Part shown: in pieces, positions 1-64,000 of the stretch
Position numbering within the stretch: position 1 is the first letter of the stretch
Layout: each line of letters opens with the position of its first letter
Assembly (NCBI RefSeq): GCF_025264665.1
Contig: NZ_CP073697.1
Span: forward strand, 3,038,001 to 3,102,000
Source: Edaphobacter flagellatus
Lineage (GTDB): Bacteria; Acidobacteriota; Terriglobia; Terriglobales; Acidobacteriaceae
Length of the DNA: 64,000 nt
Reading direction: 5' to 3'
Notes under the pieces: generated by a model
Seen by the model: the letters and a program-made list of their open reading frames with translations, nothing else
Database searches by the model: none
Told to the model about the DNA's origin: nothing
Made by a program: the position numbers and the translations under genes

Positions 1-2162
1 AAATTATTCCAGTCGGTGTCGTAGATACCACGCGGCGTCCCGTTTACGCCTGCGTAGATCAGACCGCCCTTAAGGTTCATTCCTGGAACAGCCAGGGGAC
101 TGGTTGCGTTGAAATCAAAGCCTCGTGCTACCGCGTTGTGCCGATCCGTCATTGAGGTCTGCACATCCCAGCGCACGCCTGCGTTCACTGTGAGTCGGTC
201 TGACACATGGATGTCATCTTGGATGAAGATCGAGTTCAGCATTTGTTGCCGGGCCTCAGTCGTATTGACGTCTACATAGCCGGACTGAGCCGTGCCCAGC
301 AGGAACGATGCGATCGAACTGCCTGAGAAAGAATTTGCCGTATTAGGATCGCTGCCTGTAAAGATCGTATTGAAGGTGAAATTGCCAGAGCTATATCCCG
401 GATTAATGATGTACACACGATTAAGATAGACTTCGCCTCCCATACGCAACGTGTGACGCCCTGCCTGCATGTATAAAAGTCCTTGAAAAGCATTTCCCTG
501 CGAGATCGGGCTTATACCCTGCGGCTGCGCGCCGGCACCTCCATACCCGGCCATATTCATCACCGGAATGTTATTCGGCACCTCCCCGGCAAATGTTCCG
601 TTGAAGCCTAGTTTGTCGAGGCCATAGTTGAGCCCCTGAAAGGCGCCGTTGCGTAGCAGAAAACGTTCAAAACCCGTGCGCAGATCTAACGTCATCTTTG
701 CATTCAGCACATGAGTAAACTGCACCGTGGCATTGTGGTTCTCGCGGTTGTACTGCGAGTTCTTGGTTGTGTCGAAAGGATTGATGCTGCCGGTTGTCGA
801 ATAAATGAACCCACGCGATTCAGTAAGTTTATTGCGTGAGTAGCGCCCAAACATCCGTGTGGAAGGAGAAAGCGTATAGTCAACACGCGTAACCCAGTTA
901 TCGAACAGATCCGTAAATTTTCGTGCTCCGGGCCCGTTCACGAGATTATTCAGATGGGTCAAAGAATTACCAGCGACATTGCCCTGCGGGAGACCGGCCA
1001 GGACATTCTGAGCTACCTGGCTCATCATCGATTTTGGAATAATATTGCCCGGGAACGGATCGCGAACATACTTCTTCGCAACCGGATCATACCGGGTACT
1101 GTACGGGTTGTAGATTGTCTTCAACAGCTTGTTGCCGTTTGCATCGACACCATAGAATGTCTGCGAGAAGTCACCGTTTCTCTCTGCAGTAGTGGGCACC
1201 GAAGTCGTAAAGGGATCAGGAATAAACTGACGCAGCTCCTCGTAGGCAAAGAAGCCAAAGAGGCGGTTCTTCAGGATGGGGCCGCCGATGGAACCGCCGA
1301 ACGTGTTGATGTGCGAATTCCCTCGCGGCTGTCCTGTGTAATTTGAGTTGTATGTATTCGCATTCAGAACCGTATTCTGAAACAGTTCATATGCTGATCC
1401 ATGAAAGCGGTTCGTCCCAGATTTAGTCACGACGTTTACCACGCCGCCACTCGTCCAGCCGTATTGAGCATCATATACAGACGTCTGTACGCGAAACTCA
1501 TCGGTTGCCGACACCGGAGGCACATATGCCACGGTGCTCGACTGCGACAGCGCCGAAGTGCCATCCACCAGAACTTCATTTCCACCGGGCTGCCCTCCAT
1601 TAATTGACATGCCGGTCGATCCACCCACATCAAACGGACGCAGTCTTTGCGCACCTGATGTAACTGCAACTCCGGGTGCGGACCACGCTTGAGCAAAGAT
1701 ATTCTGCCCCTGAAGCGGCATGTTCTCCACGCGCGCATGATCGATGGTCATCCCTCGATCGGCTGACTGCACATCGATGAGGCCGGTCGACGCTGACACC
1801 ACGATCTCCTGCGTCACGCCTGCAGGGGATAGCGCCAGATTTACCTCTGTGTTTTGCGCCAGCAAGACCTCAACATTGATCGCTTTGGCAATGTTGAATC
1901 CTGCTTTCGTCGCGATGACATCATATGTTCCAGGATTGAGGAACGGGACACGATAAATTCCCTCGGCGTCTGTCTTGACCGCCTGATCGGTTCCATTCTG
2001 GGACGAGTGGATCGAAACACTAACATCTGGTACCGCATACCCGCTCGGGTCCAGAATTTTTCCAGAGATCGTGCCTCGAAATTCCTGGGCCATAAGAGAA
2101 AAGGCGGACGCTACAAGATAAGTGACAAGAAGTGTAAATCGTCGAATGGATCGATCAAGCAT
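1..2162 (-). CDS. Oar-like TonB-dependent receptor, N-terminal ~720 residues (3' end outside window)
   Basis: The reading frame is open on the minus strand from an ATG at 2162 to the left edge, so the C-terminal barrel end is missing. The translation starts with a signal peptide (MLDRSIRRFTLLVTYLVASA, cleavage near SLMAQ). A carboxypeptidase-regulatory-like Ig fold follows (about residues 28-110, motif SGKILDPSGYAVPDVSV), then a plug region with NGGQPGGNEVLVDG and GGVVNVVTKSGTNRFHGSAY, typical of Oar/CarboxypepD_reg TonB receptors. The family imports large ligands, often glycans or oligopeptides, across the outer membrane using TonB energy. No SusD-like partner is nearby. It is divergent from the membrane winged-helix regulator at 2474, which probably controls it. 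The substrate cannot be read from sequence. Confidence 0.9.
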   Translation of the reverse strand, partial: MLDRSIRRFTLLVTYLVASAFSLMAQEFRGTISGKILDPSGYAVPDVSVSIHSSQNGTDQAVKTDAEGIYRVPFLNPGTYDVIATKAGFNIAKAINVEVLLAQNTEVNLALSPAGVTQEIVVSASTGLIDVQSADRGMTIDHARVENMPLQGQNIFAQAWSAPGVAVTSGAQRLRPFDVGGSTGMSINGGQPGGNEVLVDGTSALSQSSTVAYVPPVSATDEFRVQTSVYDAQYGWTSGGVVNVVTKSGTNRFHGSAYELFQNTVLNANTYNSNYTGQPRGNSHINTFGGSIGGPILKNRLFGFFAYEELRQFIPDPFTTSVPTTAERNGDFSQTFYGVDANGNKLLKTIYNPYSTRYDPVAKKYVRDPFPGNIIPKSMMSQVAQNVLAGLPQGNVAGNSLTHLNNLVNGPGARKFTDLFDNWVTRVDYTLSPSTRMFGRYSRNKLTESRGFIYSTTGSINPFDTTKNSQYNRENHNATVQFTHVLNAKMTLDLRTGFERFLLRNGAFQGLNYGLDKLGFNGTFAGEVPNNIPVMNMAGYGGAGAQPQGISPISQGNAFQGLLYMQAGRHTLRMGGEVYLNRVYIINPGYSSGNFTFNTIFTGSDPNTANSFSGSSIASFLLGTAQSGYVDVNTTEARQQMLNSIFIQDDIHVSDRLTVNAGVRWDVQTSMTDRHNAVARGFDFNATSPLAVPGMNLKGGLIYAGVNGTPRGIYDTDWNN

Positions 2163-2473
2163 GGCGTACCTTTGCGGTTATCTGTGAAAAGCTTCACGGG
2201 CAACCCGTTCATCGCGCGATACCGACGTTTTGCAAGCAAACGCGAGCGAACGAGACAAAAATGAATGGGCTTGTCGTCGGTTAGGAATAAAGTAGATCGC
2301 GTTTTAGTCATGCTTCCAGCAAATTCACAGAAACACGACATGTCATCAATCAATTCAGCGAGATGCGCGATGTTAAATGCAGCGATAATCATCTGCCATT
2401 CACATGTTGCAGTCTGTTCACAAAAAGTTCGTACGATAACTTCAAGCCGAAACAATAAAAGAAAGAGGGGATT
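2163..2473. promoter_or_regulatory. Divergent intergenic region between TonB receptor and regulator
   Basis: No gene is visible in these 311 bases. The stretch is AT-richer than its flanks. It carries a short palindrome GTGAAAAGCTTCAC (2184-2197), 22 bases upstream of the receptor ATG, and two direct TTCACA copies 18 bases apart (2399-2404 and 2417-2422). TTCAC/GTGAA half-sites also form the larger palindrome at 14470-14494 next to the paralogous regulator. They are therefore candidate binding sites for this regulator type. This is inference from motif sharing only. Confidence 0.4.
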
Positions 2474-3820
2474 TTGTTATCCAACGAGGCAGTCTCTGCG
2501 GCAGAAAAGCGAGCGCTGATAGGGCGTATCGTCGCCTCTCCCCAATTCAACAAGTCCGAACGTCTTTCGAGCTTTCTGTTACATATCTGTGAACTGTCCA
2601 TCGAGGGGCGCATCGCAGAACTTAGCGAGAAGGAAATAGGTCACGCGGTCTTCCAGCTGCCCGTCGACTACGATCCGAGTATCGATGGAATCGTACGCTC
2701 TCATGCCAGTCGTCTTCGTCGCAAGCTTGAGATGTACTACCTGCGCGAAGGAAGAAATGAATCCGTCCGAATCTTCATTCCACGCGGAGGTTATCAACCG
2801 CGCTTCGAATCTGCCATCATCCAGGCGACGGCATCGCCCGGTAGATATGATTCCAAGGATTCTCCGAATCCAACCCCTGCGGCCCCAATTACCTTAGGCG
2901 AAAATCTCAACACAGCCAGGTGGAGTGATCCAACCGCGCAACTCAAAGGCCAGAAAGATGGTTACTGGCGCGCTTTTCTTCCTTGGTTCCATCCTATACA
3001 GGCAATAATTGGCGTGGTTTTGCTTGTAAGCGCATTCACACTTGTCTCTATATATAGAATCCGCACACATCCCATCTCCCTATGGAATGAAATGTTTGCC
3101 AAGCAGCATCCTACCATCGTCGTCCCAGGAGACAGCGGTGTCGTCATGTGGCAGGATCTGCAGCAAAAAAATCTTAGCCTTGCCGACTATCTCTCATCTT
3201 CCTTTTGGAAATCTCAGGCAAATCTTGCCGACAATAAACAACAACTTGCTCTTGCGATGATAGGCCGTCGCTACACTTCAATGGTCGACCTTGATATTGC
3301 TCAAAAAATCTCTCATATCGCATATCTGCATAACTCTGAAGCTTTATTGCGCTATGCGCGTGATGTAAGACCGAATGACCTTAAGCACAACAATGTTGTT
3401 CTGATTGGCAGCAGCGAAACCAATCCATGGAACCAGATGTTCCAGGGCCAGATGAATTTCATCCTGCACAAAGACCAAGACAAGACCATATACGCAATCG
3501 AGAACCGGCAGCCCCGCCTAGGAGAGCCCTCTCAATGGCTCTCTGATCCCACGGCACAGCTATATACCGTTTATTGCAAGGCGTCGTATCTCGCTAACCC
3601 AAGTGGAGAAGGCAATATTCTTCTCCTGGAAGGAACCTCTATGGCCGGAACCGAATGCGCTTGGGAATTCTCGGCTGACCAACGCCGAGTGATGCAATTT
3701 CTCCGGCAGGCTAACTGGTCCGCAGGTTACATTCCTCACTTCGAGATCCTTCTCAAAACCAAAAACTTGGGTGGAGATTCTGCCGAAAGCTCCATTGTTG
3801 CCTGGCGCATCATTCGATAG
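2474..3820 (+). CDS. Membrane-anchored winged-helix transcriptional regulator (one-component sensor)
   Basis: This 448-residue protein starts at a TTG preceded by AGAGGGG. Residues about 10-112 form the winged-helix-like domain seen in many acidobacterial regulators (ASPQFNKSERLSSFLLHICE ... DGIVRSHASRLRRKLEMYY ... IFIPRGGYQPRF). Residues about 174-196 form one transmembrane helix, so the C-terminal ~250 residues should lie in the periplasm. That domain is shared with the paralogue at 14609 (IVVPGDSG, NPWNQMFQGQMNF, LLLEGTSM) and lacks the TPR/TolB modules often found in this class. The layout resembles CadC/ToxR-type sensors that bind DNA from the membrane. Its position divergent to a TonB receptor suggests it senses the imported ligand and controls the receptor. 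I do not recognise the sensor domain. Confidence 0.75.
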   Translation: MLSNEAVSAAEKRALIGRIVASPQFNKSERLSSFLLHICELSIEGRIAELSEKEIGHAVFQLPVDYDPSIDGIVRSHASRLRRKLEMYYLREGRNESVRIFIPRGGYQPRFESAIIQATASPGRYDSKDSPNPTPAAPITLGENLNTARWSDPTAQLKGQKDGYWRAFLPWFHPIQAIIGVVLLVSAFTLVSIYRIRTHPISLWNEMFAKQHPTIVVPGDSGVVMWQDLQQKNLSLADYLSSSFWKSQANLADNKQQLALAMIGRRYTSMVDLDIAQKISHIAYLHNSEALLRYARDVRPNDLKHNNVVLIGSSETNPWNQMFQGQMNFILHKDQDKTIYAIENRQPRLGEPSQWLSDPTAQLYTVYCKASYLANPSGEGNILLLEGTSMAGTECAWEFSADQRRVMQFLRQANWSAGYIPHFEILLKTKNLGGDSAESSIVAWRIIR

Positions 3821-4207
3821 GGGAAAACGGGACTCAAATTGAAGGTTTCAGGCTGAGAGCCTCATCGTTGGCGTATATATCCTTATGCGCGTTGCGAATG
3901 GATGGCTAGCTTTTGCCATCGATTTGGCTTATGTGGAGCGGATTAAAGACCCCGATTCGCATAGGCAGCTTCGCATGTGGAGTTATTGATCTGATGCTAG
4001 TAGTTCATGTTGAAAGATGCCATACAGGACTGAGCCGATTATTCCGTGTGCATGGGCCGCAAAGTTTGCCCCAAAACTGACGTGAAGAGCCCGCACAGCG
4101 CGTTATTTCGCGCTGTACGGCCGGAACAGTAGTTCTGGAGAATCCGGGTTGGGTATGATGCAGTCATCGCAGGATTTTGGAAGCACTTTGTTTCCAGGGG
4201 TGAAGGA
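3821..4207. other. Intergenic region upstream of the efflux operon
   Basis: I see no gene in these 387 bases. A perfect 7-base inverted repeat (CAGCGCG, 6-base loop, CGCGCTG) lies around 4096-4115 and a short AGGCT/AGCCT hairpin around 3850. Neither has a T tail, so they are not convincing terminators. The efflux operon promoter probably lies here, but no clear -35/-10 pair can be picked. Confidence 0.3.
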
Positions 4208-5734
4208 TTGTCTACTGCCGCAGGCTCACGGAGTGTCTGGTGGGGGCGAGCGTGCCGATTGGCATTGCTGGCTACAGTATGCTTCGTGGGAAGAAGCCGT
4301 GGTTTGGCGCAATGCTCAGGCATTGCCTCAACTCCAGATAAGGCGGCGGAATGTGCTGCGCATGCGGTTCCGATGACGACACTGAAGACGATCGATTCTG
4401 CGCGACTTTACGGGCTGGCCGAACTGGTCGACATAGCGGAACAGAATAATCCTCAAACACGGATTGTGTGGGAGCGAGCCAAACAGCGTGCCGATGAACT
4501 GGGAGTGGCAAGGAGCGCATATTACCCGGTATTGGTTGGAGTAGCAGCGTTTGCGGATCAAAGAATCATCAATCCGTTTCCGATTCCTCTGGCTCCGCGA
4601 GGGTATGTCATGGTAGAGATTCCGGCAATAGTACCGGAGATCACGCTTGATTATCTGCTTTTTGACTTCGGCAAGAGAGGGGCGCGAGTTGACTCTGCAA
4701 CTGCTGCAAAGCTAGCGGCGGGTGCGAACTTTATCCAAACAAACCAGCAGGTGGCATTTCAAGTGGCGACCACATATTACAAGCTGGTTGCGCAGCAGGA
4801 GCGATTAGAGGCGGCACATCAGACGCTGAAGACAGCGCAAACGACACAGGACGCAGCGGAGGCACAGTTGGCGAATGGACGATCCACCATTCCGGATGTT
4901 CTGAATGCGAGGGCGGAGACAGCGCAGGCAGCATTCGATATGGAATCAGCCGATGGGGATGAAAAAATTGCGCGTGTAGCGCTGACTCAGACGTTGGGTG
5001 TTGAGCCGTCTCCGAATATCACGATCGATGCGGCGAGGGATGCTCCATTGCCCGAGTCGCTAACGTTGTCTATTGACGAGCTGATTGACAGAGCAATGAA
5101 AGACAGGCCTGACCTTGCAGCGCAGGCGCTAGAGATTCGCCGCGCAGACGATACGATCAAAGCTGCACGATCAGAGTATTGGCCACAAGCGGTATTGCAG
5201 GGGAATGCAGCCTACACGTCGATCTGGCCTACTGCGGACTATGGGAAGTTGGGTTCTACGGGGCAGGCGACCTGGGCAGCGACGCTCGCGATTGAATGGA
5301 AACTGTTTGACGGCGGAGCAAGAAAGAACGAGCTGGCTAAAGCGCAATCAGAGAAACGCACGGCGGCGGAGGAACTGCGGGAAAAGAAAGACAATGCAAC
5401 GCGTGAAGTCTGGACTGCATATATAGCATTTCATACCGCCCTGAGGAAGGAGCGCGCGGCTCAGGCGTTGCTTGAGAGCGCCAATGCTTCATACTCCTCA
5501 TCGCTCGATGCATATAAGTATGGAGTGAAGAATCTGATCGACGTCGTGACGGCTGAAAAGCAGCTCGCGTTGGCGCGTTATTCAAGTGTTGCTGCAAGGT
5601 CAGAACTCTTTCTCGAAGCAGTGGATCTGGAATTCGTAACAGGCAACCTGCTGCGGACGCAGCAAAAGGCGACGAAAGCAGGCACGGGGGCAAGCGTGAC
5701 AGGGAATCCTACGGCAGGTGATAAAACGCAATGA
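4208..5734 (+). CDS. TolC-family outer-membrane efflux protein (MdtP-like)
   Basis: This is the outer-membrane channel component of a tripartite efflux pump. The 508-residue product starts at TTG with AGGGG upstream and has an N-terminal hydrophobic segment (LALLATVCFVG). Two outer-membrane-efflux repeats follow. The first runs about residues 75-270, including LDYLLFDFGKRGARVD and the helical stretch with ARAETAQAAFDME. The second runs about 290-490, including LAIEWKLFDGGARKNELAKA and YKYGVKNLIDVVTAEKQLA. These duplicated F(D)FG/LFDGG motifs are typical of TolC proteins. The gene heads an operon with a YtcA-like lipoprotein, a membrane-fusion protein and a FUSC inner-membrane protein. That is the gene set of E. 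coli mdtNOP-ytcA, in a different order. Confidence 0.88.
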   Translation: MSTAAGSRSVWWGRACRLALLATVCFVGRSRGLAQCSGIASTPDKAAECAAHAVPMTTLKTIDSARLYGLAELVDIAEQNNPQTRIVWERAKQRADELGVARSAYYPVLVGVAAFADQRIINPFPIPLAPRGYVMVEIPAIVPEITLDYLLFDFGKRGARVDSATAAKLAAGANFIQTNQQVAFQVATTYYKLVAQQERLEAAHQTLKTAQTTQDAAEAQLANGRSTIPDVLNARAETAQAAFDMESADGDEKIARVALTQTLGVEPSPNITIDAARDAPLPESLTLSIDELIDRAMKDRPDLAAQALEIRRADDTIKAARSEYWPQAVLQGNAAYTSIWPTADYGKLGSTGQATWAATLAIEWKLFDGGARKNELAKAQSEKRTAAEELREKKDNATREVWTAYIAFHTALRKERAAQALLESANASYSSSLDAYKYGVKNLIDVVTAEKQLALARYSSVAARSELFLEAVDLEFVTGNLLRTQQKATKAGTGASVTGNPTAGDKTQ

Positions 5735-5988
5735 TGCGACGAACGATGTTGCTGGCGGTGACGTGTTTGTTATGTGCGGGATGCGGAAGAGCACCGGCGT
5801 TCGATATTATCGGCTCATTTTTCCCGGCTTGGATCGTGTGTCTAACTGTTGCGATAGTACTGGCATCTGTGTTGCGGGTGCTGCTGCTGCGATGGCAATT
5901 TGAGCAGGAGGTGGGGCCAGTTGCGCTGTTTTATCCAAGCGTGGTGGTGCTCCTGAGCTGTACGTTGTGGCTGATTTTTTTCCGGTAA
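5731..5988 (+). CDS. ytcA: YtcA-like small membrane lipoprotein
   Basis: This 85-residue protein overlaps the end of the TolC gene by 4 bases, implying translational coupling. It has a lipoprotein signal (LLAVTCLLCAGC, lipobox Cys at about residue 17), then FFPAWIVCLTVAIVLASVLR and a second hydrophobic helix near the C-terminus. This pattern, and its position among FUSC and membrane-fusion genes, match YtcA, the small protein encoded with mdtNOP in enterobacteria. YtcA has no established biochemical role; an accessory part of the pump is the natural guess. An in-frame ATG directly follows the first one, so the start is uncertain by one codon. Confidence 0.75.
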   Translation: MMRRTMLLAVTCLLCAGCGRAPAFDIIGSFFPAWIVCLTVAIVLASVLRVLLLRWQFEQEVGPVALFYPSVVVLLSCTLWLIFFR

Positions 5989-5998
5989 GGGGCTGGCA

Positions 5999-7195
5999 AT
6001 GGACGAAACAGAACTACAGAAACGCAGGAAACTGGGCAGACGAATTCTGATCGGCGTGGTGGTCGGGGCAGTTGTCATGCTGCTGCGGGCAGTCTTCGAA
6101 ACGAATGCAAATCCGCGCACGGATGATGCAAGCGTGTGGGCAAACTACATTGAGATTGCTCCTGAGGTGGCCGGAAGGGTTGTCCAGCTTCCTGTAAAGG
6201 ATAATCAGTTTGTAAAGAAAGGCGATCTTTTGTACGAGATCGATCCCAGGCCATATGAATATGCTCTGCAACAAGCGTTAGCCGACCAGGAGCTGCTGGA
6301 GCAGCAAATCATTGACTACAAGAGAAGAATTGTGGCCCAGAATCATGCGGTAACTGCTGCGGGCGCTGCCGTTCATGTTTCGAAGACAGGAGTCCAGACG
6401 GCAAGCACCAGCATCGAGCTTGCAAAGGCTGTGGTGACTCGGGCTAAAGCAGCAGTCACTGCCGCAGAAGCAAAGCTGAAGTACGCAACCAACGATAGAG
6501 ACCGCATTCAGCCGCTGCTGGTGAAGCAATATGTAACGGTTGACCAGGTGGACCAGGCGAACACAGCAGTGCGTGTGGCGCAGGGAAACTATGATGAGGC
6601 GCAAGCTGCGTTGCTGCAGGCGCAAGTCTCTTTGGATCAGTCAATGCTGCAGCATGAGCAGGCGCAGAAGACGGAGGTGGAGTCGCAGGCAAAGCTGGGG
6701 CAAGCGGAATATACGGTTGACCGCGTGGAAACCCTGCTGGCACAGCGGCCGGTCAAAGCAGCAAAAGTCGACGACGCACGATTGAACTTGAAGTGGACGC
6801 ATGTGGTAGCTCCGTTCGATGCATATGTAACGGCTCTTAATATCTCGGAAGGAGCGTACGCGCACGTCGGGACACCGCTATTCACTCTGATCGATACCCG
6901 GAACTGGTATGTGATTGCGAATTACAGAGAATCCAAACTGAAAAATATTAAAATAGGCGCCCCCGTGGACGTTTATCTGATGGGGCATCCAGATCGCAGG
7001 TTCAAAGGAAAAGTGGATAGCATCGGGTTCGGTGTGTTTCCAGAAGACGGTAAAGTCGCGGCTGGGCTCCCGCAGATTGAACGCACGCTGAATTGGGTAC
7101 ACCTATCATCGCGCTTCCCGGTAAGAGTTCAAGTGGAGGATCCAGATCCGGAACTGTTTCGTGTGGGGTCTACAGCGGTGACCGTCGTGAGGTAA
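5999..7195 (+). CDS. HlyD/EmrA-type membrane-fusion protein (MdtN-like)
   Basis: The 398-residue product is the periplasmic adaptor of the pump. AAGGGG lies 7 bases before the ATG. A transmembrane anchor spans about residues 13-35. The barrel-sandwich half follows (YIEIAPEVAGRVVQLPVKDN, LYEIDPRPYEYALQQA), then a long alpha-helical hairpin rich in Ala/Gln/Lys (about 85-235), and the second half (VVAPFDAYVTALNISEGAYA, FTLIDTRNWYVIANYRESKL). The ANYRE motif is typical of EmrA/AaeA/MdtN-type adaptors that partner FUSC proteins. It sits 10 bases after ytcA and 4 bases before the FUSC gene, so all four genes form one operon. Confidence 0.9.
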   Translation: MDETELQKRRKLGRRILIGVVVGAVVMLLRAVFETNANPRTDDASVWANYIEIAPEVAGRVVQLPVKDNQFVKKGDLLYEIDPRPYEYALQQALADQELLEQQIIDYKRRIVAQNHAVTAAGAAVHVSKTGVQTASTSIELAKAVVTRAKAAVTAAEAKLKYATNDRDRIQPLLVKQYVTVDQVDQANTAVRVAQGNYDEAQAALLQAQVSLDQSMLQHEQAQKTEVESQAKLGQAEYTVDRVETLLAQRPVKAAKVDDARLNLKWTHVVAPFDAYVTALNISEGAYAHVGTPLFTLIDTRNWYVIANYRESKLKNIKIGAPVDVYLMGHPDRRFKGKVDSIGFGVFPEDGKVAAGLPQIERTLNWVHLSSRFPVRVQVEDPDPELFRVGSTAVTVVR

Positions 7196-7199
7196 GTGA

Positions 7200-9251
7200 A
7201 TGACCGATACCTTGACAGTGTGGGCAGATCGTTTTTGGGAAGATCTGCAGCCTACACCAGGAAGACTCAATAGTTCACTGCGAATTGTGCTATCCACAGT
7301 GCTGGCGCTGGTGCTGATCATGGCCCTGAGAATGCCACAGGCAGCATTAGGACTCTATTTTATTTTTTTGATCGGTAGAGATTCTCCTTCAATTTCGGTT
7401 CGATCTGGGTTCTTTTCTTTGTTGGCATTGATAGCAAGTGTGACAACTGTGCTGGCTGTAGTGTCGCTGACAGATAACGATCCCGCAGTGCGTTTACTGA
7501 GCGTGTCCATTGTATCGTTTCTGGCAGGCATGCTGATGCTGTCGACCACGGTGACCGTGCTGGCATCTACATGGGGTTTCATCTACTGCTTGCTGATTAC
7601 ATTCTGGGAGACACAAGCCTCCCCAGATTTCATTGTGAAGCAGAGCCTGTATGTGGTTGGAACTGTTGCCATCGGAATTGGGTGCGCAGTGGCCGTGGAG
7701 TATGTATTTGGGAACAAGCATCCTGCAGAGGAACTGCAGAAACAAAGGCTCATGCGGTACGAGGCATTGGAGCGTATGTTCCGCTTATATGCGCAGGGAG
7801 CTCCCAAAGAGCAGATTGGCCCCGCTGTTATTGCCGTTTCACGGCTAGCAGCCGCTGGGCAAAACGGAATGATGCATCTGTACAACATCATTGTAGATAG
7901 AGCCATCGATCCGGGGTCCCTGCCGATTGGAACACGTGTTCGTATCACTATGCTTGCCCAATTGATGGACGTCGCTGCAGCCTTTGGAATGCAAAACCCG
8001 GCTATTGAAGATGAAGAAATCCGCAGACGGTGTGAGCATATCGCTACTCTCACGGAAGATTTAACGCGCGGCATCATGCCTGCGGATGAACTGAGATTTC
8101 GAGAGCCGCAGGCCGGTACGGGACTTCTGGATCGCGTAGATCAGAATCTTCATGCAATCCTAACGATGCCTTTGGAGCCTGTTGAGAAAGATAAAGAGCT
8201 CGCAGCACTCCCTTCGAGCAAAGTCTCGATCTTTATCCCAGGCGCGTTTTGGCGGAAAGAGACGGTGACGTTTGCTCTAAAGATCAGCTTGTGCGCGACT
8301 ATCTGCTACATTATCGTGCGGGCGGTAGCGTGGCCAGGCATCTCAACGGCAGTGATTACGGTGTTAATTTCAGGGCTGAGCACCAGTGGCGCAATCAAAC
8401 AAAAGCTCATCTTCCGGTTGGCAGGGTCGGCGATCGGCGGTTTGATATTAGGACTCGGCGCAACCATATTCTTATTCCCGCACATGGATTCCATCACTGC
8501 TTTAGTACTGCTCGTGGGAGGCGTGGCCATGTTGGCGGCATGGTGGGCCGCCGGGCGACAGTTCGGTTATGTCGGGTTACAGATTGCCTTTTCATTTTAT
8601 CTGGTTGCCTTCGAGGGATTCAGCGCATCGACTGAGCTCGCTCCTGCGCGGGACAGATTTATCGGGATTCTGCTTGCTCTGGTTGTAATGGCATTTGTCT
8701 TTGATCTTCTATGGCCGGTACGAACGGTGACAGCAATGCGAGCAGCGCTCGCTTCCATGCTACAGAGTGAGGCCAAGTTCCTGCGTCTAAGCACAACAGG
8801 AGCGCGTTCGGATGAACTCCTGAAGCAGGCTAATACACTCCGCGATCAGATAGGCAAAACGATGGCATCTATCCGAACTCTGAATGATACGGTGGAATAT
8901 GAGTTTGGTGTAGATATCGCTCAACATAAGAGAAGTGGCGAGGCAATACTAGGCGCTGCACTTACTTCTGTAGCATTTTTCTGGAACCAATTTGCTGTAC
9001 TGCATCGTTCCGAAGATCACGACTTCGTCGCACAGCCGCAACTGATAGCAATGCGTGCACGAATGGCCGAAGGCCTGGAGAAGATGTCCATCTCTGTTGC
9101 ACAGAAGAAAAACTTTGAAGAAGAATTTCCTTCGGACGTTTTAGATCCAGACATATTAGGTAGTTCGCGCTATGGCGAATACGCGCGGAATTCAATAGGG
9201 CGCTACGAAGAGTTGGAGCGCATTGTGGAGACATTGCGAGTCCTCATCTGA
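7200..9251 (+). CDS. FUSC-family inner-membrane efflux component (MdtO-like)
   Basis: This 683-residue protein equals E. coli MdtO in length as I remember it. It carries two sets of membrane helices, about residues 25-170 (LSTVLALVLIMALRMPQAALG) and about 360-510 (GISTAVITVLISGLSTSGAI, QFGYVGLQIAFSFYL). Each is followed by a soluble helical domain. The FUSC core motif region (WPGISTAVITVLIS...KQKLIFRLAGSAIGG) is clear. Such proteins export aromatic acids, drugs or related compounds with an HlyD-type adaptor and TolC channel. It is the last gene of the operon and is followed by a hairpin at 9256-9287. The substrate is unknown. Confidence 0.88.
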   Translation: MTDTLTVWADRFWEDLQPTPGRLNSSLRIVLSTVLALVLIMALRMPQAALGLYFIFLIGRDSPSISVRSGFFSLLALIASVTTVLAVVSLTDNDPAVRLLSVSIVSFLAGMLMLSTTVTVLASTWGFIYCLLITFWETQASPDFIVKQSLYVVGTVAIGIGCAVAVEYVFGNKHPAEELQKQRLMRYEALERMFRLYAQGAPKEQIGPAVIAVSRLAAAGQNGMMHLYNIIVDRAIDPGSLPIGTRVRITMLAQLMDVAAAFGMQNPAIEDEEIRRRCEHIATLTEDLTRGIMPADELRFREPQAGTGLLDRVDQNLHAILTMPLEPVEKDKELAALPSSKVSIFIPGAFWRKETVTFALKISLCATICYIIVRAVAWPGISTAVITVLISGLSTSGAIKQKLIFRLAGSAIGGLILGLGATIFLFPHMDSITALVLLVGGVAMLAAWWAAGRQFGYVGLQIAFSFYLVAFEGFSASTELAPARDRFIGILLALVVMAFVFDLLWPVRTVTAMRAALASMLQSEAKFLRLSTTGARSDELLKQANTLRDQIGKTMASIRTLNDTVEYEFGVDIAQHKRSGEAILGAALTSVAFFWNQFAVLHRSEDHDFVAQPQLIAMRARMAEGLEKMSISVAQKKNFEEEFPSDVLDPDILGSSRYGEYARNSIGRYEELERIVETLRVLI

Positions 9252-9255
9252 AACA

Positions 9256-9287
9256 ATAGAGGGCGCGCCAGTTGGCACGCCCTCTAT
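9256..9287 (+). terminator. Hairpin after the efflux operon
   Basis: A 14-base-pair stem with one mismatch and an AGTT loop (arms ATAGAGGGCGCGCC and GGCACGCCCTCTAT) begins 5 bases after the FUSC stop codon. No T run follows, so it may be a stability hairpin as much as a strict intrinsic terminator. Confidence 0.6.
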
Positions 9288-9352
9288 GCCTCCTACCAAG
9301 TTTCACCTCAGCTATTGAGTAAAGCAGATGGGTAGAATTTTTAGGGATTAAT

Positions 9353-9387
9353 ATTATGAGGAGACCTTGAACAGGTCTCCTCATAAT
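9353..9387 (-). terminator. Hairpin at the 3' side of the second TonB receptor
   Basis: This is a perfect 15-base-pair stem with a 5-base loop (arms ATTATGAGGAGACCT and AGGTCTCCTCATAAT). It is located 43 bases past the receptor stop codon. Two separate hairpins between convergent operons suggest one each for the plus-strand efflux operon and this minus-strand receptor. Confidence 0.6.
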
Positions 9388-9430
9388 AGTTGTTCTGAAT
9401 ACTCGTCGCCAGACGGCTTCGCTCTAATTT

Positions 9431-12400
9431 TTAGAAAGTCAGGCGGGCGGCGATCTGCATTTGTCTAGGAGCGCCTGCCGACGAAATTACTCCGTAAAGA
9501 GAATTGCCGATAGTGCTTCCAGGAGCATTGAACTGTGGATGATTCAGAAGATTAAATCCTTCAAGCCGTAGGTTGAGATTCCCTTCATGAAGTATCGGAA
9601 GGGGGAAGTTCCTCTGCAGGCTGAGATTCAACTGATTACGGCCTGGAGCACGCAGGATATTTCGTCCTGCATTGCCAAATGTATATTGGGCAGTATTGAT
9701 ATAGCAGGCGGTGTTGAACCATTGTTGTCTGGTGCCAGGTCCGCCAATATTTCCATTGCATATCTGTGTAGGACGGGTAATCGTTCCTGCATTGGCTGCG
9801 TCATAGCTCATTGTTGGCGTGAAAGGGAGTCCAGTCTGATATTGATAGACAGGCGATATAGCCCATCCACCAATAATTGCTGAAGCTACCTCGCTTCGAT
9901 TCAGGAACATTTTCCCTTTGCCAAAGGGCAGCTCCGCGATTCCCGTAAGAACGTAACGGAATCGAACGTCGTTATCGCCAGAGGCATAATTGGCGCGGAC
10001 GTTGTAGTTATCTTGTATTGTGTCGCCTCCGCCGCATGTATCGCACAGATCAAGCGCTGGGTTCTGCAAATCAAACGCATGACCATAGGTAAAGGCATTC
10101 AGAAAGGAATAGCCATGGTCGAATCGCTTTTCAAACTTTGCTGAAAGACCTTCATACTGACTCGAATTCCAGTTCCCGATCGTCTTCACGGGAGTGATGG
10201 TGTAAGTTGCCAAGGGCCTTCTGGAATTGACTGTCGTAGCGTTCAGAATTGTGGGCTGATTGCCTTGTCCGAGCCCTAGCAGCTGCGATCCGTGATTGCC
10301 CACATAATTAACTTCGATCAATACGCCCCAGGGAAGCTGTTTCTGAACGCTAAGGCTCCACTGTTGAACGTATGCAGTCTGGAAGTGTTCACGCCAACTC
10401 ACCAGCGCCGCAGTTGCGCTTGGTATGAGCTTGTAGGACGAGACCGGGATAGGCGAGGGTCGTGGGATCGACGCCGACGACGAGAGAACAAACCCAGTTG
10501 CCGGATTCAGCTGATCGCTGGAAATCGTCGTTGAGCCATAGCCAAAGAACGGAGGATTGCTGGTCATACGGTTTGTTACACCAGTGCCCTCATCCTGCGC
10601 ATAGAAAATACCATACGAACCGCGTACCGTCATGTCTTTCGCTCCGGGGATTCTGTAGGCGAAGCCAAGACGGGGCGCAATATTGTTGCGATCTGGATAA
10701 ATTAATCCTCGAGGAAGGCGTGAGTCGCCTGAGAAGACAATCTGACCGTAGAGGGGGCCTGGATCGAGGATGAAGTTCCCCATGCGATTCTGGGTTTCGA
10801 TGAAGGGGGATCCATATTCATAACGAATCCCGTAATTCACCGTAAGATTCGGAGTTACCTGCCATTGGTCGGCAACATAGATACCGTAGGCGATACCGCG
10901 TTCTTCATTTTCAGCAACGGTTCCGGTTGTTAAGGAGTTCGCATCTCCCAGTAGCAGATCGGCAATTGGGTTGCCTGAATTTGTTCGCGCTTTCGGATTC
11001 TGTGTGAAGACACCTGTGAAACCAAACGACGAGCGGCCGTTAGATGTTGCAAAGGTGCGTGGGCGAATCCAAAGAAATTCACCTCCGGCTTTGTATTGAT
11101 GCTTACCGTGTAACCAGGAAAGGTTATCCGCGAAATCAAAGACGCCGGACGTTTTGTTGAGTGGACTATTACCGCAGCATGGGCCCTGATTCCCGAGGGC
11201 TGTGATATTGGACACGTTAAAGGTAGGAGTTCCGGTCGTAACGCGAAGGTCCAGGGCCCCAGGGATGATCTCGTTTCTGGGCGATACGCCACCGGAATTG
11301 ATACCCATCGTTGCCCATGAAAAGCGGAACTCGTTCAGCAATGAGTTGGTAATGATCCTTGTATAGCCCATTCCAATTCCTTGCGATGTAACGGTAGAAA
11401 CACCCGGGTTGGATGCGGGGCTTGGTAGGGCAGCCTCATTCGCGGTAGCGGAATTCGTCTGCGCATAACGCACGAAAACGGAGTCCTTCTGTGAAAGCTG
11501 AACGTCGCCGCGAGCAATTCCATTCTTGCTATCGATACGATCTGGCGCGTTGCGGCTATAGGCATTTGGGCCGAGGGAGGGATTATTCGGCAAGGGATAG
11601 TACTGTGTGAGTGCAGATCCGATGGAGTTCAACCGGCTCATCGGAATGATGTTGCCTGCAAATTGAGTCCGTGTTGCATTGGCTCCCGTCCCAGTTGTTG
11701 TAGATGGATCGAAAATTGGGACCACGGTGCCTGCGGTACTTAGCGATTTAGAGAAATCCCCAACTCTCTCCAATGCGGTCGGCACCGTCGCCGTTGAGGG
11801 GGATTCATCCCGCTGATGAACGCCTTCGTAAGCGGCAAAGAAAAATGCTTTGTCGTGAAGAATAGGCCCGCCGAACGAACCACCATATTGATTACGCACA
11901 AGCAAAGGTTTTGATGTTGCAAAATAGTTTTGTGCATCAAGATTGTCATTCCGAAGAAAATCATAGGCAGAACCATGAAACTGGTTCGTTCCGCTCTTCG
12001 TGATTGCGTTGACAACTCCTCCTGCAGCCGCGCCGAATTCAGCGGAGAAATTACTCGTCTGTACCGTAAACTCGCGTAACGCGTCGAGTGGTGGTCGAAC
12101 CATATCTCGGGTCTGGTTGTCGAGGCCACGTAAATAGTTAACGTTGCGTGCTCCGTCTAGCAGAAAGGCATTCTGCAAGCCGGTATTGCCATATGCGGAG
12201 AAGGTATTATCGCGGCCGGAAGAGGTGGGGATGGCGCCTGGAACATAATTAGCTGCGTCGAGATAATTGCGGCCATTCAAAGGCAGGTCCGTCACCTGCT
12301 TGCCGCTGATAACCTGCGCGATTGTCGCCGATTGGTCCTCCACAAGCGGAGCATCGCCTGTAACTGTAACGACTTGTGACGATTCGCCCAACTCCAGTAC

Positions 12401-12724
12401 CACATCAAGAGAGAGTGCGGAGCCAACGGAGACAGAGATGCCATTCCGGTCAACCGTCTTGAAGCCCACCGCCACAATATGCGTGTTGTAGCGTCCCGGC
12501 TGAAGCAGGGGGACCCGGGCAATGCCCTGATCGTTCGATTTCAGGACACGAACGACAACTCCGGTATCCGTTCCGCTGATGGTGACTTCAGCATCCTTTA
12601 TCACCGCGCCCGATGCGTCGGTGATATTGATGCTCATTTCTCCGGTAGCTGCCTGCGACAGCACGACAGATCGGGCAGAGAGTAGAAACACAATAAGAAC
12701 AAGTCCCTTATATAGACGATTCAT
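9431..12724 (-). CDS. Oar-like TonB-dependent receptor
   Basis: This complete receptor of about 1,097 residues ends in the aromatic residue (ARLTF) typical of outer-membrane barrels. A signal peptide (LYKGLVLIVFLLSARSVVLS) precedes a carboxypeptidase-regulatory-like domain (about 30-110, MSINITDASGAVIKDAEVTI). A plug follows (about 120-245, LPLNGRNYLDAANYVPGAIP, FLLDGARNVNYLRG, GGVVNAITKSGTNQFHGSAY), then a ~850-residue barrel. I take the ATG at 12724; a TTG sits one codon upstream. The sulfatase at 12808 lies 83 bases upstream on the same strand, so the two are probably cotranscribed. The imported ligand may thus be a sulfated glycan or an ester processed by the sulfatase. Confidence 0.92.
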   Translation of the reverse strand: MNRLYKGLVLIVFLLSARSVVLSQAATGEMSINITDASGAVIKDAEVTISGTDTGVVVRVLKSNDQGIARVPLLQPGRYNTHIVAVGFKTVDRNGISVSVGSALSLDVVLELGESSQVVTVTGDAPLVEDQSATIAQVISGKQVTDLPLNGRNYLDAANYVPGAIPTSSGRDNTFSAYGNTGLQNAFLLDGARNVNYLRGLDNQTRDMVRPPLDALREFTVQTSNFSAEFGAAAGGVVNAITKSGTNQFHGSAYDFLRNDNLDAQNYFATSKPLLVRNQYGGSFGGPILHDKAFFFAAYEGVHQRDESPSTATVPTALERVGDFSKSLSTAGTVVPIFDPSTTTGTGANATRTQFAGNIIPMSRLNSIGSALTQYYPLPNNPSLGPNAYSRNAPDRIDSKNGIARGDVQLSQKDSVFVRYAQTNSATANEAALPSPASNPGVSTVTSQGIGMGYTRIITNSLLNEFRFSWATMGINSGGVSPRNEIIPGALDLRVTTGTPTFNVSNITALGNQGPCCGNSPLNKTSGVFDFADNLSWLHGKHQYKAGGEFLWIRPRTFATSNGRSSFGFTGVFTQNPKARTNSGNPIADLLLGDANSLTTGTVAENEERGIAYGIYVADQWQVTPNLTVNYGIRYEYGSPFIETQNRMGNFILDPGPLYGQIVFSGDSRLPRGLIYPDRNNIAPRLGFAYRIPGAKDMTVRGSYGIFYAQDEGTGVTNRMTSNPPFFGYGSTTISSDQLNPATGFVLSSSASIPRPSPIPVSSYKLIPSATAALVSWREHFQTAYVQQWSLSVQKQLPWGVLIEVNYVGNHGSQLLGLGQGNQPTILNATTVNSRRPLATYTITPVKTIGNWNSSQYEGLSAKFEKRFDHGYSFLNAFTYGHAFDLQNPALDLCDTCGGGDTIQDNYNVRANYASGDNDVRFRYVLTGIAELPFGKGKMFLNRSEVASAIIGGWAISPVYQYQTGLPFTPTMSYDAANAGTITRPTQICNGNIGGPGTRQQWFNTACYINTAQYTFGNAGRNILRAPGRNQLNLSLQRNFPLPILHEGNLNLRLEGFNLLNHPQFNAPGSTIGNSLYGVISSAGAPRQMQIAARLTF

Positions 12725-12807
12725 CAATTTTGTGACGGCTGCGCCGCTCCTCCAAATGGTCTTGCAGATGTTGAAAGGATGGGATTGCTATCTCAAGCCC
12801 AAATGCG

Positions 12808-14397
12808 TTATGACACACCGGCAGGTGCCTTAGCTGGATGATCGATATCCATCGGATCGCCCAGTTCCTTCTGTTTCTGCTTGAGTTTTGCAATCAGTTC
12901 TCGCTTGATGCCTGCGTACGCTGGATCATCTACGAGGTCATGCATCTCCCAGGGATCTTTTTCAAGGTCGAAGACCTGGTAGCGATTAAGGTGTGCATAG
13001 AAGATCAACTTGTGCTGCTTCGTGCGGATGGAGCGCTGCAAAATGTTCAGCCATCCGAACATGGCATCATTGACAGGTTGTGGGCTCTCTGAGCGAAGCA
13101 TCGGGGCAAGCGATGGAAATTCAACATGCTCAGGAACCGTGACTCCTGCCAGATCGCATGTGGTGGCGTACATGGAGTGCTGGTAAACCATCTCGTCCAC
13201 GCGCTTGCCAGCCTTGACACTAGGGCCAGCCATGATGAGAGGCATACGCATGGAGCACTCATACTGATTCTGTTTGCCCATCAAACCGTGCTCACCCACT
13301 GCCAGGCCATGATCGGCCGTCACGATCACGTATGTGTTGTCTGCCTTGCCCGAGGCCTTCAACGCATCGAAGATGCGCCCGATCTGAGCATCCATGTGCG
13401 TGATGATGGCGTAGTACTCGCGACGATGAACCCGAACGTCATACTCAGTGCGGGGGAAAGGTGCCAGCAACTCATCGCGGGTCTTATGCTCACCCTGGTC
13501 AAAAGGGTGTTCTGGAAGAAAGTTTGGAGGAATTGCAATCTTGTCCACCGGATACATGTCGAGATACTCCTGTGGTGCCTGCCGAGGATCATGAGGAGCA
13601 TTGAAGCCGATATACATGAAGAAGGGGTTCGTCTTTTTGGGTACGACTTTAGTCAGATGATCGATTGCAGCATCCGCATACAATTCGCTCGAGTGTTGAA
13701 TGGTCTGATCGCCGCGATGATTCAACCACAACCCCTTTTTGAGCCAGTGCCCGAGGAGAGACTTGTTGGCGGGGTTCCAGTTATTTCCGGAGGCAGGTCG
13801 GTCGTACATGTCCTGTGTCGAAGGTAGGTAACCTGGAGCAACTGGCCCCATCTCGCTGAATGAGCGCTGCAGACTCACGGCATCCAGATGCCATTTCCCG
13901 GTGATATAGGTGTCGTATCCGGCTTCACGCAGAGTCTGTCCCCAGACTGGCTTGTCGGTTGCCTGATTCGAGGAGTCCTGCCGGTTAGCACGAAAGGCTG
14001 AAAGACCAGTATTCAGCATGGTCCGGCTCGCCACGCAGACTGCGCCCGTCCACGATCCCTGATGGAAACAATGGGTAAAGTGGCAGCCTGAACGGACAAG
14101 TTTGTCCAGATTTGGTGTTTTTACCTCTGGATTATTAATGGAGTTGATCGTACGGAACATCAGATCGTCCGCAATGATGAAGAGGAAGTTGGGGCGCTTC
14201 TCGGCTACAACTGATCCTAGCGACATAGCCGGACGCGATTGCACTCCAGCAAGGGCGGCGAACGATGAGGTAAGTCCAATAAATTTACGTCGATTCAAGG
14301 TTGTGCTCGTTTCTTTGCCGGAGGTAGTATCGTGCTCTTCCACGGCAGGGAGGCAAAGCCCTGTCTCTGGAAACAGTGAGAGATCAAGCGCAGACAC
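12808..14397 (-). CDS. Tat-exported type I sulfatase family protein
   Basis: The 529-residue product belongs to the alkaline phosphatase/sulfatase superfamily. Metal-binding Asp residues sit in NFLFIIADDL. The modification-site motif is C-V-A-S-R (in GAVCVASRTMLNTGL), which would give the formylglycine nucleophile. Further motifs are TGKWHLDAV and TADHGLAVGEHGLMGKQNQY. The usual motif is C-x-P-S-R; Ala replaces Pro here, a variant known in sulfatases. A twin-arginine signal (LNRRKFIGLTSSFAALAGV) lies unusually far in, at about residue 34. The true start may therefore be later, for example a TTG at 14298, and the GTG at 14397 is uncertain. It precedes the TonB receptor at 9431 and is divergent from a winged-helix regulator. 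Confidence 0.85.
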   Translation of the reverse strand: MSALDLSLFPETGLCLPAVEEHDTTSGKETSTTLNRRKFIGLTSSFAALAGVQSRPAMSLGSVVAEKRPNFLFIIADDLMFRTINSINNPEVKTPNLDKLVRSGCHFTHCFHQGSWTGAVCVASRTMLNTGLSAFRANRQDSSNQATDKPVWGQTLREAGYDTYITGKWHLDAVSLQRSFSEMGPVAPGYLPSTQDMYDRPASGNNWNPANKSLLGHWLKKGLWLNHRGDQTIQHSSELYADAAIDHLTKVVPKKTNPFFMYIGFNAPHDPRQAPQEYLDMYPVDKIAIPPNFLPEHPFDQGEHKTRDELLAPFPRTEYDVRVHRREYYAIITHMDAQIGRIFDALKASGKADNTYVIVTADHGLAVGEHGLMGKQNQYECSMRMPLIMAGPSVKAGKRVDEMVYQHSMYATTCDLAGVTVPEHVEFPSLAPMLRSESPQPVNDAMFGWLNILQRSIRTKQHKLIFYAHLNRYQVFDLEKDPWEMHDLVDDPAYAGIKRELIAKLKQKQKELGDPMDIDHPAKAPAGVS

Positions 14398-14469
14398 GCC
14401 TGACGCACATTGTCGAAGCAGAAGAAAATGTAAGGATTAGGGTCTACAGATGTAACGGGAAGCGAGGGG

Positions 14470-14494
14470 TTTCACGGTGTATGACACGGTGAAA
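14470..14494. promoter_or_regulatory. 25-base palindromic candidate operator between sulfatase and regulator
   Basis: Arms TTTCACGGTGT (14470-14480) and ACACGGTGAAA (14484-14494) form an inverted repeat with one mismatched pair around a 3-base centre. It lies 73 bases upstream of the sulfatase GTG and 114 bases upstream of the regulator ATG. That is where a regulator controlling both directions would bind. It is the only palindrome of this quality in the 211-base divergent region. Confidence 0.55.
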
Positions 14495-14608
14495 TTCGCT
14501 GATGGGAGAGGGGTTAACATCTTAAAATCAGATTAGCGACGTCAGCCGGTTTTGTCCATTCTCTACAGAAATCTCAAGAGTGATGAAACCATAAATGAAG
14601 GAAGCACG

Positions 14609-15940
14609 ATGGAAATCAAGCCCGTAATGGAAAGCCCGGGTTCTGCAGAACCCGAGGAGCTTCGCAATCTGCTAAAGCACATTATCGGCAGTCGGACCTT
14701 CAATAAATCTCCCCGATTGTGTTCGTTGCTTGAGTTCATTACCGAAAATTCGCTCTCGGGTAATCTGGAAAATCTCACGGAGCAACAGATCGGTATTCAG
14801 GTATTCAAGCGCTCGCCGGGATATAACTCCGGTGAAGATACGATCGTTCGCGGAACGGCTCGGCTCCTCCGCCAAAGATTGGAACAGTACTATCAGGACG
14901 AGGGCCGAAACGATTCCTTCCGCATAACGATACCTAAAGGCGGCTATGTCGCTCATTTTGAGGCGAATACAGAGGCTTATCAAAACCGGATCATGGGTCA
15001 GTTGGATACCGTTTCTGCCCCAGATCCTGGTTCAGCCCATTCTATAGAGAGCGAAAGGACGGGCTGGCCCACGTCTGCCCGGATTCTTGTCAGCTTATGT
15101 TGCGCTTTGGCGATCCTCTCGCCGCTCGGCATTTATTTTTGGATGCAATCACCTCAACCTGCCTTACCCGCAAAAGGGCCGCAACCTCTTTGGCACGCGC
15201 TTTTCATGGCAGATAGAAAAACGATTATTGTGCCTGGCGATGCCAGCCTCGATGCATACATTGCATGGGAGCAGCGGAGTGTCTCTCTGGAAGACTATGC
15301 CAACCAGAATTATCAGCACAATGTAACCAACAGCCGGCCGCCTTCAAAGCGGGATGTCCCCCTCAGCATTCGCTCCGTGACGCCAATGGCAGACCTTCGT
15401 CTTGTGTCCGAGTTGGTGCGCGTTCCCGAGCGCATGGGCATGCCTGCCCTGGAGCGCAATATGGAGATCCGCTATGCCCGTGACATAGCCATTGCCGATA
15501 CGCATGACAACAATCTCATCCTCATTGGGTCCGAGACCTTCAATCCGTGGGTTACCCTCTATCAACCTCAGATGGATTTTGTCGCTCACTGGGATTTCGT
15601 AAACGACATATACGTCATCGACAATAAGGCGCCCAAAAAGGGAGAGCAGGAGCATTATTACTACGATCGCCGCAAGAGCGATGCTCAGAATGCGTTTACC
15701 CATGTCGCTTTTGTCGAGAACTCACAAGGCCAGGGCAATGTTCTGGTGGTTGAAGGAACGACGATGGGTACTACCTACGGGGCCGTAAATTTTTTCAACC
15801 AGGAACAGTTATGGAAGCCGGTCATTGATGCTGCAACCGGCCCAGCTGGGCATATCCGCAACTTTGAAGTTCTCCTAAGTGGAGGATTCGTACATGGTGG
15901 CGTCAGCAACACACGCATTATTGCAATCCATATCCATTAG
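14609..15940 (+). CDS. Membrane-anchored winged-helix transcriptional regulator (paralogue of the one at 2474)
   Basis: I start at the ATG at 14609 because GAAGGA lies 7 bases upstream; an in-frame TTG at 14552 would add 19 residues. The 443-residue protein has the same architecture as the regulator at 2474. A winged-helix-like domain spans about residues 18-118 (SRTFNKSPRLCSLLEFITEN, DTIVRGTARLLRQRLEQYY, ITIPKGGYVAHF), one transmembrane helix about 157-178, and a periplasmic domain follows (TIIVPGDASLDA, NNLILIGSETFNPW, VLVVEGTTMGTTYG). It probably senses a ligand outside the inner membrane and controls the divergent sulfatase/TonB operon through the palindrome at 14470-14494. The sensor domain is not one I recognise. 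Confidence 0.75.
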   Translation: MEIKPVMESPGSAEPEELRNLLKHIIGSRTFNKSPRLCSLLEFITENSLSGNLENLTEQQIGIQVFKRSPGYNSGEDTIVRGTARLLRQRLEQYYQDEGRNDSFRITIPKGGYVAHFEANTEAYQNRIMGQLDTVSAPDPGSAHSIESERTGWPTSARILVSLCCALAILSPLGIYFWMQSPQPALPAKGPQPLWHALFMADRKTIIVPGDASLDAYIAWEQRSVSLEDYANQNYQHNVTNSRPPSKRDVPLSIRSVTPMADLRLVSELVRVPERMGMPALERNMEIRYARDIAIADTHDNNLILIGSETFNPWVTLYQPQMDFVAHWDFVNDIYVIDNKAPKKGEQEHYYYDRRKSDAQNAFTHVAFVENSQGQGNVLVVEGTTMGTTYGAVNFFNQEQLWKPVIDAATGPAGHIRNFEVLLSGGFVHGGVSNTRIIAIHIH

Positions 15941-16153
15941 CTTTGCAGAATAAAACTCCCCCATCAGTCGCTCTCCTCTCCCGCGGCCTAAAGATATGCT
16001 TGCCGTCTAGGACAATTGCTCCATGACAGGACGATGAAACAATACTGAAAATACTTCTACGTGTATGAAATTGTTATAGACATCCGTCTTTGCTGATAAC
16101 GATGCTTTGCATGATGCGGGTTATCTTTCGAGGATGAAGAATAGATCTCGCCT

Positions 16154-16951
16154 ATGAAGCCGGTATATCTCACAGCACTACTCATAACATGCCTCTCCTT
16201 GAAGGCGTTACATGCCCAGCAAAAGGGTGCGGCCTCCGGTCAGCAACTCTTTGCGACGAACTGCTCCGCTTGCCATGGTGCGGATGGTCGTGGAGGCGAA
16301 CGCGCACCGAATATTGCTACAACCCGGCGCGTCGTGGCATTGACCGATAACGACCTTGAATCAACCGTCAAAAACGGTTTGCCAAGTGTCGGTATGCCCT
16401 CTTTTGGTTTTCTCGGGGCAGAAAAAATATCCAATGTGGTTGCTTATCTTCGCGTACTGCAAGGTAAGAACATCGTCGTTTCCGTACCAGGCGATGCAGC
16501 AGCAGGTCGTACTCTCTTCTACGGCAAGGCCGATTGTGCCAAGTGCCACATGATGCATGGTGAGGGTGGCTTTCTGGCATCAGACCTTTCGACCTATGGC
16601 AGCAATGTCAAGCCGGAACAGGCGCGCCACGCCATCGTCGATCCAGGCAGTAGCCTAGAACCGACTGCAAAGGCCATCGAGCTTGAGACTCGCACCGGTC
16701 AACATATCTCAGGCAGCCTGCGTCAGGAAGACAACTTCAATATTGCGATCCAGACCCCTGATGGCCGCTTCCATCTCTACAAAAAAGCGGAGCTGGCACG
16801 AATACTGCACACCTCAACTCCCATCATGCCTGTGGACTACGGCGCGAAGCTCACGCAGAAAGAATTAGACGATATCGTAAGCTACCTCATTACAACGGCA
16901 TCCCCTTCTGCACAGCATGCAAGAAGAAGGAGCAGTGATGCTGATGAGTAA
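16154..16951 (+). CDS. Periplasmic di-haem cytochrome c
   Basis: This 265-residue secreted protein has a signal peptide (LTALLITCLSLKALHA) and two haem c attachment motifs. CSACH is at about residue 36, with the usual downstream GADGRGG. CAKCH is at about residue 132, followed by MMHGEGG. It heads an operon with an SMP-30-like protein and a PQQ dehydrogenase, so its likely role is to accept electrons from the quinoprotein and pass them to the respiratory chain. The coding end overlaps the next gene by 14 bases. The second domain resembles the c-type module found at the C-terminus of membrane glucose/sorbosone dehydrogenases. Confidence 0.85.
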   Translation: MKPVYLTALLITCLSLKALHAQQKGAASGQQLFATNCSACHGADGRGGERAPNIATTRRVVALTDNDLESTVKNGLPSVGMPSFGFLGAEKISNVVAYLRVLQGKNIVVSVPGDAAAGRTLFYGKADCAKCHMMHGEGGFLASDLSTYGSNVKPEQARHAIVDPGSSLEPTAKAIELETRTGQHISGSLRQEDNFNIAIQTPDGRFHLYKKAELARILHTSTPIMPVDYGAKLTQKELDDIVSYLITTASPSAQHARRRSSDADE

Positions 16952-17945
16952 GCAATGCCTCCTGAAGATCTCGTTGCTTCTCATCTCTCTTGCTCCAGCG
17001 GTAGTTGCCCAGACCGCCAGGCCACCCCGCGCCTTTGAGCTGCAGGCACTGGATCCGGCATTCTGGAACCTGATCGATCCCAACGCAAAGCTTGAGACGA
17101 TGGGAAGCGGCTTCGGCTTTACAGAAGGCCCTGTCTGGGACCCCGCAGACTTTCTCTACGTCAGCGACGAGGAGAAGAACGCAATCTATCGTCTCTTTCC
17201 CGATGGCCGTAACGAACAGCTGATTGCACTCGGTGATCCTGATGGCAGCACTTATGACAAGCGGCATCAACTCATCGACTGTGCCAGTGTACTGCGCGCT
17301 ATCATTCGCATATCGAAAGACGGTACATATACAGTTCTCGCGGACAGGTTTGAAGGCAACCGCTTCAATAGTCCCAACGATGTTACTTTAGGGCCCGACG
17401 GCTCGATCTATTTCACTGATCCCACGCTCGATCTCGTTGCAGGAGAAAAACAGGAGATTCCATTTCAGGGAGTCTACCGACTCGATGCTGCTGGAAAAGT
17501 CTCGCTGCTCACGCGCGATCTGCAGCAACCAAACGGATTAGCATTCTCTCCTGATGGACGTTACCTCTTCATTGATGATTCCAAGACGCGTAAGATACAC
17601 AGGTACGCCTTTCATCCCAACGGCACTATCTCCGACGGCGTTTTATTCGCCGACGAAAATGTCGAAGGCTCGCGTGCCGTTCCCGATGGCATGAAGTTCG
17701 ACACCAAAGGCAATCTTTATGTGACCGGGCCGAAAGGCATCTGGGTGTGGAGCCAGAATGGCAAGCACCTCGGTACGATTGTTCTTCCCGAGCAGCCAGC
17801 GAATCTGACGTGGGGAGCCCGTGATTATTCCACACTCTTCATAACTGCAGGCCACTTCGTCTATACGCTGAATACGCAAGTTCGAGGTTTTCTCTCTTAT
17901 CCCATCGCAGCACAAGCATCCTCTGTGAGGAGCACAACCAAGTGA
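16938..17945 (+). CDS. Secreted SMP-30/gluconolactonase-like protein
   Basis: The protein is a six-bladed propeller of the SMP-30/gluconolactonase/LRE family (about 335 residues). Recognisable blades include GFTEGPVWDPADFLYVSD, FNSPNDVTLGPDGSIYFTDP, QPNGLAFSPDGRYLFIDD and VPDGMKFDTKGNLYVTGP. The conserved Glu, Asn and Asp metal ligands sit in EGPVW, NSPNDV and PDGMKFD. I choose the ATG at 16938, 5 bases after AAGGAG; another ATG at 16944 is possible. A signal peptide ending VVAQTA follows. Lying between a cytochrome c and a PQQ dehydrogenase, it probably hydrolyses the lactone made by sugar oxidation in the periplasm. Confidence 0.85.
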   Translation: MLMSKQCLLKISLLLISLAPAVVAQTARPPRAFELQALDPAFWNLIDPNAKLETMGSGFGFTEGPVWDPADFLYVSDEEKNAIYRLFPDGRNEQLIALGDPDGSTYDKRHQLIDCASVLRAIIRISKDGTYTVLADRFEGNRFNSPNDVTLGPDGSIYFTDPTLDLVAGEKQEIPFQGVYRLDAAGKVSLLTRDLQQPNGLAFSPDGRYLFIDDSKTRKIHRYAFHPNGTISDGVLFADENVEGSRAVPDGMKFDTKGNLYVTGPKGIWVWSQNGKHLGTIVLPEQPANLTWGARDYSTLFITAGHFVYTLNTQVRGFLSYPIAAQASSVRSTTK

Positions 17946-19591
17946 TTCACAATGATTTCCGAGTTCGACCATTTCTGCTGGGAGTCGCGCTGTTGCTCAA
18001 CGTCTCCTTTGCGGCAGCGCAGCAAATTGCTTCCACGGCGAAGCCACAGGGTGAAGTAAACGTCACGCAGCACGATCTCACCTCAACGACTCTCCGCGAC
18101 AACTGGCCCTCGTACAATGGCGACTATACTGGCCGGCGCTATTCCAGTCTGACGCAGGTGACTCCCGAAAACGTGCATCAATTGCGTGCACAGTGGGTCT
18201 TTCACAGTCGCAATGCCGGCACACTCCAGGTTACGCCGGTTGTTGTAGCAGGAGTTATGTTCGTCACCGGATCCAACGATGCTTATGCACTCGATGCTGC
18301 TACCGGCAGGACACTTTGGCATCATGCTTACCCCATATCACAAGGCCTCATTGACGATGCATCCGGCCACATCAACCGTGGAGTTGCTGTGCTTGGTACG
18401 CGCGTTTATATGGAGACAGACAACGCGCATCTTCTCTGCCTCGATGCGCGATCGGGCAACCTGCTGTGGGACGTTCCCTATGCTTTTGACAACAAGAACT
18501 ACGGAGCGACCAGCGCACCGTTGATCGTGAAAGACAAGGTGATCGTCGGCACCTCTGGTGGCGACGATGGTGTGCGTGGCTTTGTCGCAGCCTTCGATGC
18601 TATCTCGGGTAAAGAGGCATGGCGTTTCTGGACGATCCCCGCGCCGGGTGAGTTCGGCTCGTCGAGCTGGCCGGGCGATATGTATCTCCACGGAGGTGCC
18701 ACGACTTGGATGCCAGGAACTTACGACCCTGATTTGAATACGATCTACTGGGGAACCAGTAACCCCTCGCCCGACTTCGATGGCAGCGTACGTCCTGGCG
18801 ATGATCTCTACACCGCTTGCGTGCTTGCGCTCGATCCCGACACCGGCAAGTTGAAATGGTACTTTCAATTCACGCCGCACGACCTCAACGACTATGACGC
18901 GACGGAGACGCCAGTCCTGATCGACGCCGTCTACAAGGGGAGTTCGCGCAAGCTATTGTTGGAGGCCAATCGCAACGGCTTTGTCTACCTGCTCGATCGC
19001 ACGAACGGGAAGTTTCTCGAGGCAAAGCAATTTGCAGAGAAGCTGAACTGGGCCAAGAGCATCGATGCGAAGGGACGCCCCATCCTCACAGGCATCGTTC
19101 CAACCGCCGAAGGCACACGTATCTGTCCCAGCTTTGCCGGGGCAACAAACTGGTACTCACCAAGCTACAACGAAAAAACGAATCTCTTCTACTTCATGAC
19201 GCTGGAGGACTGTAGCATCTTCTCCACGAAGACGGAAGGGTTCGAAGAGGGTAAGGCCTACTACTCCACCGGCGCCAAACATCGTCCGGAAGAGGACGCA
19301 AAGAAGTATCTGCTCGCCTACGATTTCCGTAAAGGAGAATTCGCTTGGCGTTACCCGCAGATCGGCAATGCGCACTCCTTCGCAGGTGTGATGAGCACTG
19401 CCACAGGCCTCGTCGCCTTCGGAGACGACTCCGAGATGTTCGAGATCGTCGACGGGCACACCGGCAAACCGCTCTGGCACTTCAACGTCGGCCAGCCGCT
19501 GCACGCCTCGCCGATGAGCTATGCCGTCAATGGAAAGCAGTACTTTGCCATCGCTGCCGGCAGCGATCTCTTCACTTTTGCTTTGCCGTAG
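17942..19591 (+). CDS. Periplasmic PQQ-dependent dehydrogenase
   Basis: This 549-residue quinoprotein starts at GTG, overlapping the previous stop codon (GTGA). It has a signal peptide (LLGVALLLNVSFAAAQ) and an eight-bladed propeller with repeated PQQ motifs (VFVTGSNDAYALDAATGRTLW-like, CLDARSGNLLWDV, ALDPDTGKLKWYFQ, WGTSNPSPDFDG). The catalytic Asp region is FTPHDLNDYDATETPVL. The family oxidises alcohols, aldose sugars or polyols; substrate specificity cannot be told here. With the cytochrome and lactonase upstream it forms a self-contained periplasmic oxidation chain. Its 3' end overlaps the convergent GatZ-like gene by 20 bases. Confidence 0.88.
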   Translation: MIHNDFRVRPFLLGVALLLNVSFAAAQQIASTAKPQGEVNVTQHDLTSTTLRDNWPSYNGDYTGRRYSSLTQVTPENVHQLRAQWVFHSRNAGTLQVTPVVVAGVMFVTGSNDAYALDAATGRTLWHHAYPISQGLIDDASGHINRGVAVLGTRVYMETDNAHLLCLDARSGNLLWDVPYAFDNKNYGATSAPLIVKDKVIVGTSGGDDGVRGFVAAFDAISGKEAWRFWTIPAPGEFGSSSWPGDMYLHGGATTWMPGTYDPDLNTIYWGTSNPSPDFDGSVRPGDDLYTACVLALDPDTGKLKWYFQFTPHDLNDYDATETPVLIDAVYKGSSRKLLLEANRNGFVYLLDRTNGKFLEAKQFAEKLNWAKSIDAKGRPILTGIVPTAEGTRICPSFAGATNWYSPSYNEKTNLFYFMTLEDCSIFSTKTEGFEEGKAYYSTGAKHRPEEDAKKYLLAYDFRKGEFAWRYPQIGNAHSFAGVMSTATGLVAFGDDSEMFEIVDGHTGKPLWHFNVGQPLHASPMSYAVNGKQYFAIAAGSDLFTFALP

Positions 19592-20855
19592 CGGGTGCGC
19601 AAGCATCGGCATACGGCTGTATAGCCTCTTGAATCTTATGGATCACCAGCTCGTGCGGAACAGGCTTCAGACGGCCTGCCCGCACGGCAAGATATTGCTG
19701 CGGTAGAGCGGCCGAGAGCATCGTCTCCGGTATCGCAACCGAAGCCAGATTCTTCATCAGAAGATCGACGGCTGCGCTGATTACGGGGTCCGGCCAATAA
19801 TAACGAATGCGGTCGCTATAGCTATACCTGCGCAGCAGACGCTGTTCCTCTGCCATACCGTGATAGTGCTTGTTCCAGTTCTGGGGATGAAGCATCATCT
19901 GCTGTTCCACAATCTCGGCCAGATTCGAGCAGCGTGCGTTAGGAATAAGCTCCTTCTCAATCAGATCAAGAGCAAAAAGAGCCTCTCGCAGAGCGAAGGT
20001 GAGAGCCGGGCCTACTTTAAGAATGCCAAAGCCATCGCGCACTAGCTCTTTGTACGCTGCCGGCCTCTGATAGTCCGTCGAATGCGCCTCGAAGACGATC
20101 CCGCCCTCATCGCGCAGCAACGTTTGCAGCTCACGGGTTTTGCTGGAGACATAGTCGACGACCGAGTCATGATTGAACTCCACACCGGGTTGCACAACCA
20201 GCGCAATGACGCGCGGCCAAACAGCGCCTAACCCAGCCGCAAGAAATGTCTCACGATGAATCTCGAGCGTTCGCTGGGCATGTTCGCGTGACGTAACCTG
20301 CAGTTCTGCGAGAGACTCCGTCGCTCCGCCCGGAACAGGCACCTCTGTTCCGATGACGTAGTAGCGCGGAGTGCCTCCACTCGCCTGCTCGGAGGCCCGA
20401 CACAGGCGCGCTGCTCGCTCTGCAACAACACTGTCCGGGAGTGGGGCCTGCTCACTCTCACATGCCATGCTGGCGTCCAGATGAATCTTTGCAAAGCCTG
20501 CAGCAGAATATTCCGTGACCATGGCCTCCGCAAGCTGCATCGCCTCTTCCGCAGGAAGAGACTGCCAGGGATTCGGCCCAAGGTGATCCCCCCCTAAGAT
20601 CACGCGCTCTTCAGGAAGCCCATGTTCCTTCGCGATGCGAAGTGCAAATTCCCGAAAATCTTTCGGCCGCATACCGATATAGCCGCCAAGCTGGTTCACC
20701 TGGTTCGAAGTCGCTTCGACCAGTAGCGAACTCTTATCCGCAACCGCCTGCCGCACGGCGGCCTCCAGCACAAGCGGATGGGCCGAGCATACGGAGTAGA
20801 TTCCTTCGGGAGCTCCGGAAAGAAAGGACCGTCCAAGTCGTTCGAGAATACTCAT
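19572..20855 (-). CDS. GatZ/KbaZ-family protein (tagatose-bisphosphate aldolase 'non-catalytic subunit' or sugar-phosphate 4-epimerase)
   Basis: The 427-residue product matches the GatZ/KbaZ family: SVCSAHPLVLEAAVRQA, VEATSNQVNQLGGYIGM, VILGGDHLGPNPW, KIHLDASMAC, EVPVPGG, FEAHSTDYQ, LKVGPALTFALREALFALD. In enterobacteria GatZ/KbaZ supports the catalytic subunit GatY/KbaY, but no GatY/KbaY is in this window. Some stand-alone family members have been reported to interconvert fructose-6-phosphate and tagatose-6-phosphate. With the AgaS-like isomerase and PfkB kinase nearby, either an aldolase partner elsewhere or a 4-epimerase function is possible. It is divergent from the amidohydrolase at 20957. 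Confidence 0.82.
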   Translation of the reverse strand: MSILERLGRSFLSGAPEGIYSVCSAHPLVLEAAVRQAVADKSSLLVEATSNQVNQLGGYIGMRPKDFREFALRIAKEHGLPEERVILGGDHLGPNPWQSLPAEEAMQLAEAMVTEYSAAGFAKIHLDASMACESEQAPLPDSVVAERAARLCRASEQASGGTPRYYVIGTEVPVPGGATESLAELQVTSREHAQRTLEIHRETFLAAGLGAVWPRVIALVVQPGVEFNHDSVVDYVSSKTRELQTLLRDEGGIVFEAHSTDYQRPAAYKELVRDGFGILKVGPALTFALREALFALDLIEKELIPNARCSNLAEIVEQQMMLHPQNWNKHYHGMAEEQRLLRRYSYSDRIRYYWPDPVISAAVDLLMKNLASVAIPETMLSAALPQQYLAVRAGRLKPVPHELVIHKIQEAIQPYADACAPATAKQK

Positions 20856-20956
20856 CAGAAAAAATCACTCCGATTGACGTCTAATATGCAGATTAAATAT
20901 ATACAGTTAAGGAATAAAAAGTAATAAATCGAAATCATGCCTCACCGGTGAGCATA

Positions 20957-22003
20957 ATGGAAACTCAAGACAAGTTTGTAGCGATGGTCAGCGCCAAGGC
21001 CGAAGTTGATCTTCGGCTCAGTGACTTTCAGCCCGTCTCGGAGCTGCGTACCCCGCAGCACATTATCGAACGGCCTCGCTTTCCGGCAATCGATTACCAC
21101 AATCATCTTGATGCGCTTCAGCCATCCAGCGTGCTTCGCATTATGGATGAATGCGGCCTCGAAAAGATCGTCAATATCACCATGCACACCGGCGATGAAG
21201 CCCTCGCCATCATGGATCGCTTTCATGCAGCGTCTCCATCCAGATTTCACTCGATTGGTTGGATGGATTGGCATGACGTCCATCGCGATGACTTTGTGGC
21301 GCTCACCTGCACGCGGCTTGAGCATATGGCCGAGCACGGTGCCTGCGGCATCAAGTTCTGGAAAGACTTTGGCCTCACGCTGAAGGACACGAAGGGCCGT
21401 CTGCTGAGGATCGACGCCGAACGCTTCGCGCCCATCTTCGACAAGGCAGCAGAACTTGGACTGGCCGTGATGTTCCACACAGCCGATCCGGCAGCATTCT
21501 TCAAGCCAATCGATCGTTACAACGAACGTTACGAAGAGCTGGCTGCGCACCCGGACTGGGCCTTCAGCGATGTTCCTGTCGAAAAGTGGTCGCTGCTCGA
21601 ACAGCGGAATACGGTATTTGCGCGTCACCCGAAGACGACCTTTGTAGGCGCACATATGGGCGAAAGTCCTGAAGATCTCGCATTCGTCGAACGCATGCTG
21701 GATCAATATCCGAACGTTCTGATCGATATCTCCGCTCGTGCTGCTGAGCTTGGACGCCAGCCTTATACCGCGCGCAGATTCTTCCTGAAGTTCCCTGATC
21801 GCATTCTTTTTGGTTCGGATCTGCTTCCTGAAGTCTCAATGTATCGGCTCTACTATCGCTTTCTCGAGACTGCGGACGAGTACTTTGAGTACCCAACGCA
21901 CGCCTCTGGCCAAGGCCGCTGGAACATCTGTGGTCTGTTTCTTCCCGATGATGTTCTGCTCAAAATCTACCGGGAAAACGCACTGAAGTTGCTGACCAGA
22001 TAG
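20957..22003 (+). CDS. Amidohydrolase-family TIM-barrel metal-dependent hydrolase
   Basis: This protein of about 348 residues belongs to the amidohydrolase-2 type. Motifs are FPAIDYHNHLDAL (HxH metal ligands), GIKFWKDFGL, VMFHTADPAAFF (His), TFVGAHMGESPEDL (His) and FPDRILFGSDLL (catalytic Asp). Relatives hydrolyse lactones or decarboxylate aromatic acids. I prefer the ATG at 20957 to the GTG at 20948; neither has a strong ribosome site. Among tagatose/galactosamine-type genes, a lactonase or deacetylase-like step is a guess only. Confidence 0.8.
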   Translation: METQDKFVAMVSAKAEVDLRLSDFQPVSELRTPQHIIERPRFPAIDYHNHLDALQPSSVLRIMDECGLEKIVNITMHTGDEALAIMDRFHAASPSRFHSIGWMDWHDVHRDDFVALTCTRLEHMAEHGACGIKFWKDFGLTLKDTKGRLLRIDAERFAPIFDKAAELGLAVMFHTADPAAFFKPIDRYNERYEELAAHPDWAFSDVPVEKWSLLEQRNTVFARHPKTTFVGAHMGESPEDLAFVERMLDQYPNVLIDISARAAELGRQPYTARRFFLKFPDRILFGSDLLPEVSMYRLYYRFLETADEYFEYPTHASGQGRWNICGLFLPDDVLLKIYRENALKLLTR

Positions 22004-22010
22004 CCAACAA

Positions 22011-22040
22011 CCCGGCTTGCGGTTGCATCCGTAAGCCGGG
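22011..22040. terminator. Bidirectional hairpin between amidohydrolase and PfkB kinase
   Basis: A 12-base-pair stem with one G-T wobble and a 6-base loop (arms CCCGGCTTGCGG and CCGTAAGCCGGG) begins 7 bases after the amidohydrolase stop and ends 5 bases before the convergent kinase stop. Its position between two convergent genes supports a shared terminator role. Confidence 0.7.
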
Positions 22041-22045
22041 CCAGA

Positions 22046-22975
22046 TTAGAGATCGCCAAGCGAGCTGCGCAACGCAGGATCGAGAAGAGCGGCGATGCCT
22101 CCAGCTCGCTGAGTCGAAAGCGCAGCGACACGATTTCCCACCTCGGCACATGCCACAGGCGAATCACCGCGCAGGTACGCCTTCAGAAAGCCCGCGTTGA
22201 AGCTGTCGCCTGCGCCAATCGTATCGATCGGCGTCACCTTCTGCGTTGGCACAAACCATTGATCTTCTTTCGTGCGAACCAGTGCACCCTTGCTGCCGCA
22301 CTTGATGACCACCAAGGGCACCTGCTTTGCCAACACCTCTGCGGCAGCTTCTACATCGCTGGTTCCCGTCATTCTGCAGGCCTCAGCATCGTTCGGCATC
22401 ACAATATCAACCAGCCCCAGCAACTCCTGCAGGCCCGCCTCCCACTTATCATCGGGATCGTCATTCGTATCGAGCGACAAAGTAAGTCCAGCATCTTTCA
22501 GGTGGCGAAAGAGCCAGGGAAGGTCTGGCTGTAACCCCTTCTGCAAAAAGAGCGAAGACAAATGAAAGTGCCGTGCTGACTTAAGGTAATCGAGATCGAG
22601 ATCCTGCACCTTCATCTCAATCATCGTCCCGGGATACGTCAGGATGTGCCTCGCCCCGGTGTGCGTCAGCAGCACGGTAACGCCGGTACTGGTGCCCGTG
22701 CGGCTATGAAGTGTCTTCGATAGATCAACGCCGGCCTGCTGCAGATACTTCAACGCGACCGGTCCAAGGGGGTCAGAGCCGACCATACTCACGAACCCCA
22801 CGCGAGTATGAAGGAGCGCAAGATTGTGCGCCAGGATAGCCGATGAACTGCCGAGCGTCATATTGAAGTTGCTGGCCAGCAGTTCACGCTCCAGGGGCAT
22901 CTGTTCAGGCAGGCCCTGCAGAATAAGGTCGAGGTTAATCTCACCAGCGATCGCAATATCGAGCGGTTTCATCAT
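22046..22975 (-). CDS. PfkB-family carbohydrate kinase
   Basis: This ribokinase-like kinase of about 309 residues starts with IAIAGEINLDLILQG. It contains the glycine-rich substrate site (MTLGSSSAILAHNLALL) and ends with the family signature DTIGAGDSFNAGFLKAYL, in which the Asp is the catalytic base. It overlaps or abuts the AgaS-like gene, so it is cotranscribed with it; a TTG at 22981 overlaps the upstream stop, and two ATGs follow at 22975 and 22972. In this context it may be a tagatose-6-phosphate or other keto-sugar kinase. Specificity cannot be fixed from sequence. Confidence 0.82.
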   Translation of the reverse strand: MMKPLDIAIAGEINLDLILQGLPEQMPLERELLASNFNMTLGSSSAILAHNLALLHTRVGFVSMVGSDPLGPVALKYLQQAGVDLSKTLHSRTGTSTGVTVLLTHTGARHILTYPGTMIEMKVQDLDLDYLKSARHFHLSSLFLQKGLQPDLPWLFRHLKDAGLTLSLDTNDDPDDKWEAGLQELLGLVDIVMPNDAEACRMTGTSDVEAAAEVLAKQVPLVVIKCGSKGALVRTKEDQWFVPTQKVTPIDTIGAGDSFNAGFLKAYLRGDSPVACAEVGNRVAALSTQRAGGIAALLDPALRSSLGDL

Positions 22976-22977
22976 CT

Positions 22978-24024
22978 TCAAAAGGTAACAACGCGAGAAA
23001 GGTTAGTCGGATTATCAGGATTCAAACCCTTTGCCAACCCCACGTAGCTTCCGAAGAGCTGCCCCCACACAACATACGCCACCAGCAGCGACAGTGACGG
23101 AAGCGATGAAGAGAGCTCGATCAGCAGATCGGCAGCCTTCTTCGCCTCATCGGTTGCATGGTTTGCGATGATGATTGTCGAGGCGCCCAACTCCTTCATC
23201 TCGCGGATCACCTTGACTTCCTGCTGCGCCCCCTCATCCGAGATCAGCCCGATCACGAGCGCACGATTGTCGATGATGGACTTCGGTCCATGACGGAACT
23301 CCAGCGTATGGAAGTACTGCGCATAGCTCGATGAAGATTCCATCACCTTCAGCGCAACCTCGGAAGCAATGGGATAAAGCGGGCCCTGTCCAAGGACGGC
23401 GACATCTTCAAATGGGTGCAGCGCAAACTTTTCCAACTGCTGTGCATACCGCGCCAGCAGAGGAGCAACGAGCGATGGAAGTTCGCCGAGGCTCTTGAGA
23501 AATGCCTGGTTGCCAACCAGCTTCGCCGCGACAAATTGCATTGCCAGCAGCATCGAGCTGAAGGAGCCGGTCATCACCGTGCTCTCTTCTCTTACCGGCA
23601 ACTTCAGGACACGGCGTGTGGTTGTCTCCAGCTCGCGGCCATCGCAGGTCAGCGCAAGGAATTCAATCTTCTTCTGCTGCAGCACTTCGGCTACAGCAAG
23701 CACCTCAGAGGTATGACCGGAGCGGGAGATAAGGATGGGAAATACTGTCTGGATCGCAGGCAGAGAAAGCTCTGGATGAAGCAGAATCTCAGATGCCGGC
23801 AATGCGCGCGACGACCTGCCTGTAAGCAGCGTCAGACTGGCGGCGGCGGCCTGCGCAAGATAGTAGCTGGTTCCGCATCCAACGAAGACCCACTCAAACT
23901 GCTCAGGACGGCGATCCCCAACAAGCGCCTCGAGGTCGAGGTTCTGTAGCACCTGGAAGCACGCATTCCATGTGGTCGGCTGGTTCAGAATCTCCTGAAC
24001 AGTTTTTATGGTCGTTGTGGTCAA
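22978..24024 (-). CDS. AgaS-like SIS-domain sugar isomerase/deaminase
   Basis: The product has two SIS domains. The first has VFVGCGTSYYLAQAAAASLT and FPILISRSGHTSEVLAV; the second has VLGQGPLYPIASEVALKVME and EFRHGPKSIID. This is the layout of AgaS and the isomerase half of GlmS, lacking the glutaminase domain. AgaS converts galactosamine-6-phosphate to tagatose-6-phosphate in aga operons. I place the start at the TTG at 24024 because AAAGGAG lies 7 bases upstream; the longer frame from 24048 would contain that site. It is the first gene of a two-gene operon with the PfkB kinase and is divergent from a DeoR regulator. Confidence 0.83.
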   Translation of the reverse strand: MTTTTIKTVQEILNQPTTWNACFQVLQNLDLEALVGDRRPEQFEWVFVGCGTSYYLAQAAAASLTLLTGRSSRALPASEILLHPELSLPAIQTVFPILISRSGHTSEVLAVAEVLQQKKIEFLALTCDGRELETTTRRVLKLPVREESTVMTGSFSSMLLAMQFVAAKLVGNQAFLKSLGELPSLVAPLLARYAQQLEKFALHPFEDVAVLGQGPLYPIASEVALKVMESSSSYAQYFHTLEFRHGPKSIIDNRALVIGLISDEGAQQEVKVIREMKELGASTIIIANHATDEAKKAADLLIELSSSLPSLSLLVAYVVWGQLFGSYVGLAKGLNPDNPTNLSRVVTF

Positions 24025-24057
24025 GATGTTTCTCCTTTGGAACCGCAAAATTGCAAA

Positions 24058-24120
24058 ATCAGTATAACTACAATTATAGATTCAATGCATACAAAAAATA
24101 ACATAAAGAAATATACTGAT
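24058..24120. promoter_or_regulatory. Split inverted repeat in the AgaS/DeoR divergent region
   Basis: ATCAGTATA (24058-24066) and its exact reverse complement TATACTGAT (24112-24120) are separated by 45 bases of very AT-rich DNA directly upstream of the AgaS start. The rest of the roughly 325-base region (24025-24349) holds no gene. Widely spaced identical half-sites fit looping by a DeoR-family oligomer. The adjacent DeoR gene makes it the obvious candidate, by inference. Confidence 0.45.
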
Positions 24121-24349
24121 CTTCAATTCCTGACTTGGTGCTCGCCCGCATTCGACTTCTGAAAGATCGTCCATTTTTCAGCGAGATCGAGAGATGCATG
24201 CTATTGGCTTCATCGCGGGATCATAGGGGTGGCGGTTGAGAAAACATAGCCCCCTTGTTTCGTTTCGGCTTCGTTTGCCGTAATCTACCTGAGATCGCCG
24301 CGAGAGATAGTTTTGTTTTCCGGGATGCTTGGAAAGAGGTCAAACAACT

Positions 24350-25159
24350 TTGAAAAAGCGCAGCCATGCAGGATCCGCTTCCAGCCAGGACAGTCGCATG
24401 TTGATCGGCGAACGTCGTCAGCACATTCTTTCGTTGGTTCACCGTGACGGACGCGTGCTTGTCTCCGAACTGTCGGAGTCACTTGGTATCTCGCCGATCA
24501 CAATCCGTAAGGATCTGGACTATCTGGAGACGCAGGGATTGGTCGACCGCACACACGGCGGCGCGCTCTCACCGCAGGGAAGCACGATGCTCGATCCTTC
24601 TCTGAAAGAGAAGGAGCATCACCAGATTGCGGAAAAACAGCGCATTGCGGAAGCCGCGGCCAAGCTCGTCTCCAACGATCAATGCATCCTGCTCGATTCC
24701 GGCAGCACGGTGACGATGGTCGCACGGGCGCTGCGCGAGTTTTCAAATCTGACGGTTGTGACCAATGCGGTGAACATTGCTGCGGAACTGAGTGATACGA
24801 ACTTCGAGATCATTCTTACCGGAGGTACGCTGCGCAAGAACTCGTTCTCTCTGGTTGGGCCAATGGCGGAAGATATGCTTGAGCAGATTCGCGCCGACAT
24901 TCTCTTCCTCGGAGTGGATGGCATCGACTCCAAGCTGGGCATCATGACGCCGAATGTGCTCGAGTCGCGTGTGAACCGTGCGATGGTCAAGGCCTCGCGC
25001 AAGGTGGTCGCGGTCTGCGATAGCACGAAGTTCGACCGATCGAGCATGGCGCTCATCGTGCCGCCAACAGCAGTTCATACGGTGATTACCGACGATCAGA
25101 TCTCTGAGGCGAATGCTGAGGCTCTGAGAAACGCAGGCATCGAACTGATCATCGTGTGA
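24350..25159 (+). CDS. DeoR-family transcriptional regulator
   Basis: The protein has the N-terminal DeoR helix-turn-helix ([20 protein letters not shown]...[19 protein letters not shown]) and the C-terminal DeoRC sugar-phosphate sensor domain ([55 protein letters not shown]). Such repressors respond to phosphorylated sugars. The start is uncertain: TTG at 24350 has AAAGAGG 10 bases upstream; ATG at 24398 (MLIGERRQ) would match the usual DeoR N-terminus. It is divergent from the AgaS/PfkB operon and 13 bases before the galactarate dehydratase gene, so it may control both. Confidence 0.88.
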
Positions 25160-25172
25160 TGCTCTAACGAAT

Positions 25173-26729
25173 GTGATCCACATGCAGAGCAAAACTCAAC
25201 CTCGTTCTATTCAGGTCCATCCGCTGGACAACGTTGCCATTGTGGTGAACGAAGGCGGTTTGCCTGCAGGAACCGTTTTCCCTTCCGGGCTTGTTCTCCG
25301 CGAAGCTGTCCCTGAGGCACATAAAGTCGCGCTTGAGTCGATTCCTGAGGGCGCTGCCGTTGTTCGTTACGGTGTAACGATTGGACACGCTCTCCGTGAG
25401 TTGCCTGCTGGATGCTGGGTTTACGAAGGATTGTTGACGCTTCCTGAGGCGCCTGCGCTCGACCGTATTTCGATGGAGAGAAGGGCTCTGCCAAATCTGG
25501 AGCCGCTTGATGGCTTCACTTTTGAGGGATATCTCAACGACGACGGAACAGTCGGCACGAAGAACATTCTTGGCATCAGCACGACGGTGCAATGTGTGGC
25601 TGCGACGGTCGAATATGCGGTGAAGAAGATTAAGGCGGAGCTTCTGCCAAAGTATCCGCATGTCGACGATGTGGTGGCGATCACGCATCTCTACGGATGC
25701 GGCGTTGCGATCGATGCGCCAGGATCGGAGATTCCGATTCGCACACTGCGGAACCTAAGCCTGAATCCGAATCTGGGCGGCGCGCCGCTGGTGGTGAGTC
25801 TTGGTTGCGAGAAGTTGCAGCCGTCGCGCATGCTGCCGAGCAACACGCTTCCGGTGCTTGCTTCGCAGCCTTATGTGGTGCGGTTGCAGGATGAGCAGCA
25901 TCAGAGCTTCGGCGATATGGTTGAGGCGATCGTGCGCATGGCTGAGGAGCGGCTGGAGTCGCTGAACCGGCGTCGGCGTGTGACGCGTCCGGCTGCGGAT
26001 TTAGTGGTTGGGCTGCAATGCGGCGGAAGCGATGCGTTCTCCGGCGTGACGGCGAATCCTGCGGTGGGTTATGCGGCCGATCTGTTGGTTCGCGCGGGCG
26101 CGACGGTGATGTTCTCGGAGGTCACTGAGGTTCGCGATGCGATCGACAAGCTGACGGCGCGGGCGGCTTCGGCTGAGGTTGCGGAAGAGCTGATTCGCGA
26201 GATGCGTTGGTACGACGAGTATCTTGCACGTGGCGGCGCGGACCGCAGCGCGAATCCGACTCCGGGAAATAAGAGCGGCGGTCTGGCGAACATCGTCGAG
26301 AAGGCGATGGGTTCGATTGCGAAGTCCGGGACGAGTGTGATCCGCGGTGTGGCTTCGCCGGGTGATCGAGTGACGACGAAGGGGCTTGTGTTTGCCGCGA
26401 CTCCGGCGAGCGACTTCATCTGCGGGACGCTACAGCTTGCGGCCTCGATGAATATGCATGTGTTTACGACAGGGCGCGGAACGCCTTACGGATTGGCGAT
26501 GGCTCCGGTGATCAAGGTGGCTTCGCGGACTGCGCTGGCGGAGCGCTGGTCGGACCTGATCGATCTGGATGCGGGCACGATTGCTACCGGGCAGGCGACG
26601 ATTCCCGAGGTGGGCGAGGCGCTGTTCCGGATGATTCTGGATGTGGCGAGCGGACGACGGCAGACGTGCGCGGACCGCTGGGGCTTGCATAATGCGTTTG
26701 CCTTGTTCAATCCGGCTCCGGTGACTTAG
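25173..26729 (+). CDS. garD: Galactarate dehydratase/altronate dehydratase family protein
   Basis: The 518-residue product carries an N-terminal SAF domain (about 15-100, [15 protein letters not shown] ... [17 protein letters not shown]). The two conserved dehydratase domains follow ([59 protein letters not shown] C-terminus). Length and the single-chain fusion fit GarD, which dehydrates meso-galactarate to 5-keto-4-deoxyglucarate; altronate dehydratase UxaA is the alternative. The GudD and KdgD genes 3-8 kb away use the same product, supporting an aldarate role. It starts at GTG 25173 or ATG 25182. GC content rises in the second half. Confidence 0.8.
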
Positions 26730-26757
26730 ACCCCCTCCCCCCTCCCCCCTGTTTTCC

Positions 26758-26850
26758 GCAAAATATTCATTCGATGAGGCTTAGCCTGGGGGGTTGCTGC
26801 GTAAAATATTGGATCGAAAAGGTTTAAGTGCGAAAATATTGATTCGAAAA
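26758..26850 (+). repeat. Three imperfect direct repeats downstream of garD
   Basis: Three copies of a ~28-base unit start at 26758, 26801 and 26831, around AAAATATTnATTCGAAAAG followed by a GTTTAG/CTTAG-like tail. Copies two and three are exactly 30 bases apart; copy one is 43 bases ahead. They are AT-rich islands between the garD stop and its terminator. Their function is unknown; an untranslated-region element or decayed local duplication is possible. Confidence 0.6.
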
Positions 26851-26855
26851 GAGTT

Positions 26856-26884
26856 AGCCCCGGCCTTTGAGCCGGGGCTTTTTG
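26856..26884 (+). terminator. Intrinsic terminator after garD
   Basis: A perfect 9-base-pair GC-rich stem (AGCCCCGGC / GCCGGGGCT) with loop CTTTGA is followed by a five-T run. This is the clearest intrinsic terminator in this part of the window and ends the deoR-garD unit. The remaining bases up to the convergent Pr6Pr gene at 27106 hold nothing recognisable. Confidence 0.85.
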
Positions 26885-27105
26885 TCTGATCTATTTAAAG
26901 TCTAGCAGGGTGCGGGAAACTAATCGGCAGATTTTTTGTAGGTTTATTTGCTTTGAAATGAATGAGTTGCGGTTTTAGGGGGCTTGACAGGTTTTCGCTC
27001 CGTGAGCGGTGGGATCGTTGCCCTGTGGCTCTGCTCCCTGCCTTCGGTAGAGCCGTGGCTGTTTCGCGGCGAGTGGATTCATCGGAAGCGCGGACTATGG
27101 TGCAG

Positions 27106-27750
27106 TCATGGCTCAAGCTGGAGAGGGCTGCTCTTGTGCGGATGTTTGGCTGCAAGCTTCTGGTCGATCCATACGATGGCATAGCCTGCTGCGATGAATG
27201 CGGCGATGAGGAAGAGGGCATTGAGAAGTGTTCGTTGCCAGCCGAGGGACTGGATGTTCAGAAAAGGGTAGGCGTAGCTGCCGGTGATGAGTCCTCGTGT
27301 CATTCCATAGACGAAGTAGGTCAGCGGATAGATGGCCCAGAGCAGGGGGTGTCTACGGGTAAGGCCGCCTTTGTGCGCGAAGAGTATCCAGAAGAGCGAA
27401 GCGAGGACAGGCGTGATGTCGTGGAGTAGCTTGTCTGCCAAGACTGCGCCGCCTGAAAGCTCGACGGTGCCTCGCAGCAGAAGCGAATAGACGACGCCCA
27501 CCATGGCGATGGAGAGCGTGGTTCCGGCAATGATCCATGGTGAACGCAGAGCGGTGCGGTTGAGAGCGATGCAGGCGAAGACGATGGCGACGAGAAGGTT
27601 GGTCGTGATGGTGAAGTACGCGAGCATGAGCCACAGAGTGCGTCCTGCAGAGTTGATCTGGCTGGTTACGACGAACTGGATGATGAGGCCCGCCCATGCG
27701 GCTGCGGCGGTACAGCCGGCGAAGATGCGGCTCGCAATCCCGTAGTTCAT
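27106..27750 (-). CDS. Pr6Pr-family integral membrane protein
   Basis: This product of about 214 residues has six predicted transmembrane helices (for example GCTAAAAWAGLIIQFVV, LWLMLAYFTITTNLLVAIVF, LLNALFLIAAFIAAGYAIVW). Motifs TITTNLLVA, LLHDITPVLASLFW and YPLTYFVYGMTRG are typical of the Pr6Pr family of small six-helix proteins without a proven function. The ATG at 27750 is chosen; a TTG at 27786 would add 12 polar residues. It is a single gene with no clear partners. Confidence 0.78.
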   Translation of the reverse strand: MNYGIASRIFAGCTAAAAWAGLIIQFVVTSQINSAGRTLWLMLAYFTITTNLLVAIVFACIALNRTALRSPWIIAGTTLSIAMVGVVYSLLLRGTVELSGGAVLADKLLHDITPVLASLFWILFAHKGGLTRRHPLLWAIYPLTYFVYGMTRGLITGSYAYPFLNIQSLGWQRTLLNALFLIAAFIAAGYAIVWIDQKLAAKHPHKSSPLQLEP

Positions 27751-27960
27751 GGGGGCTATGTTTTCAGTCTGGTTGGCTTGGCGCAAGTACTGCGGTGCAT
27801 GCCGGAGTTTGTGGGCGTGGATGAAAAAACAGGTCGTTGTATCTTCGGCTCCACTCCCAGCGTCTCACCCCAACGAACAAGCTCTTGTCGGGATCCTGAG
27901 CGATTACAACCGGTTGCGATTCGAGATCAGGGAACAGCATCAGGAGTCGCAAAATCATCC

Positions 27961-27988
27961 TTGACACTGTCGAGAAACCCACTACCAT
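27961..27988 (+). promoter_or_regulatory. Candidate promoter of the ArsR/SRPBCC operon
   Basis: A perfect -35 box TTGACA (27961-27966) is followed after 16 bases by TACCAT (27983-27988), which matches four of six positions of the -10 consensus. Transcription would begin near 27995, which is the GTG start codon of the ArsR gene, so the mRNA may be leaderless. Confidence 0.5.
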
Positions 27989-27994
27989 TCGGTT

Positions 27995-28342
27995 GTGGAT
28001 AGATTGGATACAACATTTGCGGCTTTGTCGGATCCCACCCGTCGGGCAATGATCGAACGGCTCTCCCGCGGGCCTGCCTCTGTGCGTGGATTGACGGAAC
28101 CGTTTGCACTCTCGCAGCAGATGATTTCAAAACACATCGCCTGCCTGGTGCGGGCGCGGATTGTGATCAAGAAGAAGCGTGGACGAGAGAGTGTGTGCAC
28201 GCTCAGGCCCGAGGCGATCAAGACAGTCAACGACTGGGCGAGCAACTATCGCCGGTTCTGGGAAGAGAGCTTCGACAAACTGGAAGTAGTTGTCCATCAA
28301 ATGAAGAAAGAGGAGGCCAGAGATGGCAGAAAACACGGTTAA
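27995..28342 (+). CDS. ArsR-family (HTH) transcriptional regulator
   Basis: This 115-residue winged-helix regulator starts at GTG with no ribosome-binding site. It has the motif TFAALSDPTRRAMIERLSRG and the recognition helix region ALSQQMISKHIACLVRA. The metal-binding Cys motif of true ArsR repressors is absent, as in the subgroup paired with SRPBCC proteins. The 3' end overlaps the SRPBCC gene by 20 bases, a widespread two-gene arrangement in which the regulator controls the partner. Confidence 0.87.
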   Translation: MDRLDTTFAALSDPTRRAMIERLSRGPASVRGLTEPFALSQQMISKHIACLVRARIVIKKKRGRESVCTLRPEAIKTVNDWASNYRRFWEESFDKLEVVVHQMKKEEARDGRKHG

Positions 28343-28832
28343 CGAAATTGAGCGGTTGGTCGTTACAAGAGTTTTTGATGCCCCACGCGAGTTGGTTTGG
28401 AAGGCGTGGACAGACCCGAAGTACATCATGCAGTGGTGGGGACCGAAGGGCTTTACTGCGCCTGTTTGCAAGATGGATTTTCGCGTGGGAGGAAAACTTC
28501 TCTGCTGCATGAAGGCGCCGGATGGGCAGGAGGGTTGGAATGCGGTGGAATACCACGAGATTGTTCCGTACGAGAAGATCGTTTCCTCCATGTACTTTTC
28601 CGACTCGGAGGGAAACAAGATTGACCTTGCGGAATTGGGAATAGAACATGAGGCCATCGACGGTGCGTACGACGTGACCCTCTTTGAAGATCTCGGGAAC
28701 GGCCAGACGAGACTCACCCACATTGGCAATGAACCCATGGAGAGCGCAAAGAATAGCGGGCAATTGGAGGGCTGGATCGAGATACTGGATAAAGTTGCCG
28801 CAGTTGTTGCGGAGCTGGCGCAAGCGAAATAA
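28323..28832 (+). CDS. SRPBCC (AHSA1-like) domain protein
   Basis: The 169-residue product has the START/AHA1-like fold signature: RVFDAPRELVWKAWTDPKYI, MQWWGPKGFTAPVCKMDFRV, GGKLLCCMKAPDG, and the C-terminal helix GWIEILDKVAAVVAELA. These proteins bind hydrophobic ligands in a deep cavity; no enzymatic role is established for this subgroup. Its coding region overlaps the ArsR gene, so the two are translated together. Confidence 0.87.
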   Translation: MAENTVNEIERLVVTRVFDAPRELVWKAWTDPKYIMQWWGPKGFTAPVCKMDFRVGGKLLCCMKAPDGQEGWNAVEYHEIVPYEKIVSSMYFSDSEGNKIDLAELGIEHEAIDGAYDVTLFEDLGNGQTRLTHIGNEPMESAKNSGQLEGWIEILDKVAAVVAELAQAK

Positions 28833-29083
28833 GAAGTTGAAGTGCCGACGATTGTCATGCGCAGGATATAGCTTGGGGCTGCGCCGGAGGCTTGGTTGTA
28901 ACGGGCTTGTTGTCGCCCAGCGCGCATACCACGCATGCGATGAGGCTGCGTGAATTAGGACACTCGGCTTTAATTACTGCCGGTAAAGCAACGTATCGTT
29001 ACCAGCGCAGTGCGGTTTCCGATAACACTGCTATTTTGAGGCAGACTCGCAGCGGTATGCTGCTAATTGGGGGCTGCTATTCG

Positions 29084-29848
29084 ATGGCTGAGGAAGTGCT
29101 GAGCTTTTATAACGAACTGGCAGGCTACTACCACCTCCTCTTTGAGGACTGGGATCTATCTATTCGGCGGCAAGCAAGCATCCTGGATTCGATCATCTCG
29201 CATGAGCTACGCCACAAACATCTGCGTATCCTGGACTGCGCCTGCGGCATCGGCACCCAATCCTTGGGGCTTGCTCACCTCGGACATCATCTGCTGGGTT
29301 GCGATCTGAGTTCTGCGCAAGTGGCGAGGGCGAACAAAGAGGCAAAAAAGCGTGGCCTGGATCTGGAGTTCCGCGTCTCGGACATGATCCATCTCAAGGA
29401 AATCCCTGAAACCGGATTCGACGTTGTTTCCGCCTTCGATAATGCGTTACCTCACCTTTCAGTAGGCGAACTCGCTCAAGCCGTGGAAACGATGGGACTG
29501 AAATTGAAACCGGGAGGACTGCTCATTGCCAGCATTCGCGACTACGACGCACTTCTCGAACTGCGGCCGTCTATGCAGGAACCGACTTTCTTTGGACATG
29601 TTGGAAACCGAAGGATTGTCCATCAGGTTTGGGACTGGATCGAGCCCGCTGCGTATTTGCTGCATCTTTACATCACGCTTGAAGTCGGCGAAGGGTGGCG
29701 CACACACCATTTTGTCTCTTGGTACCGCGCCGTAAGACGGCAGGAGCTGTCGAAGGCCTTGCGCGAAGCGGGCTTTCATGAGCCGGTCTGGCTGATGCCC
29801 GCAGAGAGTGGCTATTACCAGCCCCTTATTCTCGCAAGGCGGCCATAG
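29084..29848 (+). CDS. Class I SAM-dependent methyltransferase
   Basis: I place the start at the ATG at 29084 (MAEEVLSFYNELAGYYHLLF). This leaves out 64 poorly folded residues of the longer frame. The 254-residue protein has the SAM-binding motif I (LRILDCACGIGTQSLGLA), the acidic loop (GCDLSSAQVARANKEAKKRG) and motif IV (FDVVSAFDNALPHL), with LKPGGLLIASIRDYD. This places it among glycine/sarcosine-type or small-molecule methyltransferases. The substrate is unknown and the neighbours do not suggest one. Confidence 0.83.
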   Translation: MAEEVLSFYNELAGYYHLLFEDWDLSIRRQASILDSIISHELRHKHLRILDCACGIGTQSLGLAHLGHHLLGCDLSSAQVARANKEAKKRGLDLEFRVSDMIHLKEIPETGFDVVSAFDNALPHLSVGELAQAVETMGLKLKPGGLLIASIRDYDALLELRPSMQEPTFFGHVGNRRIVHQVWDWIEPAAYLLHLYITLEVGEGWRTHHFVSWYRAVRRQELSKALREAGFHEPVWLMPAESGYYQPLILARRP

Positions 29849-29944
29849 CTGGCCTGCAGAATCGCATTTTTCGGAACTCGCCAATCAAGTAACGAGAACG
29901 CCCTTCTCGTCATAGAACGTACTCAGCTCACGATGCTTTTGTTG

Positions 29945-31276
29945 TCAGGCGAGGCAGGGGCGTTTGGGGTTGAAGGTCCAGCCTGGTTTTAAGAACTGCA
30001 TGGCCATGGCGTCGTCGCGTGCGCATAGTCCTTCTTTGCGGTAGAGGTTGTAGGCGGCTTCGATCTGGGGCCAGTCGATTTCGATGCCGAGGCCGGGGCG
30101 CTGGGGGACGGTGAGTTTGCCGTCGACGATGCGGAGCGGGTCTTTGGTGAGGTGCTGGCCGTCCTGCCAGATCCAGTGGGTGTCGATGGCGGTGACGCGG
30201 CCGGGAGCGGCGGCGGCGACGTGGGTGAACATGGCGAGCGAGATGTCGAAGTGGTTGTTGGAGTGCGAGCCCCAGGTGAGTCCCCACTCGCGGCAGAGCT
30301 GGGCGACCTGGACGGAGCCCTGCATGGTCCAGAAGTGCGGGTCGGCGAGGGGGATGTCGACGGCGTGGAGATCGACGGCGTAGCGGAGTTGTCGCCAGTC
30401 GGTGGCGATCATGTTGGTGGCGGTGGGAAGGCCGGTGGCGCGGCGGAACTCGGCCATGATCTCGCGGCCGGAGAAGCCCTGCTCGGCACCGCAGGGGTCT
30501 TCGGCGTAGGCGAGGACGTGGTGTTTGCCGGTGCAGAGGCGGATGGCTTCGTCGAGCGACCAGGCTCCGTTGGGGTCGAGGGTGATGCGGGCGTGGGGGA
30601 AGCGTTCGACGAGCGCGGTGACGGTTTCGATCTCCTGCGCGCCGGGCAGGACGCCGCCTTTGAGCTTGAAGTCGTTGAAGCCGTAGCGGTGCTGCGCGGC
30701 TTCGGCGAGACGGAGGACGGATTCGGTGGTGAGCGCTTCTTCGTGGCGGAGGCGGAGCCAGTCGTCGGAGGCGTTGGGTTCGCTGGGATAGGCGAGGTTG
30801 GTTTTGTTGCGGTCGCCGATGTAGAAGAGGTAGCCGAGGGCTTCGACGCTGGTGCGCTGCTGGCCTTCGCCGAGAAGCTGGGCGACGGGGACTTCGAGGA
30901 ACTGGCCGAGGAGATCGAGCAGGGCGGATTCGATGGCGGTGACGGCGTGGACGGTGGTACGGAGGTCGAAGGTCTGGAGGCCGCGGCCTCCGGTGTCGCG
31001 ATCGGCGAAGCGTTCTTTGACGGTGTTGAGGATTTGTTTATAGGTGCCGATGGGCTGGCCTTCGACGAGGGGGCGGCTTTCTTCGAGGACGGAGCGGATT
31101 TTTTCGCCGCCGGGAACTTCGCCGACGCCGGTGGCTCCTCGGCTGTCGGTGAGGATGACGAGATTGCGGGTGAAGTAGGGAGCGTGTGCGCCGCTGAGAT
31201 TGAGCAGCATGGAGTCGCGTCCGGCTACGGGGATGACTCGCATTTGGGTGATGGTGGGGGTGGTCGTGATGGTCAT
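29945..31276 (-). CDS. gudD: Glucarate dehydratase
   Basis: This 443-residue enolase-superfamily enzyme dehydrates D-glucarate (and L-idarate) to 5-keto-4-deoxyglucarate. The KxK catalytic motif is in FNDFKLKGG. Mg-binding residues are in [21 protein letters not shown] and [11 protein letters not shown]. The second base, His, is in [21 protein letters not shown]. Length matches the E. coli enzyme (446). The start is the ATG at 31276 ([14 protein letters not shown]); the same frame runs on upstream through the transporter gene only as a GC-rich shadow. It is the last gene of the kdgD-gudP-gudD operon. Confidence 0.93.
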
Positions 31277-31323
31277 GGGTCTGGCTCTACGAGAGATTCG
31301 TGGCGGTTCGGAAGAAATGCGGT

Positions 31324-31351
31324 GGTTCCTCGGCTTCGCTCGGAATGACAC
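31324..31351 (-). repeat. REP-like intergenic element, copy 1
   Basis: Read on the minus strand it has the core TGTCATTCCGAGCGAAG followed by a GAGGAA block. This resembles the dispersed intergenic repeat common in many bacteria. It lies in the 80-base gap between the transporter and gudD genes, inside the operon. A related copy is at 34948. Confidence 0.6.
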
Positions 31352-31356
31352 TTTCG

Positions 31357-32706
31357 TTACGAGGATGTTTCGGGCTGGAGCTCGAGGCGTTTGATCTGGC
31401 CGACGATGACGACGTAGCTGAAGATGGCCATGAGTGCGGCGACGGCGACGAAGATGAGTGCTCCGTTGAAGGAGCCGGTCTTCTTGATGATGTAGCCGAT
31501 GATGATGGGTGTGGTGATGCCCGCGGTGTTGCCGAAGAGGTTGAAGAGTCCGCCGTTGAGCCCGATGAGTTCTTTGGGCGAGGTGTCGGCGATGACGGTC
31601 CAGCCGAGGGCTCCCACACCTTTCCCGAAGAAGGCGAGCGACATCAGGAACATGACGACGGCCTGCGTCGTGGTGTAGTTGCAGGCGATCATCGTGGTGG
31701 AGAGAAGCATGCCGGCGATGATGGGAAGCTTGCGGGCGAAGGTGAGCGAGTGGCCACGGCGGAGGAGCGTGTCGGACCAGAAGCCGCCGAGGACTCCGCC
31801 GACCGAGCCGCAGAGCGCGGGGAGGGCGACGGCAAATCCTCCCTTGAGGACGGACATGTGGCGGGCCTGGACGAGGTAGACGGGGAACCAGGTGATGAAG
31901 AAGTAGGTAAGCGTGGTGATGCAGAACTGTCCGATGTAGATGCCGACGAGCATGCGCTGCTGGAGGAGCTGAGCGACGCCGGACCAGGTGAGGGAGGCGG
32001 CTGGTTTGGCTCCGGCTTTGCGGTCGACGTTGACGAGGCCGCCGCCGCGCTCGATGTGTTCGATCTCGGCGGGCGAGATGAGCGGGTGGTCGGGGACATT
32101 GTGGACGAGTTTGTACCAGGCGAAGAGCAGGACGAAGCCGAAGACTCCCATGAAGTAGAAGGTCGACTGCCAGCCGTGTTTGCCGGTGAGCCAGCCGAAG
32201 ATAGGAGCGAAGGCGACGAGCGCGAAGTACTGCGACGAATTGAAGATGGCGGATGCGGTGCCGCGCTCGGCGGTGGGGAACCAGGCGGCGACGATGCGTC
32301 CGTTGCCGGGGAAGACGGGGGACTGCGCGAGGCCGGAGATGAGGCGCAGGACAAAGATGGCGGTGAAGATGTAGGCGGTGGGAAGATAGCCGCAGAGTCC
32401 GATAAGGAAGGCGCAGATGGTCCAGGCGAGGATGCTGATGCCGTAGACGCGCTTGGAGCCGAAGCGGTCGAGGAGGCCTCCGGACGGAAGCTGGCCGCAG
32501 ACGTAGGCCCATGAGAAGCCGGAGAGCAGGAAGCCGAAGCGCACGGGATCAAGCGAGAGCTGCTTCTGCATCGCCGTGCCCGCTACGGAGAGAGCGACGC
32601 GGTCTCCGTAGCTGAAGCAGGAGGCGGTGAAGAGCATCGCTACGATGAGGTAGCGGATGTGCGTGGTCTTCTGCGGAGGCGCGAGCTCGACGCCGGGGGC
32701 CGACAT
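31357..32706 (-). CDS. gudP: MFS transporter, anion:cation symporter family (glucarate/galactarate permease-like)
   Basis: This 449-residue permease has twelve predicted transmembrane helices and ACS-family motifs: [56 protein letters not shown] and [24 protein letters not shown] helix 11. GudP/GarP-type members carry D-glucarate and galactarate with protons. Its place between kdgD (1-base overlap) and gudD makes an aldarate substrate very likely. Confidence 0.87.
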
Positions 32707-33632
32707 CAGGTGCGGTCTCCGATGAGAGTCTTGAGCTCGGCGAGTTCGGCTTCGGTGAGATCGACGAGCGGCGTGCGCACAGGGCCGGAGGGGCGGCCGA
32801 TGGCGGTCATGCCGGCCTTGACGATAGAGACGGCGTAGCCTTTGCGGCGGTTGCGGATCGCAATGTAGGGAAGCACGAAGTCGCGCAGACCGGCGTAGAC
32901 CTTTTCGCGGTCGCGATTACGGACGGCGGTGTAGAACTGCTGCGCAAAGTTGGGCAGGAAGTTGAAGATGGCCGAGGAGTAGGTGGTGACGCCCATTTCG
33001 AGATAAGGCAGGGCGAAGGTTTCGGCGGTGGGCAGGCCTCCAACGTAGGTGAGGCGGTCGCCGAGGCGGGCATAGATGCGGGTCATCAGCTCGATGTCGC
33101 CGACGCCGTCCTTGAAGCCGATGAGGTTGGGGCAGCGGTCGCAGAGTTTTGCGAGGGTGGTGTCGTCGATGATGGCGTTGTCGCGGTTGTAGACAATGAC
33201 GCCAAGCGAGGTGGATTTGCAGACGGCTTCGGCATGCGCGAGAAGCCCGGCTTGCTCGGCATTGACGAGATAAGGCGGAAGAAGAAGGATGCCGTCGGCT
33301 CCGGCGTCTTCGGCGGCTTTGGCGAACTCTTTGGCGATGGCGGTGCCGTAGCCGCAGCCTGCGAGGAGGGGAACCTTACCGTTGGTTTCTTCGGCAGCGG
33401 CGCGAACGATGGTGGAGAACTCGCCAAGTGCGAGCGAGAAGAACTCGCCTGTGCCGCCAGCGGCGAAGAGCCCGGCGGGATTGTGTGCGAGCAGCCAGGA
33501 GATATGTTCGCGGTAGGGCGCTTCGTTGAATTGGAAGTCGTTAGTGAAGTGCGTCACGGGAAAGGAGAGAAGACCCTCGCCGATCTTCTTTGCCAGCTCA
33601 GCCGGGCTTAGCGATTGCTTTAACTGGGACAT
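32706..33632 (-). CDS. kdgD: 5-dehydro-4-deoxyglucarate dehydratase
   Basis: The 308-residue class I (Schiff-base) aldolase-like lyase belongs to the DapA superfamily. It converts 5-keto-4-deoxyglucarate to 2,5-dioxopentanoate (alpha-ketoglutarate semialdehyde) with loss of CO2 and water. The catalytic Lys is in IGFKDGVGD and the Tyr in [21 protein letters not shown] is the substrate loop. The pathway route avoids pyruvate/tartronate semialdehyde, so a semialdehyde dehydrogenase is expected elsewhere. It is the first gene of the operon, with a candidate promoter at 33663-33693. Confidence 0.92.
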
Positions 33633-33662
33633 CCTGCATCCTGAATGCGAATTTGATACCCC

Positions 33663-33693
33663 ACTATATCGCAGGCAGGTTGCAGGATGTCAG
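33663..33693 (-). promoter_or_regulatory. Candidate promoter of the kdgD-gudP-gudD operon
   Basis: On the minus strand CTGACA (33693-33688, five of six matches to the -35 box) precedes TATAGT (33668-33663) by 19 bases. The spacing is longer than ideal. It overlaps the tail of the upstream DUF2235 gene's 3' flank. The octamer CATCCTGC (33630-33637) and its reverse complement (33682-33689) flank it and could be regulator half-sites. Confidence 0.4.
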
Positions 33694-33704
33694 ACCACTG
33701 CGGG

Positions 33705-34736
33705 CTATACGGTGATGGACATATAGGTCGTCGCAAGTGCTCGCTGCGACGTGAGGACGAGGTTAGGAGGCGTATAGGCAGCGATGTGCTGTAGGCGGCT
33801 GGCTACGCTGCTGGCGATGGCAGCGTTGCTGGCGATGGTGCGGTGCATGGGAATTCCCCAAAGAATGTTCCACGACTCCTGAATCTCGTCGAGTGCGTTG
33901 GCGGCGGAGTCGATGGCCTGGTAGGTGTTCCATATAGTGGGGTCGATCTCGAGGCCGTTGTCCTTCGCTTTGCCGAGCATCCACTTGAGGGTGATGTCGG
34001 AGAGACCGCAGTCGGGGCATCCTCCGCCGACGCTGCTGTGGCAGCCACTGAACCAGACCTGCTCGATGGTCTGACCGGGCGCGGGGTCGCCGTCCCACAG
34101 GGTTGGCGGGAAGGAGCGTCGGCGCTCGTCGATGGAGATGGCCTGATAGGCGGCTTGGACCTGCGCACTGAGCTGCGTGTTGAGGAAGCCGTAGAGGATG
34201 GGATCGACGCCGCCGATGACGCTGGGGATGCCGAGCGAGCCGACGGTGTCCCAAACGCCGATCATGGCGATGGAGACGGGCCGGTTGCCGTAGTTCTGCG
34301 TCAGATTGGCTCTTGCGGCCTGGCGCTCGGCGGATTGCGGCTGCATGCGGTAGGTGGAGAAGGCGTCGTCGATGGCCTGCTGCGTGAGGTTGGTGGGCAG
34401 GCCGCAGGCGGTGAGCATGCCGCCGATGCTGCGCGCGGTGTAGGCTCCGCGGCTGAAGCCGAAGAGATAGATCTGGTCGCCGTCGTTGTAGTTGTGGGCG
34501 ATCTGGGTGTAGCCGTCTTTCACCTTCTGGAAGAGGCCGGTGCCGAAGCCGCCGCCGAGCAGGTGTTCGATGATGGAGGTGTCGGCGCCGACGCCATCGT
34601 CGTAGAGAGGGGATTGCGTGGCAGAAGTGGTGAGGGCCTTGTAGAGCTTGTAGACGTTGGTGTCGGTGGTTGAGACGGCGTCGCTGCTTTTGGGGTGGCT
34701 CCAGGTGCCGTCGGCACAGAAGACGATCTTCTTCAT
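33705..34736 (-). CDS. DUF2235 alpha/beta-hydrolase (Tle1-like lipase fold)
   Basis: The start is the ATG at 34736, 6 bases after AAGGAG, giving 343 residues. DUF2235 features are KKIVFCADGTWSHP at the N-terminus, PLYDDGVGADTSIIEHLLGG, the nucleophile elbow LFGFSRGAYTARSIGGML (GFSRGA Ser), and VGVWDTVGSLGIP-like and WFSGCHSSVGGGCPD (Asp and His regions). The family includes type VI secretion phospholipase effectors (Tle1) and many housekeeping hydrolases. No secretion-system or immunity gene is nearby, so an effector role is not supported. Confidence 0.83.
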   Translation of the reverse strand: MKKIVFCADGTWSHPKSSDAVSTTDTNVYKLYKALTTSATQSPLYDDGVGADTSIIEHLLGGGFGTGLFQKVKDGYTQIAHNYNDGDQIYLFGFSRGAYTARSIGGMLTACGLPTNLTQQAIDDAFSTYRMQPQSAERQAARANLTQNYGNRPVSIAMIGVWDTVGSLGIPSVIGGVDPILYGFLNTQLSAQVQAAYQAISIDERRRSFPPTLWDGDPAPGQTIEQVWFSGCHSSVGGGCPDCGLSDITLKWMLGKAKDNGLEIDPTIWNTYQAIDSAANALDEIQESWNILWGIPMHRTIASNAAIASSVASRLQHIAAYTPPNLVLTSQRALATTYMSITV

Positions 34737-34947
34737 CTGCTTCTCCTTTTTCGGATATCCCCGTTTCTTGTTGAGGACGTGAGCGTACGTGACGCGTCGC
34801 ATCGGTCGCAGATGCGATGTGTCACGGTCACAAGATTCTGAAAGGCCCGGGGAGTTTGGTGTTACGCACTGCAGAGACTACGCCAGAAATGGTCAGGCTA
34901 TGCTGGCGATCATCCTACCATCGAGGCGGCAGCAGCGGGAGAAGAAC

Positions 34948-34983
34948 AGATTCCTCCATTCCGGCCTGCGGTCGGAATGACAA
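34948..34983 (-). repeat. REP-like intergenic element, copy 2
   Basis: On the minus strand it reads TGTCATTCCGACCGCAGGCC and then GGAATGGAGGAATCT, the full form of the dispersed element whose shorter copy is at 31324. The rest of the gap between DUF2235 and the IclR gene (34737-34998) contains no gene. Confidence 0.65.
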
Positions 34984-34998
34984 GGGCTTGTCGATTCG

Positions 34999-35850
34999 TT
35001 AGGACTGCCTTTTAGTTGTGCGCTTTTTGGGGGCCGGAGCGGCGACGAGGGGTTCGGTGGAGGCTCCCATGGCGTCGGAGATCTGCCGGCTGGCTTCGCG
35101 CATGGCGTCGATGATCTCGTTCTGGCTGATGTTGTCTTCGAGGCGTTTGACGTAGGGGATCGTCAGACCCGCGATGGCGTTGCCCTGCGAGTTCAGGATG
35201 GGAAAGGTAATGTTGACCACGCCCGTTACCTGATAGCTGGCCCGCTTCTCGTATCCGCGCGCGCGGATCTTGGAGAGATGGTCGTCGAGATCGGAAGGCT
35301 TCTTCTTCTGCGTCTCGCGGGACCACTCCTGGATGGCTCGCTCGCGGGCGTCCTCGGATTGGTGGGCGAGAATGACGTAGCCTGTGGCGGCGTGCATGAG
35401 GTCGACCTTCGACCCCATCTTGACGTAGAAGCCGGTGGACTCGGGGGAGTCGACCTGCGCGAGGATGACGACGTGTCCGCCGTCGATGACGCCGAGATGG
35501 CAGGACTGCCGGGTGATCTGTGCGAGCGCGTGCATGATGGGCAGCGCTTCGGTGACCATGCGCTTGGTCGGCGGGTGCTCCTGCCCGAGACGGAAGAGGC
35601 GCAGCGTGAGATGGTAGCGATCGCGATTGGCCGATTGCGCGAGGTAGCCGCGATGCTCGAGGCAGAGGAGCATGCGGAAGATCTCGGACATGGTGCGGTC
35701 GAGGCGGCGAGCGACCTCGCTGACGGTCATGCCTTCAGGAGTCGAGGCGAAGAGCTCGAGGATGTCGAGACCTTTTTCGAGCGCAGGGGTGGGGTAATAA
35801 CGTTTTTCCGGAGATTTGGATGTCGTCGATCGAGGAGAAGCGGAGCGCAT
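34999..35850 (-). CDS. IclR-family transcriptional regulator
   Basis: The product (about 283 residues) has the IclR N-terminal helix-turn-helix (TPALEKGLDILELFASTPEG, VSEVARRLDRTMSEIFRMLL) and the C-terminal effector domain (GSKVDLMHAATGYVILAH, YQVTGVVNITFPILNSQGNA, IAGLTIPYVKR). IclR proteins often control aromatic or sugar-acid catabolism. It lies one gene away from, and on the same strand as, the glucarate operon, and is the likely regulator. The ATG at 35850 is preferred over a TTG at 35859. Confidence 0.88.
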   Translation of the reverse strand: MRSASPRSTTSKSPEKRYYPTPALEKGLDILELFASTPEGMTVSEVARRLDRTMSEIFRMLLCLEHRGYLAQSANRDRYHLTLRLFRLGQEHPPTKRMVTEALPIMHALAQITRQSCHLGVIDGGHVVILAQVDSPESTGFYVKMGSKVDLMHAATGYVILAHQSEDARERAIQEWSRETQKKKPSDLDDHLSKIRARGYEKRASYQVTGVVNITFPILNSQGNAIAGLTIPYVKRLEDNISQNEIIDAMREASRQISDAMGASTEPLVAAPAPKKRTTKRQS

Positions 35851-35911
35851 TCCACACAAGGTAACAAATGCTTTTCGGTGTGTCGATAAGTACGAAGGCC
35901 GGAGGGTGAGA

Positions 35912-36967
35912 TTAGCGCGCGGAGAGAGCGGCGTAGTGCCTGGCGTTGCCGGTACGGGAGTTCAGGACGTCGAAGCTGCCGTCGCCGGAACCGTCGATCT
36001 CGATGTAGTGTCCGGTGTCGGGGCCGGAGAGGTTGGCGATGTACTCGTCGGCGGTGTTCAACTCCTCGCCACCGTCTTCGGAGAAGTGAAGCTGCCAAAG
36101 GGTTTCGAGGCCGGGTGCGGAGCCGATGGTTTCAAGCGCCGGTGCGGAGCCGCCCTTCTTTGCACCGTTATCCATGATGGCGACGCGTGCGCCGAGGGCA
36201 TCGACGAGGGCCGGGCTGGAACTCATGTTCATGCCGTGATGCGAGACGATATAGACGTCGGCGCGGCCGAGACGATTGGCAGGGCAGACCAGCTCCATTT
36301 CTTTGTCCCAGGTGAGATCGCCGAGGTCGACGACCTTCCATCTGCCGAAGACGATCTGGATGCCGACGGAGCGGGCGTTTTCTGTTGTGTCCGTTGGTCG
36401 GACTTCGGAGTCTTTGCAGAAGGGGTTGGGTTCGCCGCCGCCGTCGAGGGGCTGGTCGATCAATTTGCCGTCGGAGCTGACGACGGTGGCTTTCATACCA
36501 ACGATGGGCAGGACGTCGCCAGGTTTGGCGATGATGCGCTTAAGCTTTGCGCCACTGACGGCCTTCTCGTACGCAGCGAAGATGCGCTGCGTGGCAGCGT
36601 CGTCTTCGCGGTTGGGCCCGTGGTCGATCAGAGCGCCGACGGGGAACTTGTCGAGCAGCTGGGGGACGCCGCCGGCGTGGTCGGTGTGGTAGTGGGTGAG
36701 GAGAAGATAGTCGATCTTCTTGAGGCCAGCTTCCTTTGCCACGGCGACGATGCGGTCGGCATCGCGGCCGTCGTTGTTCGGCCAGCCTGCATCGATGAGC
36801 AGGGACTGACCAGCGGGAGTGACAAAGAGCGTTGCCTGGCCACCTTCGACGTCGATGGCGAAGATGCGCAGCTTGCTTCCGCCTTTGAGGCTTTGCGCGC
36901 AGAGGCTGGTTGCCGCAGTCAGGAGGACTGCTAATGTTGCTACGAGCAGATGTGCTCGCCGTCGCAT
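35912..36967 (-). CDS. Secreted MBL-fold metallo-hydrolase (ComEC C-domain type)
   Basis: The protein (about 351 residues) has a signal peptide (HLLVATLAVLLTAATSLCAQ) and a metallo-beta-lactamase fold with HYHTDH at about residue 90 (LLLTHYHTDHAGGVPQLL), LIDHGPN, DLTWDKEMELVCP and VSHHGMNMS. The order matches the hydrolase domain found at the C-terminus of ComEC competence proteins, here as a stand-alone secreted enzyme. Its substrate is unknown; nucleic acids or phosphodiesters are possible. The ATG at 36967 or 36988 may start translation. Confidence 0.82.
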   Translation of the reverse strand: MRRRAHLLVATLAVLLTAATSLCAQSLKGGSKLRIFAIDVEGGQATLFVTPAGQSLLIDAGWPNNDGRDADRIVAVAKEAGLKKIDYLLLTHYHTDHAGGVPQLLDKFPVGALIDHGPNREDDAATQRIFAAYEKAVSGAKLKRIIAKPGDVLPIVGMKATVVSSDGKLIDQPLDGGGEPNPFCKDSEVRPTDTTENARSVGIQIVFGRWKVVDLGDLTWDKEMELVCPANRLGRADVYIVSHHGMNMSSSPALVDALGARVAIMDNGAKKGGSAPALETIGSAPGLETLWQLHFSEDGGEELNTADEYIANLSGPDTGHYIEIDGSGDGSFDVLNSRTGNARHYAALSAR

Positions 36968-37178
36968 GATGTCAGCAGCTCTTCGCATGGGCCCTGGCGC
37001 GCTTGCGCCTCTTACTCCTCTGGTTTAGTGGGTCGTACGGGTGTCGGCATCATGATGATCTACGGATTCCGGCTCCGCGTATAGTGTTTTGTTCAATTCT
37101 TTAAAAGACATGGAGGAGGATAGTTCCGACGACCGGTGTCGATGGGAATGCGGTTTTTGCCTGTATGATTTTGCCGAT

Positions 37179-38297
37179 ATGAAAATTCGCTCCTCTGCAC
37201 TTCTTCTCACTTTGGCGCTGGCTGTCGGTGCAGGCGCTCAGACCCGCTGGACGACCGAAAAGGCGAATGCCTGGTATGCATCGCAGCCGTGGCTGGTGGG
37301 AGCCAACTATATCCCCTCGGATGCGATCAACCAGCTGGAGATGTTTCAGGCGGAGACATTCAACCCGGCAATCAATGATCGCGAACTTGGACTGGGCGAG
37401 TCGATCGGCATGAACACGATGCGCGTGTTTTTACAGGATCAGTTGTGGCAGCAGGACCCGAAGGGATTTACGCAACGGCTGGATGCCTTTCTGACGATTG
37501 CGGCGAAGCACCATATCCGGCCGATCCTGGTGCTGTTCGATTCGTGCTGGGAGGCCGATCCGCACCTGGGTCCACAGCATCCGCCGATTCCAGGAGTGCA
37601 TAACTCGGGTTGGGTGCAGAGCCCGGGGGGCCGCGAGCTTTCTGATCCTTCCTATGAGCCGAAGCTAAAAGAGTATGTTGTCGGCGTCGTCTCGGCATTT
37701 GCCAATGACAATCGCGTGCTGGCCTGGGATGTGTGGAATGAGCCGGACAACACCAACGACAAGCGCTTTGCCGAGCCGAAGAACAAGCCGGAACTGGTGG
37801 CTGCACTGCTGCCGAAGGTTTTTGCGTGGGCGCGCTCGGCGCATCCCAGCCAGCCGTTGACGAGCGGGTTGTGGCAAGGGAATTGGTCGGACCCGGCGAA
37901 GGAGCTTCCGGTCACGAAGATTCAGTTAGCGGAGAGCGACATTCTTACGTTCCACAATTATGGCTGGCCTGAGGAGTTTGAGGCACGCGTCCGGGAGCTG
38001 GAGCCACATCACCGTCCAATTATCTGCACGGAGTACATGGCGCGCGGCAACGGCAGCACCTTCGATACGATTTTGCCGCTGGCTAAGAAACTGAATGTCG
38101 GGGCGATCAACTGGGGATTGGTTGCGGGCAAGACGCAGACGTATCTCCCCTGGGATTCGTGGCAGCATCCTTATGTTCTGTCGCAGCCAACGATCTGGTT
38201 TCATGAGGTTTTTCGTCACGACGGCACGCCTTACCGGAAGCATGAGGCGGACCTGATCCGGCAACTGACCGGTCGGGGGACGCAAACCGTCAACTAG
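37179..38297 (+). CDS. Secreted clan GH-A glycoside hydrolase (GH5-like, cellulase/xylanase fold)
   Basis: I use the ATG at 37179 (MKIRSSALLLTLALAVGAGA signal peptide), giving 372 residues; the longer frame from 37089 is non-coding in character. The TIM-barrel has NTMRVFLQDQLW, the acid/base Glu in LAWDVWNEPDNTN and the nucleophile Glu in PIICTEYMARG near the C-terminus. Relatives are labelled 1,4-beta-xylanase or mannanase; the exact family and substrate are not clear. It stands alone between the MBL hydrolase and the LytS/LytR pair. Confidence 0.83.
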   Translation: MKIRSSALLLTLALAVGAGAQTRWTTEKANAWYASQPWLVGANYIPSDAINQLEMFQAETFNPAINDRELGLGESIGMNTMRVFLQDQLWQQDPKGFTQRLDAFLTIAAKHHIRPILVLFDSCWEADPHLGPQHPPIPGVHNSGWVQSPGGRELSDPSYEPKLKEYVVGVVSAFANDNRVLAWDVWNEPDNTNDKRFAEPKNKPELVAALLPKVFAWARSAHPSQPLTSGLWQGNWSDPAKELPVTKIQLAESDILTFHNYGWPEEFEARVRELEPHHRPIICTEYMARGNGSTFDTILPLAKKLNVGAINWGLVAGKTQTYLPWDSWQHPYVLSQPTIWFHEVFRHDGTPYRKHEADLIRQLTGRGTQTVN

Positions 38298-38329
38298 ATA
38301 CGAAGCTTGTCACTATGGCCGAAAATATG

Positions 38330-38373
38330 TGACGAATCACGCATTTTGCGTGACGAGTCGCAGTTTTTGACGG
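38330..38373 (+). promoter_or_regulatory. Repeated TGACGA motifs upstream of the LytS/LytR operon
   Basis: TGACGA occurs at 38330 and 38351 (within GTGACGAATC and GTGACGAGTC) and as TGACGG at 38368. A perfect inverted repeat TCACGCA-TTT-TGCGTGA spans 38337-38353 between them. LytTR-type regulators bind spaced direct repeats, so this may be an autoregulatory site. The spacing (21 and 17) is not the classical one. Confidence 0.35.
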
Positions 38374-38548
38374 CGATGTAGCTATTTTCTGCCACGAACG
38401 ACGGTCGAAACGGGAACCGTCCCGATAACAGAACCGTATCCCCCTCAGTCCATTGAGTACCGGGCCTGGGCTAATGGAATGCAAGCAGTCTTCAAAACGT
38501 TGTGGACTGCAGTCAGCTCGTGCCCAATTTCTGTTGGAGGAAGCACAA

Positions 38549-38713
38549 ATGCTATTCCGTGGCTGGAAGAGTTCAGCTCTGGTGTCCGTTTTGCTGTATG
38601 CGTGTGTGGTTCAGCTGCCGTCCAGTCATGCTCCATTGGATTGCCCTTCGTCAGGCCACACCACGCAGGCAGCAAGTATTGCGGATTCAAATTGCCCCGA
38701 CGACGGTTTCTAA
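38549..38713 (+). CDS. Possible small exported peptide (54 residues) ahead of LytS
   Basis: The ATG at 38549 is preceded by GGAGG with an 8-base spacer. The peptide starts LFRGWKSSALVSVLLYACVV, a good signal-peptide-like charge and hydrophobic pattern with possible cleavage after SSHA. A ~26-residue tail with two Cys follows. Its stop lies 18 bases before the AGGAGG of the histidine kinase gene. No family is recognised. It could be a signalling peptide for the LytS kinase or a chance frame. Confidence 0.4.
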   Translation: MLFRGWKSSALVSVLLYACVVQLPSSHAPLDCPSSGHTTQAASIADSNCPDDGF

Positions 38714-38738
38714 GCAGATAAGACTGCTTGCAGGAGGA

Positions 38739-39887
38739 TTGACGCTGACATTTGCACGCTGGAAGAACGAGACTCACCAACCCCTGGTGCTGCATCCACT
38801 GATCTTCATTTCAGGGGCGACTTCGCTCGGGCTTCTGTTCGCCCTGCAGGAGTGGATGGATTCGCGCTTCTGGAACAACCATGTTCAGTTGAGCATTCTG
38901 CTGCAGGCATGGGGTGCTCAGTACTTCATCTGGGGTGTTCTGTGCTGGATCGTGTGGTGGACGATGCGTCGTCATATCTACACGGCAGACCTTAAGAAGA
39001 TGCTGCTTCTGTTTCTACCCATGAGCATCTTTGTCAGCGTGCTGGAAGAGGCGATATGGGTGATGCTGTTTCCCAGTCTTCCGATGGGAAAGCCACCGAT
39101 GCCGTTTTTGCAACGCTTGTCGTTCCATCTTGATGCAGAACTGGTCGACAGCCTTGTGATTTTCTGGTCGGCGTTCTTTCTGTTTAAGGGGATTGGCTAT
39201 TACCTGCGCTATCGCGAGAAGGAGCGCATGGCTGCGCAACTGCAGGCGCAGCTTGCGAATGCGCAGATGCGTGCGCTGCGCATGCAGTTAAATCCACATT
39301 TTCTGTTCAACACGATGAACAGTATTTCGAGCCTGATGCAGACCGATGTTCCTGCAGCGGATCTAATGCTGGAACAACTCAGTCGTCTGCTGCGTATTAC
39401 GTTGCATCGCGGGGATGCGCAGTTCATCCCATTAAGTGACGAGATGGAGTTTATTGAGATGTATCTGGCCATGCAGGACCGCAGGTTCGCCGGACGTGTA
39501 CGGCAACAGCTGAATGTCGAGCCTGACCTGCATGACGCTTTGGTGCCTGCCATGATTCTTCAACCGATTGTTGAGAATGCGTATGCGCATGGCCTGTCGC
39601 GTTTGAGCGCGAATGGCCTGTTGTCGATCGATGCACGGTCAGTAGGTGACGAGGCATTGCGTCTTACGGTGATCAACAACGGTGTGGGGATTCTTCCTGC
39701 AGTGCCGCCGAAGAGCGGCAGCGGTGTTGGATTAGCTAATGTGCGTGAACGGTTGCAGATGCACTATGGCGAAGATCACTCGTTCTCGTTATCGCAGATC
39801 GAAGGCGGTCGAGTTCAGGTCGTTATGACGCTTCCGCTGCGATTTGCGGCAAGCCCAATCGAACAAACAACAGGATACGGTGCGTGA
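38739..39887 (+). CDS. LytS/YehU-type sensor histidine kinase
   Basis: The kinase has several transmembrane helices (LIFISGATSLGLLFALQEW, YFIWGVLCWIVWWTM, LLLFLPMSIFVSVLEEAIWV, LVIFWSAFFLFKGIGYYL), then the His_kinase domain. The phospho-acceptor His is in RMQLNPHFLFNTMNSISSL. The N box is in LQPIVENAYAHGL, and the ATPase loop is GSGVGLANVRERLQMHYG. The start is uncertain: AGGAGG at 38732-38737 points to TTG at 38739 (too close) or CTG at 38745; the frame is open back to 38502. Its end overlaps the LytTR regulator start by one base. The pair forms a two-component system. Confidence 0.87.
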   Translation: MTLTFARWKNETHQPLVLHPLIFISGATSLGLLFALQEWMDSRFWNNHVQLSILLQAWGAQYFIWGVLCWIVWWTMRRHIYTADLKKMLLLFLPMSIFVSVLEEAIWVMLFPSLPMGKPPMPFLQRLSFHLDAELVDSLVIFWSAFFLFKGIGYYLRYREKERMAAQLQAQLANAQMRALRMQLNPHFLFNTMNSISSLMQTDVPAADLMLEQLSRLLRITLHRGDAQFIPLSDEMEFIEMYLAMQDRRFAGRVRQQLNVEPDLHDALVPAMILQPIVENAYAHGLSRLSANGLLSIDARSVGDEALRLTVINNGVGILPAVPPKSGSGVGLANVRERLQMHYGEDHSFSLSQIEGGRVQVVMTLPLRFAASPIEQTTGYGA

Positions 39888-40636
39888 TGGTTCAAGCAGT
39901 GTTAGCAGACGATGAGGTTTTGGCGCGACAGAAGCTGCGTCAGCTACTGCGCGAGGTTCCGGAGATTGAGATCGTTGGCGAAGGATCTTCGGCTGCGGAG
40001 ACGATCGATCTGGTGCGCGCGACGAAGCCGGATCTCCTCTTCCTGGATGTACGCATGCCGGACAAGGACGGATTTGAAGTGGTGAATGATCTGGCGGCAA
40101 TGGATACGCCGATGCCGTGCGTGATCTTTACTACAGCATACGATCGCTATGCGCTGCGCGCGTTTGAGATTCATGCGGTGGATTATCTGTTGAAGCCGTT
40201 TACGCTGGAGCGTTTTCGTTCGGCGACGGAGCGTGCACTGGAACAGATCAAGAAGGCGAAGCAGGACCCACAGGGTGCACAGCCGAAGAGCCCGAATGGT
40301 ACGCCCTATACGACGCGCATCGTGTTTAAGTCGAAGGGGCGCATTCTCTTTTTGCCGGTGTCAGAGATTTGCTGGATCGGGGCGGAGGAGAATTATGTTC
40401 GCATCTGTACGCAGTCGGAGACACATCTGCTGCGTGAGACGATGACGCGCCTGGAAGAGAAGCTCGATCCGAATACGTTTATGCGTGTTCACCGTTCGTC
40501 GATTGTGAACCTGCAGTATGTCAAAGAGGTGCGTCCTGAGGTGGACGGCGAATATGGCGTTCACATGCTGAATGGCCAGAAGATCGCCATGAGCCGCGGG
40601 TATCGTTCGCGCATCAAAAGCTGGCTCGATCGCTAA
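39887..40636 (+). CDS. LytTR-family response regulator
   Basis: The product (about 249 residues) has a receiver domain with the phospho-acceptor Asp in LLFLDVRMPDKDGFEV, the conserved TTAYDRYALRAFEIHAVDYLLKPF-type end split as DRYALRAFE and VDYLLKPF, and a LytTR DNA-binding domain (ILFLPVSEICWIGAEENYV, FMRVHRSSIVNLQYV). LytTR proteins activate genes for cell-surface and extracellular functions. It starts at ATG 39887 or GTG 39884, overlapping the kinase stop. Confidence 0.9.
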   Translation: MVQAVLADDEVLARQKLRQLLREVPEIEIVGEGSSAAETIDLVRATKPDLLFLDVRMPDKDGFEVVNDLAAMDTPMPCVIFTTAYDRYALRAFEIHAVDYLLKPFTLERFRSATERALEQIKKAKQDPQGAQPKSPNGTPYTTRIVFKSKGRILFLPVSEICWIGAEENYVRICTQSETHLLRETMTRLEEKLDPNTFMRVHRSSIVNLQYVKEVRPEVDGEYGVHMLNGQKIAMSRGYRSRIKSWLDR

Positions 40637-40653
40637 CAGCGCGAGCCAGCTTT
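40617..40653. terminator. Hairpin overlapping the end of the LytTR gene
   Basis: A perfect 12-base-pair stem (AAAGCTGGCTCG / CGAGCCAGCTTT) with a 13-base loop includes the stop codon of the response regulator and lies 19 bases past the end of the convergent PI-PLC gene. On the minus strand it is followed by a short T run, so it fits best as terminator of the PI-PLC unit. Confidence 0.6.
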
Positions 40654-40671
40654 CCGGATGCTTGCGGAACG

Positions 40672-41823
40672 TTAATTCTTTGTCGATGGTTCAAGCAGGC
40701 TGTCGACGCAGCCGGTGGGCTTGTTGACCGGGTTGCAGCGTGCAACGAGGCCATCGGGAAATTTCACCACAAATGGAGTCCACTGTGATGGCTCAGCCGG
40801 AGGGTAGTCGGTGCTGATCATCTGCGCTCCGCTAGAGAGTGCAAGGTCGCGGCGCCGTGTGTCGTTGGTGCGTGCTGCCTCGGTTCCCTCGTCAGTGCGT
40901 GTGCGGACGAGATAGCCTTTGCTGACGAGCGCATCGATGGCTTCCTTCGTGCCGTCGTTCTGTTCGATGAAGGCTGTCTCCGGCTGGCCGGGGTCGGAGT
41001 TGGTGAAGAGAATGCGTCCCTTCAGCGAAGGGTGTCCCTTGGCGTAGATGGAAGTGACCTTGTGCTGATCCATCAGGAAGATGACTTTGCCGCGTGCATG
41101 CGCGAGTGTGGGCCAGCCACCGGCTAAAACAGCGGCTTCCAGCGTCTTTGCGGAGCCGCGGACGACATCCGGCGTGATGATCTCGGCGGGCTTGAAGACG
41201 GAGCGAATCTCGGCATCGAGTGCGTCGAAGACTTCAGATGTAAACGGCTCGGTCTTAACGGCTTCGGGCATCTCCTTCATATCGCCTTCCTTGGTCTCGA
41301 CGAGGATGAAGATGGGCAGATGGTTGGGATGCTGCTTCGACCAACTTCTCACCACAGTAAGGCAGGCGACGAAGGTGTGACAGGTGCTGCGCTGATCGAT
41401 GTCCTGCATGTGCATGACCTTGAAGCCGGGCTTGTCCATTTCGTGATTTGGATCGAAGTCGGGATCGGCGGGAAGTCCGGCTTTGACGACGGCGTCGTCG
41501 ATTTTGGGGTGAGCGAACCGGCCACCTTTCGCGTCGGCAAAGACGTCGATCTCAATCTGACGGACGCCGGAGCTGAGTTGATCGGGCAGCGGAGCGTGGC
41601 GATAGTCGAGGCTGCGGAGCGCACGGGGGTTCTTCATCTCCATATACTTTCGCTCGCTGGGTGCGAAGCCGGCGTGATAGCTGTTGTGCGATCCGATCAC
41701 CTGAATCTGGTTGATGTGAACGATCTTGTCCTGCGCTGCCTGCGTGGTTTGCTGCGCACCGGCGAGGCTTGCTACGGATACGGCCGAGGCTGCTACCGCT
41801 GTCTTCCATGCACTGTGAATCAT
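40672..41823 (-). CDS. Secreted PI-PLC-like phosphodiesterase (copy 1)
   Basis: The start is the ATG at 41823, 5 bases after AAAGGAA, giving 383 residues with a signal peptide (TAVAASAVSVASLAGAQ). The fold is PLC-like TIM barrel: catalytic His in NQIQVIGSHNSYHAGF, metal ligands in GVRQIEIDVFAD, second His region in FKVMHMQDIDQRSTCH, and FILVETKEGDM. This is the Ca2+-dependent phosphoinositide phospholipase C-like family, which cleaves phosphatidylinositol to diacylglycerol and inositol phosphate. It is 91 bases downstream of a TonB receptor gene on the same strand, so probably cotranscribed. A second copy is at 47693. Confidence 0.83.
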   Translation of the reverse strand: MIHSAWKTAVAASAVSVASLAGAQQTTQAAQDKIVHINQIQVIGSHNSYHAGFAPSERKYMEMKNPRALRSLDYRHAPLPDQLSSGVRQIEIDVFADAKGGRFAHPKIDDAVVKAGLPADPDFDPNHEMDKPGFKVMHMQDIDQRSTCHTFVACLTVVRSWSKQHPNHLPIFILVETKEGDMKEMPEAVKTEPFTSEVFDALDAEIRSVFKPAEIITPDVVRGSAKTLEAAVLAGGWPTLAHARGKVIFLMDQHKVTSIYAKGHPSLKGRILFTNSDPGQPETAFIEQNDGTKEAIDALVSKGYLVRTRTDEGTEAARTNDTRRRDLALSSGAQMISTDYPPAEPSQWTPFVVKFPDGLVARCNPVNKPTGCVDSLLEPSTKN

Positions 41824-41914
41824 CCTTGTTCCTTTCAGCATGTAACGATCTTCGTACAAAAAATGAGGGCGCCGTACAGTAACGGCGCCGCTCGAAGGTA
41901 AGGTGCAGCAGCGC

Positions 41915-44900
41915 CTAGAAGATGATCTTCGCGGCGAGCTGCAGTTGGCGAGCTGGGAAGTTGCTGGTGATCTGGCCGAAGCTGGAACCACCAAACGTGG
42001 TGTTGGCGCCCATGTAGTTGACCTTGTTCAGCACGTTGAATGCTTCGGCGCGGAAGTCGAAGTTCGACGTATCGCTCCAGAGCGGAAATGCCTTATGCAG
42101 GCCGAGATCGGCCTGATAGAAGGCGTTGGAACGTCCCAGGTTACGCGATGCGTTGCCCCAGGGATCGGCCGAAGTGATCGACGCGTCGGTGGGAAGAACG
42201 AAGGCGCTGTTGTTGAAGTAGCCCGAGAGGGCGGTCGCCGTCTTGGTCTTGGTTGCGCCGTAGATGGACTGACCGGCCACACGGTAGGGCCGATAGTTCA
42301 CCAGGTCGGAGACATACATCGGGTTGCTGTTGGAGAGCGAGTAGGTGATGTTGAGCGGAAGGCCACTGGTCATGGTGTTGATCAGCGTGAGCTGCCATCC
42401 ACCGAGAACCGTGTTGGTCAGACGTCCCGATGAACCGCCCCAGTGATGTCCGTGACCGTAGGGAAGGTCGTAGACGACGGAGAGGGTGTCGGCGAGAGGC
42501 TGATCATATCCGCCCGGGCCGTAGTCGCGGCTTGGATTGGCGAAGTTGACGCGCGAGGTGTCGCCGTTCGAGGTCTCGAGGTGTCCCGAGGAGATATCGA
42601 AGTAGCGGCTCCAGGTGAAGGAGTTCAGCAGGTAGAGGCCCTTGGTGGCGCGCTTCTCAAGCTTGAACTGGAGCGAGTTGTAGTTGGCCGAGCCACCGCC
42701 GTATGCCACCTCGATGCCGGCGAAGTTTGAGATCGGACGACGAGGCTGCAGGCTTGTTGCGCACCCAGCACCACGGCACGGAGTGCCCTGATTGTAGTCG
42801 GCCAGGATCTGCATGTGGGTGCTCTTGTTGCCGACGTAGGCCAGGTCAGCGGTGATGCCATAAGGCAGCTGGCGCTGGATACCGAACTGATACTGCTGTA
42901 CGTAACCGGTCTTGAGGTTCTTCGGAATATAGCGTGAAAGAACGTTGAGCGGATTGAAGTAAGCCGCGGTAGTGAGGTTTGCCGCATAACCCTGCTGTGT
43001 CTGACGGAAGCAGGTGGATTGCAGCTGCGTGTCGTTCTGGCAAAGCGAAGCCGCTGTCGGTGCTACCTGCGGAGAGATGTTGGCGTTGACGACGTCGGGG
43101 CCGTTGTAGGTGAGATTGTTTTCGCCACCTGCACGGTTCCACTGCGTGTAAACGATGCCGTAGCCTCCACGGATGACCGTCTTGTCGTTAGCTGAGTAAG
43201 CGAAGCCGAAGCGAGGAGCCCAGTTGTTGAGCGGAGTGTTGACCAGCGAACGGCTGTAGACGCCGCCGGAACGGGCGTGAATCAGTGACTTCGTCGAAGG
43301 ATCGAAGTTCGAGAGGCGGTTGTCCTTCTCGTACTGCGGCGTCACGATCTCATAACGCAGACCAGCGTTGATGGTCAGCTTGGGCGAAATCTTGATGTCG
43401 TCCTGGAAGTACATGAAGTTGTAACGCTGACGCAGATTGACGACGGCGTAGGTCGTGATGGAGTAGGCGGAACGGTTGCCGAACATGAAGTCGGCGAGGT
43501 TCTGCGCCTGCTGCAACTGCGAGCTAAGCGATGGAGCGCCGCTTGCGATGCTGGTGTTGAGCGGGTTGCCGCCGTTGGTTGTCTTGTCGGCAGAGTACTG
43601 ACCGAGGTAGTTGTCCTGGCCGTAGCTGGGGTTGAAGTCATTGAGGACTGTGTTGACGGCCTGCCACTCATAACCGAACTTCATGGAGTGCTTGCTCTTG
43701 ATCCAGGTGAAGTTGGCTTTGGGGTTGTAGATGGTTGGGTTCTGGAATTGCGGGTTCGAGGACTGTGCGCCGAACTGCGAGTAGCCGGTGACCGACTGCG
43801 CGTTTAGAGAGCGGACGACAAGCGGAGCTGTGGGCAGGCCGTCGGTGATGCCATTCTCGACGAGCATCGAGCTCTGACCCTGACCGATGGGGAATTTGCC
43901 ACCCTCGTTCTTAGACCAGCCGAAGCGGATGTCGAGCAGCTTGTTGGCCGAGATCGTCCAGGTGGCACCACCTGCGATGTTCTTGTTCTTGATGTTGACG
44001 TTGCCGTTGGAGTTTCCGCCTGCGCGTCCTGGGATGCCTGGAGGATCGAAGAGATAGCCCTGGTGCTGGCTGTAACGACCGAAGATGGTCCAGTGGTCAT
44101 TGAAGGTGTGATCGACGCGTCCGTCACCCTTGTCGTCGTTGATGATGCCACGGGGGGTAATGGCGTAGTTGTTGGAGAGGATTGCTGAGTTGTTGGGCGT
44201 GGGCAGCGCACCGATCACCGCGCGGGCAAAAGGCGTCATGTCCGCAAGTGGGATCTGTCCCAGGTATTTCTTGCCTGTGATGGGGTTCGTGAGCGGAATG
44301 GCGTTGTTCGGGTTTGTTGCGTTGTCGTTCAGGTAGAACAGGCCGTTGCGCTGGTTGACCGAAGGCAGCGTCGAGGTCGTATTGGCGTTGTTGAAGATCT
44401 GCCGCACACCCTCGTAGTCGGCGAAGAAGAAGGTGTGGTCTTTCCAGATGGGGCCGCCAAAGGTTCCGCCGAACTGGTTGCGGATGAACTTGGGTTTGGT
44501 GGCGCCGGCGGCATTGAATGGGCCGATGGCGTTTAAGCTGGTGTTGCGGATGTAGTCCCAGGCGCGACCGTGGAACTGGTTGGTGCCACGGCGGACTGCG
44601 GCGTTGATGACGGCGCCGGGGTTGCGACCGTATTCGGCCGAGTAGTTGTTCGTTTCGACGCGGAACTCGCTGACAGCGTCGGGCGAGGGCGGAATATTCT
44701 CGTTAGCGAAGCCCTGGTTGGAGGTGCCGTAGTTGTTGTTGTCGAGACCGTCCAGCAGATAGTTATTGAAGGCCGATCGCAGACCGTTGATGTTGAAGGA
44801 GCCTTCACGGCTGGAGGTTCCATTGTTCTCAAGCAGCGACTTGCGTGCGCCAGGAACCAGCAGAACGAGGTCGGCGTAGGAGCGGCCATTCAGCGGGAGG

Positions 44901-45412
44901 TCTTCGACCTGCTTGGTACCGATGACGGTGGAGTGGGAGCTGGTTTCGGTGTCGAGCAGCGCCGCGGCCGAGGTGACGGTGACCTCTTCGGAGACGGAGC
45001 CGGCCTTCAGGGAGACGTCGACGCGCTGGCGAGCGTTGGTCAGCACAGCAAAGTTTTCAGTCACAGTGCGGTTGAAGCCCTGGGCCTCGGCTGTGACCTG
45101 GTAGTTGCCGATCTGGACGCTGGCGAACTCGTACCTGCCTTCGCTGTCCGTCTGCTTCGTCTGTTTGATACCTGTCCCAACGTTCGTCAGGGTGACATTG
45201 GCATTGGGAACGGCTGCTCCGGAGGCATCGTGCACGTAGCCGAGCACAGATGCCGATTCAAACTGCGCATAGGCTGGCATGCTGCCTGTCAGCAGGGCTG
45301 CAACCAGGGTGAGAATCCATACACAGGCTGCACCGAAGATGGGGTGCAGCGGGTTTCGTTGGCTGGGAGATTGTCCATCCTTTTCGGACTTCAAATGAAG
45401 GTCAGCGTTCAT
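41915..45412 (-). CDS. Oar-like TonB-dependent receptor
   Basis: This 1,165-residue receptor starts at ATG with GAGAGG 8 bases upstream. A hydrophobic signal ends at MPAYAQ (about residue 50). Residues 55-140 form the carboxypeptidase-regulatory-like domain (SVLGYVHDASGAAVPNANVT). The plug (about 145-300) has LPLNGRSYADLVLLVPGAR, NYLLDGLDNNNYGTSN and GAVINAAVRRGTNQFHGRAW. The barrel ends AAKIIF. The downstream PI-PLC gene and the inositol oxygenase upstream suggest an inositol-containing ligand. Two LacI-style motifs lie in its upstream region (45574-45587 and 45762-45775). Confidence 0.92.
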   Translation of the reverse strand: MNADLHLKSEKDGQSPSQRNPLHPIFGAACVWILTLVAALLTGSMPAYAQFESASVLGYVHDASGAAVPNANVTLTNVGTGIKQTKQTDSEGRYEFASVQIGNYQVTAEAQGFNRTVTENFAVLTNARQRVDVSLKAGSVSEEVTVTSAAALLDTETSSHSTVIGTKQVEDLPLNGRSYADLVLLVPGARKSLLENNGTSSREGSFNINGLRSAFNNYLLDGLDNNNYGTSNQGFANENIPPSPDAVSEFRVETNNYSAEYGRNPGAVINAAVRRGTNQFHGRAWDYIRNTSLNAIGPFNAAGATKPKFIRNQFGGTFGGPIWKDHTFFFADYEGVRQIFNNANTTSTLPSVNQRNGLFYLNDNATNPNNAIPLTNPITGKKYLGQIPLADMTPFARAVIGALPTPNNSAILSNNYAITPRGIINDDKGDGRVDHTFNDHWTIFGRYSQHQGYLFDPPGIPGRAGGNSNGNVNIKNKNIAGGATWTISANKLLDIRFGWSKNEGGKFPIGQGQSSMLVENGITDGLPTAPLVVRSLNAQSVTGYSQFGAQSSNPQFQNPTIYNPKANFTWIKSKHSMKFGYEWQAVNTVLNDFNPSYGQDNYLGQYSADKTTNGGNPLNTSIASGAPSLSSQLQQAQNLADFMFGNRSAYSITTYAVVNLRQRYNFMYFQDDIKISPKLTINAGLRYEIVTPQYEKDNRLSNFDPSTKSLIHARSGGVYSRSLVNTPLNNWAPRFGFAYSANDKTVIRGGYGIVYTQWNRAGGENNLTYNGPDVVNANISPQVAPTAASLCQNDTQLQSTCFRQTQQGYAANLTTAAYFNPLNVLSRYIPKNLKTGYVQQYQFGIQRQLPYGITADLAYVGNKSTHMQILADYNQGTPCRGAGCATSLQPRRPISNFAGIEVAYGGGSANYNSLQFKLEKRATKGLYLLNSFTWSRYFDISSGHLETSNGDTSRVNFANPSRDYGPGGYDQPLADTLSVVYDLPYGHGHHWGGSSGRLTNTVLGGWQLTLINTMTSGLPLNITYSLSNSNPMYVSDLVNYRPYRVAGQSIYGATKTKTATALSGYFNNSAFVLPTDASITSADPWGNASRNLGRSNAFYQADLGLHKAFPLWSDTSNFDFRAEAFNVLNKVNYMGANTTFGGSSFGQITSNFPARQLQLAAKIIF

Positions 45413-45573
45413 CGATTTGCCTCTCGTATTCGGTAAGTCGTTTATTTCCCGTCTTTGATCGTTGTTGGGCCATAGTCCACGGATTAGCCTTTTTCAGGCC
45501 ATGAGTGAATGAGTTATGTGGACGGCGCAACAGTACTGGTGCAATGTTTGCTTTGTCAATAAATTTTCACAAA

Positions 45574-45587
45574 CTATATCGCTAACG
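45574..45587 (-). promoter_or_regulatory. Weak LacI-style operator-like site (site D)
   Basis: On the minus strand it reads CGTTAGCGATATAG, sharing 9 of 14 bases with the site upstream of the inositol oxygenase, including GTTAGCG in one piece. It is 162 bases upstream of the TonB receptor start codon. Because the second half-site is poor, this is a tentative call. Confidence 0.3.
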
Positions 45588-45761
45588 TAATTCGCAGAGA
45601 GTTAGATGGAAAATATTGAAAAATATATAGTTGTCGTTGTTTGCTGCTAAGTTTAGCGTCAACGTGATTTGCCTATGCCGGCATGTTCAGCGCTGCCGCA
45701 GTCTGATAAAAGATTTCATTTGCGTAAGCCTATTTTGCCGGGGCAAGATCAATCTCAAGTA

Positions 45762-45775
45762 AATAAGCGGTAACG
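45762..45775 (+). promoter_or_regulatory. LacI-style operator-like site (site C)
   Basis: AATAAGCGGTAACG shares 11 of 14 bases with AGTTAGCGGTAACT, including the uninterrupted AGCGGTAAC core. It is 350 bases upstream of the TonB receptor start codon, between that gene and the inositol oxygenase terminator. Confidence 0.4.
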
Positions 45776-45803
45776 CTCCGTGACCTTGTCACAAAAACGG
45801 CAA

Positions 45804-45838
45804 AAAAATCCCCCGGATTGCGTATCCGAGGGATTTTT
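45804..45838. terminator. Intrinsic terminator after the inositol oxygenase gene
   Basis: A 15-base-pair stem with one mismatch (a G-T wobble on the minus strand) and a 5-base loop has A/T-rich outer arms that supply a T run in both directions. It lies 20 bases past the stop codon of the minus-strand inositol oxygenase gene. Confidence 0.8.
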
Positions 45839-45857
45839 ATTGGTATTCAGGCTGGAA

Positions 45858-46721
45858 CTACCAGGCGATCTTTTCGGGGAAGAATTCGGCGAAGAGGTCG
45901 TCGTAGTAGGGCTTGAGTTCCTTCATATTTGGTTTGGTGTGCCCCTTGGAGTAGAGGTCGTAGGGGTTGAACTGGTTGACCCAGTGAAGGCTTTCTTTGT
46001 CCTTCTCGTTCATCAGGTGCTGGTAGGCACCATGGCGGTGCCAGGCGTAGAACGAGTGATAGCGCAGCATGGCGAGCGCCGAATCGGGCAGGTAAGGCTT
46101 CATCACTTCATAGATGTAGCCATCGTGGCCGAAGGACATGTGCACATTGTCCAGCCCGCAGTTTGGCTCATAGATGCCGCACTGGGTGTTGTACTTCGGG
46201 TTGGCGTAATCGGCGTTCGCCTTGAAGTATTCGGGGAAGACGATCTTGTCAGAGTAGGCACAACCCACGGGGAATGTGTCGCCTACGACGCCCCACTGCG
46301 GCTCTCCCCAGAGACAGAGGACTTTGCCGAGGTCGTGAATGAAGCCGGTCAGGACGAACCAGCGGGGGTGGCCGTCTTTGCGGATGGCTTCGGAGGTCTG
46401 CAGCAGGTGTTCGATCTGGGTGAGATCCGTATCCGGGTCGCTGTCATCGACGAGCGTATTCAGGAACTCGGCAGCCTCCCAGATGGACTTCATGCCCTTG
46501 TTCAGGCTGAAGTACTCCTTCTCTTTTTGCATTACGTAGTCGAAGGTCTGGTGGTGGTGGTTCAGCCGGTAGAATTCAGCGACGCCGGGATTGGCCTTTT
46601 CGTCGTACTGGCGAAATTCCTCTTCGTTCTTGCCTTCTTTGTAGCGGCCCTGCAGAAACTCGTCCCACTCCTCCATGTCTTTTCCAAGGGGAGCATTGGG
46701 TGCCAGTGTTGTCGTCGCCAT
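45858..46721 (-). CDS. myo-Inositol oxygenase (MIOX-like)
   Basis: The ATG at 46721 (6 bases after GGAGG) gives 287 residues, close to the 285 of the human enzyme. MIOX is a di-iron HD-domain oxygenase that cleaves myo-inositol with O2 to D-glucuronate. All six metal ligands of animal MIOX have counterparts: H105 ([13 protein letters not shown]), H129 and D130 ([10 protein letters not shown]), H199 ([12 protein letters not shown]), H222 (RYHSFYAWH), D255 (NPYDLYSK). [16 protein letters not shown] and ELKPYYDDL are also near-identical to eukaryotic MIOX. It is a single-gene unit with a terminator downstream and a LacI-style operator 28 bases upstream. Bacterial inositol catabolism usually uses IolG dehydrogenase, so this route is less common. 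Confidence 0.92.
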
Positions 46722-46748
46722 TTCCATCCTCCGTGCGGCCCACCGCAA

Positions 46749-46762
46749 AGTTACCGCTAACT
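46749..46762 (-). promoter_or_regulatory. LacI-style operator upstream of inositol oxygenase (site A)
   Basis: On the minus strand AGTTAGCGGTAACT: arms AGTTA and TAACT are exact inverted repeats around a centre containing CG, the layout of LacI-family operators. It lies 28-41 bases upstream of the oxygenase ATG, where it would overlap the transcription start. The same motif occurs at 52912-52925 upstream of the sugar permease unit; the LacI gene between them (50377) is the natural candidate to bind it. Confidence 0.6.
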
Positions 46763-47088
46763 ATAGGCTCCATGTAAGACGGCTGGCAAGCGAAAAAAGC
46801 TTCACCTGGTGGAAGAAATTCCCGAAGGTCCCGAGGTACAGGACTCAGATCGTGATTCGTGGCCAGGCGCCTGTTTTCTGCCATGCCAATGTTTTTCTTC
46901 GAAAGTGCTTCCGGTCAACCACATAGCTTCTGGAATGTTGGGAGATCGGTGAAACGGCTCATATTCCATTCGGGCTCTTCTGTGGAATTGCAGTTCGTCA
47001 CAATCCGCATCGAAAACGGATCTTGCGGTCCTGTTTCCTCATATGTGCTCTCTAAACTGGCATGCAGCCCTAAAGCTGAATAGAGGAG
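46763..47088. other. Intergenic region between inositol oxygenase and DinB-like gene
   Basis: These 326 bases separate two divergently transcribed genes. I see no coding frame, repeat or convincing promoter apart from the operator-like site at its left edge. Confidence 0.4.
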
Positions 47089-47646
47089 ATGTTTGCGAAT
47101 ATGCGAAAAAGTATGCTGTCGATTCTTGCCGTTGCGGCACTCAGTCTTCCATTGACGGCGCAAACGCCGGCACCTAAGCCGCCCACCACATTGAGGGGCG
47201 TTCTGCTGGAACAGCTTCGCAGTACACATAATGTGGCGCAATGGTTTGTTCCGGCCAATACTGCCGTCGAAGGACTGACTGCCGAACAGGCCAAGTGGAC
47301 CGACGGCAAGGGCAATCATTCCGTCGGACAGCTTACATATCATCTCGTCTTCTGGAATAAGACTGAGCTGGCCAGCTTCAAGGGGGAGAAACCACCGGCT
47401 TTCAGCGGCAACAACGACGAGACATTCAACAACTTCGATGCCGCCCAGTGGTCTGCTCTCGTGCACGAACTGGACCAGGTGTTGACGGAGTGGGAGAAGG
47501 CTGTCGAAGCTGCCGACGATAAAAAGATTTCGGATAAGGCATCGTTGCTTGCCCACGTCGGTGCGCATAATGCTTACCACATTGGGCAGATCGTCTTCGT
47601 CCGTAAAGAGCAGGGATCGTGGAACCCGGAGAAGGGCGTGAAATAA
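47089..47646 (+). CDS. Secreted DinB/YfiT-like four-helix protein
   Basis: This 185-residue protein has a signal peptide (SMLSILAVAALSLPLTAQ) and the DinB-like metal-binding helical bundle. His residues lie in the usual three positions: RSTHNVAQWF, GQLTYHLVFWNK and HVGAHNAYHIGQIV. DinB-family proteins bind a divalent metal; members include thiol-dependent transferases and hydrolases, but many have no assigned role. Export is unusual but seen in Acidobacteriota. ATG 47089 lies right after GAGGAG; ATG 47101 may be the actual start. The PI-PLC copy 2 gene follows 46 bases later. Confidence 0.78.
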   Translation: MFANMRKSMLSILAVAALSLPLTAQTPAPKPPTTLRGVLLEQLRSTHNVAQWFVPANTAVEGLTAEQAKWTDGKGNHSVGQLTYHLVFWNKTELASFKGEKPPAFSGNNDETFNNFDAAQWSALVHELDQVLTEWEKAVEAADDKKISDKASLLAHVGAHNAYHIGQIVFVRKEQGSWNPEKGVK

Positions 47647-47692
47647 CAGCGTCGTTTACGTGTTCCTTACACGCGGTGCATACGATGGGTCT

Positions 47693-48895
47693 GTGATCAC
47701 CAATAAACTATGTTTCGCTTTACCGGCAATCGTTGTGTGCCTTGTTTCTTCATCCATGTGCGCACAGAGCAGTGATGGGCTGAGACTGAATCAGATTCAG
47801 GTCGTTGGCACGCATAACAGCTACCAAATGCCAGCTGACCCGCGCGTGATGAAGATAATGGGGCCGCGCCTTAAGCCTCTCTTCGAGAGTATGCAGAAGA
47901 ACATGCCTCCTGATCAGGCTGCTGTCATGAAAGAGGAACACCCGAATCCGTTGACGGACAGCTTTACGGATGCGCTGGATTACATCCAGGCGCCACTCGA
48001 GATGCAGCTGCGGGCTGGCGTGCGCAGTCTTGAGCTCGATCTGCAGGCCGATCCACAGGGAGGACTGTACGCCAATCCGCTTCCCTATCGGGAGTTGCGC
48101 CAGGCGGGCGAAAAAGATCTGGCGCCCATCTATGAGGAGCAACTTCGTCAGCCTGGCATGAAGGTCTTTCATCTTGCCGATGTAGACTTCCGCAGCCAGT
48201 GTCCGCGATTTCATCAGTGCCTTACGCTGTTGCGTCAGTGGTCTGACGCGAATCCCGGCCATAGTCCTGTCTTCATCCTGCTGGAGCCGAAGTTGTCGGG
48301 GCTGGAGAAGGTTGTCCCGGGTGCGAGCGCTGTAGGCGCATTCGACAAGGCGGCCTTCGACGAGGTGGATGCGGACATTCTCTCGGTCTTCGGGCGCGAC
48401 CGGCTCTTCACGCCGGATGATCTGCGCGGCAAGCACAGCACGCTTGAGGGGGCTGCGCTGGCCAATGCGTGGCCACAGGTCACCGCGGTGCGCGGCAAAT
48501 TTCTATTTCTGTTTCTTGTGCCTGGTCTGAATCTCAAAGCTTTTGCACCCTATCTTGAGGGACATGATTCGCTTGAGGGGCGTGTCGCTTTTGTGCAGGG
48601 ACTGCCCGGCATGAAGCACACGGCTTTTGTCATGGTCGACAACGCATTGGCCAAGCCCGGTCGCGTTTCTGATCTCGTCCGGAAGGGTTATATTGTGCGG
48701 TCTCGGGCTGATATCGATACGTGGGAGGCTCGCCATGATGATGTGCATCGCAAAGATGCGACGCTTGCCAGCGGTGCACAGATCATCTCGACCGACTACC
48801 CGCAGTCACCGAATATCTATGGCAACGACTATCAGGTTCAGCCCTTTGCCGGGGGCTTTCGCTGCAACCCAGTCGTTGCCAGTTGCGCAAAATAG
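47693..48895 (+). CDS. Secreted PI-PLC-like phosphodiesterase (copy 2)
   Basis: Starting at GTG 47693, the 400-residue protein has a signal peptide (CFALPAIVVCLVSSSMCAQ) and the same layout as copy 1 at 40672: catalytic His in NQIQVVGTHNSYQM, metal ligands in GVRSLELDLQAD, MKVFHLADVDFRSQCPRF, FILLEPKLSG, and a shared C-terminus (LASGAQIISTDYPQSPN). The two copies are clearly diverged, so they may cut different lipids or glycerophosphodiesters. It may be cotranscribed with the DinB-like gene. An in-frame GTG at 47660 is an alternative start. Confidence 0.82.
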   Translation: MITNKLCFALPAIVVCLVSSSMCAQSSDGLRLNQIQVVGTHNSYQMPADPRVMKIMGPRLKPLFESMQKNMPPDQAAVMKEEHPNPLTDSFTDALDYIQAPLEMQLRAGVRSLELDLQADPQGGLYANPLPYRELRQAGEKDLAPIYEEQLRQPGMKVFHLADVDFRSQCPRFHQCLTLLRQWSDANPGHSPVFILLEPKLSGLEKVVPGASAVGAFDKAAFDEVDADILSVFGRDRLFTPDDLRGKHSTLEGAALANAWPQVTAVRGKFLFLFLVPGLNLKAFAPYLEGHDSLEGRVAFVQGLPGMKHTAFVMVDNALAKPGRVSDLVRKGYIVRSRADIDTWEARHDDVHRKDATLASGAQIISTDYPQSPNIYGNDYQVQPFAGGFRCNPVVASCAK

Positions 48896-48913
48896 AAGGC
48901 AGCGAAACGGGTC

Positions 48914-49213
48914 TCAACCGCCTGCGATCGCGCCGATGACCAGCAGCGGCTCGGCTCCTGTCGCGACTTCTGCAGGGAGCGGAGCGTCGGGGGATTCGTG
49001 CGAGAGATCGCGTTCGCAGGCGAAGAGGCGCATGAAGGCTCGTCGCTGCTGCGTTGCCTGATCGCGAATTGTGCCGCGTAGCATCGGGTAGGCCTCTTCT
49101 AGTGCGTTGAGCACGGAGCGTTGTGTCGCAGCGCCTTCGATTGTGACTTCGACTTCGCCTTTGATCTGCGCCAGCGTTCGCAGATGAGTAGGCAGTTGTA
49201 CGCGCACGATCAT
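48914..49213 (-). CDS. MoaD/ThiS-like ubiquitin-fold protein
   Basis: This 99-residue beta-grasp protein ([20 protein letters not shown]) ends in Gly-Gly (VIGAIAGG), the feature that lets MoaD, ThiS and relatives carry sulfur as a C-terminal thiocarboxylate. Its start overlaps the stop of the BNR-repeat gene (ATGA). No molybdopterin or thiamine genes are nearby, so its job is probably tied to the propeller partner or to an unlinked activating enzyme. The function is unknown. Confidence 0.78.
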
Positions 49214-50325
49214 GCCAGCGTCTGCACCTCGACCGAGAGCACGGCGGGAAGATCGCGCACGATGGGCGTCCAGCTATCGCCTGCGTCGGGCGACATGTAC
49301 ACCTGTCCGCCGGTCGTGCCGAAGTAGATACCGCATTTGTCGAGCGAGTCGACGGACATGGCATCGCGCAGCACGTTGACGAAGCAGTTGCTCTGCGGAA
49401 GGCCTTTCGTGAGCGGCTCCCACTCATTGCCGCCGGTGCGGCTGCGGTAAACGCGTAGCTGGCCGTCGAGCGGATAGTGCTCGCTGTCGCTCTTGATGGG
49501 GACCACGTAGATCGTTTCCGGTTCATGCGCGTGCACGTCGATGACGAAGCCGAAGTCGGTGGGCAGGTTGCCGCTCACCTCGGTCCACTGGTCGCCTGCG
49601 TTGTCCGAGCGCATGACGTCCCAGTGCTTCTGCATAAAGAGCACGCCGGGGCGGCCGGGGTGCATGGCGATGTGGTGGACGCAGTGGCCGACCTCTGCAT
49701 CGGGATCGGGGATGAACTGCGACCGCAGGCCGCGGTTGATGGGCTTCCAGGTCTCGCCGCCATCGTCGGTTCTGAAGGCGCCTGCTGCGGAGATGGCGAT
49801 GTACATGCGCTTTTCGTCGCTGGGGTCGAGGATGATGGTGTGCAGGCACATGCCGCCTGCTCCGGGCTGCCAATGTGGGCCGGATCCGTGCTTGCGCAGG
49901 CCGGGCATCTCCTGCCAGTTCTGGCCGCCGTCGGTGGAGCGGAAGATGGCCGCGTCCTCAACGCCCGCGTAGACGAGGTCGGGATTTTTGAGTGAAGGCT
50001 CGATGTGCCAGGCGCGCTTGAACTCCCACGGATGCGGTGTGCCGTCGTACCACTGGTGCGTTCCGGGAACGCCATCGTAGGCGAAGTTGTTGCCGACGAC
50101 CTTCCAGGTTGCTCCGCCATCATCGGAACGCTGCATGACCTGCCCGGACCAGCTGCTGGACTGCGAGGCATAGATGCGGTTCGGATCGGCCGGAGAGCCC
50201 TTCATGTGATAGATCTCCCAGCCAGCGAAGTGCGGCCCACTCACCTGCCAGTTTTCGCGCTTGCCGTCGGATGTAAGGATGAAAGCGCCTTTGCGCGTGC
50301 CAACCAGAACTCGAACTTTGCTCAT
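49210..50325 (-). CDS. BNR/sialidase-like beta-propeller protein
   Basis: The 371-residue protein consists of repeated Asp-box (SxDxGxxW) blades: [69 protein letters not shown] and [12 protein letters not shown]. It is widely labelled exo-alpha-sialidase or glycosyl hydrolase, but the catalytic Arg triad of sialidases is not evident. There is no signal peptide, so it should be cytoplasmic. It forms an overlapping pair with the MoaD-like gene. Its function is unknown. Confidence 0.8.
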
Positions 50326-50376
50326 CAGGACTGCCCTCTCGGAAGATGATGCGCGGCCGATCGGATCAAAGCCGCG

Positions 50377-51396
50377 TTATGAGGCTTGCTTCCCCAGCGT
50401 CGAGGCTCGCGCCACCAGAGTGGGGGGTACCAGAATACTCTTTGGGGGCTGCTCCGGGGTATTGACCAGATCCAGGGCCATTTCTCCAGCCAGGCGGCCG
50501 AGCTCGGCCGTGTTGTGGTCGATGGAGCTGAGAGGAATTTTCAAATAATCGTTGTAGCGCATATTGCCGCAGCCGATGAGGGCGATGTCTTCGGGGACAC
50601 GTAAGCCGGCAGCCAGTGCAGCGTTGATGGCCCCGATGGCCGAGAGATCGTTGTAGCAAAAGACCGCGTCGGGTGGCTCGGGCAGCGCAAGAAGCTGTTG
50701 CATGGCTTTGGCTCCGGCGACGTCGCCTGTTTCCTCCAGCCGGTTACAGACGATGACGTACTCCTCAGGCGCGGGGAGACGCGCTTCGGTGAGCGCATTG
50801 CGGTAACCGCGCAAACGATCGTAGGCGGGACTGGTGTTCTGCCCAGCAATGTGGGCGATGCGCTTTTTGCCGGACTGGATGAGATGCTTCGTGGCCATCT
50901 CGCCGACGAGAACATCGTTGGAGCCGACGAAGTGAGCCGCCAGGTGAGGGAAGTTGCGGTCGAAGAGCAGGTACGGCGTGCGCTCGTCACCCAGCTCGTA
51001 GAAGTTGCGCAGGCTGGGCTGGCAGGAAGCAATCAGCAGGACATCGATGCCGCGGCGCAGCAGAGTGCGGATCTCCTGACGTTCCATCTCGGGGTCTTCT
51101 TCCGATGAGGCGAGGATCAGGGCGCGATTGCTGGTTCGGAGTACGCTGCTGAGCGATTTGGCGAACTCGGCGAAGAAGGGATGCACGAGGTCGGGGACGA
51201 CGAGTCCGACGGTGTAGGTCTTGCCGCTGGCCAGCCCCCGAGCAAGCATGTTGGGCTGATAGTTCAGCTCCTTCATGCGTTTGAGGACGCGACGGCGGGT
51301 CTCCTCGCCGATGTCCTTGTTGCCACGCAGAACCTTCGAGACGGTGACGACCGAGACGCCCAGGTCGCGCGCAATATCCTTGAGCCGTACTGCCAT
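50377..51396 (-). CDS. LacI-family transcriptional regulator
   Basis: The 339-residue repressor has the LacI helix-turn-helix (LKDIARDLGVSVVTVSKVLR), hinge helix (NYQPNMLARGLASGKTYTVG) and a periplasmic-binding-like effector domain (LVVPDLVHPFFAEFAKSLSS, FDRNFPHLAAHFVGSNDVLV, DAVFCYNDLSAIGAINAALA, IGCGNMRYNDYLKIPLSSID). It lies 62 bases downstream of the sugar permease on the same strand. LacI-style motifs occur upstream of the permease unit and of the inositol oxygenase, so I infer it controls both. The effector could be inositol or a product of it. Confidence 0.9.
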   Translation of the reverse strand: MAVRLKDIARDLGVSVVTVSKVLRGNKDIGEETRRRVLKRMKELNYQPNMLARGLASGKTYTVGLVVPDLVHPFFAEFAKSLSSVLRTSNRALILASSEEDPEMERQEIRTLLRRGIDVLLIASCQPSLRNFYELGDERTPYLLFDRNFPHLAAHFVGSNDVLVGEMATKHLIQSGKKRIAHIAGQNTSPAYDRLRGYRNALTEARLPAPEEYVIVCNRLEETGDVAGAKAMQQLLALPEPPDAVFCYNDLSAIGAINAALAAGLRVPEDIALIGCGNMRYNDYLKIPLSSIDHNTAELGRLAGEMALDLVNTPEQPPKSILVPPTLVARASTLGKQAS

Positions 51397-51458
51397 AACT
51401 AAGCCATCCTACCGTTTTCTCGCGGAGGGAGGGGAAACAATCTCCTGCCTGAGGCAGA

Positions 51459-52748
51459 TCAGCAGAATTTTGTCCTGCGCCAGAGGCTCCATCCGCCTAT
51501 GACAAGACTGACGAACAGTAGGACTCCCAGGACGCCGATCCACATCAGATTCATGTTCAGCGGAGGAACGACGGCGCGGACGCCGAGCCAGAGGAAGACT
51601 CCCGTGGCGGCAGAGACGATGGCGTAGTCCCACCAGCGACGGCGTTCGGAGCGGTCCCCGAACTCGTCGCCTGCCTGCGAGGCAAGGGTGCGGTTGTAGT
51701 CCAGGCCGTAGCGCTCGCACTCGCGCAGGACGGCCTCGTTCTGCGAGGTGTGCTCGCGGGCGGAGGCCACAGCCGTGCCAATAGCAAGAGCTCCGAGGAT
51801 CATGATGACTGACCCGCCGAGAACAAGAAGCCTGTGTCTGGAGTCGGCTCCGGCGAGCTCGCCGAAGACGAGCGCTCCCCAGGCCAGTCCCCAGAGCTGG
51901 TTGGTGTTCGAGAGTGGGATGCCGCGCCCGATGCCCAGATATTTGGCGGCGAATTGCTGGAAGAGATCGCCGATGACCCAGACGAATCCGCCAAGGAAGA
52001 GCCAGAAGACAAGGCCGTGGTGATGGAAGAGATTAAACGAGGGCGAGTGCAGGCCGCCATCGAGCGCAAGCGTGAGTGCGAAGACCGTTCCCAGTTCGCC
52101 GACGGTGAAGGCCGTCACGAAGGAGAGCGGATTCATACCGCTGATGTAGGCCTTACGGTAGGGAACATACATCGTCCCCCACATGAAACTGGCCCCTATG
52201 GCGGCGAGGATGCCTCGCCCGGCGTGCTGGGCCATGGTGGTGTCTCCATGAAGCGTGCTGAAGCCGAGCATGATGGCAGCAATGACGATGGCGACTCCGC
52301 CGAGGACGACTTTGCCGATATTGGCCGGGCTGGCGCCTGCCAGCTCCTTGAACAGTACGCGACCCCAGAAGAGACCGATGAGAGAGTTCGCGTTCCACAG
52401 CGGGAAGGCGATGGCCAGACCAACATCACGGATGGCAAAGACGGTCAGCGTATTAGCGACTGCCCAGAGTGCTCCAGCCAGCAACGCCCATACAATGAGG
52501 TGCTTCTTCTCCATCAGGTCGGCGAAGACATAGCTGGTCCCTTTAAGAAGAGTGGGGAAGGTCCAGCGAGCGGTAAAGACGCCCGCAACCATGCAGAGTG
52601 AGACGGCGAAGGGCGACAAGCCGGCGTTCACCAGCTTCGTGGGCGCTTCGGCGGCTCCCAGCCAGACCCCGGCCGTAAGACCGCAGATCACACCCAGCCC
52701 ATGCAGCGACATGCCGTGCCGCGTTGCTTTCTGTACGACGCTTGCCAT
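51459..52748 (-). CDS. GRP/RhaT-like sugar permease
   Basis: This 429-residue membrane protein has about ten transmembrane helices in the drug/metabolite transporter fold, with LGVICGLTAGVWLGAAEAPT at the start, IAFPLWNANSLIGLFWGRVLFKEL and IPLSNTNQLWGLAWGALVFGEL as paired half-site motifs. This matches the glucose/rhamnose (GRP, RhaT) uptake group. An extra loop (about 325-370) and a C-terminal helix (LMWIGVLGVLLFVSLVIGG) follow. Beside the LacI gene and with an operator shared with the inositol oxygenase, it may carry inositol or another polyol. The 34-residue protein at 52758 ends within its ribosome-binding site. Confidence 0.82.
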   Translation of the reverse strand: MASVVQKATRHGMSLHGLGVICGLTAGVWLGAAEAPTKLVNAGLSPFAVSLCMVAGVFTARWTFPTLLKGTSYVFADLMEKKHLIVWALLAGALWAVANTLTVFAIRDVGLAIAFPLWNANSLIGLFWGRVLFKELAGASPANIGKVVLGGVAIVIAAIMLGFSTLHGDTTMAQHAGRGILAAIGASFMWGTMYVPYRKAYISGMNPLSFVTAFTVGELGTVFALTLALDGGLHSPSFNLFHHHGLVFWLFLGGFVWVIGDLFQQFAAKYLGIGRGIPLSNTNQLWGLAWGALVFGELAGADSRHRLLVLGGSVIMILGALAIGTAVASAREHTSQNEAVLRECERYGLDYNRTLASQAGDEFGDRSERRRWWDYAIVSAATGVFLWLGVRAVVPPLNMNLMWIGVLGVLLFVSLVIGGWSLWRRTKFC

Positions 52749-52757
52749 TCCTTACTC

Positions 52758-52862
52758 CTAGTGAATCCAGACCAGCAGGGCAATACCGGCTACCAGCACG
52801 AAAAAAGGCACCAGAAAGTGGCTGTCCGTGATCACAGCCTTTGTTTTCGTAGCAAAATCCAT
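52758..52862 (-). CDS. 34-residue single-helix membrane protein ahead of the permease
   Basis: ATG at 52862 is preceded by AAGGA with a 7-base spacer. The product is a short polar N-terminus (MDFATKTKAVITDSH) and one hydrophobic helix (FLVPFFVLVAGIALLVWI), ending in His. The stop codon TAG is part of TAGGAG, the ribosome-binding site of the permease, so translation of the two is probably coupled. It may be a small subunit or chaperone of the transporter. It is too short for routine gene calling. Confidence 0.65.
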   Translation of the reverse strand: MDFATKTKAVITDSHFLVPFFVLVAGIALLVWIH

Positions 52863-52911
52863 GAAGTGTTCCTTATGGCTCGTTTTGCGAGATGGAGTCG
52901 CGCCTACATAA

Positions 52912-52925
52912 AGTTAGCGGTTACT
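52912..52925 (+). promoter_or_regulatory. LacI-style operator upstream of the permease unit (site B)
   Basis: AGTTAGCGGTTACT differs at one of 14 positions from the site upstream of inositol oxygenase. Flanking bases extend the outer arms to AAGT/ACTT. It lies 50-63 bases upstream of the small membrane protein's ATG, where it would overlap the promoter. Confidence 0.6.
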
Positions 52926-53070
52926 TCAAAAGAAAAACCCTACAGAGCGGCATCACGACTGTCAATCGAAATACGGCCAGGAGTATCTTCACTTGCCTCT
53001 TGATCATAATTCCGGTTCGGGTCCAAAAAATTTCATAACCGCGGGCAAGGTTGCCTGTCTAATGCGCTGA

Positions 53071-53643
53071 ATGGAAGAGAACGATCCCCAGATCGTCCGG
53101 GCAGTACTGGCCGGAGACAAGGACGCCTATGGCGCTCTCGTCGCTCGTCATTCGCAGAACGTCTTCCGCGTCGCCTTTCGTATCACCGGTGACGAGGCCG
53201 ACGCCGACGAGGTAGTGCAGGAGGCTTTCATGCGCGGCTATCAACGATTGCAAAGTTTCGAGTCGCGCTCCGGGTTCGGTACCTGGATTTATCGCATCGC
53301 CGTCAATTGCGCACTCAATATGGTCAACAAACGCAAACCCGGAACGAACTACCAGATCGCCGAAGAGACCGATCCCTCGCAGCGGCAGGTGCAGGTTGCG
53401 GATTACGCTGCTGGACCTGAGCGCACGCTGTTGAGCCGCGAGATCGAGGCGCTGCAAACGAAGGCGTTGAACAAGTTGACTGCAACCGAGCGCACAGCAT
53501 TCGTCCTGCGCCATATGGAAGAACGTTCAACAACAGAGATTGCGGAGGCGCTGAATATCGCTCCGAATGCAGCCAAGCAGACTGTTTTCCGCGCCGTGCA
53601 GAAACTTCGCCGCAGCCTTGCTCCGCTTCGGGTCACTCAATGA
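53071..53643 (+). CDS. ECF-type RNA polymerase sigma factor
   Basis: This 190-residue sigma-70 family protein has region 2 (GALVARHSQNVFRVAFRITG, DEADADEVVQEAFMRGYQRL, GFGTWIYRIAVNCALNMV) and region 4 (LTATERTAFVLRHMEERSTT, EIAEALNIAPNAAKQTVFRA). The linker is long for an ECF factor. Its last 4 bases overlap the anti-sigma gene (ATGA), so the pair is coexpressed and probably autoregulated. Confidence 0.92.
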   Translation: MEENDPQIVRAVLAGDKDAYGALVARHSQNVFRVAFRITGDEADADEVVQEAFMRGYQRLQSFESRSGFGTWIYRIAVNCALNMVNKRKPGTNYQIAEETDPSQRQVQVADYAAGPERTLLSREIEALQTKALNKLTATERTAFVLRHMEERSTTEIAEALNIAPNAAKQTVFRAVQKLRRSLAPLRVTQ

Positions 53644-54431
53644 AGAACAGTAATCACTACAACGACGAAGAGTTGATCGCGTACTACTACGGCGAATCAG
53701 CCGGCACGGAGATGGAGCAGCATCTGTTTGCGTGCCCGGAATGCGCGCGCAACTATGCAGCGATCCAGCGTGACCTGTCTGAGATAGCTGCGCCGGTAAC
53801 ACCGGACCGCGACGCAGAGTATGGGCAAAGAGTGTGGGACTCCATTCGCGGCTCGCTGCGCGCCTATGAAGCGCCGCAGAAACGAAGCTGGTTCTCGCTT
53901 CCGGTATTTGGTCCATGGAAGGCTATCGGTGTTGCCGCTGCATGCTTGCTGGTAATTGCCACGGCGTTTTTTGCGGGAAGGCAGTGGGAGCAGCATAAGA
54001 CGCAGGGGCCTGCGGTTGCGGGCAATGCGGCGAGCGAGCAGGCCAAACAGCGCGTCGTTCTTGTTGTACTTGGCGATCACCTGGATCGCTCCGAGCGCCT
54101 GCTCGTTGAGCTGAGGCATGCTGAGCCTTCGACGGAAGGAGTGGTGCAGGCTGAGGCCCGCGATCTTCTCGCTGCCAATCGGCTCTATCGCGAAAGCATC
54201 AAGCAGGCGGGCGATCCCACGCTTGCGAATGCGCTGGACCATCTGGAGCGCGTGCTGATTGAGGTTTCCAACGAGCCAGCAGGTCTTTCCCAGGCGCGGC
54301 TCGATGAGTTGCAGAAAGAAATGAATACAGACGGCCTTCTCTTCGAAGTTCGCGTCCTCCGCTCCCGGGTGCAGGGAGACGTGGAACAGAGAGGGAGCAG
54401 GCCGTCAGCTACGAAAGGGGTATCCATCTAA
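53640..54431 (+). CDS. Membrane anti-sigma factor with zinc-finger (zf-HC2) domain
   Basis: The 263-residue protein starts with the anti-sigma zinc-finger (DEELIAYYYGESAGTEMEQH, then LFACPECARNYAAI: H-x3-C-x2-C). A single transmembrane helix follows at about residues 97-118 (AIGVAAACLLVIATAFFAGR) and a ~140-residue periplasmic domain with helical repeats. It should hold the upstream sigma factor inactive until a signal from the envelope arrives. The next gene starts one base after its stop codon. Confidence 0.88.
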   Translation: MKNSNHYNDEELIAYYYGESAGTEMEQHLFACPECARNYAAIQRDLSEIAAPVTPDRDAEYGQRVWDSIRGSLRAYEAPQKRSWFSLPVFGPWKAIGVAAACLLVIATAFFAGRQWEQHKTQGPAVAGNAASEQAKQRVVLVVLGDHLDRSERLLVELRHAEPSTEGVVQAEARDLLAANRLYRESIKQAGDPTLANALDHLERVLIEVSNEPAGLSQARLDELQKEMNTDGLLFEVRVLRSRVQGDVEQRGSRPSATKGVSI

Positions 54432-55721
54432 ATGAAAGTCACATTTGTTCTTCCAGCCTTGTTTGCGTCCGCACTTTTTGCACCCGCAACTGTTTATGCG
54501 CTTCAGCCGATTGTGGGCGAACCCATCACGCTTGTTGGAGAGATTTCCGCAGTAGATGATCGCAACAGTCAGTATGCCGAGGGTACGCGAGCGATTAACG
54601 AAGGCCGCTGGGCCGATGCTGGAACAATTTTCTCGAAGATTGCTGCGCAGCATGGCGACCGCGCCGACGGCGCGCTCTACTGGAAGGCGTATGCGGAAAA
54701 TAAGGCGGGTCAGTCCTCCAGTGCGCTTAAAACCTGCTCCAGTCTTGGGCAGGCTTATCCAAAGAGCCGCTACATCACCGATTGCGATGCTCTGCGCGTC
54801 GAAATTCAAGGCGCCGGTGCTCACACAATCACAGGTGGTCGCTTTAATTCTCCGAGTGGCCGCCACAATGCGCAAGAGTCGTCGAATCCAGACGAAGACC
54901 TCAAGCTGCTAGCGCTCAACGCTGTCATGCAGCAGGACGAGTCGCGCGCTCTGCCGATTATTCAGCAGATCCTTAACGGCAATGGCTCCGACCGGCTTAA
55001 GGAACGCGCACTTTTCGTGCTGACGCAGAGTAACTCGCCGCAGGCACAGCAGACGCTCGAACAGATTGTCCGCGGTCAGTCCAATCCTGCACTGCAGATC
55101 AAGGCCATTCGTATGTTTGCCGCGTTGGAAGGTAAGCGCTCTGTTGACACGCTCGCTGATGTCTATCAGCGCTCCAGTGATGAAGGGGTGAAGCGGACGA
55201 TCCTCCAGTCTTATCTCGTCACCGGCTCTTCCGACAAGCTGCTTGTAGCGGCGCGTGGAGAGCAGAATCCAGAACTGGTGAGATCGGCTGTGCGCTCCCT
55301 TGGGGCGATGGGTGCCACCTCCGATCTCTCCACGCTCTATCACGACAGTAAGGATCAACGGATGAAGACCGAAATTATCAACGCTTTCATCGCCGCTGGT
55401 CCGAAGGGAGCCGATGAGCTCAAATCCATCGCCACAACGGAGCAGGATCCCGAACTTCGCCGCCGCGCCATCCGCAACTTGGGTGCATCCGGTGGAGCAT
55501 CGGCCGCTCCGGCGCTCCTTGCTGCCTACCAGAGCAGCCCCGATGTTGAATCGAAGAAAGCAGCAATTGACGGTCTGTTTATCTCGAACAGTGCGCACGA
55601 GCTGGTCACGCTTGCCCGCGCCGAGAAAGACCCTGATCTCAAGCAGGCTATCGCCACCAAGCTCAGCATCATGCACAACAAGGAAGCGACCGACTACATG
55701 ATGGAGATCCTCAACAAGTAG
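54432..55721 (+). CDS. Secreted HEAT-repeat protein (sigma operon)
   Basis: This 429-residue exported protein (signal LPALFASALFAPATVYA) begins with a TPR-like segment (YAEGTRAINEGRWADAGTIF, DGALYWKAYAENKAGQSSSA). It continues with about eight HEAT-like helical repeats from residue 150 to the end (LKERALFVLTQSNSPQAQQT, LQIKAIRMFAALEGKRSVDT, VRSAVRSLGAMGATSDLSTL, LRRRAIRNLGASGGASAAPA). Such repeats bind proteins. Being cotranscribed with the sigma/anti-sigma pair, it may sense or scaffold the envelope signal. Confidence 0.82.
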   Translation: MKVTFVLPALFASALFAPATVYALQPIVGEPITLVGEISAVDDRNSQYAEGTRAINEGRWADAGTIFSKIAAQHGDRADGALYWKAYAENKAGQSSSALKTCSSLGQAYPKSRYITDCDALRVEIQGAGAHTITGGRFNSPSGRHNAQESSNPDEDLKLLALNAVMQQDESRALPIIQQILNGNGSDRLKERALFVLTQSNSPQAQQTLEQIVRGQSNPALQIKAIRMFAALEGKRSVDTLADVYQRSSDEGVKRTILQSYLVTGSSDKLLVAARGEQNPELVRSAVRSLGAMGATSDLSTLYHDSKDQRMKTEIINAFIAAGPKGADELKSIATTEQDPELRRRAIRNLGASGGASAAPALLAAYQSSPDVESKKAAIDGLFISNSAHELVTLARAEKDPDLKQAIATKLSIMHNKEATDYMMEILNK

Positions 55722-55746
55722 CACTTCAGAGATAAGGAGTACGCCC

Positions 55747-56799
55747 GTGAACAGGCATCTTGCGATTGCCCTAGCCCTTAGTGTGTCTGCTGTTGCTTTC
55801 TCTGCCCAGCAGCCGCGAGTCTCCGATACGCAGTTCAACACTGAGCCCGTTGGCGCAGGACTGTCCGCGACGGTGACGCGATTTCAGCACTCAACCCAGC
55901 AGCTATGGATTGGATATGAAGTTCCATCTCTTCCGCGACACAATTCGTCTTCGTGTTCTGATTCATACGGATCGAATGACGATGGATGCTGCGGTGAATA
56001 TCGGCTCGAAGGATCGCGAGACAGCGTAACGGATAACTCCTCGAAGGCGGAGCCGGGAAAGATGTACGTGCTCATCCGCCTCGATCACGGAGCGATTACG
56101 AAGATCAGGCCAGCCAATGCTGGTTGCCGCCTGAATGCAGGAGGCGTCCCTTTCACCTGGCTTACCGGCGTCAAGCCAGAGGACAGTGTGCACTATCTCG
56201 CGCAGGTCGCGACGCAGCAGGCGAACGAGAATCGCGTGGCCGAAGGTGCGCTGGTTGCTCTCGCTCAACACGAAACTCCTGCAGCGACAACGGAGCTGTC
56301 CTCGATGGCGACATCTTCCAGTTCTCCTCGCCTGCGCGAGAAAGCGGCCTTCTGGCTCGCAGCCGAGCGCGGACATGACGGACTGCTCGCTCTGCAAAAA
56401 CTGGTTCATAGCGAGCAGGATCCGAAGCTGCGTGAAAAGCTGGCCTTCGATTTCTCGATCAACCATGATCCGGCATCGACTGATGAGCTTCTGTCGCTTG
56501 CGAAGAACGACTCCAATGCGGGAGTGCGCGGCCAGGCGATCTTCTGGCTTGCGCAGAAAGCCGGAAAGAAAGCTTCAGAGGCAATTGCTAATGCTATTGA
56601 GAACGATCCTGAGCAACAGGTGAAAAAGAAGGCAGTCTTCGCACTCAGCCAGTTGCCAAAGGACGAGGGTGTTCCGCAGTTGATTCACGTAGCGGAGACG
56701 AATTCCAATCCTGCAGTTCGTAAGGATGCCTTTTTCTGGCTGGGGCAATCCGGCGATCCCAGAGCGCTTGCTTATCTGGAATCGGTGCTCAAACGCTGA
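55747..56799 (+). CDS. Secreted HEAT-repeat protein with Cys-rich insert (sigma operon)
   Basis: This 350-residue protein starts at GTG, 7 bases after AAGGAG. It has a signal peptide (IALALSVSAVAFSAQQP), an N-terminal beta-like region with a Ser/Cys-rich loop (SSCSDSYGSNDDGCCG, residues about 65-80), and HEAT-like repeats from about 140 (LREKAAFWLAAERGHDGLLA, VRGQAIFWLAQKAGKKASEA, VRKDAFFWLGQSGDPRALAY). It is the fourth gene of the sigma operon, ending just before a strong terminator. The role is unknown. Confidence 0.8.
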   Translation: MNRHLAIALALSVSAVAFSAQQPRVSDTQFNTEPVGAGLSATVTRFQHSTQQLWIGYEVPSLPRHNSSSCSDSYGSNDDGCCGEYRLEGSRDSVTDNSSKAEPGKMYVLIRLDHGAITKIRPANAGCRLNAGGVPFTWLTGVKPEDSVHYLAQVATQQANENRVAEGALVALAQHETPAATTELSSMATSSSSPRLREKAAFWLAAERGHDGLLALQKLVHSEQDPKLREKLAFDFSINHDPASTDELLSLAKNDSNAGVRGQAIFWLAQKAGKKASEAIANAIENDPEQQVKKKAVFALSQLPKDEGVPQLIHVAETNSNPAVRKDAFFWLGQSGDPRALAYLESVLKR

Positions 56800-56829
56800 T
56801 TTTTATTCAACTTTCATTGCAGTCTCCTC

Positions 56830-56855
56830 CCCTCCTTCACCGGAGGGTTTTTTTT
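56830..56855 (+). terminator. Intrinsic terminator of the sigma/HEAT operon
   Basis: The stem CCCTCC/GGAGGG with loop TTCACC is followed directly by eight T residues. It ends the sigma-factor operon 31 bases after the last stop codon. It also shows that the longest frame of the next gene (from 56817) is not translated from its beginning. Confidence 0.9.
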
Positions 56856-56933
56856 GCGTTAGACTCCCTTCTGTTCAGCTTTAGCGCTAAACCTTCGTTA
56901 CGACATATATGTCTGAACACAAGGAGCCATCCG

Positions 56934-59900
56934 TTGATCGCCTCTTTCCGCCTTTTTTCGCTGCGTACTCCGGTAAAAATATTCGTTGCTCTGCTGATGC
57001 TTGCGTCCCCGGGAGCATTTCTTCATGCACAATTCGCAAGGGGAGCCAGGCCACTCAGCGAGGTCGTCAAATCTCTCTCTCCGGAATCGCAAAAAGTGAT
57101 CGAGCGTCTAGGAACACTCAGCGAGCTTTCTGCGAATGAATGGCGCTATCATCCCGGTGATCTGGCCCACGGGGAAGACCCATTGCTCGACGACTCTTCA
57201 TGGGAGCCGGTGAAGCCACGCAGCAAGGGACCGAATGAGGCCGTGTGGTATCGCCATCTTTTTGAGATTCCGAAGACGCTCAATGGATACGACCTCACCG
57301 GTGCGCGCATCTGGTTTCAGTTTCGCGCTGGAGCAAATGGCCCTGTGCCGGAGATTATCTATTTCAATGGCCGGCGCGTTGCGCTCGGTGATGATCTTGA
57401 GCCTATCGTGCTCTTTGATCAAGCCAAGCCCGGCGACAAGATTCTAGTAGCCGTTAAGCTTTTGCATACGGTCGACACGAAAACCTTTTCTGGTGTGACA
57501 ACGCGCATTGAGTTTGCGTCTGGCCGCCCGAATCCATCTGATCTGCGTCTTGAGTTCCTTTCGAGCACGCTTCTGGTGCCGTCTCTGTCGAAAGATCCAG
57601 GCGCGGATCTGGCAACGCTGAATCAGGCGATTGCTACGGTCGATCTGAATGCGCTCGATAGTGGTAATCAAACAAAGTTCGATGCATCGCTTGCTGCATC
57701 GCGGCAAAAACTGGAAACCTTTCGCCCGATGCTGCAGCAGGCGACGATTCACCTTACCGGCAACTCGCACATCGATGCGGCGTGGCTCTGGCCGGTGTCC
57801 GAGACGGTCGATGTCGTCAAGCGAACCTTCTCAACGGCTCTTCAGTTGATGAACGAGTACCCAACCTACACCTATACGCAGTCAGCGGCTGCCTATAACG
57901 AGTGGATTGCCACGAAGTACCCTGCGATTAATGAAGAGATTAAGAAGCGCATTAAAGAGGGGCGTTGGGAGATCGTCGGCGGCATGTGGGTGGAGCCCGA
58001 TCTCAATATGCCCGATGGTGAATCGCAGGTGCGCTCGCTGCTGATCGGCAAACGCTTCTTCCAGAAGGAGTATGGCGTCGATGTACGCATTGGCTGGAAT
58101 CCCGATTCCTTTGGATACAACTGGCAGCTTCCGCAGATATACAAGCGCTCCGGAATGGATTACTTCGTGACACAGAAGATGCAGTGGAACGACACGAACC
58201 AACTCCCGTTCAAGCTTTTCTGGTGGCAGTCGCCTGATGGCTCGAAGGTACTTTCATACTTCCCGCATGATTACGCCAACAGCAATTTGAATCCTGTTCG
58301 TCTTACCGGCGACTTAGCGGTTGCGCGTGAGCGTGCTCCCGGCATGGAAGATATGATGGACCTCTATGGCGTGGGCGATCATGGCGGAGGTCCGACGCGC
58401 GCCATTCTCGATGAAGGCAATCACTGGGCGCAGCCCGGCATGGTGATGCCAAAGCTTGAGTTTGGCACGGCACAAAGCTACTTCTCGAATATTGAGACGA
58501 AGCTGTCGTCAAACTCTCCGGTGTGGAACTATGCTTCCATCGCCAAAGGGTATACCCCGCCAAAGCCAGAGCCTGGCAAGATCGGTGTTCCCACATGGGA
58601 CAGCGAGATGTACTTTGAGTATCACCGTGGCGTTATGACCACGCAGGCCCAACATAAGCGTAACATGCGCGAGAGCGAAGAGCAGACCATCAATGCGGAA
58701 AAGTATGCATCGCTGGCGTGGCTGAATGGTACGCCGTATCCAACCGAGCAACTTACTGATGCGTGGAAGAAGATCGCCTTCAACGGCTTCCACGATCTCG
58801 CGGCTGGCTCGGGCATCGGCATTATCTATAAAGAGGCTCAAGCCGAGTTCGATCAGGTTCGGCTCGAGACCAATGCGATCTCGTCGCACGCGCTGCACAC
58901 GCTCGCGGCAAACGTGAACACCAAAGCTGCGGGCGAGACACCTGTCCTCGTCTTCAATCCACTGGCATGGCCGCATACTGGTGTCACGACGGTTTCGGTG
59001 CAGTTGCCGAGCGCTTCATCCAACGGCATCTCTCTTCTCGACGAACACAATAACGTTATGCCGTCGAAGGTCATCTCGAGCGATGCAAAGACTGGTAGTT
59101 ACAAAGTGCTAGTGCAGGTGAAGGACGTTCCTTCGCTCGGCTACAAGGTTCTCCACGCTGTTGCCGGGGAGAAAGCCTTTGCCTCCGACATCAAGGCGAA
59201 CGGTACGACGATGGAGAACGATTTTATCCGTATCACGGTGGACCCGAAGACAGGCTGCATTACCAGTCTCTACGATAAGAAGGCGAACTTTGAGTCACTT
59301 TCCAAAGGAGCATGCGGCAACCAACTGCAGACCTTCAAAGACACGCCGAAGCAGTATGACGCCTGGAACATCGATCCCGGAACGTATGATCACATGACGC
59401 CGATCGATAACGTCGATTCCGTCGAATTGATCGAGAAGGGGCCGATGCGTGCCGTCATTCGTGTGGCGCGCACATGGCAGTCTTCGAAGTTTGTGCAGGA
59501 CATTCAGCTCTATGCAGGCACAGACACAGTGGATGTCATTAACGACATTGATTGGCATGAAGAACACGTGCTCGTAAAGGCTGCCTTCCCGCTCGCGGCC
59601 TCAGGCCCTATGGCGACGTACGAGATCCCCTACGGCAACATTGAGCGTCCAACAACGCGCAATAACAGCTGGGAGAAAGCACAGTTTGAAGTGCCTGCGA
59701 TGCGCTGGGCCGATCTTGGTGATGAGCACCACGGATTCTCGCTGCTCAACGAAGCTAAGTACGGTTACGATGCAGTGGGCAATACGTTACGGCTTACTCT
59801 CCTGCGTTCACCCACTTGGCCTGACCCTGTAGCTGATCGTGGTCATCAGCACTTCAGTTACGCGCTTTATCCGCACGCCGGAACCTGGAAGCAGGCTCTT

Positions 59901-60263
59901 ACTGAGCGTCGCGGCTATCAGTACAACTACGAGCTGCACGCTCTGCAGGTAACACCACACGCAGGTGAGCTACCACTGGAACACTCCTATGCATCGGTTG
60001 CTCCGGAAAACGTGGTGCTGACGGCTGTCAAGAAAGCCGAAGACGATAATGGCCTTATCTTCCGCGCCTTCGAGTGGGCAGGCAAGCCAAGCGATGTCAT
60101 CTTCAGCGTACCCGCTGGAGCGACAGCAGCTACAGAGACGAATCTGATGGAGAAGCCTATCGGTTCGCCCCTTACGATCTCGAATAGCCAGGTCACGGCG
60201 CACATTACTCCATACGAAATTCTCTCGATACGCGTTGATTATCTTGCTCCCGCAAAGCAGTAA
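56934..60263 (+). CDS. Secreted GH38 alpha-mannosidase
   Basis: The start is the TTG at 56934, 8 bases after AAGGAG and downstream of the terminator. The product of about 1,109 residues has a signal peptide (VKIFVALLMLASPGAFLHAQ). GH38 features are zinc ligands in TGNSHIDAAWLWP, the nucleophile Asp in GWNPDSFGYNWQLP, GGMWVEPDLNMPDGES, and the His ligand in NGFHDLAAGSGIG. The long C-terminal beta-domains are typical (NDFIRITVDPKTGCITSLYD-like, ENDFIRI seen). It removes alpha-mannose from glycans, here probably in the periplasm or outside. A cupin and a CBM9-like gene follow. Confidence 0.92.
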   Translation: MIASFRLFSLRTPVKIFVALLMLASPGAFLHAQFARGARPLSEVVKSLSPESQKVIERLGTLSELSANEWRYHPGDLAHGEDPLLDDSSWEPVKPRSKGPNEAVWYRHLFEIPKTLNGYDLTGARIWFQFRAGANGPVPEIIYFNGRRVALGDDLEPIVLFDQAKPGDKILVAVKLLHTVDTKTFSGVTTRIEFASGRPNPSDLRLEFLSSTLLVPSLSKDPGADLATLNQAIATVDLNALDSGNQTKFDASLAASRQKLETFRPMLQQATIHLTGNSHIDAAWLWPVSETVDVVKRTFSTALQLMNEYPTYTYTQSAAAYNEWIATKYPAINEEIKKRIKEGRWEIVGGMWVEPDLNMPDGESQVRSLLIGKRFFQKEYGVDVRIGWNPDSFGYNWQLPQIYKRSGMDYFVTQKMQWNDTNQLPFKLFWWQSPDGSKVLSYFPHDYANSNLNPVRLTGDLAVARERAPGMEDMMDLYGVGDHGGGPTRAILDEGNHWAQPGMVMPKLEFGTAQSYFSNIETKLSSNSPVWNYASIAKGYTPPKPEPGKIGVPTWDSEMYFEYHRGVMTTQAQHKRNMRESEEQTINAEKYASLAWLNGTPYPTEQLTDAWKKIAFNGFHDLAAGSGIGIIYKEAQAEFDQVRLETNAISSHALHTLAANVNTKAAGETPVLVFNPLAWPHTGVTTVSVQLPSASSNGISLLDEHNNVMPSKVISSDAKTGSYKVLVQVKDVPSLGYKVLHAVAGEKAFASDIKANGTTMENDFIRITVDPKTGCITSLYDKKANFESLSKGACGNQLQTFKDTPKQYDAWNIDPGTYDHMTPIDNVDSVELIEKGPMRAVIRVARTWQSSKFVQDIQLYAGTDTVDVINDIDWHEEHVLVKAAFPLAASGPMATYEIPYGNIERPTTRNNSWEKAQFEVPAMRWADLGDEHHGFSLLNEAKYGYDAVGNTLRLTLLRSPTWPDPVADRGHQHFSYALYPHAGTWKQALTERRGYQYNYELHALQVTPHAGELPLEHSYASVAPENVVLTAVKKAEDDNGLIFRAFEWAGKPSDVIFSVPAGATAATETNLMEKPIGSPLTISNSQVTAHITPYEILSIRVDYLAPAKQ

Positions 60264-60369
60264 CGAATCTTGCTCCTTCTTTAAGGAGGTGGATTGGAAG
60301 CTGCTGCATCTTGAAAATCACACGGCTCTTATCAATTACTCTGAAGACGTACATCTTACGGAGAGAGCA

Positions 60370-60705
60370 ATGAGTCTCGTACGCAATCAGGATCCCGAAA
60401 CCTTTACACCCGAACACGGCATGCGTCGTCAGGTGCTCGCCAATACCGATCAGCTCATGCTCGTTCGCCACTATTTCGATGCCGACTGGATTGGTGCGCG
60501 TCATAGCCATCCGCATCATCAGCTCGTTTATGTCGTCAAAGGCAGCATTCGCGTCGACGTGGGTGGAAAAGTTTTCGATGTGCATGCCGGCGACAGCTTC
60601 GTCGTCGATGGCGGAGTCGAGCATCAGGCTTCTGCGCTCGAAGCAGCCGAGGTGCTCGATATCTTCACGCCTACGCGCGAAGATTATCGAGCACTTATCA
60701 AATAG
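60370..60705 (+). CDS. Small cupin-domain protein
   Basis: Using the ATG at 60370 (GGAG 6 bases upstream) gives 111 residues. It has the single conserved beta-barrel with metal-binding His/Glu positions (HSHPHHQLVYVVKGSIRVDV, VHAGDSFVVDGGVEHQA). Such proteins range from sugar isomerases to ligand sensors, and no specific function can be assigned. It lies between the mannosidase and CBM9-like genes on the same strand, so it may take part in mannose-glycan use. Confidence 0.82.
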   Translation: MSLVRNQDPETFTPEHGMRRQVLANTDQLMLVRHYFDADWIGARHSHPHHQLVYVVKGSIRVDVGGKVFDVHAGDSFVVDGGVEHQASALEAAEVLDIFTPTREDYRALIK

Positions 60706-60714
60706 GCTGACACG

Positions 60715-61356
60715 ATGCTGTCATCCGATTCGACAATCTACGCTACGCGGATCGCGCAGGATCATCCCCTTGACCTCGATCCTCGCTCGGAACAGTGGAA
60801 CAGGTCACAACCTGTCTCGTTTCGTCATGACAACTACGGGGAGCTGGTCCCAGGTATGGATACCAGCGTTCGTGCCAGATGGACTGAAAAGAACCTGTAC
60901 CTACTCTTCATCTGCTGCTATCAGGAACTTCACCTGAAGCCAGACCCGCAGACCAGTCACGCAACGAACGAGCTATGGAATTGGGACGTGGCGGAGCTCT
61001 TTATCGGTACGGATTCGCACTCCACCGGCCGATATAAGGAATTTGAAATCTCTCCGCAGGCGGAATGGCTTGATCTGGATATCGACCTCCAGGCGCCCCG
61101 GCGTATAGGCGATCCCACATGGACATCACGTTTTGAAGTCGCAGCTTGCATCGATTCCATAGCTAAAACATGGTACGGCGCGATGCGCATTCCCTTTGCT
61201 GCGATCACCGCAGCATCAGTGGCCGCCGAAATGACATTCCGTGCGAATCTCTTCCGCAGTCAGGGACCACAACATCAGTTGCTTGCCTGGCAGGCCAGTA
61301 TGAGCGAAACCTTCCATGTTCCTGAACGATTTGGATCACTGCACCTTGTTGAGTAA
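60715..61356 (+). CDS. CBM9-like carbohydrate-binding protein
   Basis: The 213-residue protein matches the family-9-like carbohydrate-binding/DOMON fold: VRARWTEKNLYLLFICC, LWNWDVAELFIGTD, YKEFEISPQAEWLDLDI, MRIPFAAI and FRANLFRSQG. It has no signal peptide that I can see. Members bind glycans and often accompany glycoside hydrolases; here it follows the GH38 mannosidase and cupin genes by 9 bases. The start codon is ATG at 60715. It converges with the permease gene, leaving 6 bases between. Confidence 0.8.
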   Translation: MLSSDSTIYATRIAQDHPLDLDPRSEQWNRSQPVSFRHDNYGELVPGMDTSVRARWTEKNLYLLFICCYQELHLKPDPQTSHATNELWNWDVAELFIGTDSHSTGRYKEFEISPQAEWLDLDIDLQAPRRIGDPTWTSRFEVAACIDSIAKTWYGAMRIPFAAITAASVAAEMTFRANLFRSQGPQHQLLAWQASMSETFHVPERFGSLHLVE

Positions 61357-61362
61357 GCCACC

Positions 61363-62808
61363 CTATACGTTCGCAGTTCGATTGCGCGCCATGTAATTGC
61401 GCACGGCGTACACAATCAGCCCTGCCAGCAGAATGATGCCGGCTGTCCGTATCTCACGGTGAAAGTTTGGGCGCGAGAACAGGATGAAGAGAAATCCGCC
61501 GAGTGCCAGGAGTGCCGGAATCGGATAGAGGGGCATCCTGAAGCCGCGCACCTTGCGTTCGCGCCTGTGCTTCGGTAGTAGTACAGCGATGCCTTGCAGC
61601 AGAAACTGGAAGAGGATGCGAATTACGACCAGTGCGGTGATCACCTCCTGCAATCTGAACATGCAGCAGATCATCGTGATTGCGCCCAGCCACAGCAGCG
61701 AATGATGCGGCATGCGGAGCTTCGGATGGATTGCGCCAAACCAGGCGGGGAAATTGCCGTCGCGTGCCGCGGCAAACGGAATCCGTGATTGTCCGAGCAG
61801 CAAAGCCAGCACAGAGCACAGCGCAGCGACGGCGATGAGGACTACGGTGATGCCAGCAGCCGTATGTCCATAGAGCCTTTCCATAAAGACAGCCATCGTG
61901 AACATGCGTGCGTGGGTGTTTCCGGTCTCCTGCGCCATCTCTCGCCAGGGCAGTACGCCCAGCACGCTGACGTTCATCAGCAGGTAGAGCGAGCCGACAA
62001 TGATGACAGATCCAAGCACGGCGCGTGGGATCGTGCGCTGCGGATCGCGTACTTCGGCGCCCATAAAACATGCGCTGTAATATCCGCCGTAGTCATAAGC
62101 TGCGACCAGCAGACCTGCTCCCAGCCCCATAAAGAAGGCACTGTTCAATGCAAAGGCCCCAGGAGGGAAGTCGAAGGCAATCTTCGGGTCGAAGTGTGTG
62201 AACCCTGCAAAGATGATGAACACCAGCGTCAGGACGACGACGAAGCCCAACCAGCGTACGATCTTGTCGATCGCAACAATGCTGCGATATAGAACCAGCA
62301 GCGCCAGCGCACAGGCTCCCATAGCAATCAGTGTCTGTCCGCTCCACACGAAAGGAACGCCAAGTAACTTCACTGAAACGATCGGCTGCGATGCGTTCGG
62401 AACAAAGAACGAAACATACTGAGAAAACCCGATGCAGCCCGATGCAATAGATAGTGGGCTGCTGAAAAGAATCTGCCACGCATACAAAAAAGAGAAGACT
62501 CGCCCCAGCCCACGCTCACCATAAAGATGTTTCAGGTAAGCGTACGATCCACCTGCCTCCGGATACGTAGTGCCTAATTCGCTCCACACCATGCCATCGC
62601 ACAGTGAGAGCGCAGCACCCAGTACCCAGCCCAGCATGGCCTGCGGTCCGCCCATCGCCGCGACGATCAGCGATAGTGTGACAAACGGGCCCACACCCAC
62701 CATGCCGATCACGTTCAGCCCCAGAGCGGACATTGTCGAAAGACCACGTTGCAACTCTGGCTTCGCTGGCTTTATGGGTTCAGTCAAAGGGAGACGATCA
62801 GTTTTCAT
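61363..62808 (-). CDS. APC-family amino acid permease
   Basis: The 481-residue protein has twelve predicted helices with APC features (GLNVIGMVGVGPFVTLSLIV, YPEAGGSYAYLKHLYGERGL, AYDYGGYYSACFMGAEVRDP, RIPFAAARDGNFPAWFGAIH). It is a likely amino-acid/proton symporter. It overlaps the argininosuccinate-lyase-like gene upstream by 11 bases, suggesting they act together on the same amino-acid-like substrate. The exact substrate cannot be told. Confidence 0.85.
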   Translation of the reverse strand: MKTDRLPLTEPIKPAKPELQRGLSTMSALGLNVIGMVGVGPFVTLSLIVAAMGGPQAMLGWVLGAALSLCDGMVWSELGTTYPEAGGSYAYLKHLYGERGLGRVFSFLYAWQILFSSPLSIASGCIGFSQYVSFFVPNASQPIVSVKLLGVPFVWSGQTLIAMGACALALLVLYRSIVAIDKIVRWLGFVVVLTLVFIIFAGFTHFDPKIAFDFPPGAFALNSAFFMGLGAGLLVAAYDYGGYYSACFMGAEVRDPQRTIPRAVLGSVIIVGSLYLLMNVSVLGVLPWREMAQETGNTHARMFTMAVFMERLYGHTAAGITVVLIAVAALCSVLALLLGQSRIPFAAARDGNFPAWFGAIHPKLRMPHHSLLWLGAITMICCMFRLQEVITALVVIRILFQFLLQGIAVLLPKHRRERKVRGFRMPLYPIPALLALGGFLFILFSRPNFHREIRTAGIILLAGLIVYAVRNYMARNRTANV

Positions 62809-64000
62809 GTATCCGCCGCAACAGAGAATCGTATTGCTGCTTCATCTTCACCTTTGCTTCTGCCAGATGCTGTTCCGTATCACTCAACCATTGTGTATCT
62901 GCCTGAAGCTGCGTCTTCGCGCGCTCTATCTCCGGTTGAAGTGCCTCGGCTGCTGGGCCGCCTGGAATTCGGCGCACTGCAACGAAGTTTGCTGCGCTCA
63001 GGGCGCCACGAATCTGGTCGGAAGAAATCAAAGCAGCTTTGTCGGTTTCTCTTAGTTCGCGTTCTACGATCTGCGCCATCGTATCGGCATCGTAGCCGCG
63101 ATCTCGTAACTCGCGTACGGCCTTACTGACGATCGTATGCGATGCATGAAAACTCATTCCGGTCACACGCACCAATGTATCGGCAAGCTCGGTGACGGGT
63201 AAGAAATTTCCATCAGCGGCTGCTGCCATGCGCGCAGTATTGAATTCAGCTTCGCCAAGGGTACCGGTTAGCAAGCGGACACTTCTGTCGGCATCATCGA
63301 ACGCGGTGTACACCAACGGCTGCAGATCGTCCTCGGCGTCGTTCATATCGGCGAACGGAGTATTATGCAGACTGCCCAGCACGCCTTGTGCCTCTACTAG
63401 CGCGCGGCTCGCAAGGACGCGCACATGCTCTAGAGGGACAGGATTCCGCTTCTGCGGCATGATGCTTGAGATCTGCACATAAGCATCGCTTAGCCGTAAA
63501 TATCCAAACTCAGCTGTGCTCCAGAAGAGCAGATCCTGCGTAAACCGCCCCAGGCTTAGCATCGCAGTCGCCAGCACACTGCAGCTCTCCGCGACATAAT
63601 CCACGGCGGCTATCGCTCCATACGAGTTCACCTGCAGGCCATCGAATCCAAGCAGTGATTCCGTAAAGCCTCTGTCGATCGGGAATCCAGTCGTCGTAAT
63701 CGCACACGCGCCCAGCGGGTTGCGATTCACACGCGCATAAGCCTGGCGAAGCCGCTCGGCATCGCGCTCAAGGATCTCAATATAGGCCATCAGATAATGG
63801 CCAAGCGTCGTGGGCTGAGCCGGCTGATTGTGTGTATAGGCCGGCATTAACGCCGCGCGATATTCCCAGGCCAGATCGATCAACAGTCGCCGTAACGCGA
63901 GCAGTGAAGTCAGCATGCCAAGCAGGCGGCCTCGCAGCACCATCCGGTACATCGTCAGGTCGATATCGTTCCGGCTACGGGCCGTGTGCATCTTGCCGGC
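62798..64000 (-). CDS. Argininosuccinate-lyase-like protein (N-terminus outside window)
   Basis: The frame is open to the right edge (reading AGKMHTARSRND at 64000-63965), so the N-terminus is missing; about 400 residues are present. The lyase/fumarase superfamily signature is SSIMPQKRNPVPLEHV, and HTARSRNDIDLTMYR matches the HTGRSRND-type motif of argininosuccinate lyase. Canonical enzymes have GSSLMPQKKNP; the differences and the operon with an APC permease suggest a paralogue acting on another N-substituted fumarate or aspartate compound rather than the arginine-pathway enzyme. Confidence 0.8.
   Translation of the reverse strand, partial: AGKMHTARSRNDIDLTMYRMVLRGRLLGMLTSLLALRRLLIDLAWEYRAALMPAYTHNQPAQPTTLGHYLMAYIEILERDAERLRQAYARVNRNPLGACAITTTGFPIDRGFTESLLGFDGLQVNSYGAIAAVDYVAESCSVLATAMLSLGRFTQDLLFWSTAEFGYLRLSDAYVQISSIMPQKRNPVPLEHVRVLASRALVEAQGVLGSLHNTPFADMNDAEDDLQPLVYTAFDDADRSVRLLTGTLGEAEFNTARMAAAADGNFLPVTELADTLVRVTGMSFHASHTIVSKAVRELRDRGYDADTMAQIVERELRETDKAALISSDQIRGALSAANFVAVRRIPGGPAAEALQPEIERAKTQLQADTQWLSDTEQHLAEAKVKMKQQYDSLLRRIHEN

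What the first reader, a model, noticed from the sequence alone, without database searches (positions are those of the whole stretch)
40672..52925. Possible LacI-controlled phosphoinositide/inositol scavenging regulon with a eukaryote-like MIOX
Within 12 kb lie two secreted PI-PLC-like enzymes, a TonB receptor cotranscribed with one of them, a myo-inositol oxygenase with all six metal ligands, a LacI regulator and a GRP/RhaT-type permease. A combined route (PI-PLC release, outer-membrane uptake, inner-membrane uptake, oxygenation to glucuronate) is not one I know as a described bacterial system; most bacteria use the Iol dehydrogenase route. The inositol phosphate made by PI-PLC would need a phosphatase, which is not seen here.
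Basis: partly seen in the sequence, partly recalled or inferred. Interest (0 to 1): 0.85.

Follow-up and report, generated by a model that had tools for sequence, protein, structure and literature searches.

The report
Inositol supply-and-disposal switch in soil bacteria
A soil bacterium appears to run its inositol economy from one DNA-binding switch that acts on genes for making inositol, freeing it from lipids, importing it and burning it, with the switch sites kept in the same places in many related species.

Summary
The genes are as described: MIOX with six metal-ligand residues, an Oar-like TonB receptor followed by a PI-PLC-family enzyme, a second PI-PLC-like gene, LacI and a GRP-type permease. 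A near-palindrome (GTTAGCGSTAAC) overlaps the MIOX -10 box; a matrix built only from MIOX sites finds it upstream of GRP-LacI, of receptor-PI-PLC and of the unlinked INO1 gene (myo-inositol-1-phosphate synthase) in many relatives. Spacing to predicted promoters is regular: 21-25 bp past the start of -10 at GRP, 21 bp upstream of -35 at receptor-PI-PLC (13 of 24 rows), mostly 29 bp upstream of -35 at INO1. A LacI ortholog occurs in 16 of 150 family genomes; 15 have MIOX and 13 PI-PLC. Best reading: an inositol thermostat like corynebacterial IpsA, extended to scavenging and disposal, in which PI-PLC opposes MIOX and does not feed it. In this genome itself the INO1 site is weak, the receptor sites are moderate, and the bare pattern is not enriched. 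The second PI-PLC has no operator. A conserved membrane microprotein of about 30 residues precedes GRP. Binding, effector, signs and enzyme activities are untested.

The parts
50377..51396 (-). LacI-family regulator (339 aa)
   Evidence: Pfam LacI and Peripla_BP_3; ortholog at >=60% identity in 16 of 150 family genomes
51459..52748 (-). GRP/DMT-type sugar permease, candidate inositol permease
   Evidence: Pfam PF06800 46.8 bits; within 5.5 kb of MIOX in 24 of 39 family loci with MIOX; in 37 of 41 MIOX genomes and 22 of 109 without MIOX
52758..52862 (-). 34-aa single-span membrane microprotein directly upstream of GRP
   Evidence: motif search gave 41 of 50 GRP loci, 40 after dropping one plain false hit (L073); pN/pS 0.39 over 38 unique sequences; no NCBIfam or Pfam match
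52913..52924 (.). LacI operator at the GRP-LacI promoter (GTAACCGCTAAC on the minus strand)
   Evidence: matrix score 19.9; 1-mismatch match in genome scan; site in 21 of 22 GRP upstream regions of close relatives, 21-25 bp after the first base of -10
52937..52965 (-). predicted sigma70-like promoter of GRP-LacI (TTGACA-N17-TAGGGT)
   Evidence: sequence
45858..46721 (-). myo-inositol oxygenase MIOX (ATG 46721 preferred; longest ORF to 46748)
   Evidence: PF05153 E 1.1e-108; ligand residues aligned to 2huo/2ibn
46750..46761 (.). LacI operator overlapping the MIOX -10 box (GTTAGCGGTAAC)
   Evidence: only exact match to GTTAGCGSTAAC in the genome; score 25.5; present in 26 of 27 aligned upstream regions of close relatives
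46760..46789 (-). predicted MIOX promoter TTGCCA-N18-TATAGT
   Evidence: alignment of 27 upstream regions; sequence
45790..45850 (-). intrinsic terminator after MIOX
   Evidence: hairpin plus T run, -23.1 kcal/mol, z -4.47
45761..45776 (.). distal LacI-operator-like site of the receptor-PI-PLC unit (score within background range on its own)
   Evidence: score 10.9; a site 320-370 bp upstream recurs in several relatives
45573..45588 (.). proximal LacI-operator-like site, centre 21 bp upstream of the -35 box
   Evidence: score 12.2; 21-bp spacing in 13 of 24 rows
45530..45559 (-). predicted promoter of receptor-PI-PLC, TTGACA-N18-TACTGT
   Evidence: sequence
41915..45412 (-). Oar-like TonB-dependent receptor
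   Evidence: Plug, OMP_b-brl_4 and CarboxypepD_reg; a receptor of >=45% identity stands before PI-PLC in 8 of 21 PI-PLC loci outside the MIOX neighbourhoods
40672..41841 (-). secreted PI-PLC-C1 family enzyme (PI-PLC 1)
   Evidence: PF16670 E 3.6e-140; weak sequence match to solved PI-PLCs 5fyo and 3h4w
47660..48895 (+). second PI-PLC-C1-like gene; probably not in the regulon
   Evidence: PF16670 E 8.5e-99; no site >=5 between 46764 and 52910
49210..50325 (-). BNR/sortilin-repeat protein downstream of LacI
   Evidence: Pfam; beside LacI only in L034 and L282, L283

Best explanation
The locus holds most of one LacI-controlled inositol regulon. Without its effector (most likely myo-inositol, by analogy with IpsA) the LacI protein sits on GTTAGCGSTAAC-type sites. 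There it blocks MIOX and its own GRP-LacI operon, where the sites overlap -10 or the start of transcription. At the same time it helps transcription of the INO1 synthase and of the TonB receptor-PI-PLC pair, where the sites lie just upstream of -35. Low inositol therefore means make it and free it from phosphoinositides; high inositol means release of LacI, uptake through GRP (possibly with its small membrane partner), oxidation by MIOX to glucuronate, and onward flow into the UxaC pathway encoded elsewhere. Shown by computation: the genes, the operators, their geometry in close relatives, conservation and co-occurrence. Inferred: that this LacI binds them, the effector, the direction of regulation at each promoter, and the substrates of GRP and the receptor.
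For: The operator matrix was built from 12 MIOX sites only. Without the duplicate L286 it finds sites >=9 in 20 of 21 GRP and 19 of 23 receptor upstream regions of close relatives, against means of 0.30 and 0.72 (maxima 5 and 8) for 200 permuted matrices, and in 27 of 53 INO1 upstream regions against a mean of 0.90, maximum 11. Spacings: MIOX, GRP and receptor, INO1. In 72 named MIOX loci, 20 of 20 that also hold a LacI of >=68% identity have the operator at MIOX, against 3 of 52 others. In family genomes the operator at MIOX is in 11 of 14 LacI-positive and 1 of 26 LacI-negative genomes, including G035, G064, G066 and G101, where LacI is not beside MIOX. LacI x MIOX 15 of 16 against 26 of 134; LacI x PI-PLC 13 of 16 against 9 of 134. 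In genus g32 (G031, G095) the operator sits at MIOX, at INO1 and at an unlinked receptor-PI-PLC pair. In G064 receptor, PI-PLC and LacI form one run. Precedent: IpsA, a LacI-type protein, activates ino1 and lets go of DNA with myo-inositol, with sites upstream of -35 when activating and over -35/-10 when repressing (PMC3899939, passages and sections 8 and 16 read).
Against: No binding or expression data. The bare pattern is not enriched genome-wide: with one mismatch it gives 20 rows in this genome against 82 for the reversed control, and exact GTTANCGNTAAC is about as frequent as its control in the eight genomes scanned. In this genome the INO1 site is weak (7.5); the receptor sites (12.2, 10.9) are little above two unrelated hits in the window (10.4 and 9.7). 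INO1 has a site in 7 of 15 LacI-positive family genomes with INO1; G035, G066, G128, G148, G149, G114, G016 and G138 lack one. Of the 13 genomes with LacI and PI-PLC, eight have a receptor-PI-PLC pair with an operator; G101 has the pair without a site >=10, and G035, G128, G148 and G114 showed no such pair in the stretches read. LacI paralogs beside TonB receptors have near-identical sites (GTTATCGGTAAC), so cross-binding is possible. In g32 no TTGACA promoter was found next to the receptor operator, so the activator geometry does not hold there. Promoters are consensus predictions, and the INO1 promoter pattern was drawn from the same alignment. Fisher values ignore shared ancestry.
Confidence: 0.6

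Rival explanations
1. Purely catabolic regulon: LacI represses everything, and inositol induces PI-PLC, receptor, permease and MIOX together so that phosphoinositides are eaten through glucuronate.
For: The same operator at MIOX, GRP and receptor-PI-PLC; Terriglobus roseus has PI-PLC directly behind MIOX (L307); in g32 the receptor operator lies close to the start; UxaC, UxaE-like and gluconokinase genes are present. Edaphobacter paludis is reported to grow on myo-inositol (PMC11354219, passage).
Against: INO1, a synthesis gene, carries the operator in many relatives; sites at receptor-PI-PLC and INO1 lie upstream of -35 at regular distance, unlike those at MIOX and GRP.
Confidence: 0.23
2. 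INO1 and MIOX work in series as a plant-like de novo route from glucose 6-phosphate through inositol to glucuronate, with LacI switching both on together.
For: INO1 and MIOX share the operator in many relatives; INO1 is in 140 of 150 family genomes.
Against: MIOX is in only 41 of the 150; site geometry differs between the two promoters; it does not explain PI-PLC and the receptor.
Confidence: 0.08
3. The sites at receptor-PI-PLC and INO1 are read by other LacI paralogs with the same half-site, and the LacI next to GRP controls only GRP and MIOX.
For: A paralog (38% identity) next to a TonB receptor with GTTATCGGTAAC lies in this genome, and a similar one in G034; in G066 a LacI of 53% identity lies near the receptor-PI-PLC pair.
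Against: PI-PLC co-occurs with this LacI clade (13 of 16 against 9 of 134); LacI sits in the receptor-PI-PLC run in G064; among the family INO1 upstream regions examined, sites at 88-127 bp were seen only in LacI-positive genomes.
Confidence: 0.15

Closest known systems
IpsA of Corynebacterium glutamicum and relatives (PMC3899939)
   Same: LacI-type protein, palindromic operator with central CG, ino1 as target, site upstream of -35 at ino1, both activated and repressed targets
   Different: IpsA was described for inositol lipid and mycothiol synthesis; MIOX, PI-PLC or a TonB receptor are not among the targets named in the parts read; orthology was not tested here
Iol regulons (IolR and others; recalled, and cited in PMC3899939)
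   Same: Inositol catabolism under a dedicated regulator
   Different: Here the first step is an oxygenase (MIOX) giving glucuronate; no iol family appears among the nine window proteins scanned; genome-wide absence of iol genes was not tested
MIOX plus hexuronate cluster of some Francisella strains (PMC3479022, passages read)
   Same: Bacterial MIOX next to glucuronate catabolism
   Different: There MIOX lies with Uxu/Kdg genes and a sugar symporter; no INO1, PI-PLC or LacI operator linkage is reported in the passages read
Ca2+-dependent bacterial PI-PLC (PDB 3h4w, 5fyo)
   Same: Matched by sequence, secreted
   Different: Here paired with a TonB receptor and an operator; the sequence match to solved enzymes is weak and partial

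Membership tests
Myo-inositol oxygenase (MIOX) | Whole-domain match | tested here: met
   PF05153 363 bits against cut-off 25
Myo-inositol oxygenase (MIOX) | Six di-iron ligands (4 His, 2 Asp; motifs recalled) | tested here: met
   Alignment to 2huo/2ibn and motif positions
Myo-inositol oxygenase (MIOX) | Converts myo-inositol to glucuronate | not testable with these tools
   Needs an enzyme assay
Ca2+-dependent PI-PLC (PF16670) | Whole-domain match | tested here: met
   467 and 331 bits, cut-off 29.9
Ca2+-dependent PI-PLC (PF16670) | Catalytic residues of solved enzymes | tested here: inconclusive
   Only partial alignment to 5fyo/3h4w; GSHNSYH-type and E.D motifs seen, their role recalled
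LacI family | LacI HTH plus periplasmic-binding core | tested here: met
LacI family | Near-palindromic operator with central CG (bound in vitro) | tested here: inconclusive
   Conserved site found by computation; binding not testable here
IpsA (as ortholog) | Sequence orthology to C. glutamicum IpsA | not tested
   IpsA sequence was not fetched
IpsA-like function | Operator at ino1 upstream of -35 | tested here: met
   29 bp before -35 in 18 site instances, 46 bp in 8, others at 15-51 and once 109; no site >=7.2 in 22 of 53 regions; weak (7.5) in this genome
IpsA-like function | Myo-inositol releases the protein from DNA | not testable with these tools
   Needs a binding assay
RhaT/GlcU symporter (TIGR00776) | Score over curated cut-off | tested here: not met
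   40.7 bits against 319.6; only the broad Pfam PF06800 is met
Iol inositol regulon | iolG/iolB/iolD/iolE-type genes under the regulator | not tested

The most novel reading that the evidence does not exclude
A bacterial inositol thermostat. One LacI protein activates both inositol synthesis (INO1) and inositol recovery from phosphoinositides (TonB receptor-PI-PLC) and represses uptake-for-disposal (GRP permease with an unannotated membrane micro-subunit of about 30 residues) and oxygenation (MIOX), giving a prokaryotic counterpart of eukaryotic INO1/MIOX balance. The permease would be the first inositol carrier of the GRP/DMT type (as far as I recall; not searched).
Probability: 0.35. Interest if true: 0.8.

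Novelty: new variant of a known kind. Interest (0 to 1): 0.66.

Why it matters
Acidobacteriota are among the commonest soil bacteria and few of their regulons are known (recalled). INO1 is in 140 of 150 sampled family genomes, so these cells probably need inositol. A regulon that ties its synthesis, recovery from lipids and oxidation to one switch would say how they use plant and fungal phosphoinositides. It also gives ready-made operators, a bacterial MIOX clade and a possible new inositol carrier with a micro-subunit, all testable in cultured Edaphobacter, Granulicella or Terriglobus strains.

Tried and rejected
Rejected: (a) one transcript from MIOX into receptor-PI-PLC, because of the terminator and a separate predicted promoter. 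(b) The second PI-PLC and DinB as regulon members: no operator. (c) The gluconate-dehydrogenase-like/GMC operon as a clear target: sites in G000 and G034 lie upstream, but in G031 the match falls inside the coding start, so left open. (d) The uronate cluster as a regulon member: the sites >=6 in L182 lie at 2537, 7287 and 18183, not at its promoter. (e) The third PI-PLC of this genome (L183): one site of 7.3, away from the gene. (f) RNA families and tRNAs in the window: none.

Literature: (bacterial MIOX with acidobacteria, LacI, TonB/PI-PLC, or Granulicella/Edaphobacter/Terriglobus terms) gave no description of this combination in what I saw; led to IpsA. I read passages of PMC3479022, PMC6353982, PMC11354219, PMC6252331, PMC12935467 and PMC12076931, and passages plus sections 8 and 16 of PMC3899939; all other papers were seen only as listings with the start of the abstract. 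One paper search was left unused.

Not done: a search for iol genes, a search for LacI or MIOX in the further genus members whose INO1 upstream regions were read, structure prediction, and a protein search with the microprotein (one search failed).
Full report
What is there. The window is 64 kb of a 4,445,627-base single-contig genome. The genome has one MIOX and three PF16670 genes. The genus probably includes Edaphobacter modestus, because handle G202 in the same genus has a contig of 6,121,180 bases, the length of the E. modestus record (inference from lengths). I did not identify the strain.

MIOX itself. The protein aligns with solved mammalian inositol oxygenases over residues 39-296 and keeps the HxxQT-, HDLGK-, GHD-, HSFYxWH- and DLY-type motifs that carry the ligands (assignment recalled; positions). 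It is in 41 of 150 sampled family genomes, and a scan of named genomes with its peptides gave 72 loci, mostly Acidobacteriota with some Verrucomicrobiota, Armatimonadota and others. It is therefore a bacterial lineage, not a recent import.

The operator at MIOX. Reading the upstream regions by eye showed the same near-palindrome before MIOX and before GRP. In the window and the 39 family loci with MIOX, a site with at most two mismatches to GTTAGCGCTAAC lies within 33 bp of the extrapolated MIOX start in 12 of 40; L060 (73 bp) and L056 (342 bp) have 2-mismatch matches that I did not count. In the own genome the only exact match to GTTAGCGSTAAC is the MIOX site. With one mismatch there are 20 rows (17 places), among them the GRP site and a site before INO1; the reversed control pattern gives 82 rows, so the bare pattern is not enriched. 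The same holds for exact GTTANCGNTAAC in eight genomes. The case rests on position and conservation, not on counts. In 27 MIOX upstream regions that I chose for closeness from the loci in hand (L286 repeats L036), 26 keep the operator; in 20 it is fused to the -10 box and in six the -10 box lies about 10 bp further upstream.

GRP-LacI. A site scoring >=9 on a matrix built only from 12 MIOX sites lies in 21 of 22 GRP upstream regions of close relatives (not L294), with a centre 21-25 bp after the first base of a predicted -10 box of a TTGACA-N17/18 promoter; in L293 this is the weaker of two sites. Without the duplicate it is 20 of 21, against a mean of 0.30 and a maximum of 5 for 200 permuted matrices. 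Of 29 other GRP loci in hand six reach 9: L058, L062, L073, L052 and L307, which belong to genomes or loci with this LacI, and L051, which does not. The place is repressor-like and autoregulatory.

Receptor-PI-PLC. Twenty of 24 rows have a site >=9; without the duplicate 19 of 23, against a mean of 0.72 and a maximum of 8 for permuted matrices. Of the four without, L188 and L209 have strong sites (18.3 and 21.7) close to the receptor start that fell outside the extrapolated upstream piece; L284 and L295 have none. In 13 rows (12 genomes) the site centre is exactly 21 bp upstream of TTGACA; other distances are 22 (L301), 27 (L296) and 11 (L253); in L342 the sites lie elsewhere; in L189, L290 and L329 no such promoter was found. 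Outside the MIOX neighbourhoods, 8 of 21 PI-PLC loci examined have a receptor of >=45% identity before PI-PLC (G064, G101, G072, G117, G047, G095, G031, G066); sites >=10 lie upstream of the receptor in G064 (12.4), G095, G031 and G066 (13.8), not in G101, G072, G117 or G047. In G064 the pair is followed by the LacI ortholog, and in G031/G095 it carries the operator at a place unlinked to MIOX. These unlinked cases argue that the pair belongs to the regulon and is not only a syntenic neighbour. Against that, LacI-positive G035, G128, G148 and G114 showed no such pair in the stretches read.

INO1. The inositol-phosphate synthase is in 140 of 150 family genomes and lies far from the window (position 111838 on the contig). 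In the family sample, seven genomes, all with the LacI ortholog (own, G034, G130, G098, G064, G095, G031), have a site of score 7.5-13.1 at 88-127 bp upstream; 26 MIOX-negative genomes examined reach at most 4.1; MIOX-positive, LacI-negative G108 and G135 show 9.3 at 243 and 370 bp; LacI-positive G035, G066, G128, G148, G149, G114, G016 and G138 lack a site; the second INO1 copy of G130 lacks one too. In the genus sample 60 genomes were searched and 57 had INO1; 53 upstream regions from 52 genomes were scored (30 given as loci, 20 fetched, three fetched earlier). Twenty-seven reach 9 or more, against a mean of 0.90 and a maximum of 11 for 200 permuted matrices; 31 reach 7.2, 30 of them at 93-133 bp and one at 186 bp. 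A TTG...-N17/18-.ATACT promoter, a pattern drawn from the alignment, was found in 45 of 53; operator centres (score >=7) lie 29 bp before its first base in 18 instances, 46 bp in 8, and at other distances (15-51, once 109) in 12. Whether these further genus members have MIOX or LacI was not tested.

Co-occurrence. LacI orthologs at >=60% identity form a clear group of 16 genomes; the next group is at 54% or less. MIOX is in 15 of these 16 and in 26 of the other 134; PF16670 in 13 of 16 and 9 of 134; GRP in 16 of 16 and 43 of 134. The operator at MIOX is in 11 of 14 LacI-positive and 1 of 26 LacI-negative MIOX genomes (G138 left out because its MIOX is a fragment). In the named set 20 of 20 loci that hold LacI (>=68%) have the MIOX operator, and 3 of 52 others do. 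Fisher values are not corrected for ancestry.

Downstream and missing steps. The genome has one inositol-monophosphatase-family gene and a hexuronate cluster with UxaC, a UxaE-like epimerase, a nickel-dependent hexonate epimerase, a gluconokinase and an SDR. Free inositol and use of glucuronate are thus plausible. The cluster has no good operator site at its promoter (L182); the monophosphatase locus was not scored. E. paludis is reported to grow on myo-inositol and not on glucuronate (PMC11354219, passages); whether it has this regulon was not tested. Two other acidobacteria are reported not to use myo-inositol (PMC6252331, PMC12935467; passages).

Microprotein. Before GRP lies a 34-codon ORF with a ribosome-binding-site-like AAGGA. 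A motif search within 600 bp upstream gave 41 of 50 GRP loci (at least three of the 50 repeat a genome); one (L073) is plainly a false hit, which leaves 40. Peptides of 28-41 residues as called share T-D-x-[HQ]-F-x-x-P or close variants and a hydrophobic span; most lie directly before GRP, a few 100-220 bp away. Nonsynonymous change is 0.39 of synonymous over 38 unique sequences, though the synonymous side is near saturation and the search required part of the motif. No family model matches.

How it most likely works. IpsA of C. glutamicum is a LacI-type protein that activates ino1 when inositol is low, lets go of DNA with myo-inositol, and activates or represses according to whether its site lies upstream of -35 or over -35/-10 (PMC3899939). 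Applying that rule here gives activation of INO1 and receptor-PI-PLC and repression of MIOX and GRP-LacI. That is a thermostat: supply genes on when inositol is scarce, disposal genes on when it is plentiful. My own odds are about 0.9 for LacI control of MIOX and GRP-LacI, about 0.8 for receptor-PI-PLC and INO1 in the genus, and about 0.6 for the opposite signs.

Verdict. No paper describing the combination was found in the searches named in Tried and rejected; the library holds open-licence papers only.

Noticed in passing
window 52758-52862 (-): Conserved, unannotated single-span membrane microprotein upstream of the GRP permease in about 40 of 50 loci.
   Followed up: partly
L220, L211 (own genome and G034): Operator-like sites (GTTACCGATAAC, GTTAGCGGTAAC) just before a gluconate-dehydrogenase-like plus GMC-oxidoreductase-like pair (naming by eye, no family search); in G034 beside a LacI paralog, a kinase-like gene and a TonB-receptor-like gene.
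   Followed up: partly
L221 (own genome, about 2.0 Mb): LacI paralog (38% identity) near a TonB-receptor-like gene with a GTTATCGGTAAC site: paralogs may share the half-site, so cross-talk is possible.
   Followed up: partly
window 38502-40636 (+): Histidine kinase and LytTR-like response regulator next to PI-PLC 1, kept in L034, L036 and in 7 of 72 named loci, one of them L036 again; role in this context unknown.
   Followed up: no
L182, about 9-15.4 kb: Hexuronate cluster with a UxaE-like tagaturonate epimerase, a nickel-dependent hexonate epimerase and a gluconokinase.
   Followed up: partly
L062 and L042, L047, L066, L067: A kinase cluster (PfkB family in L062) recurs near MIOX in 5 of 40 fetched family loci.
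   Followed up: no
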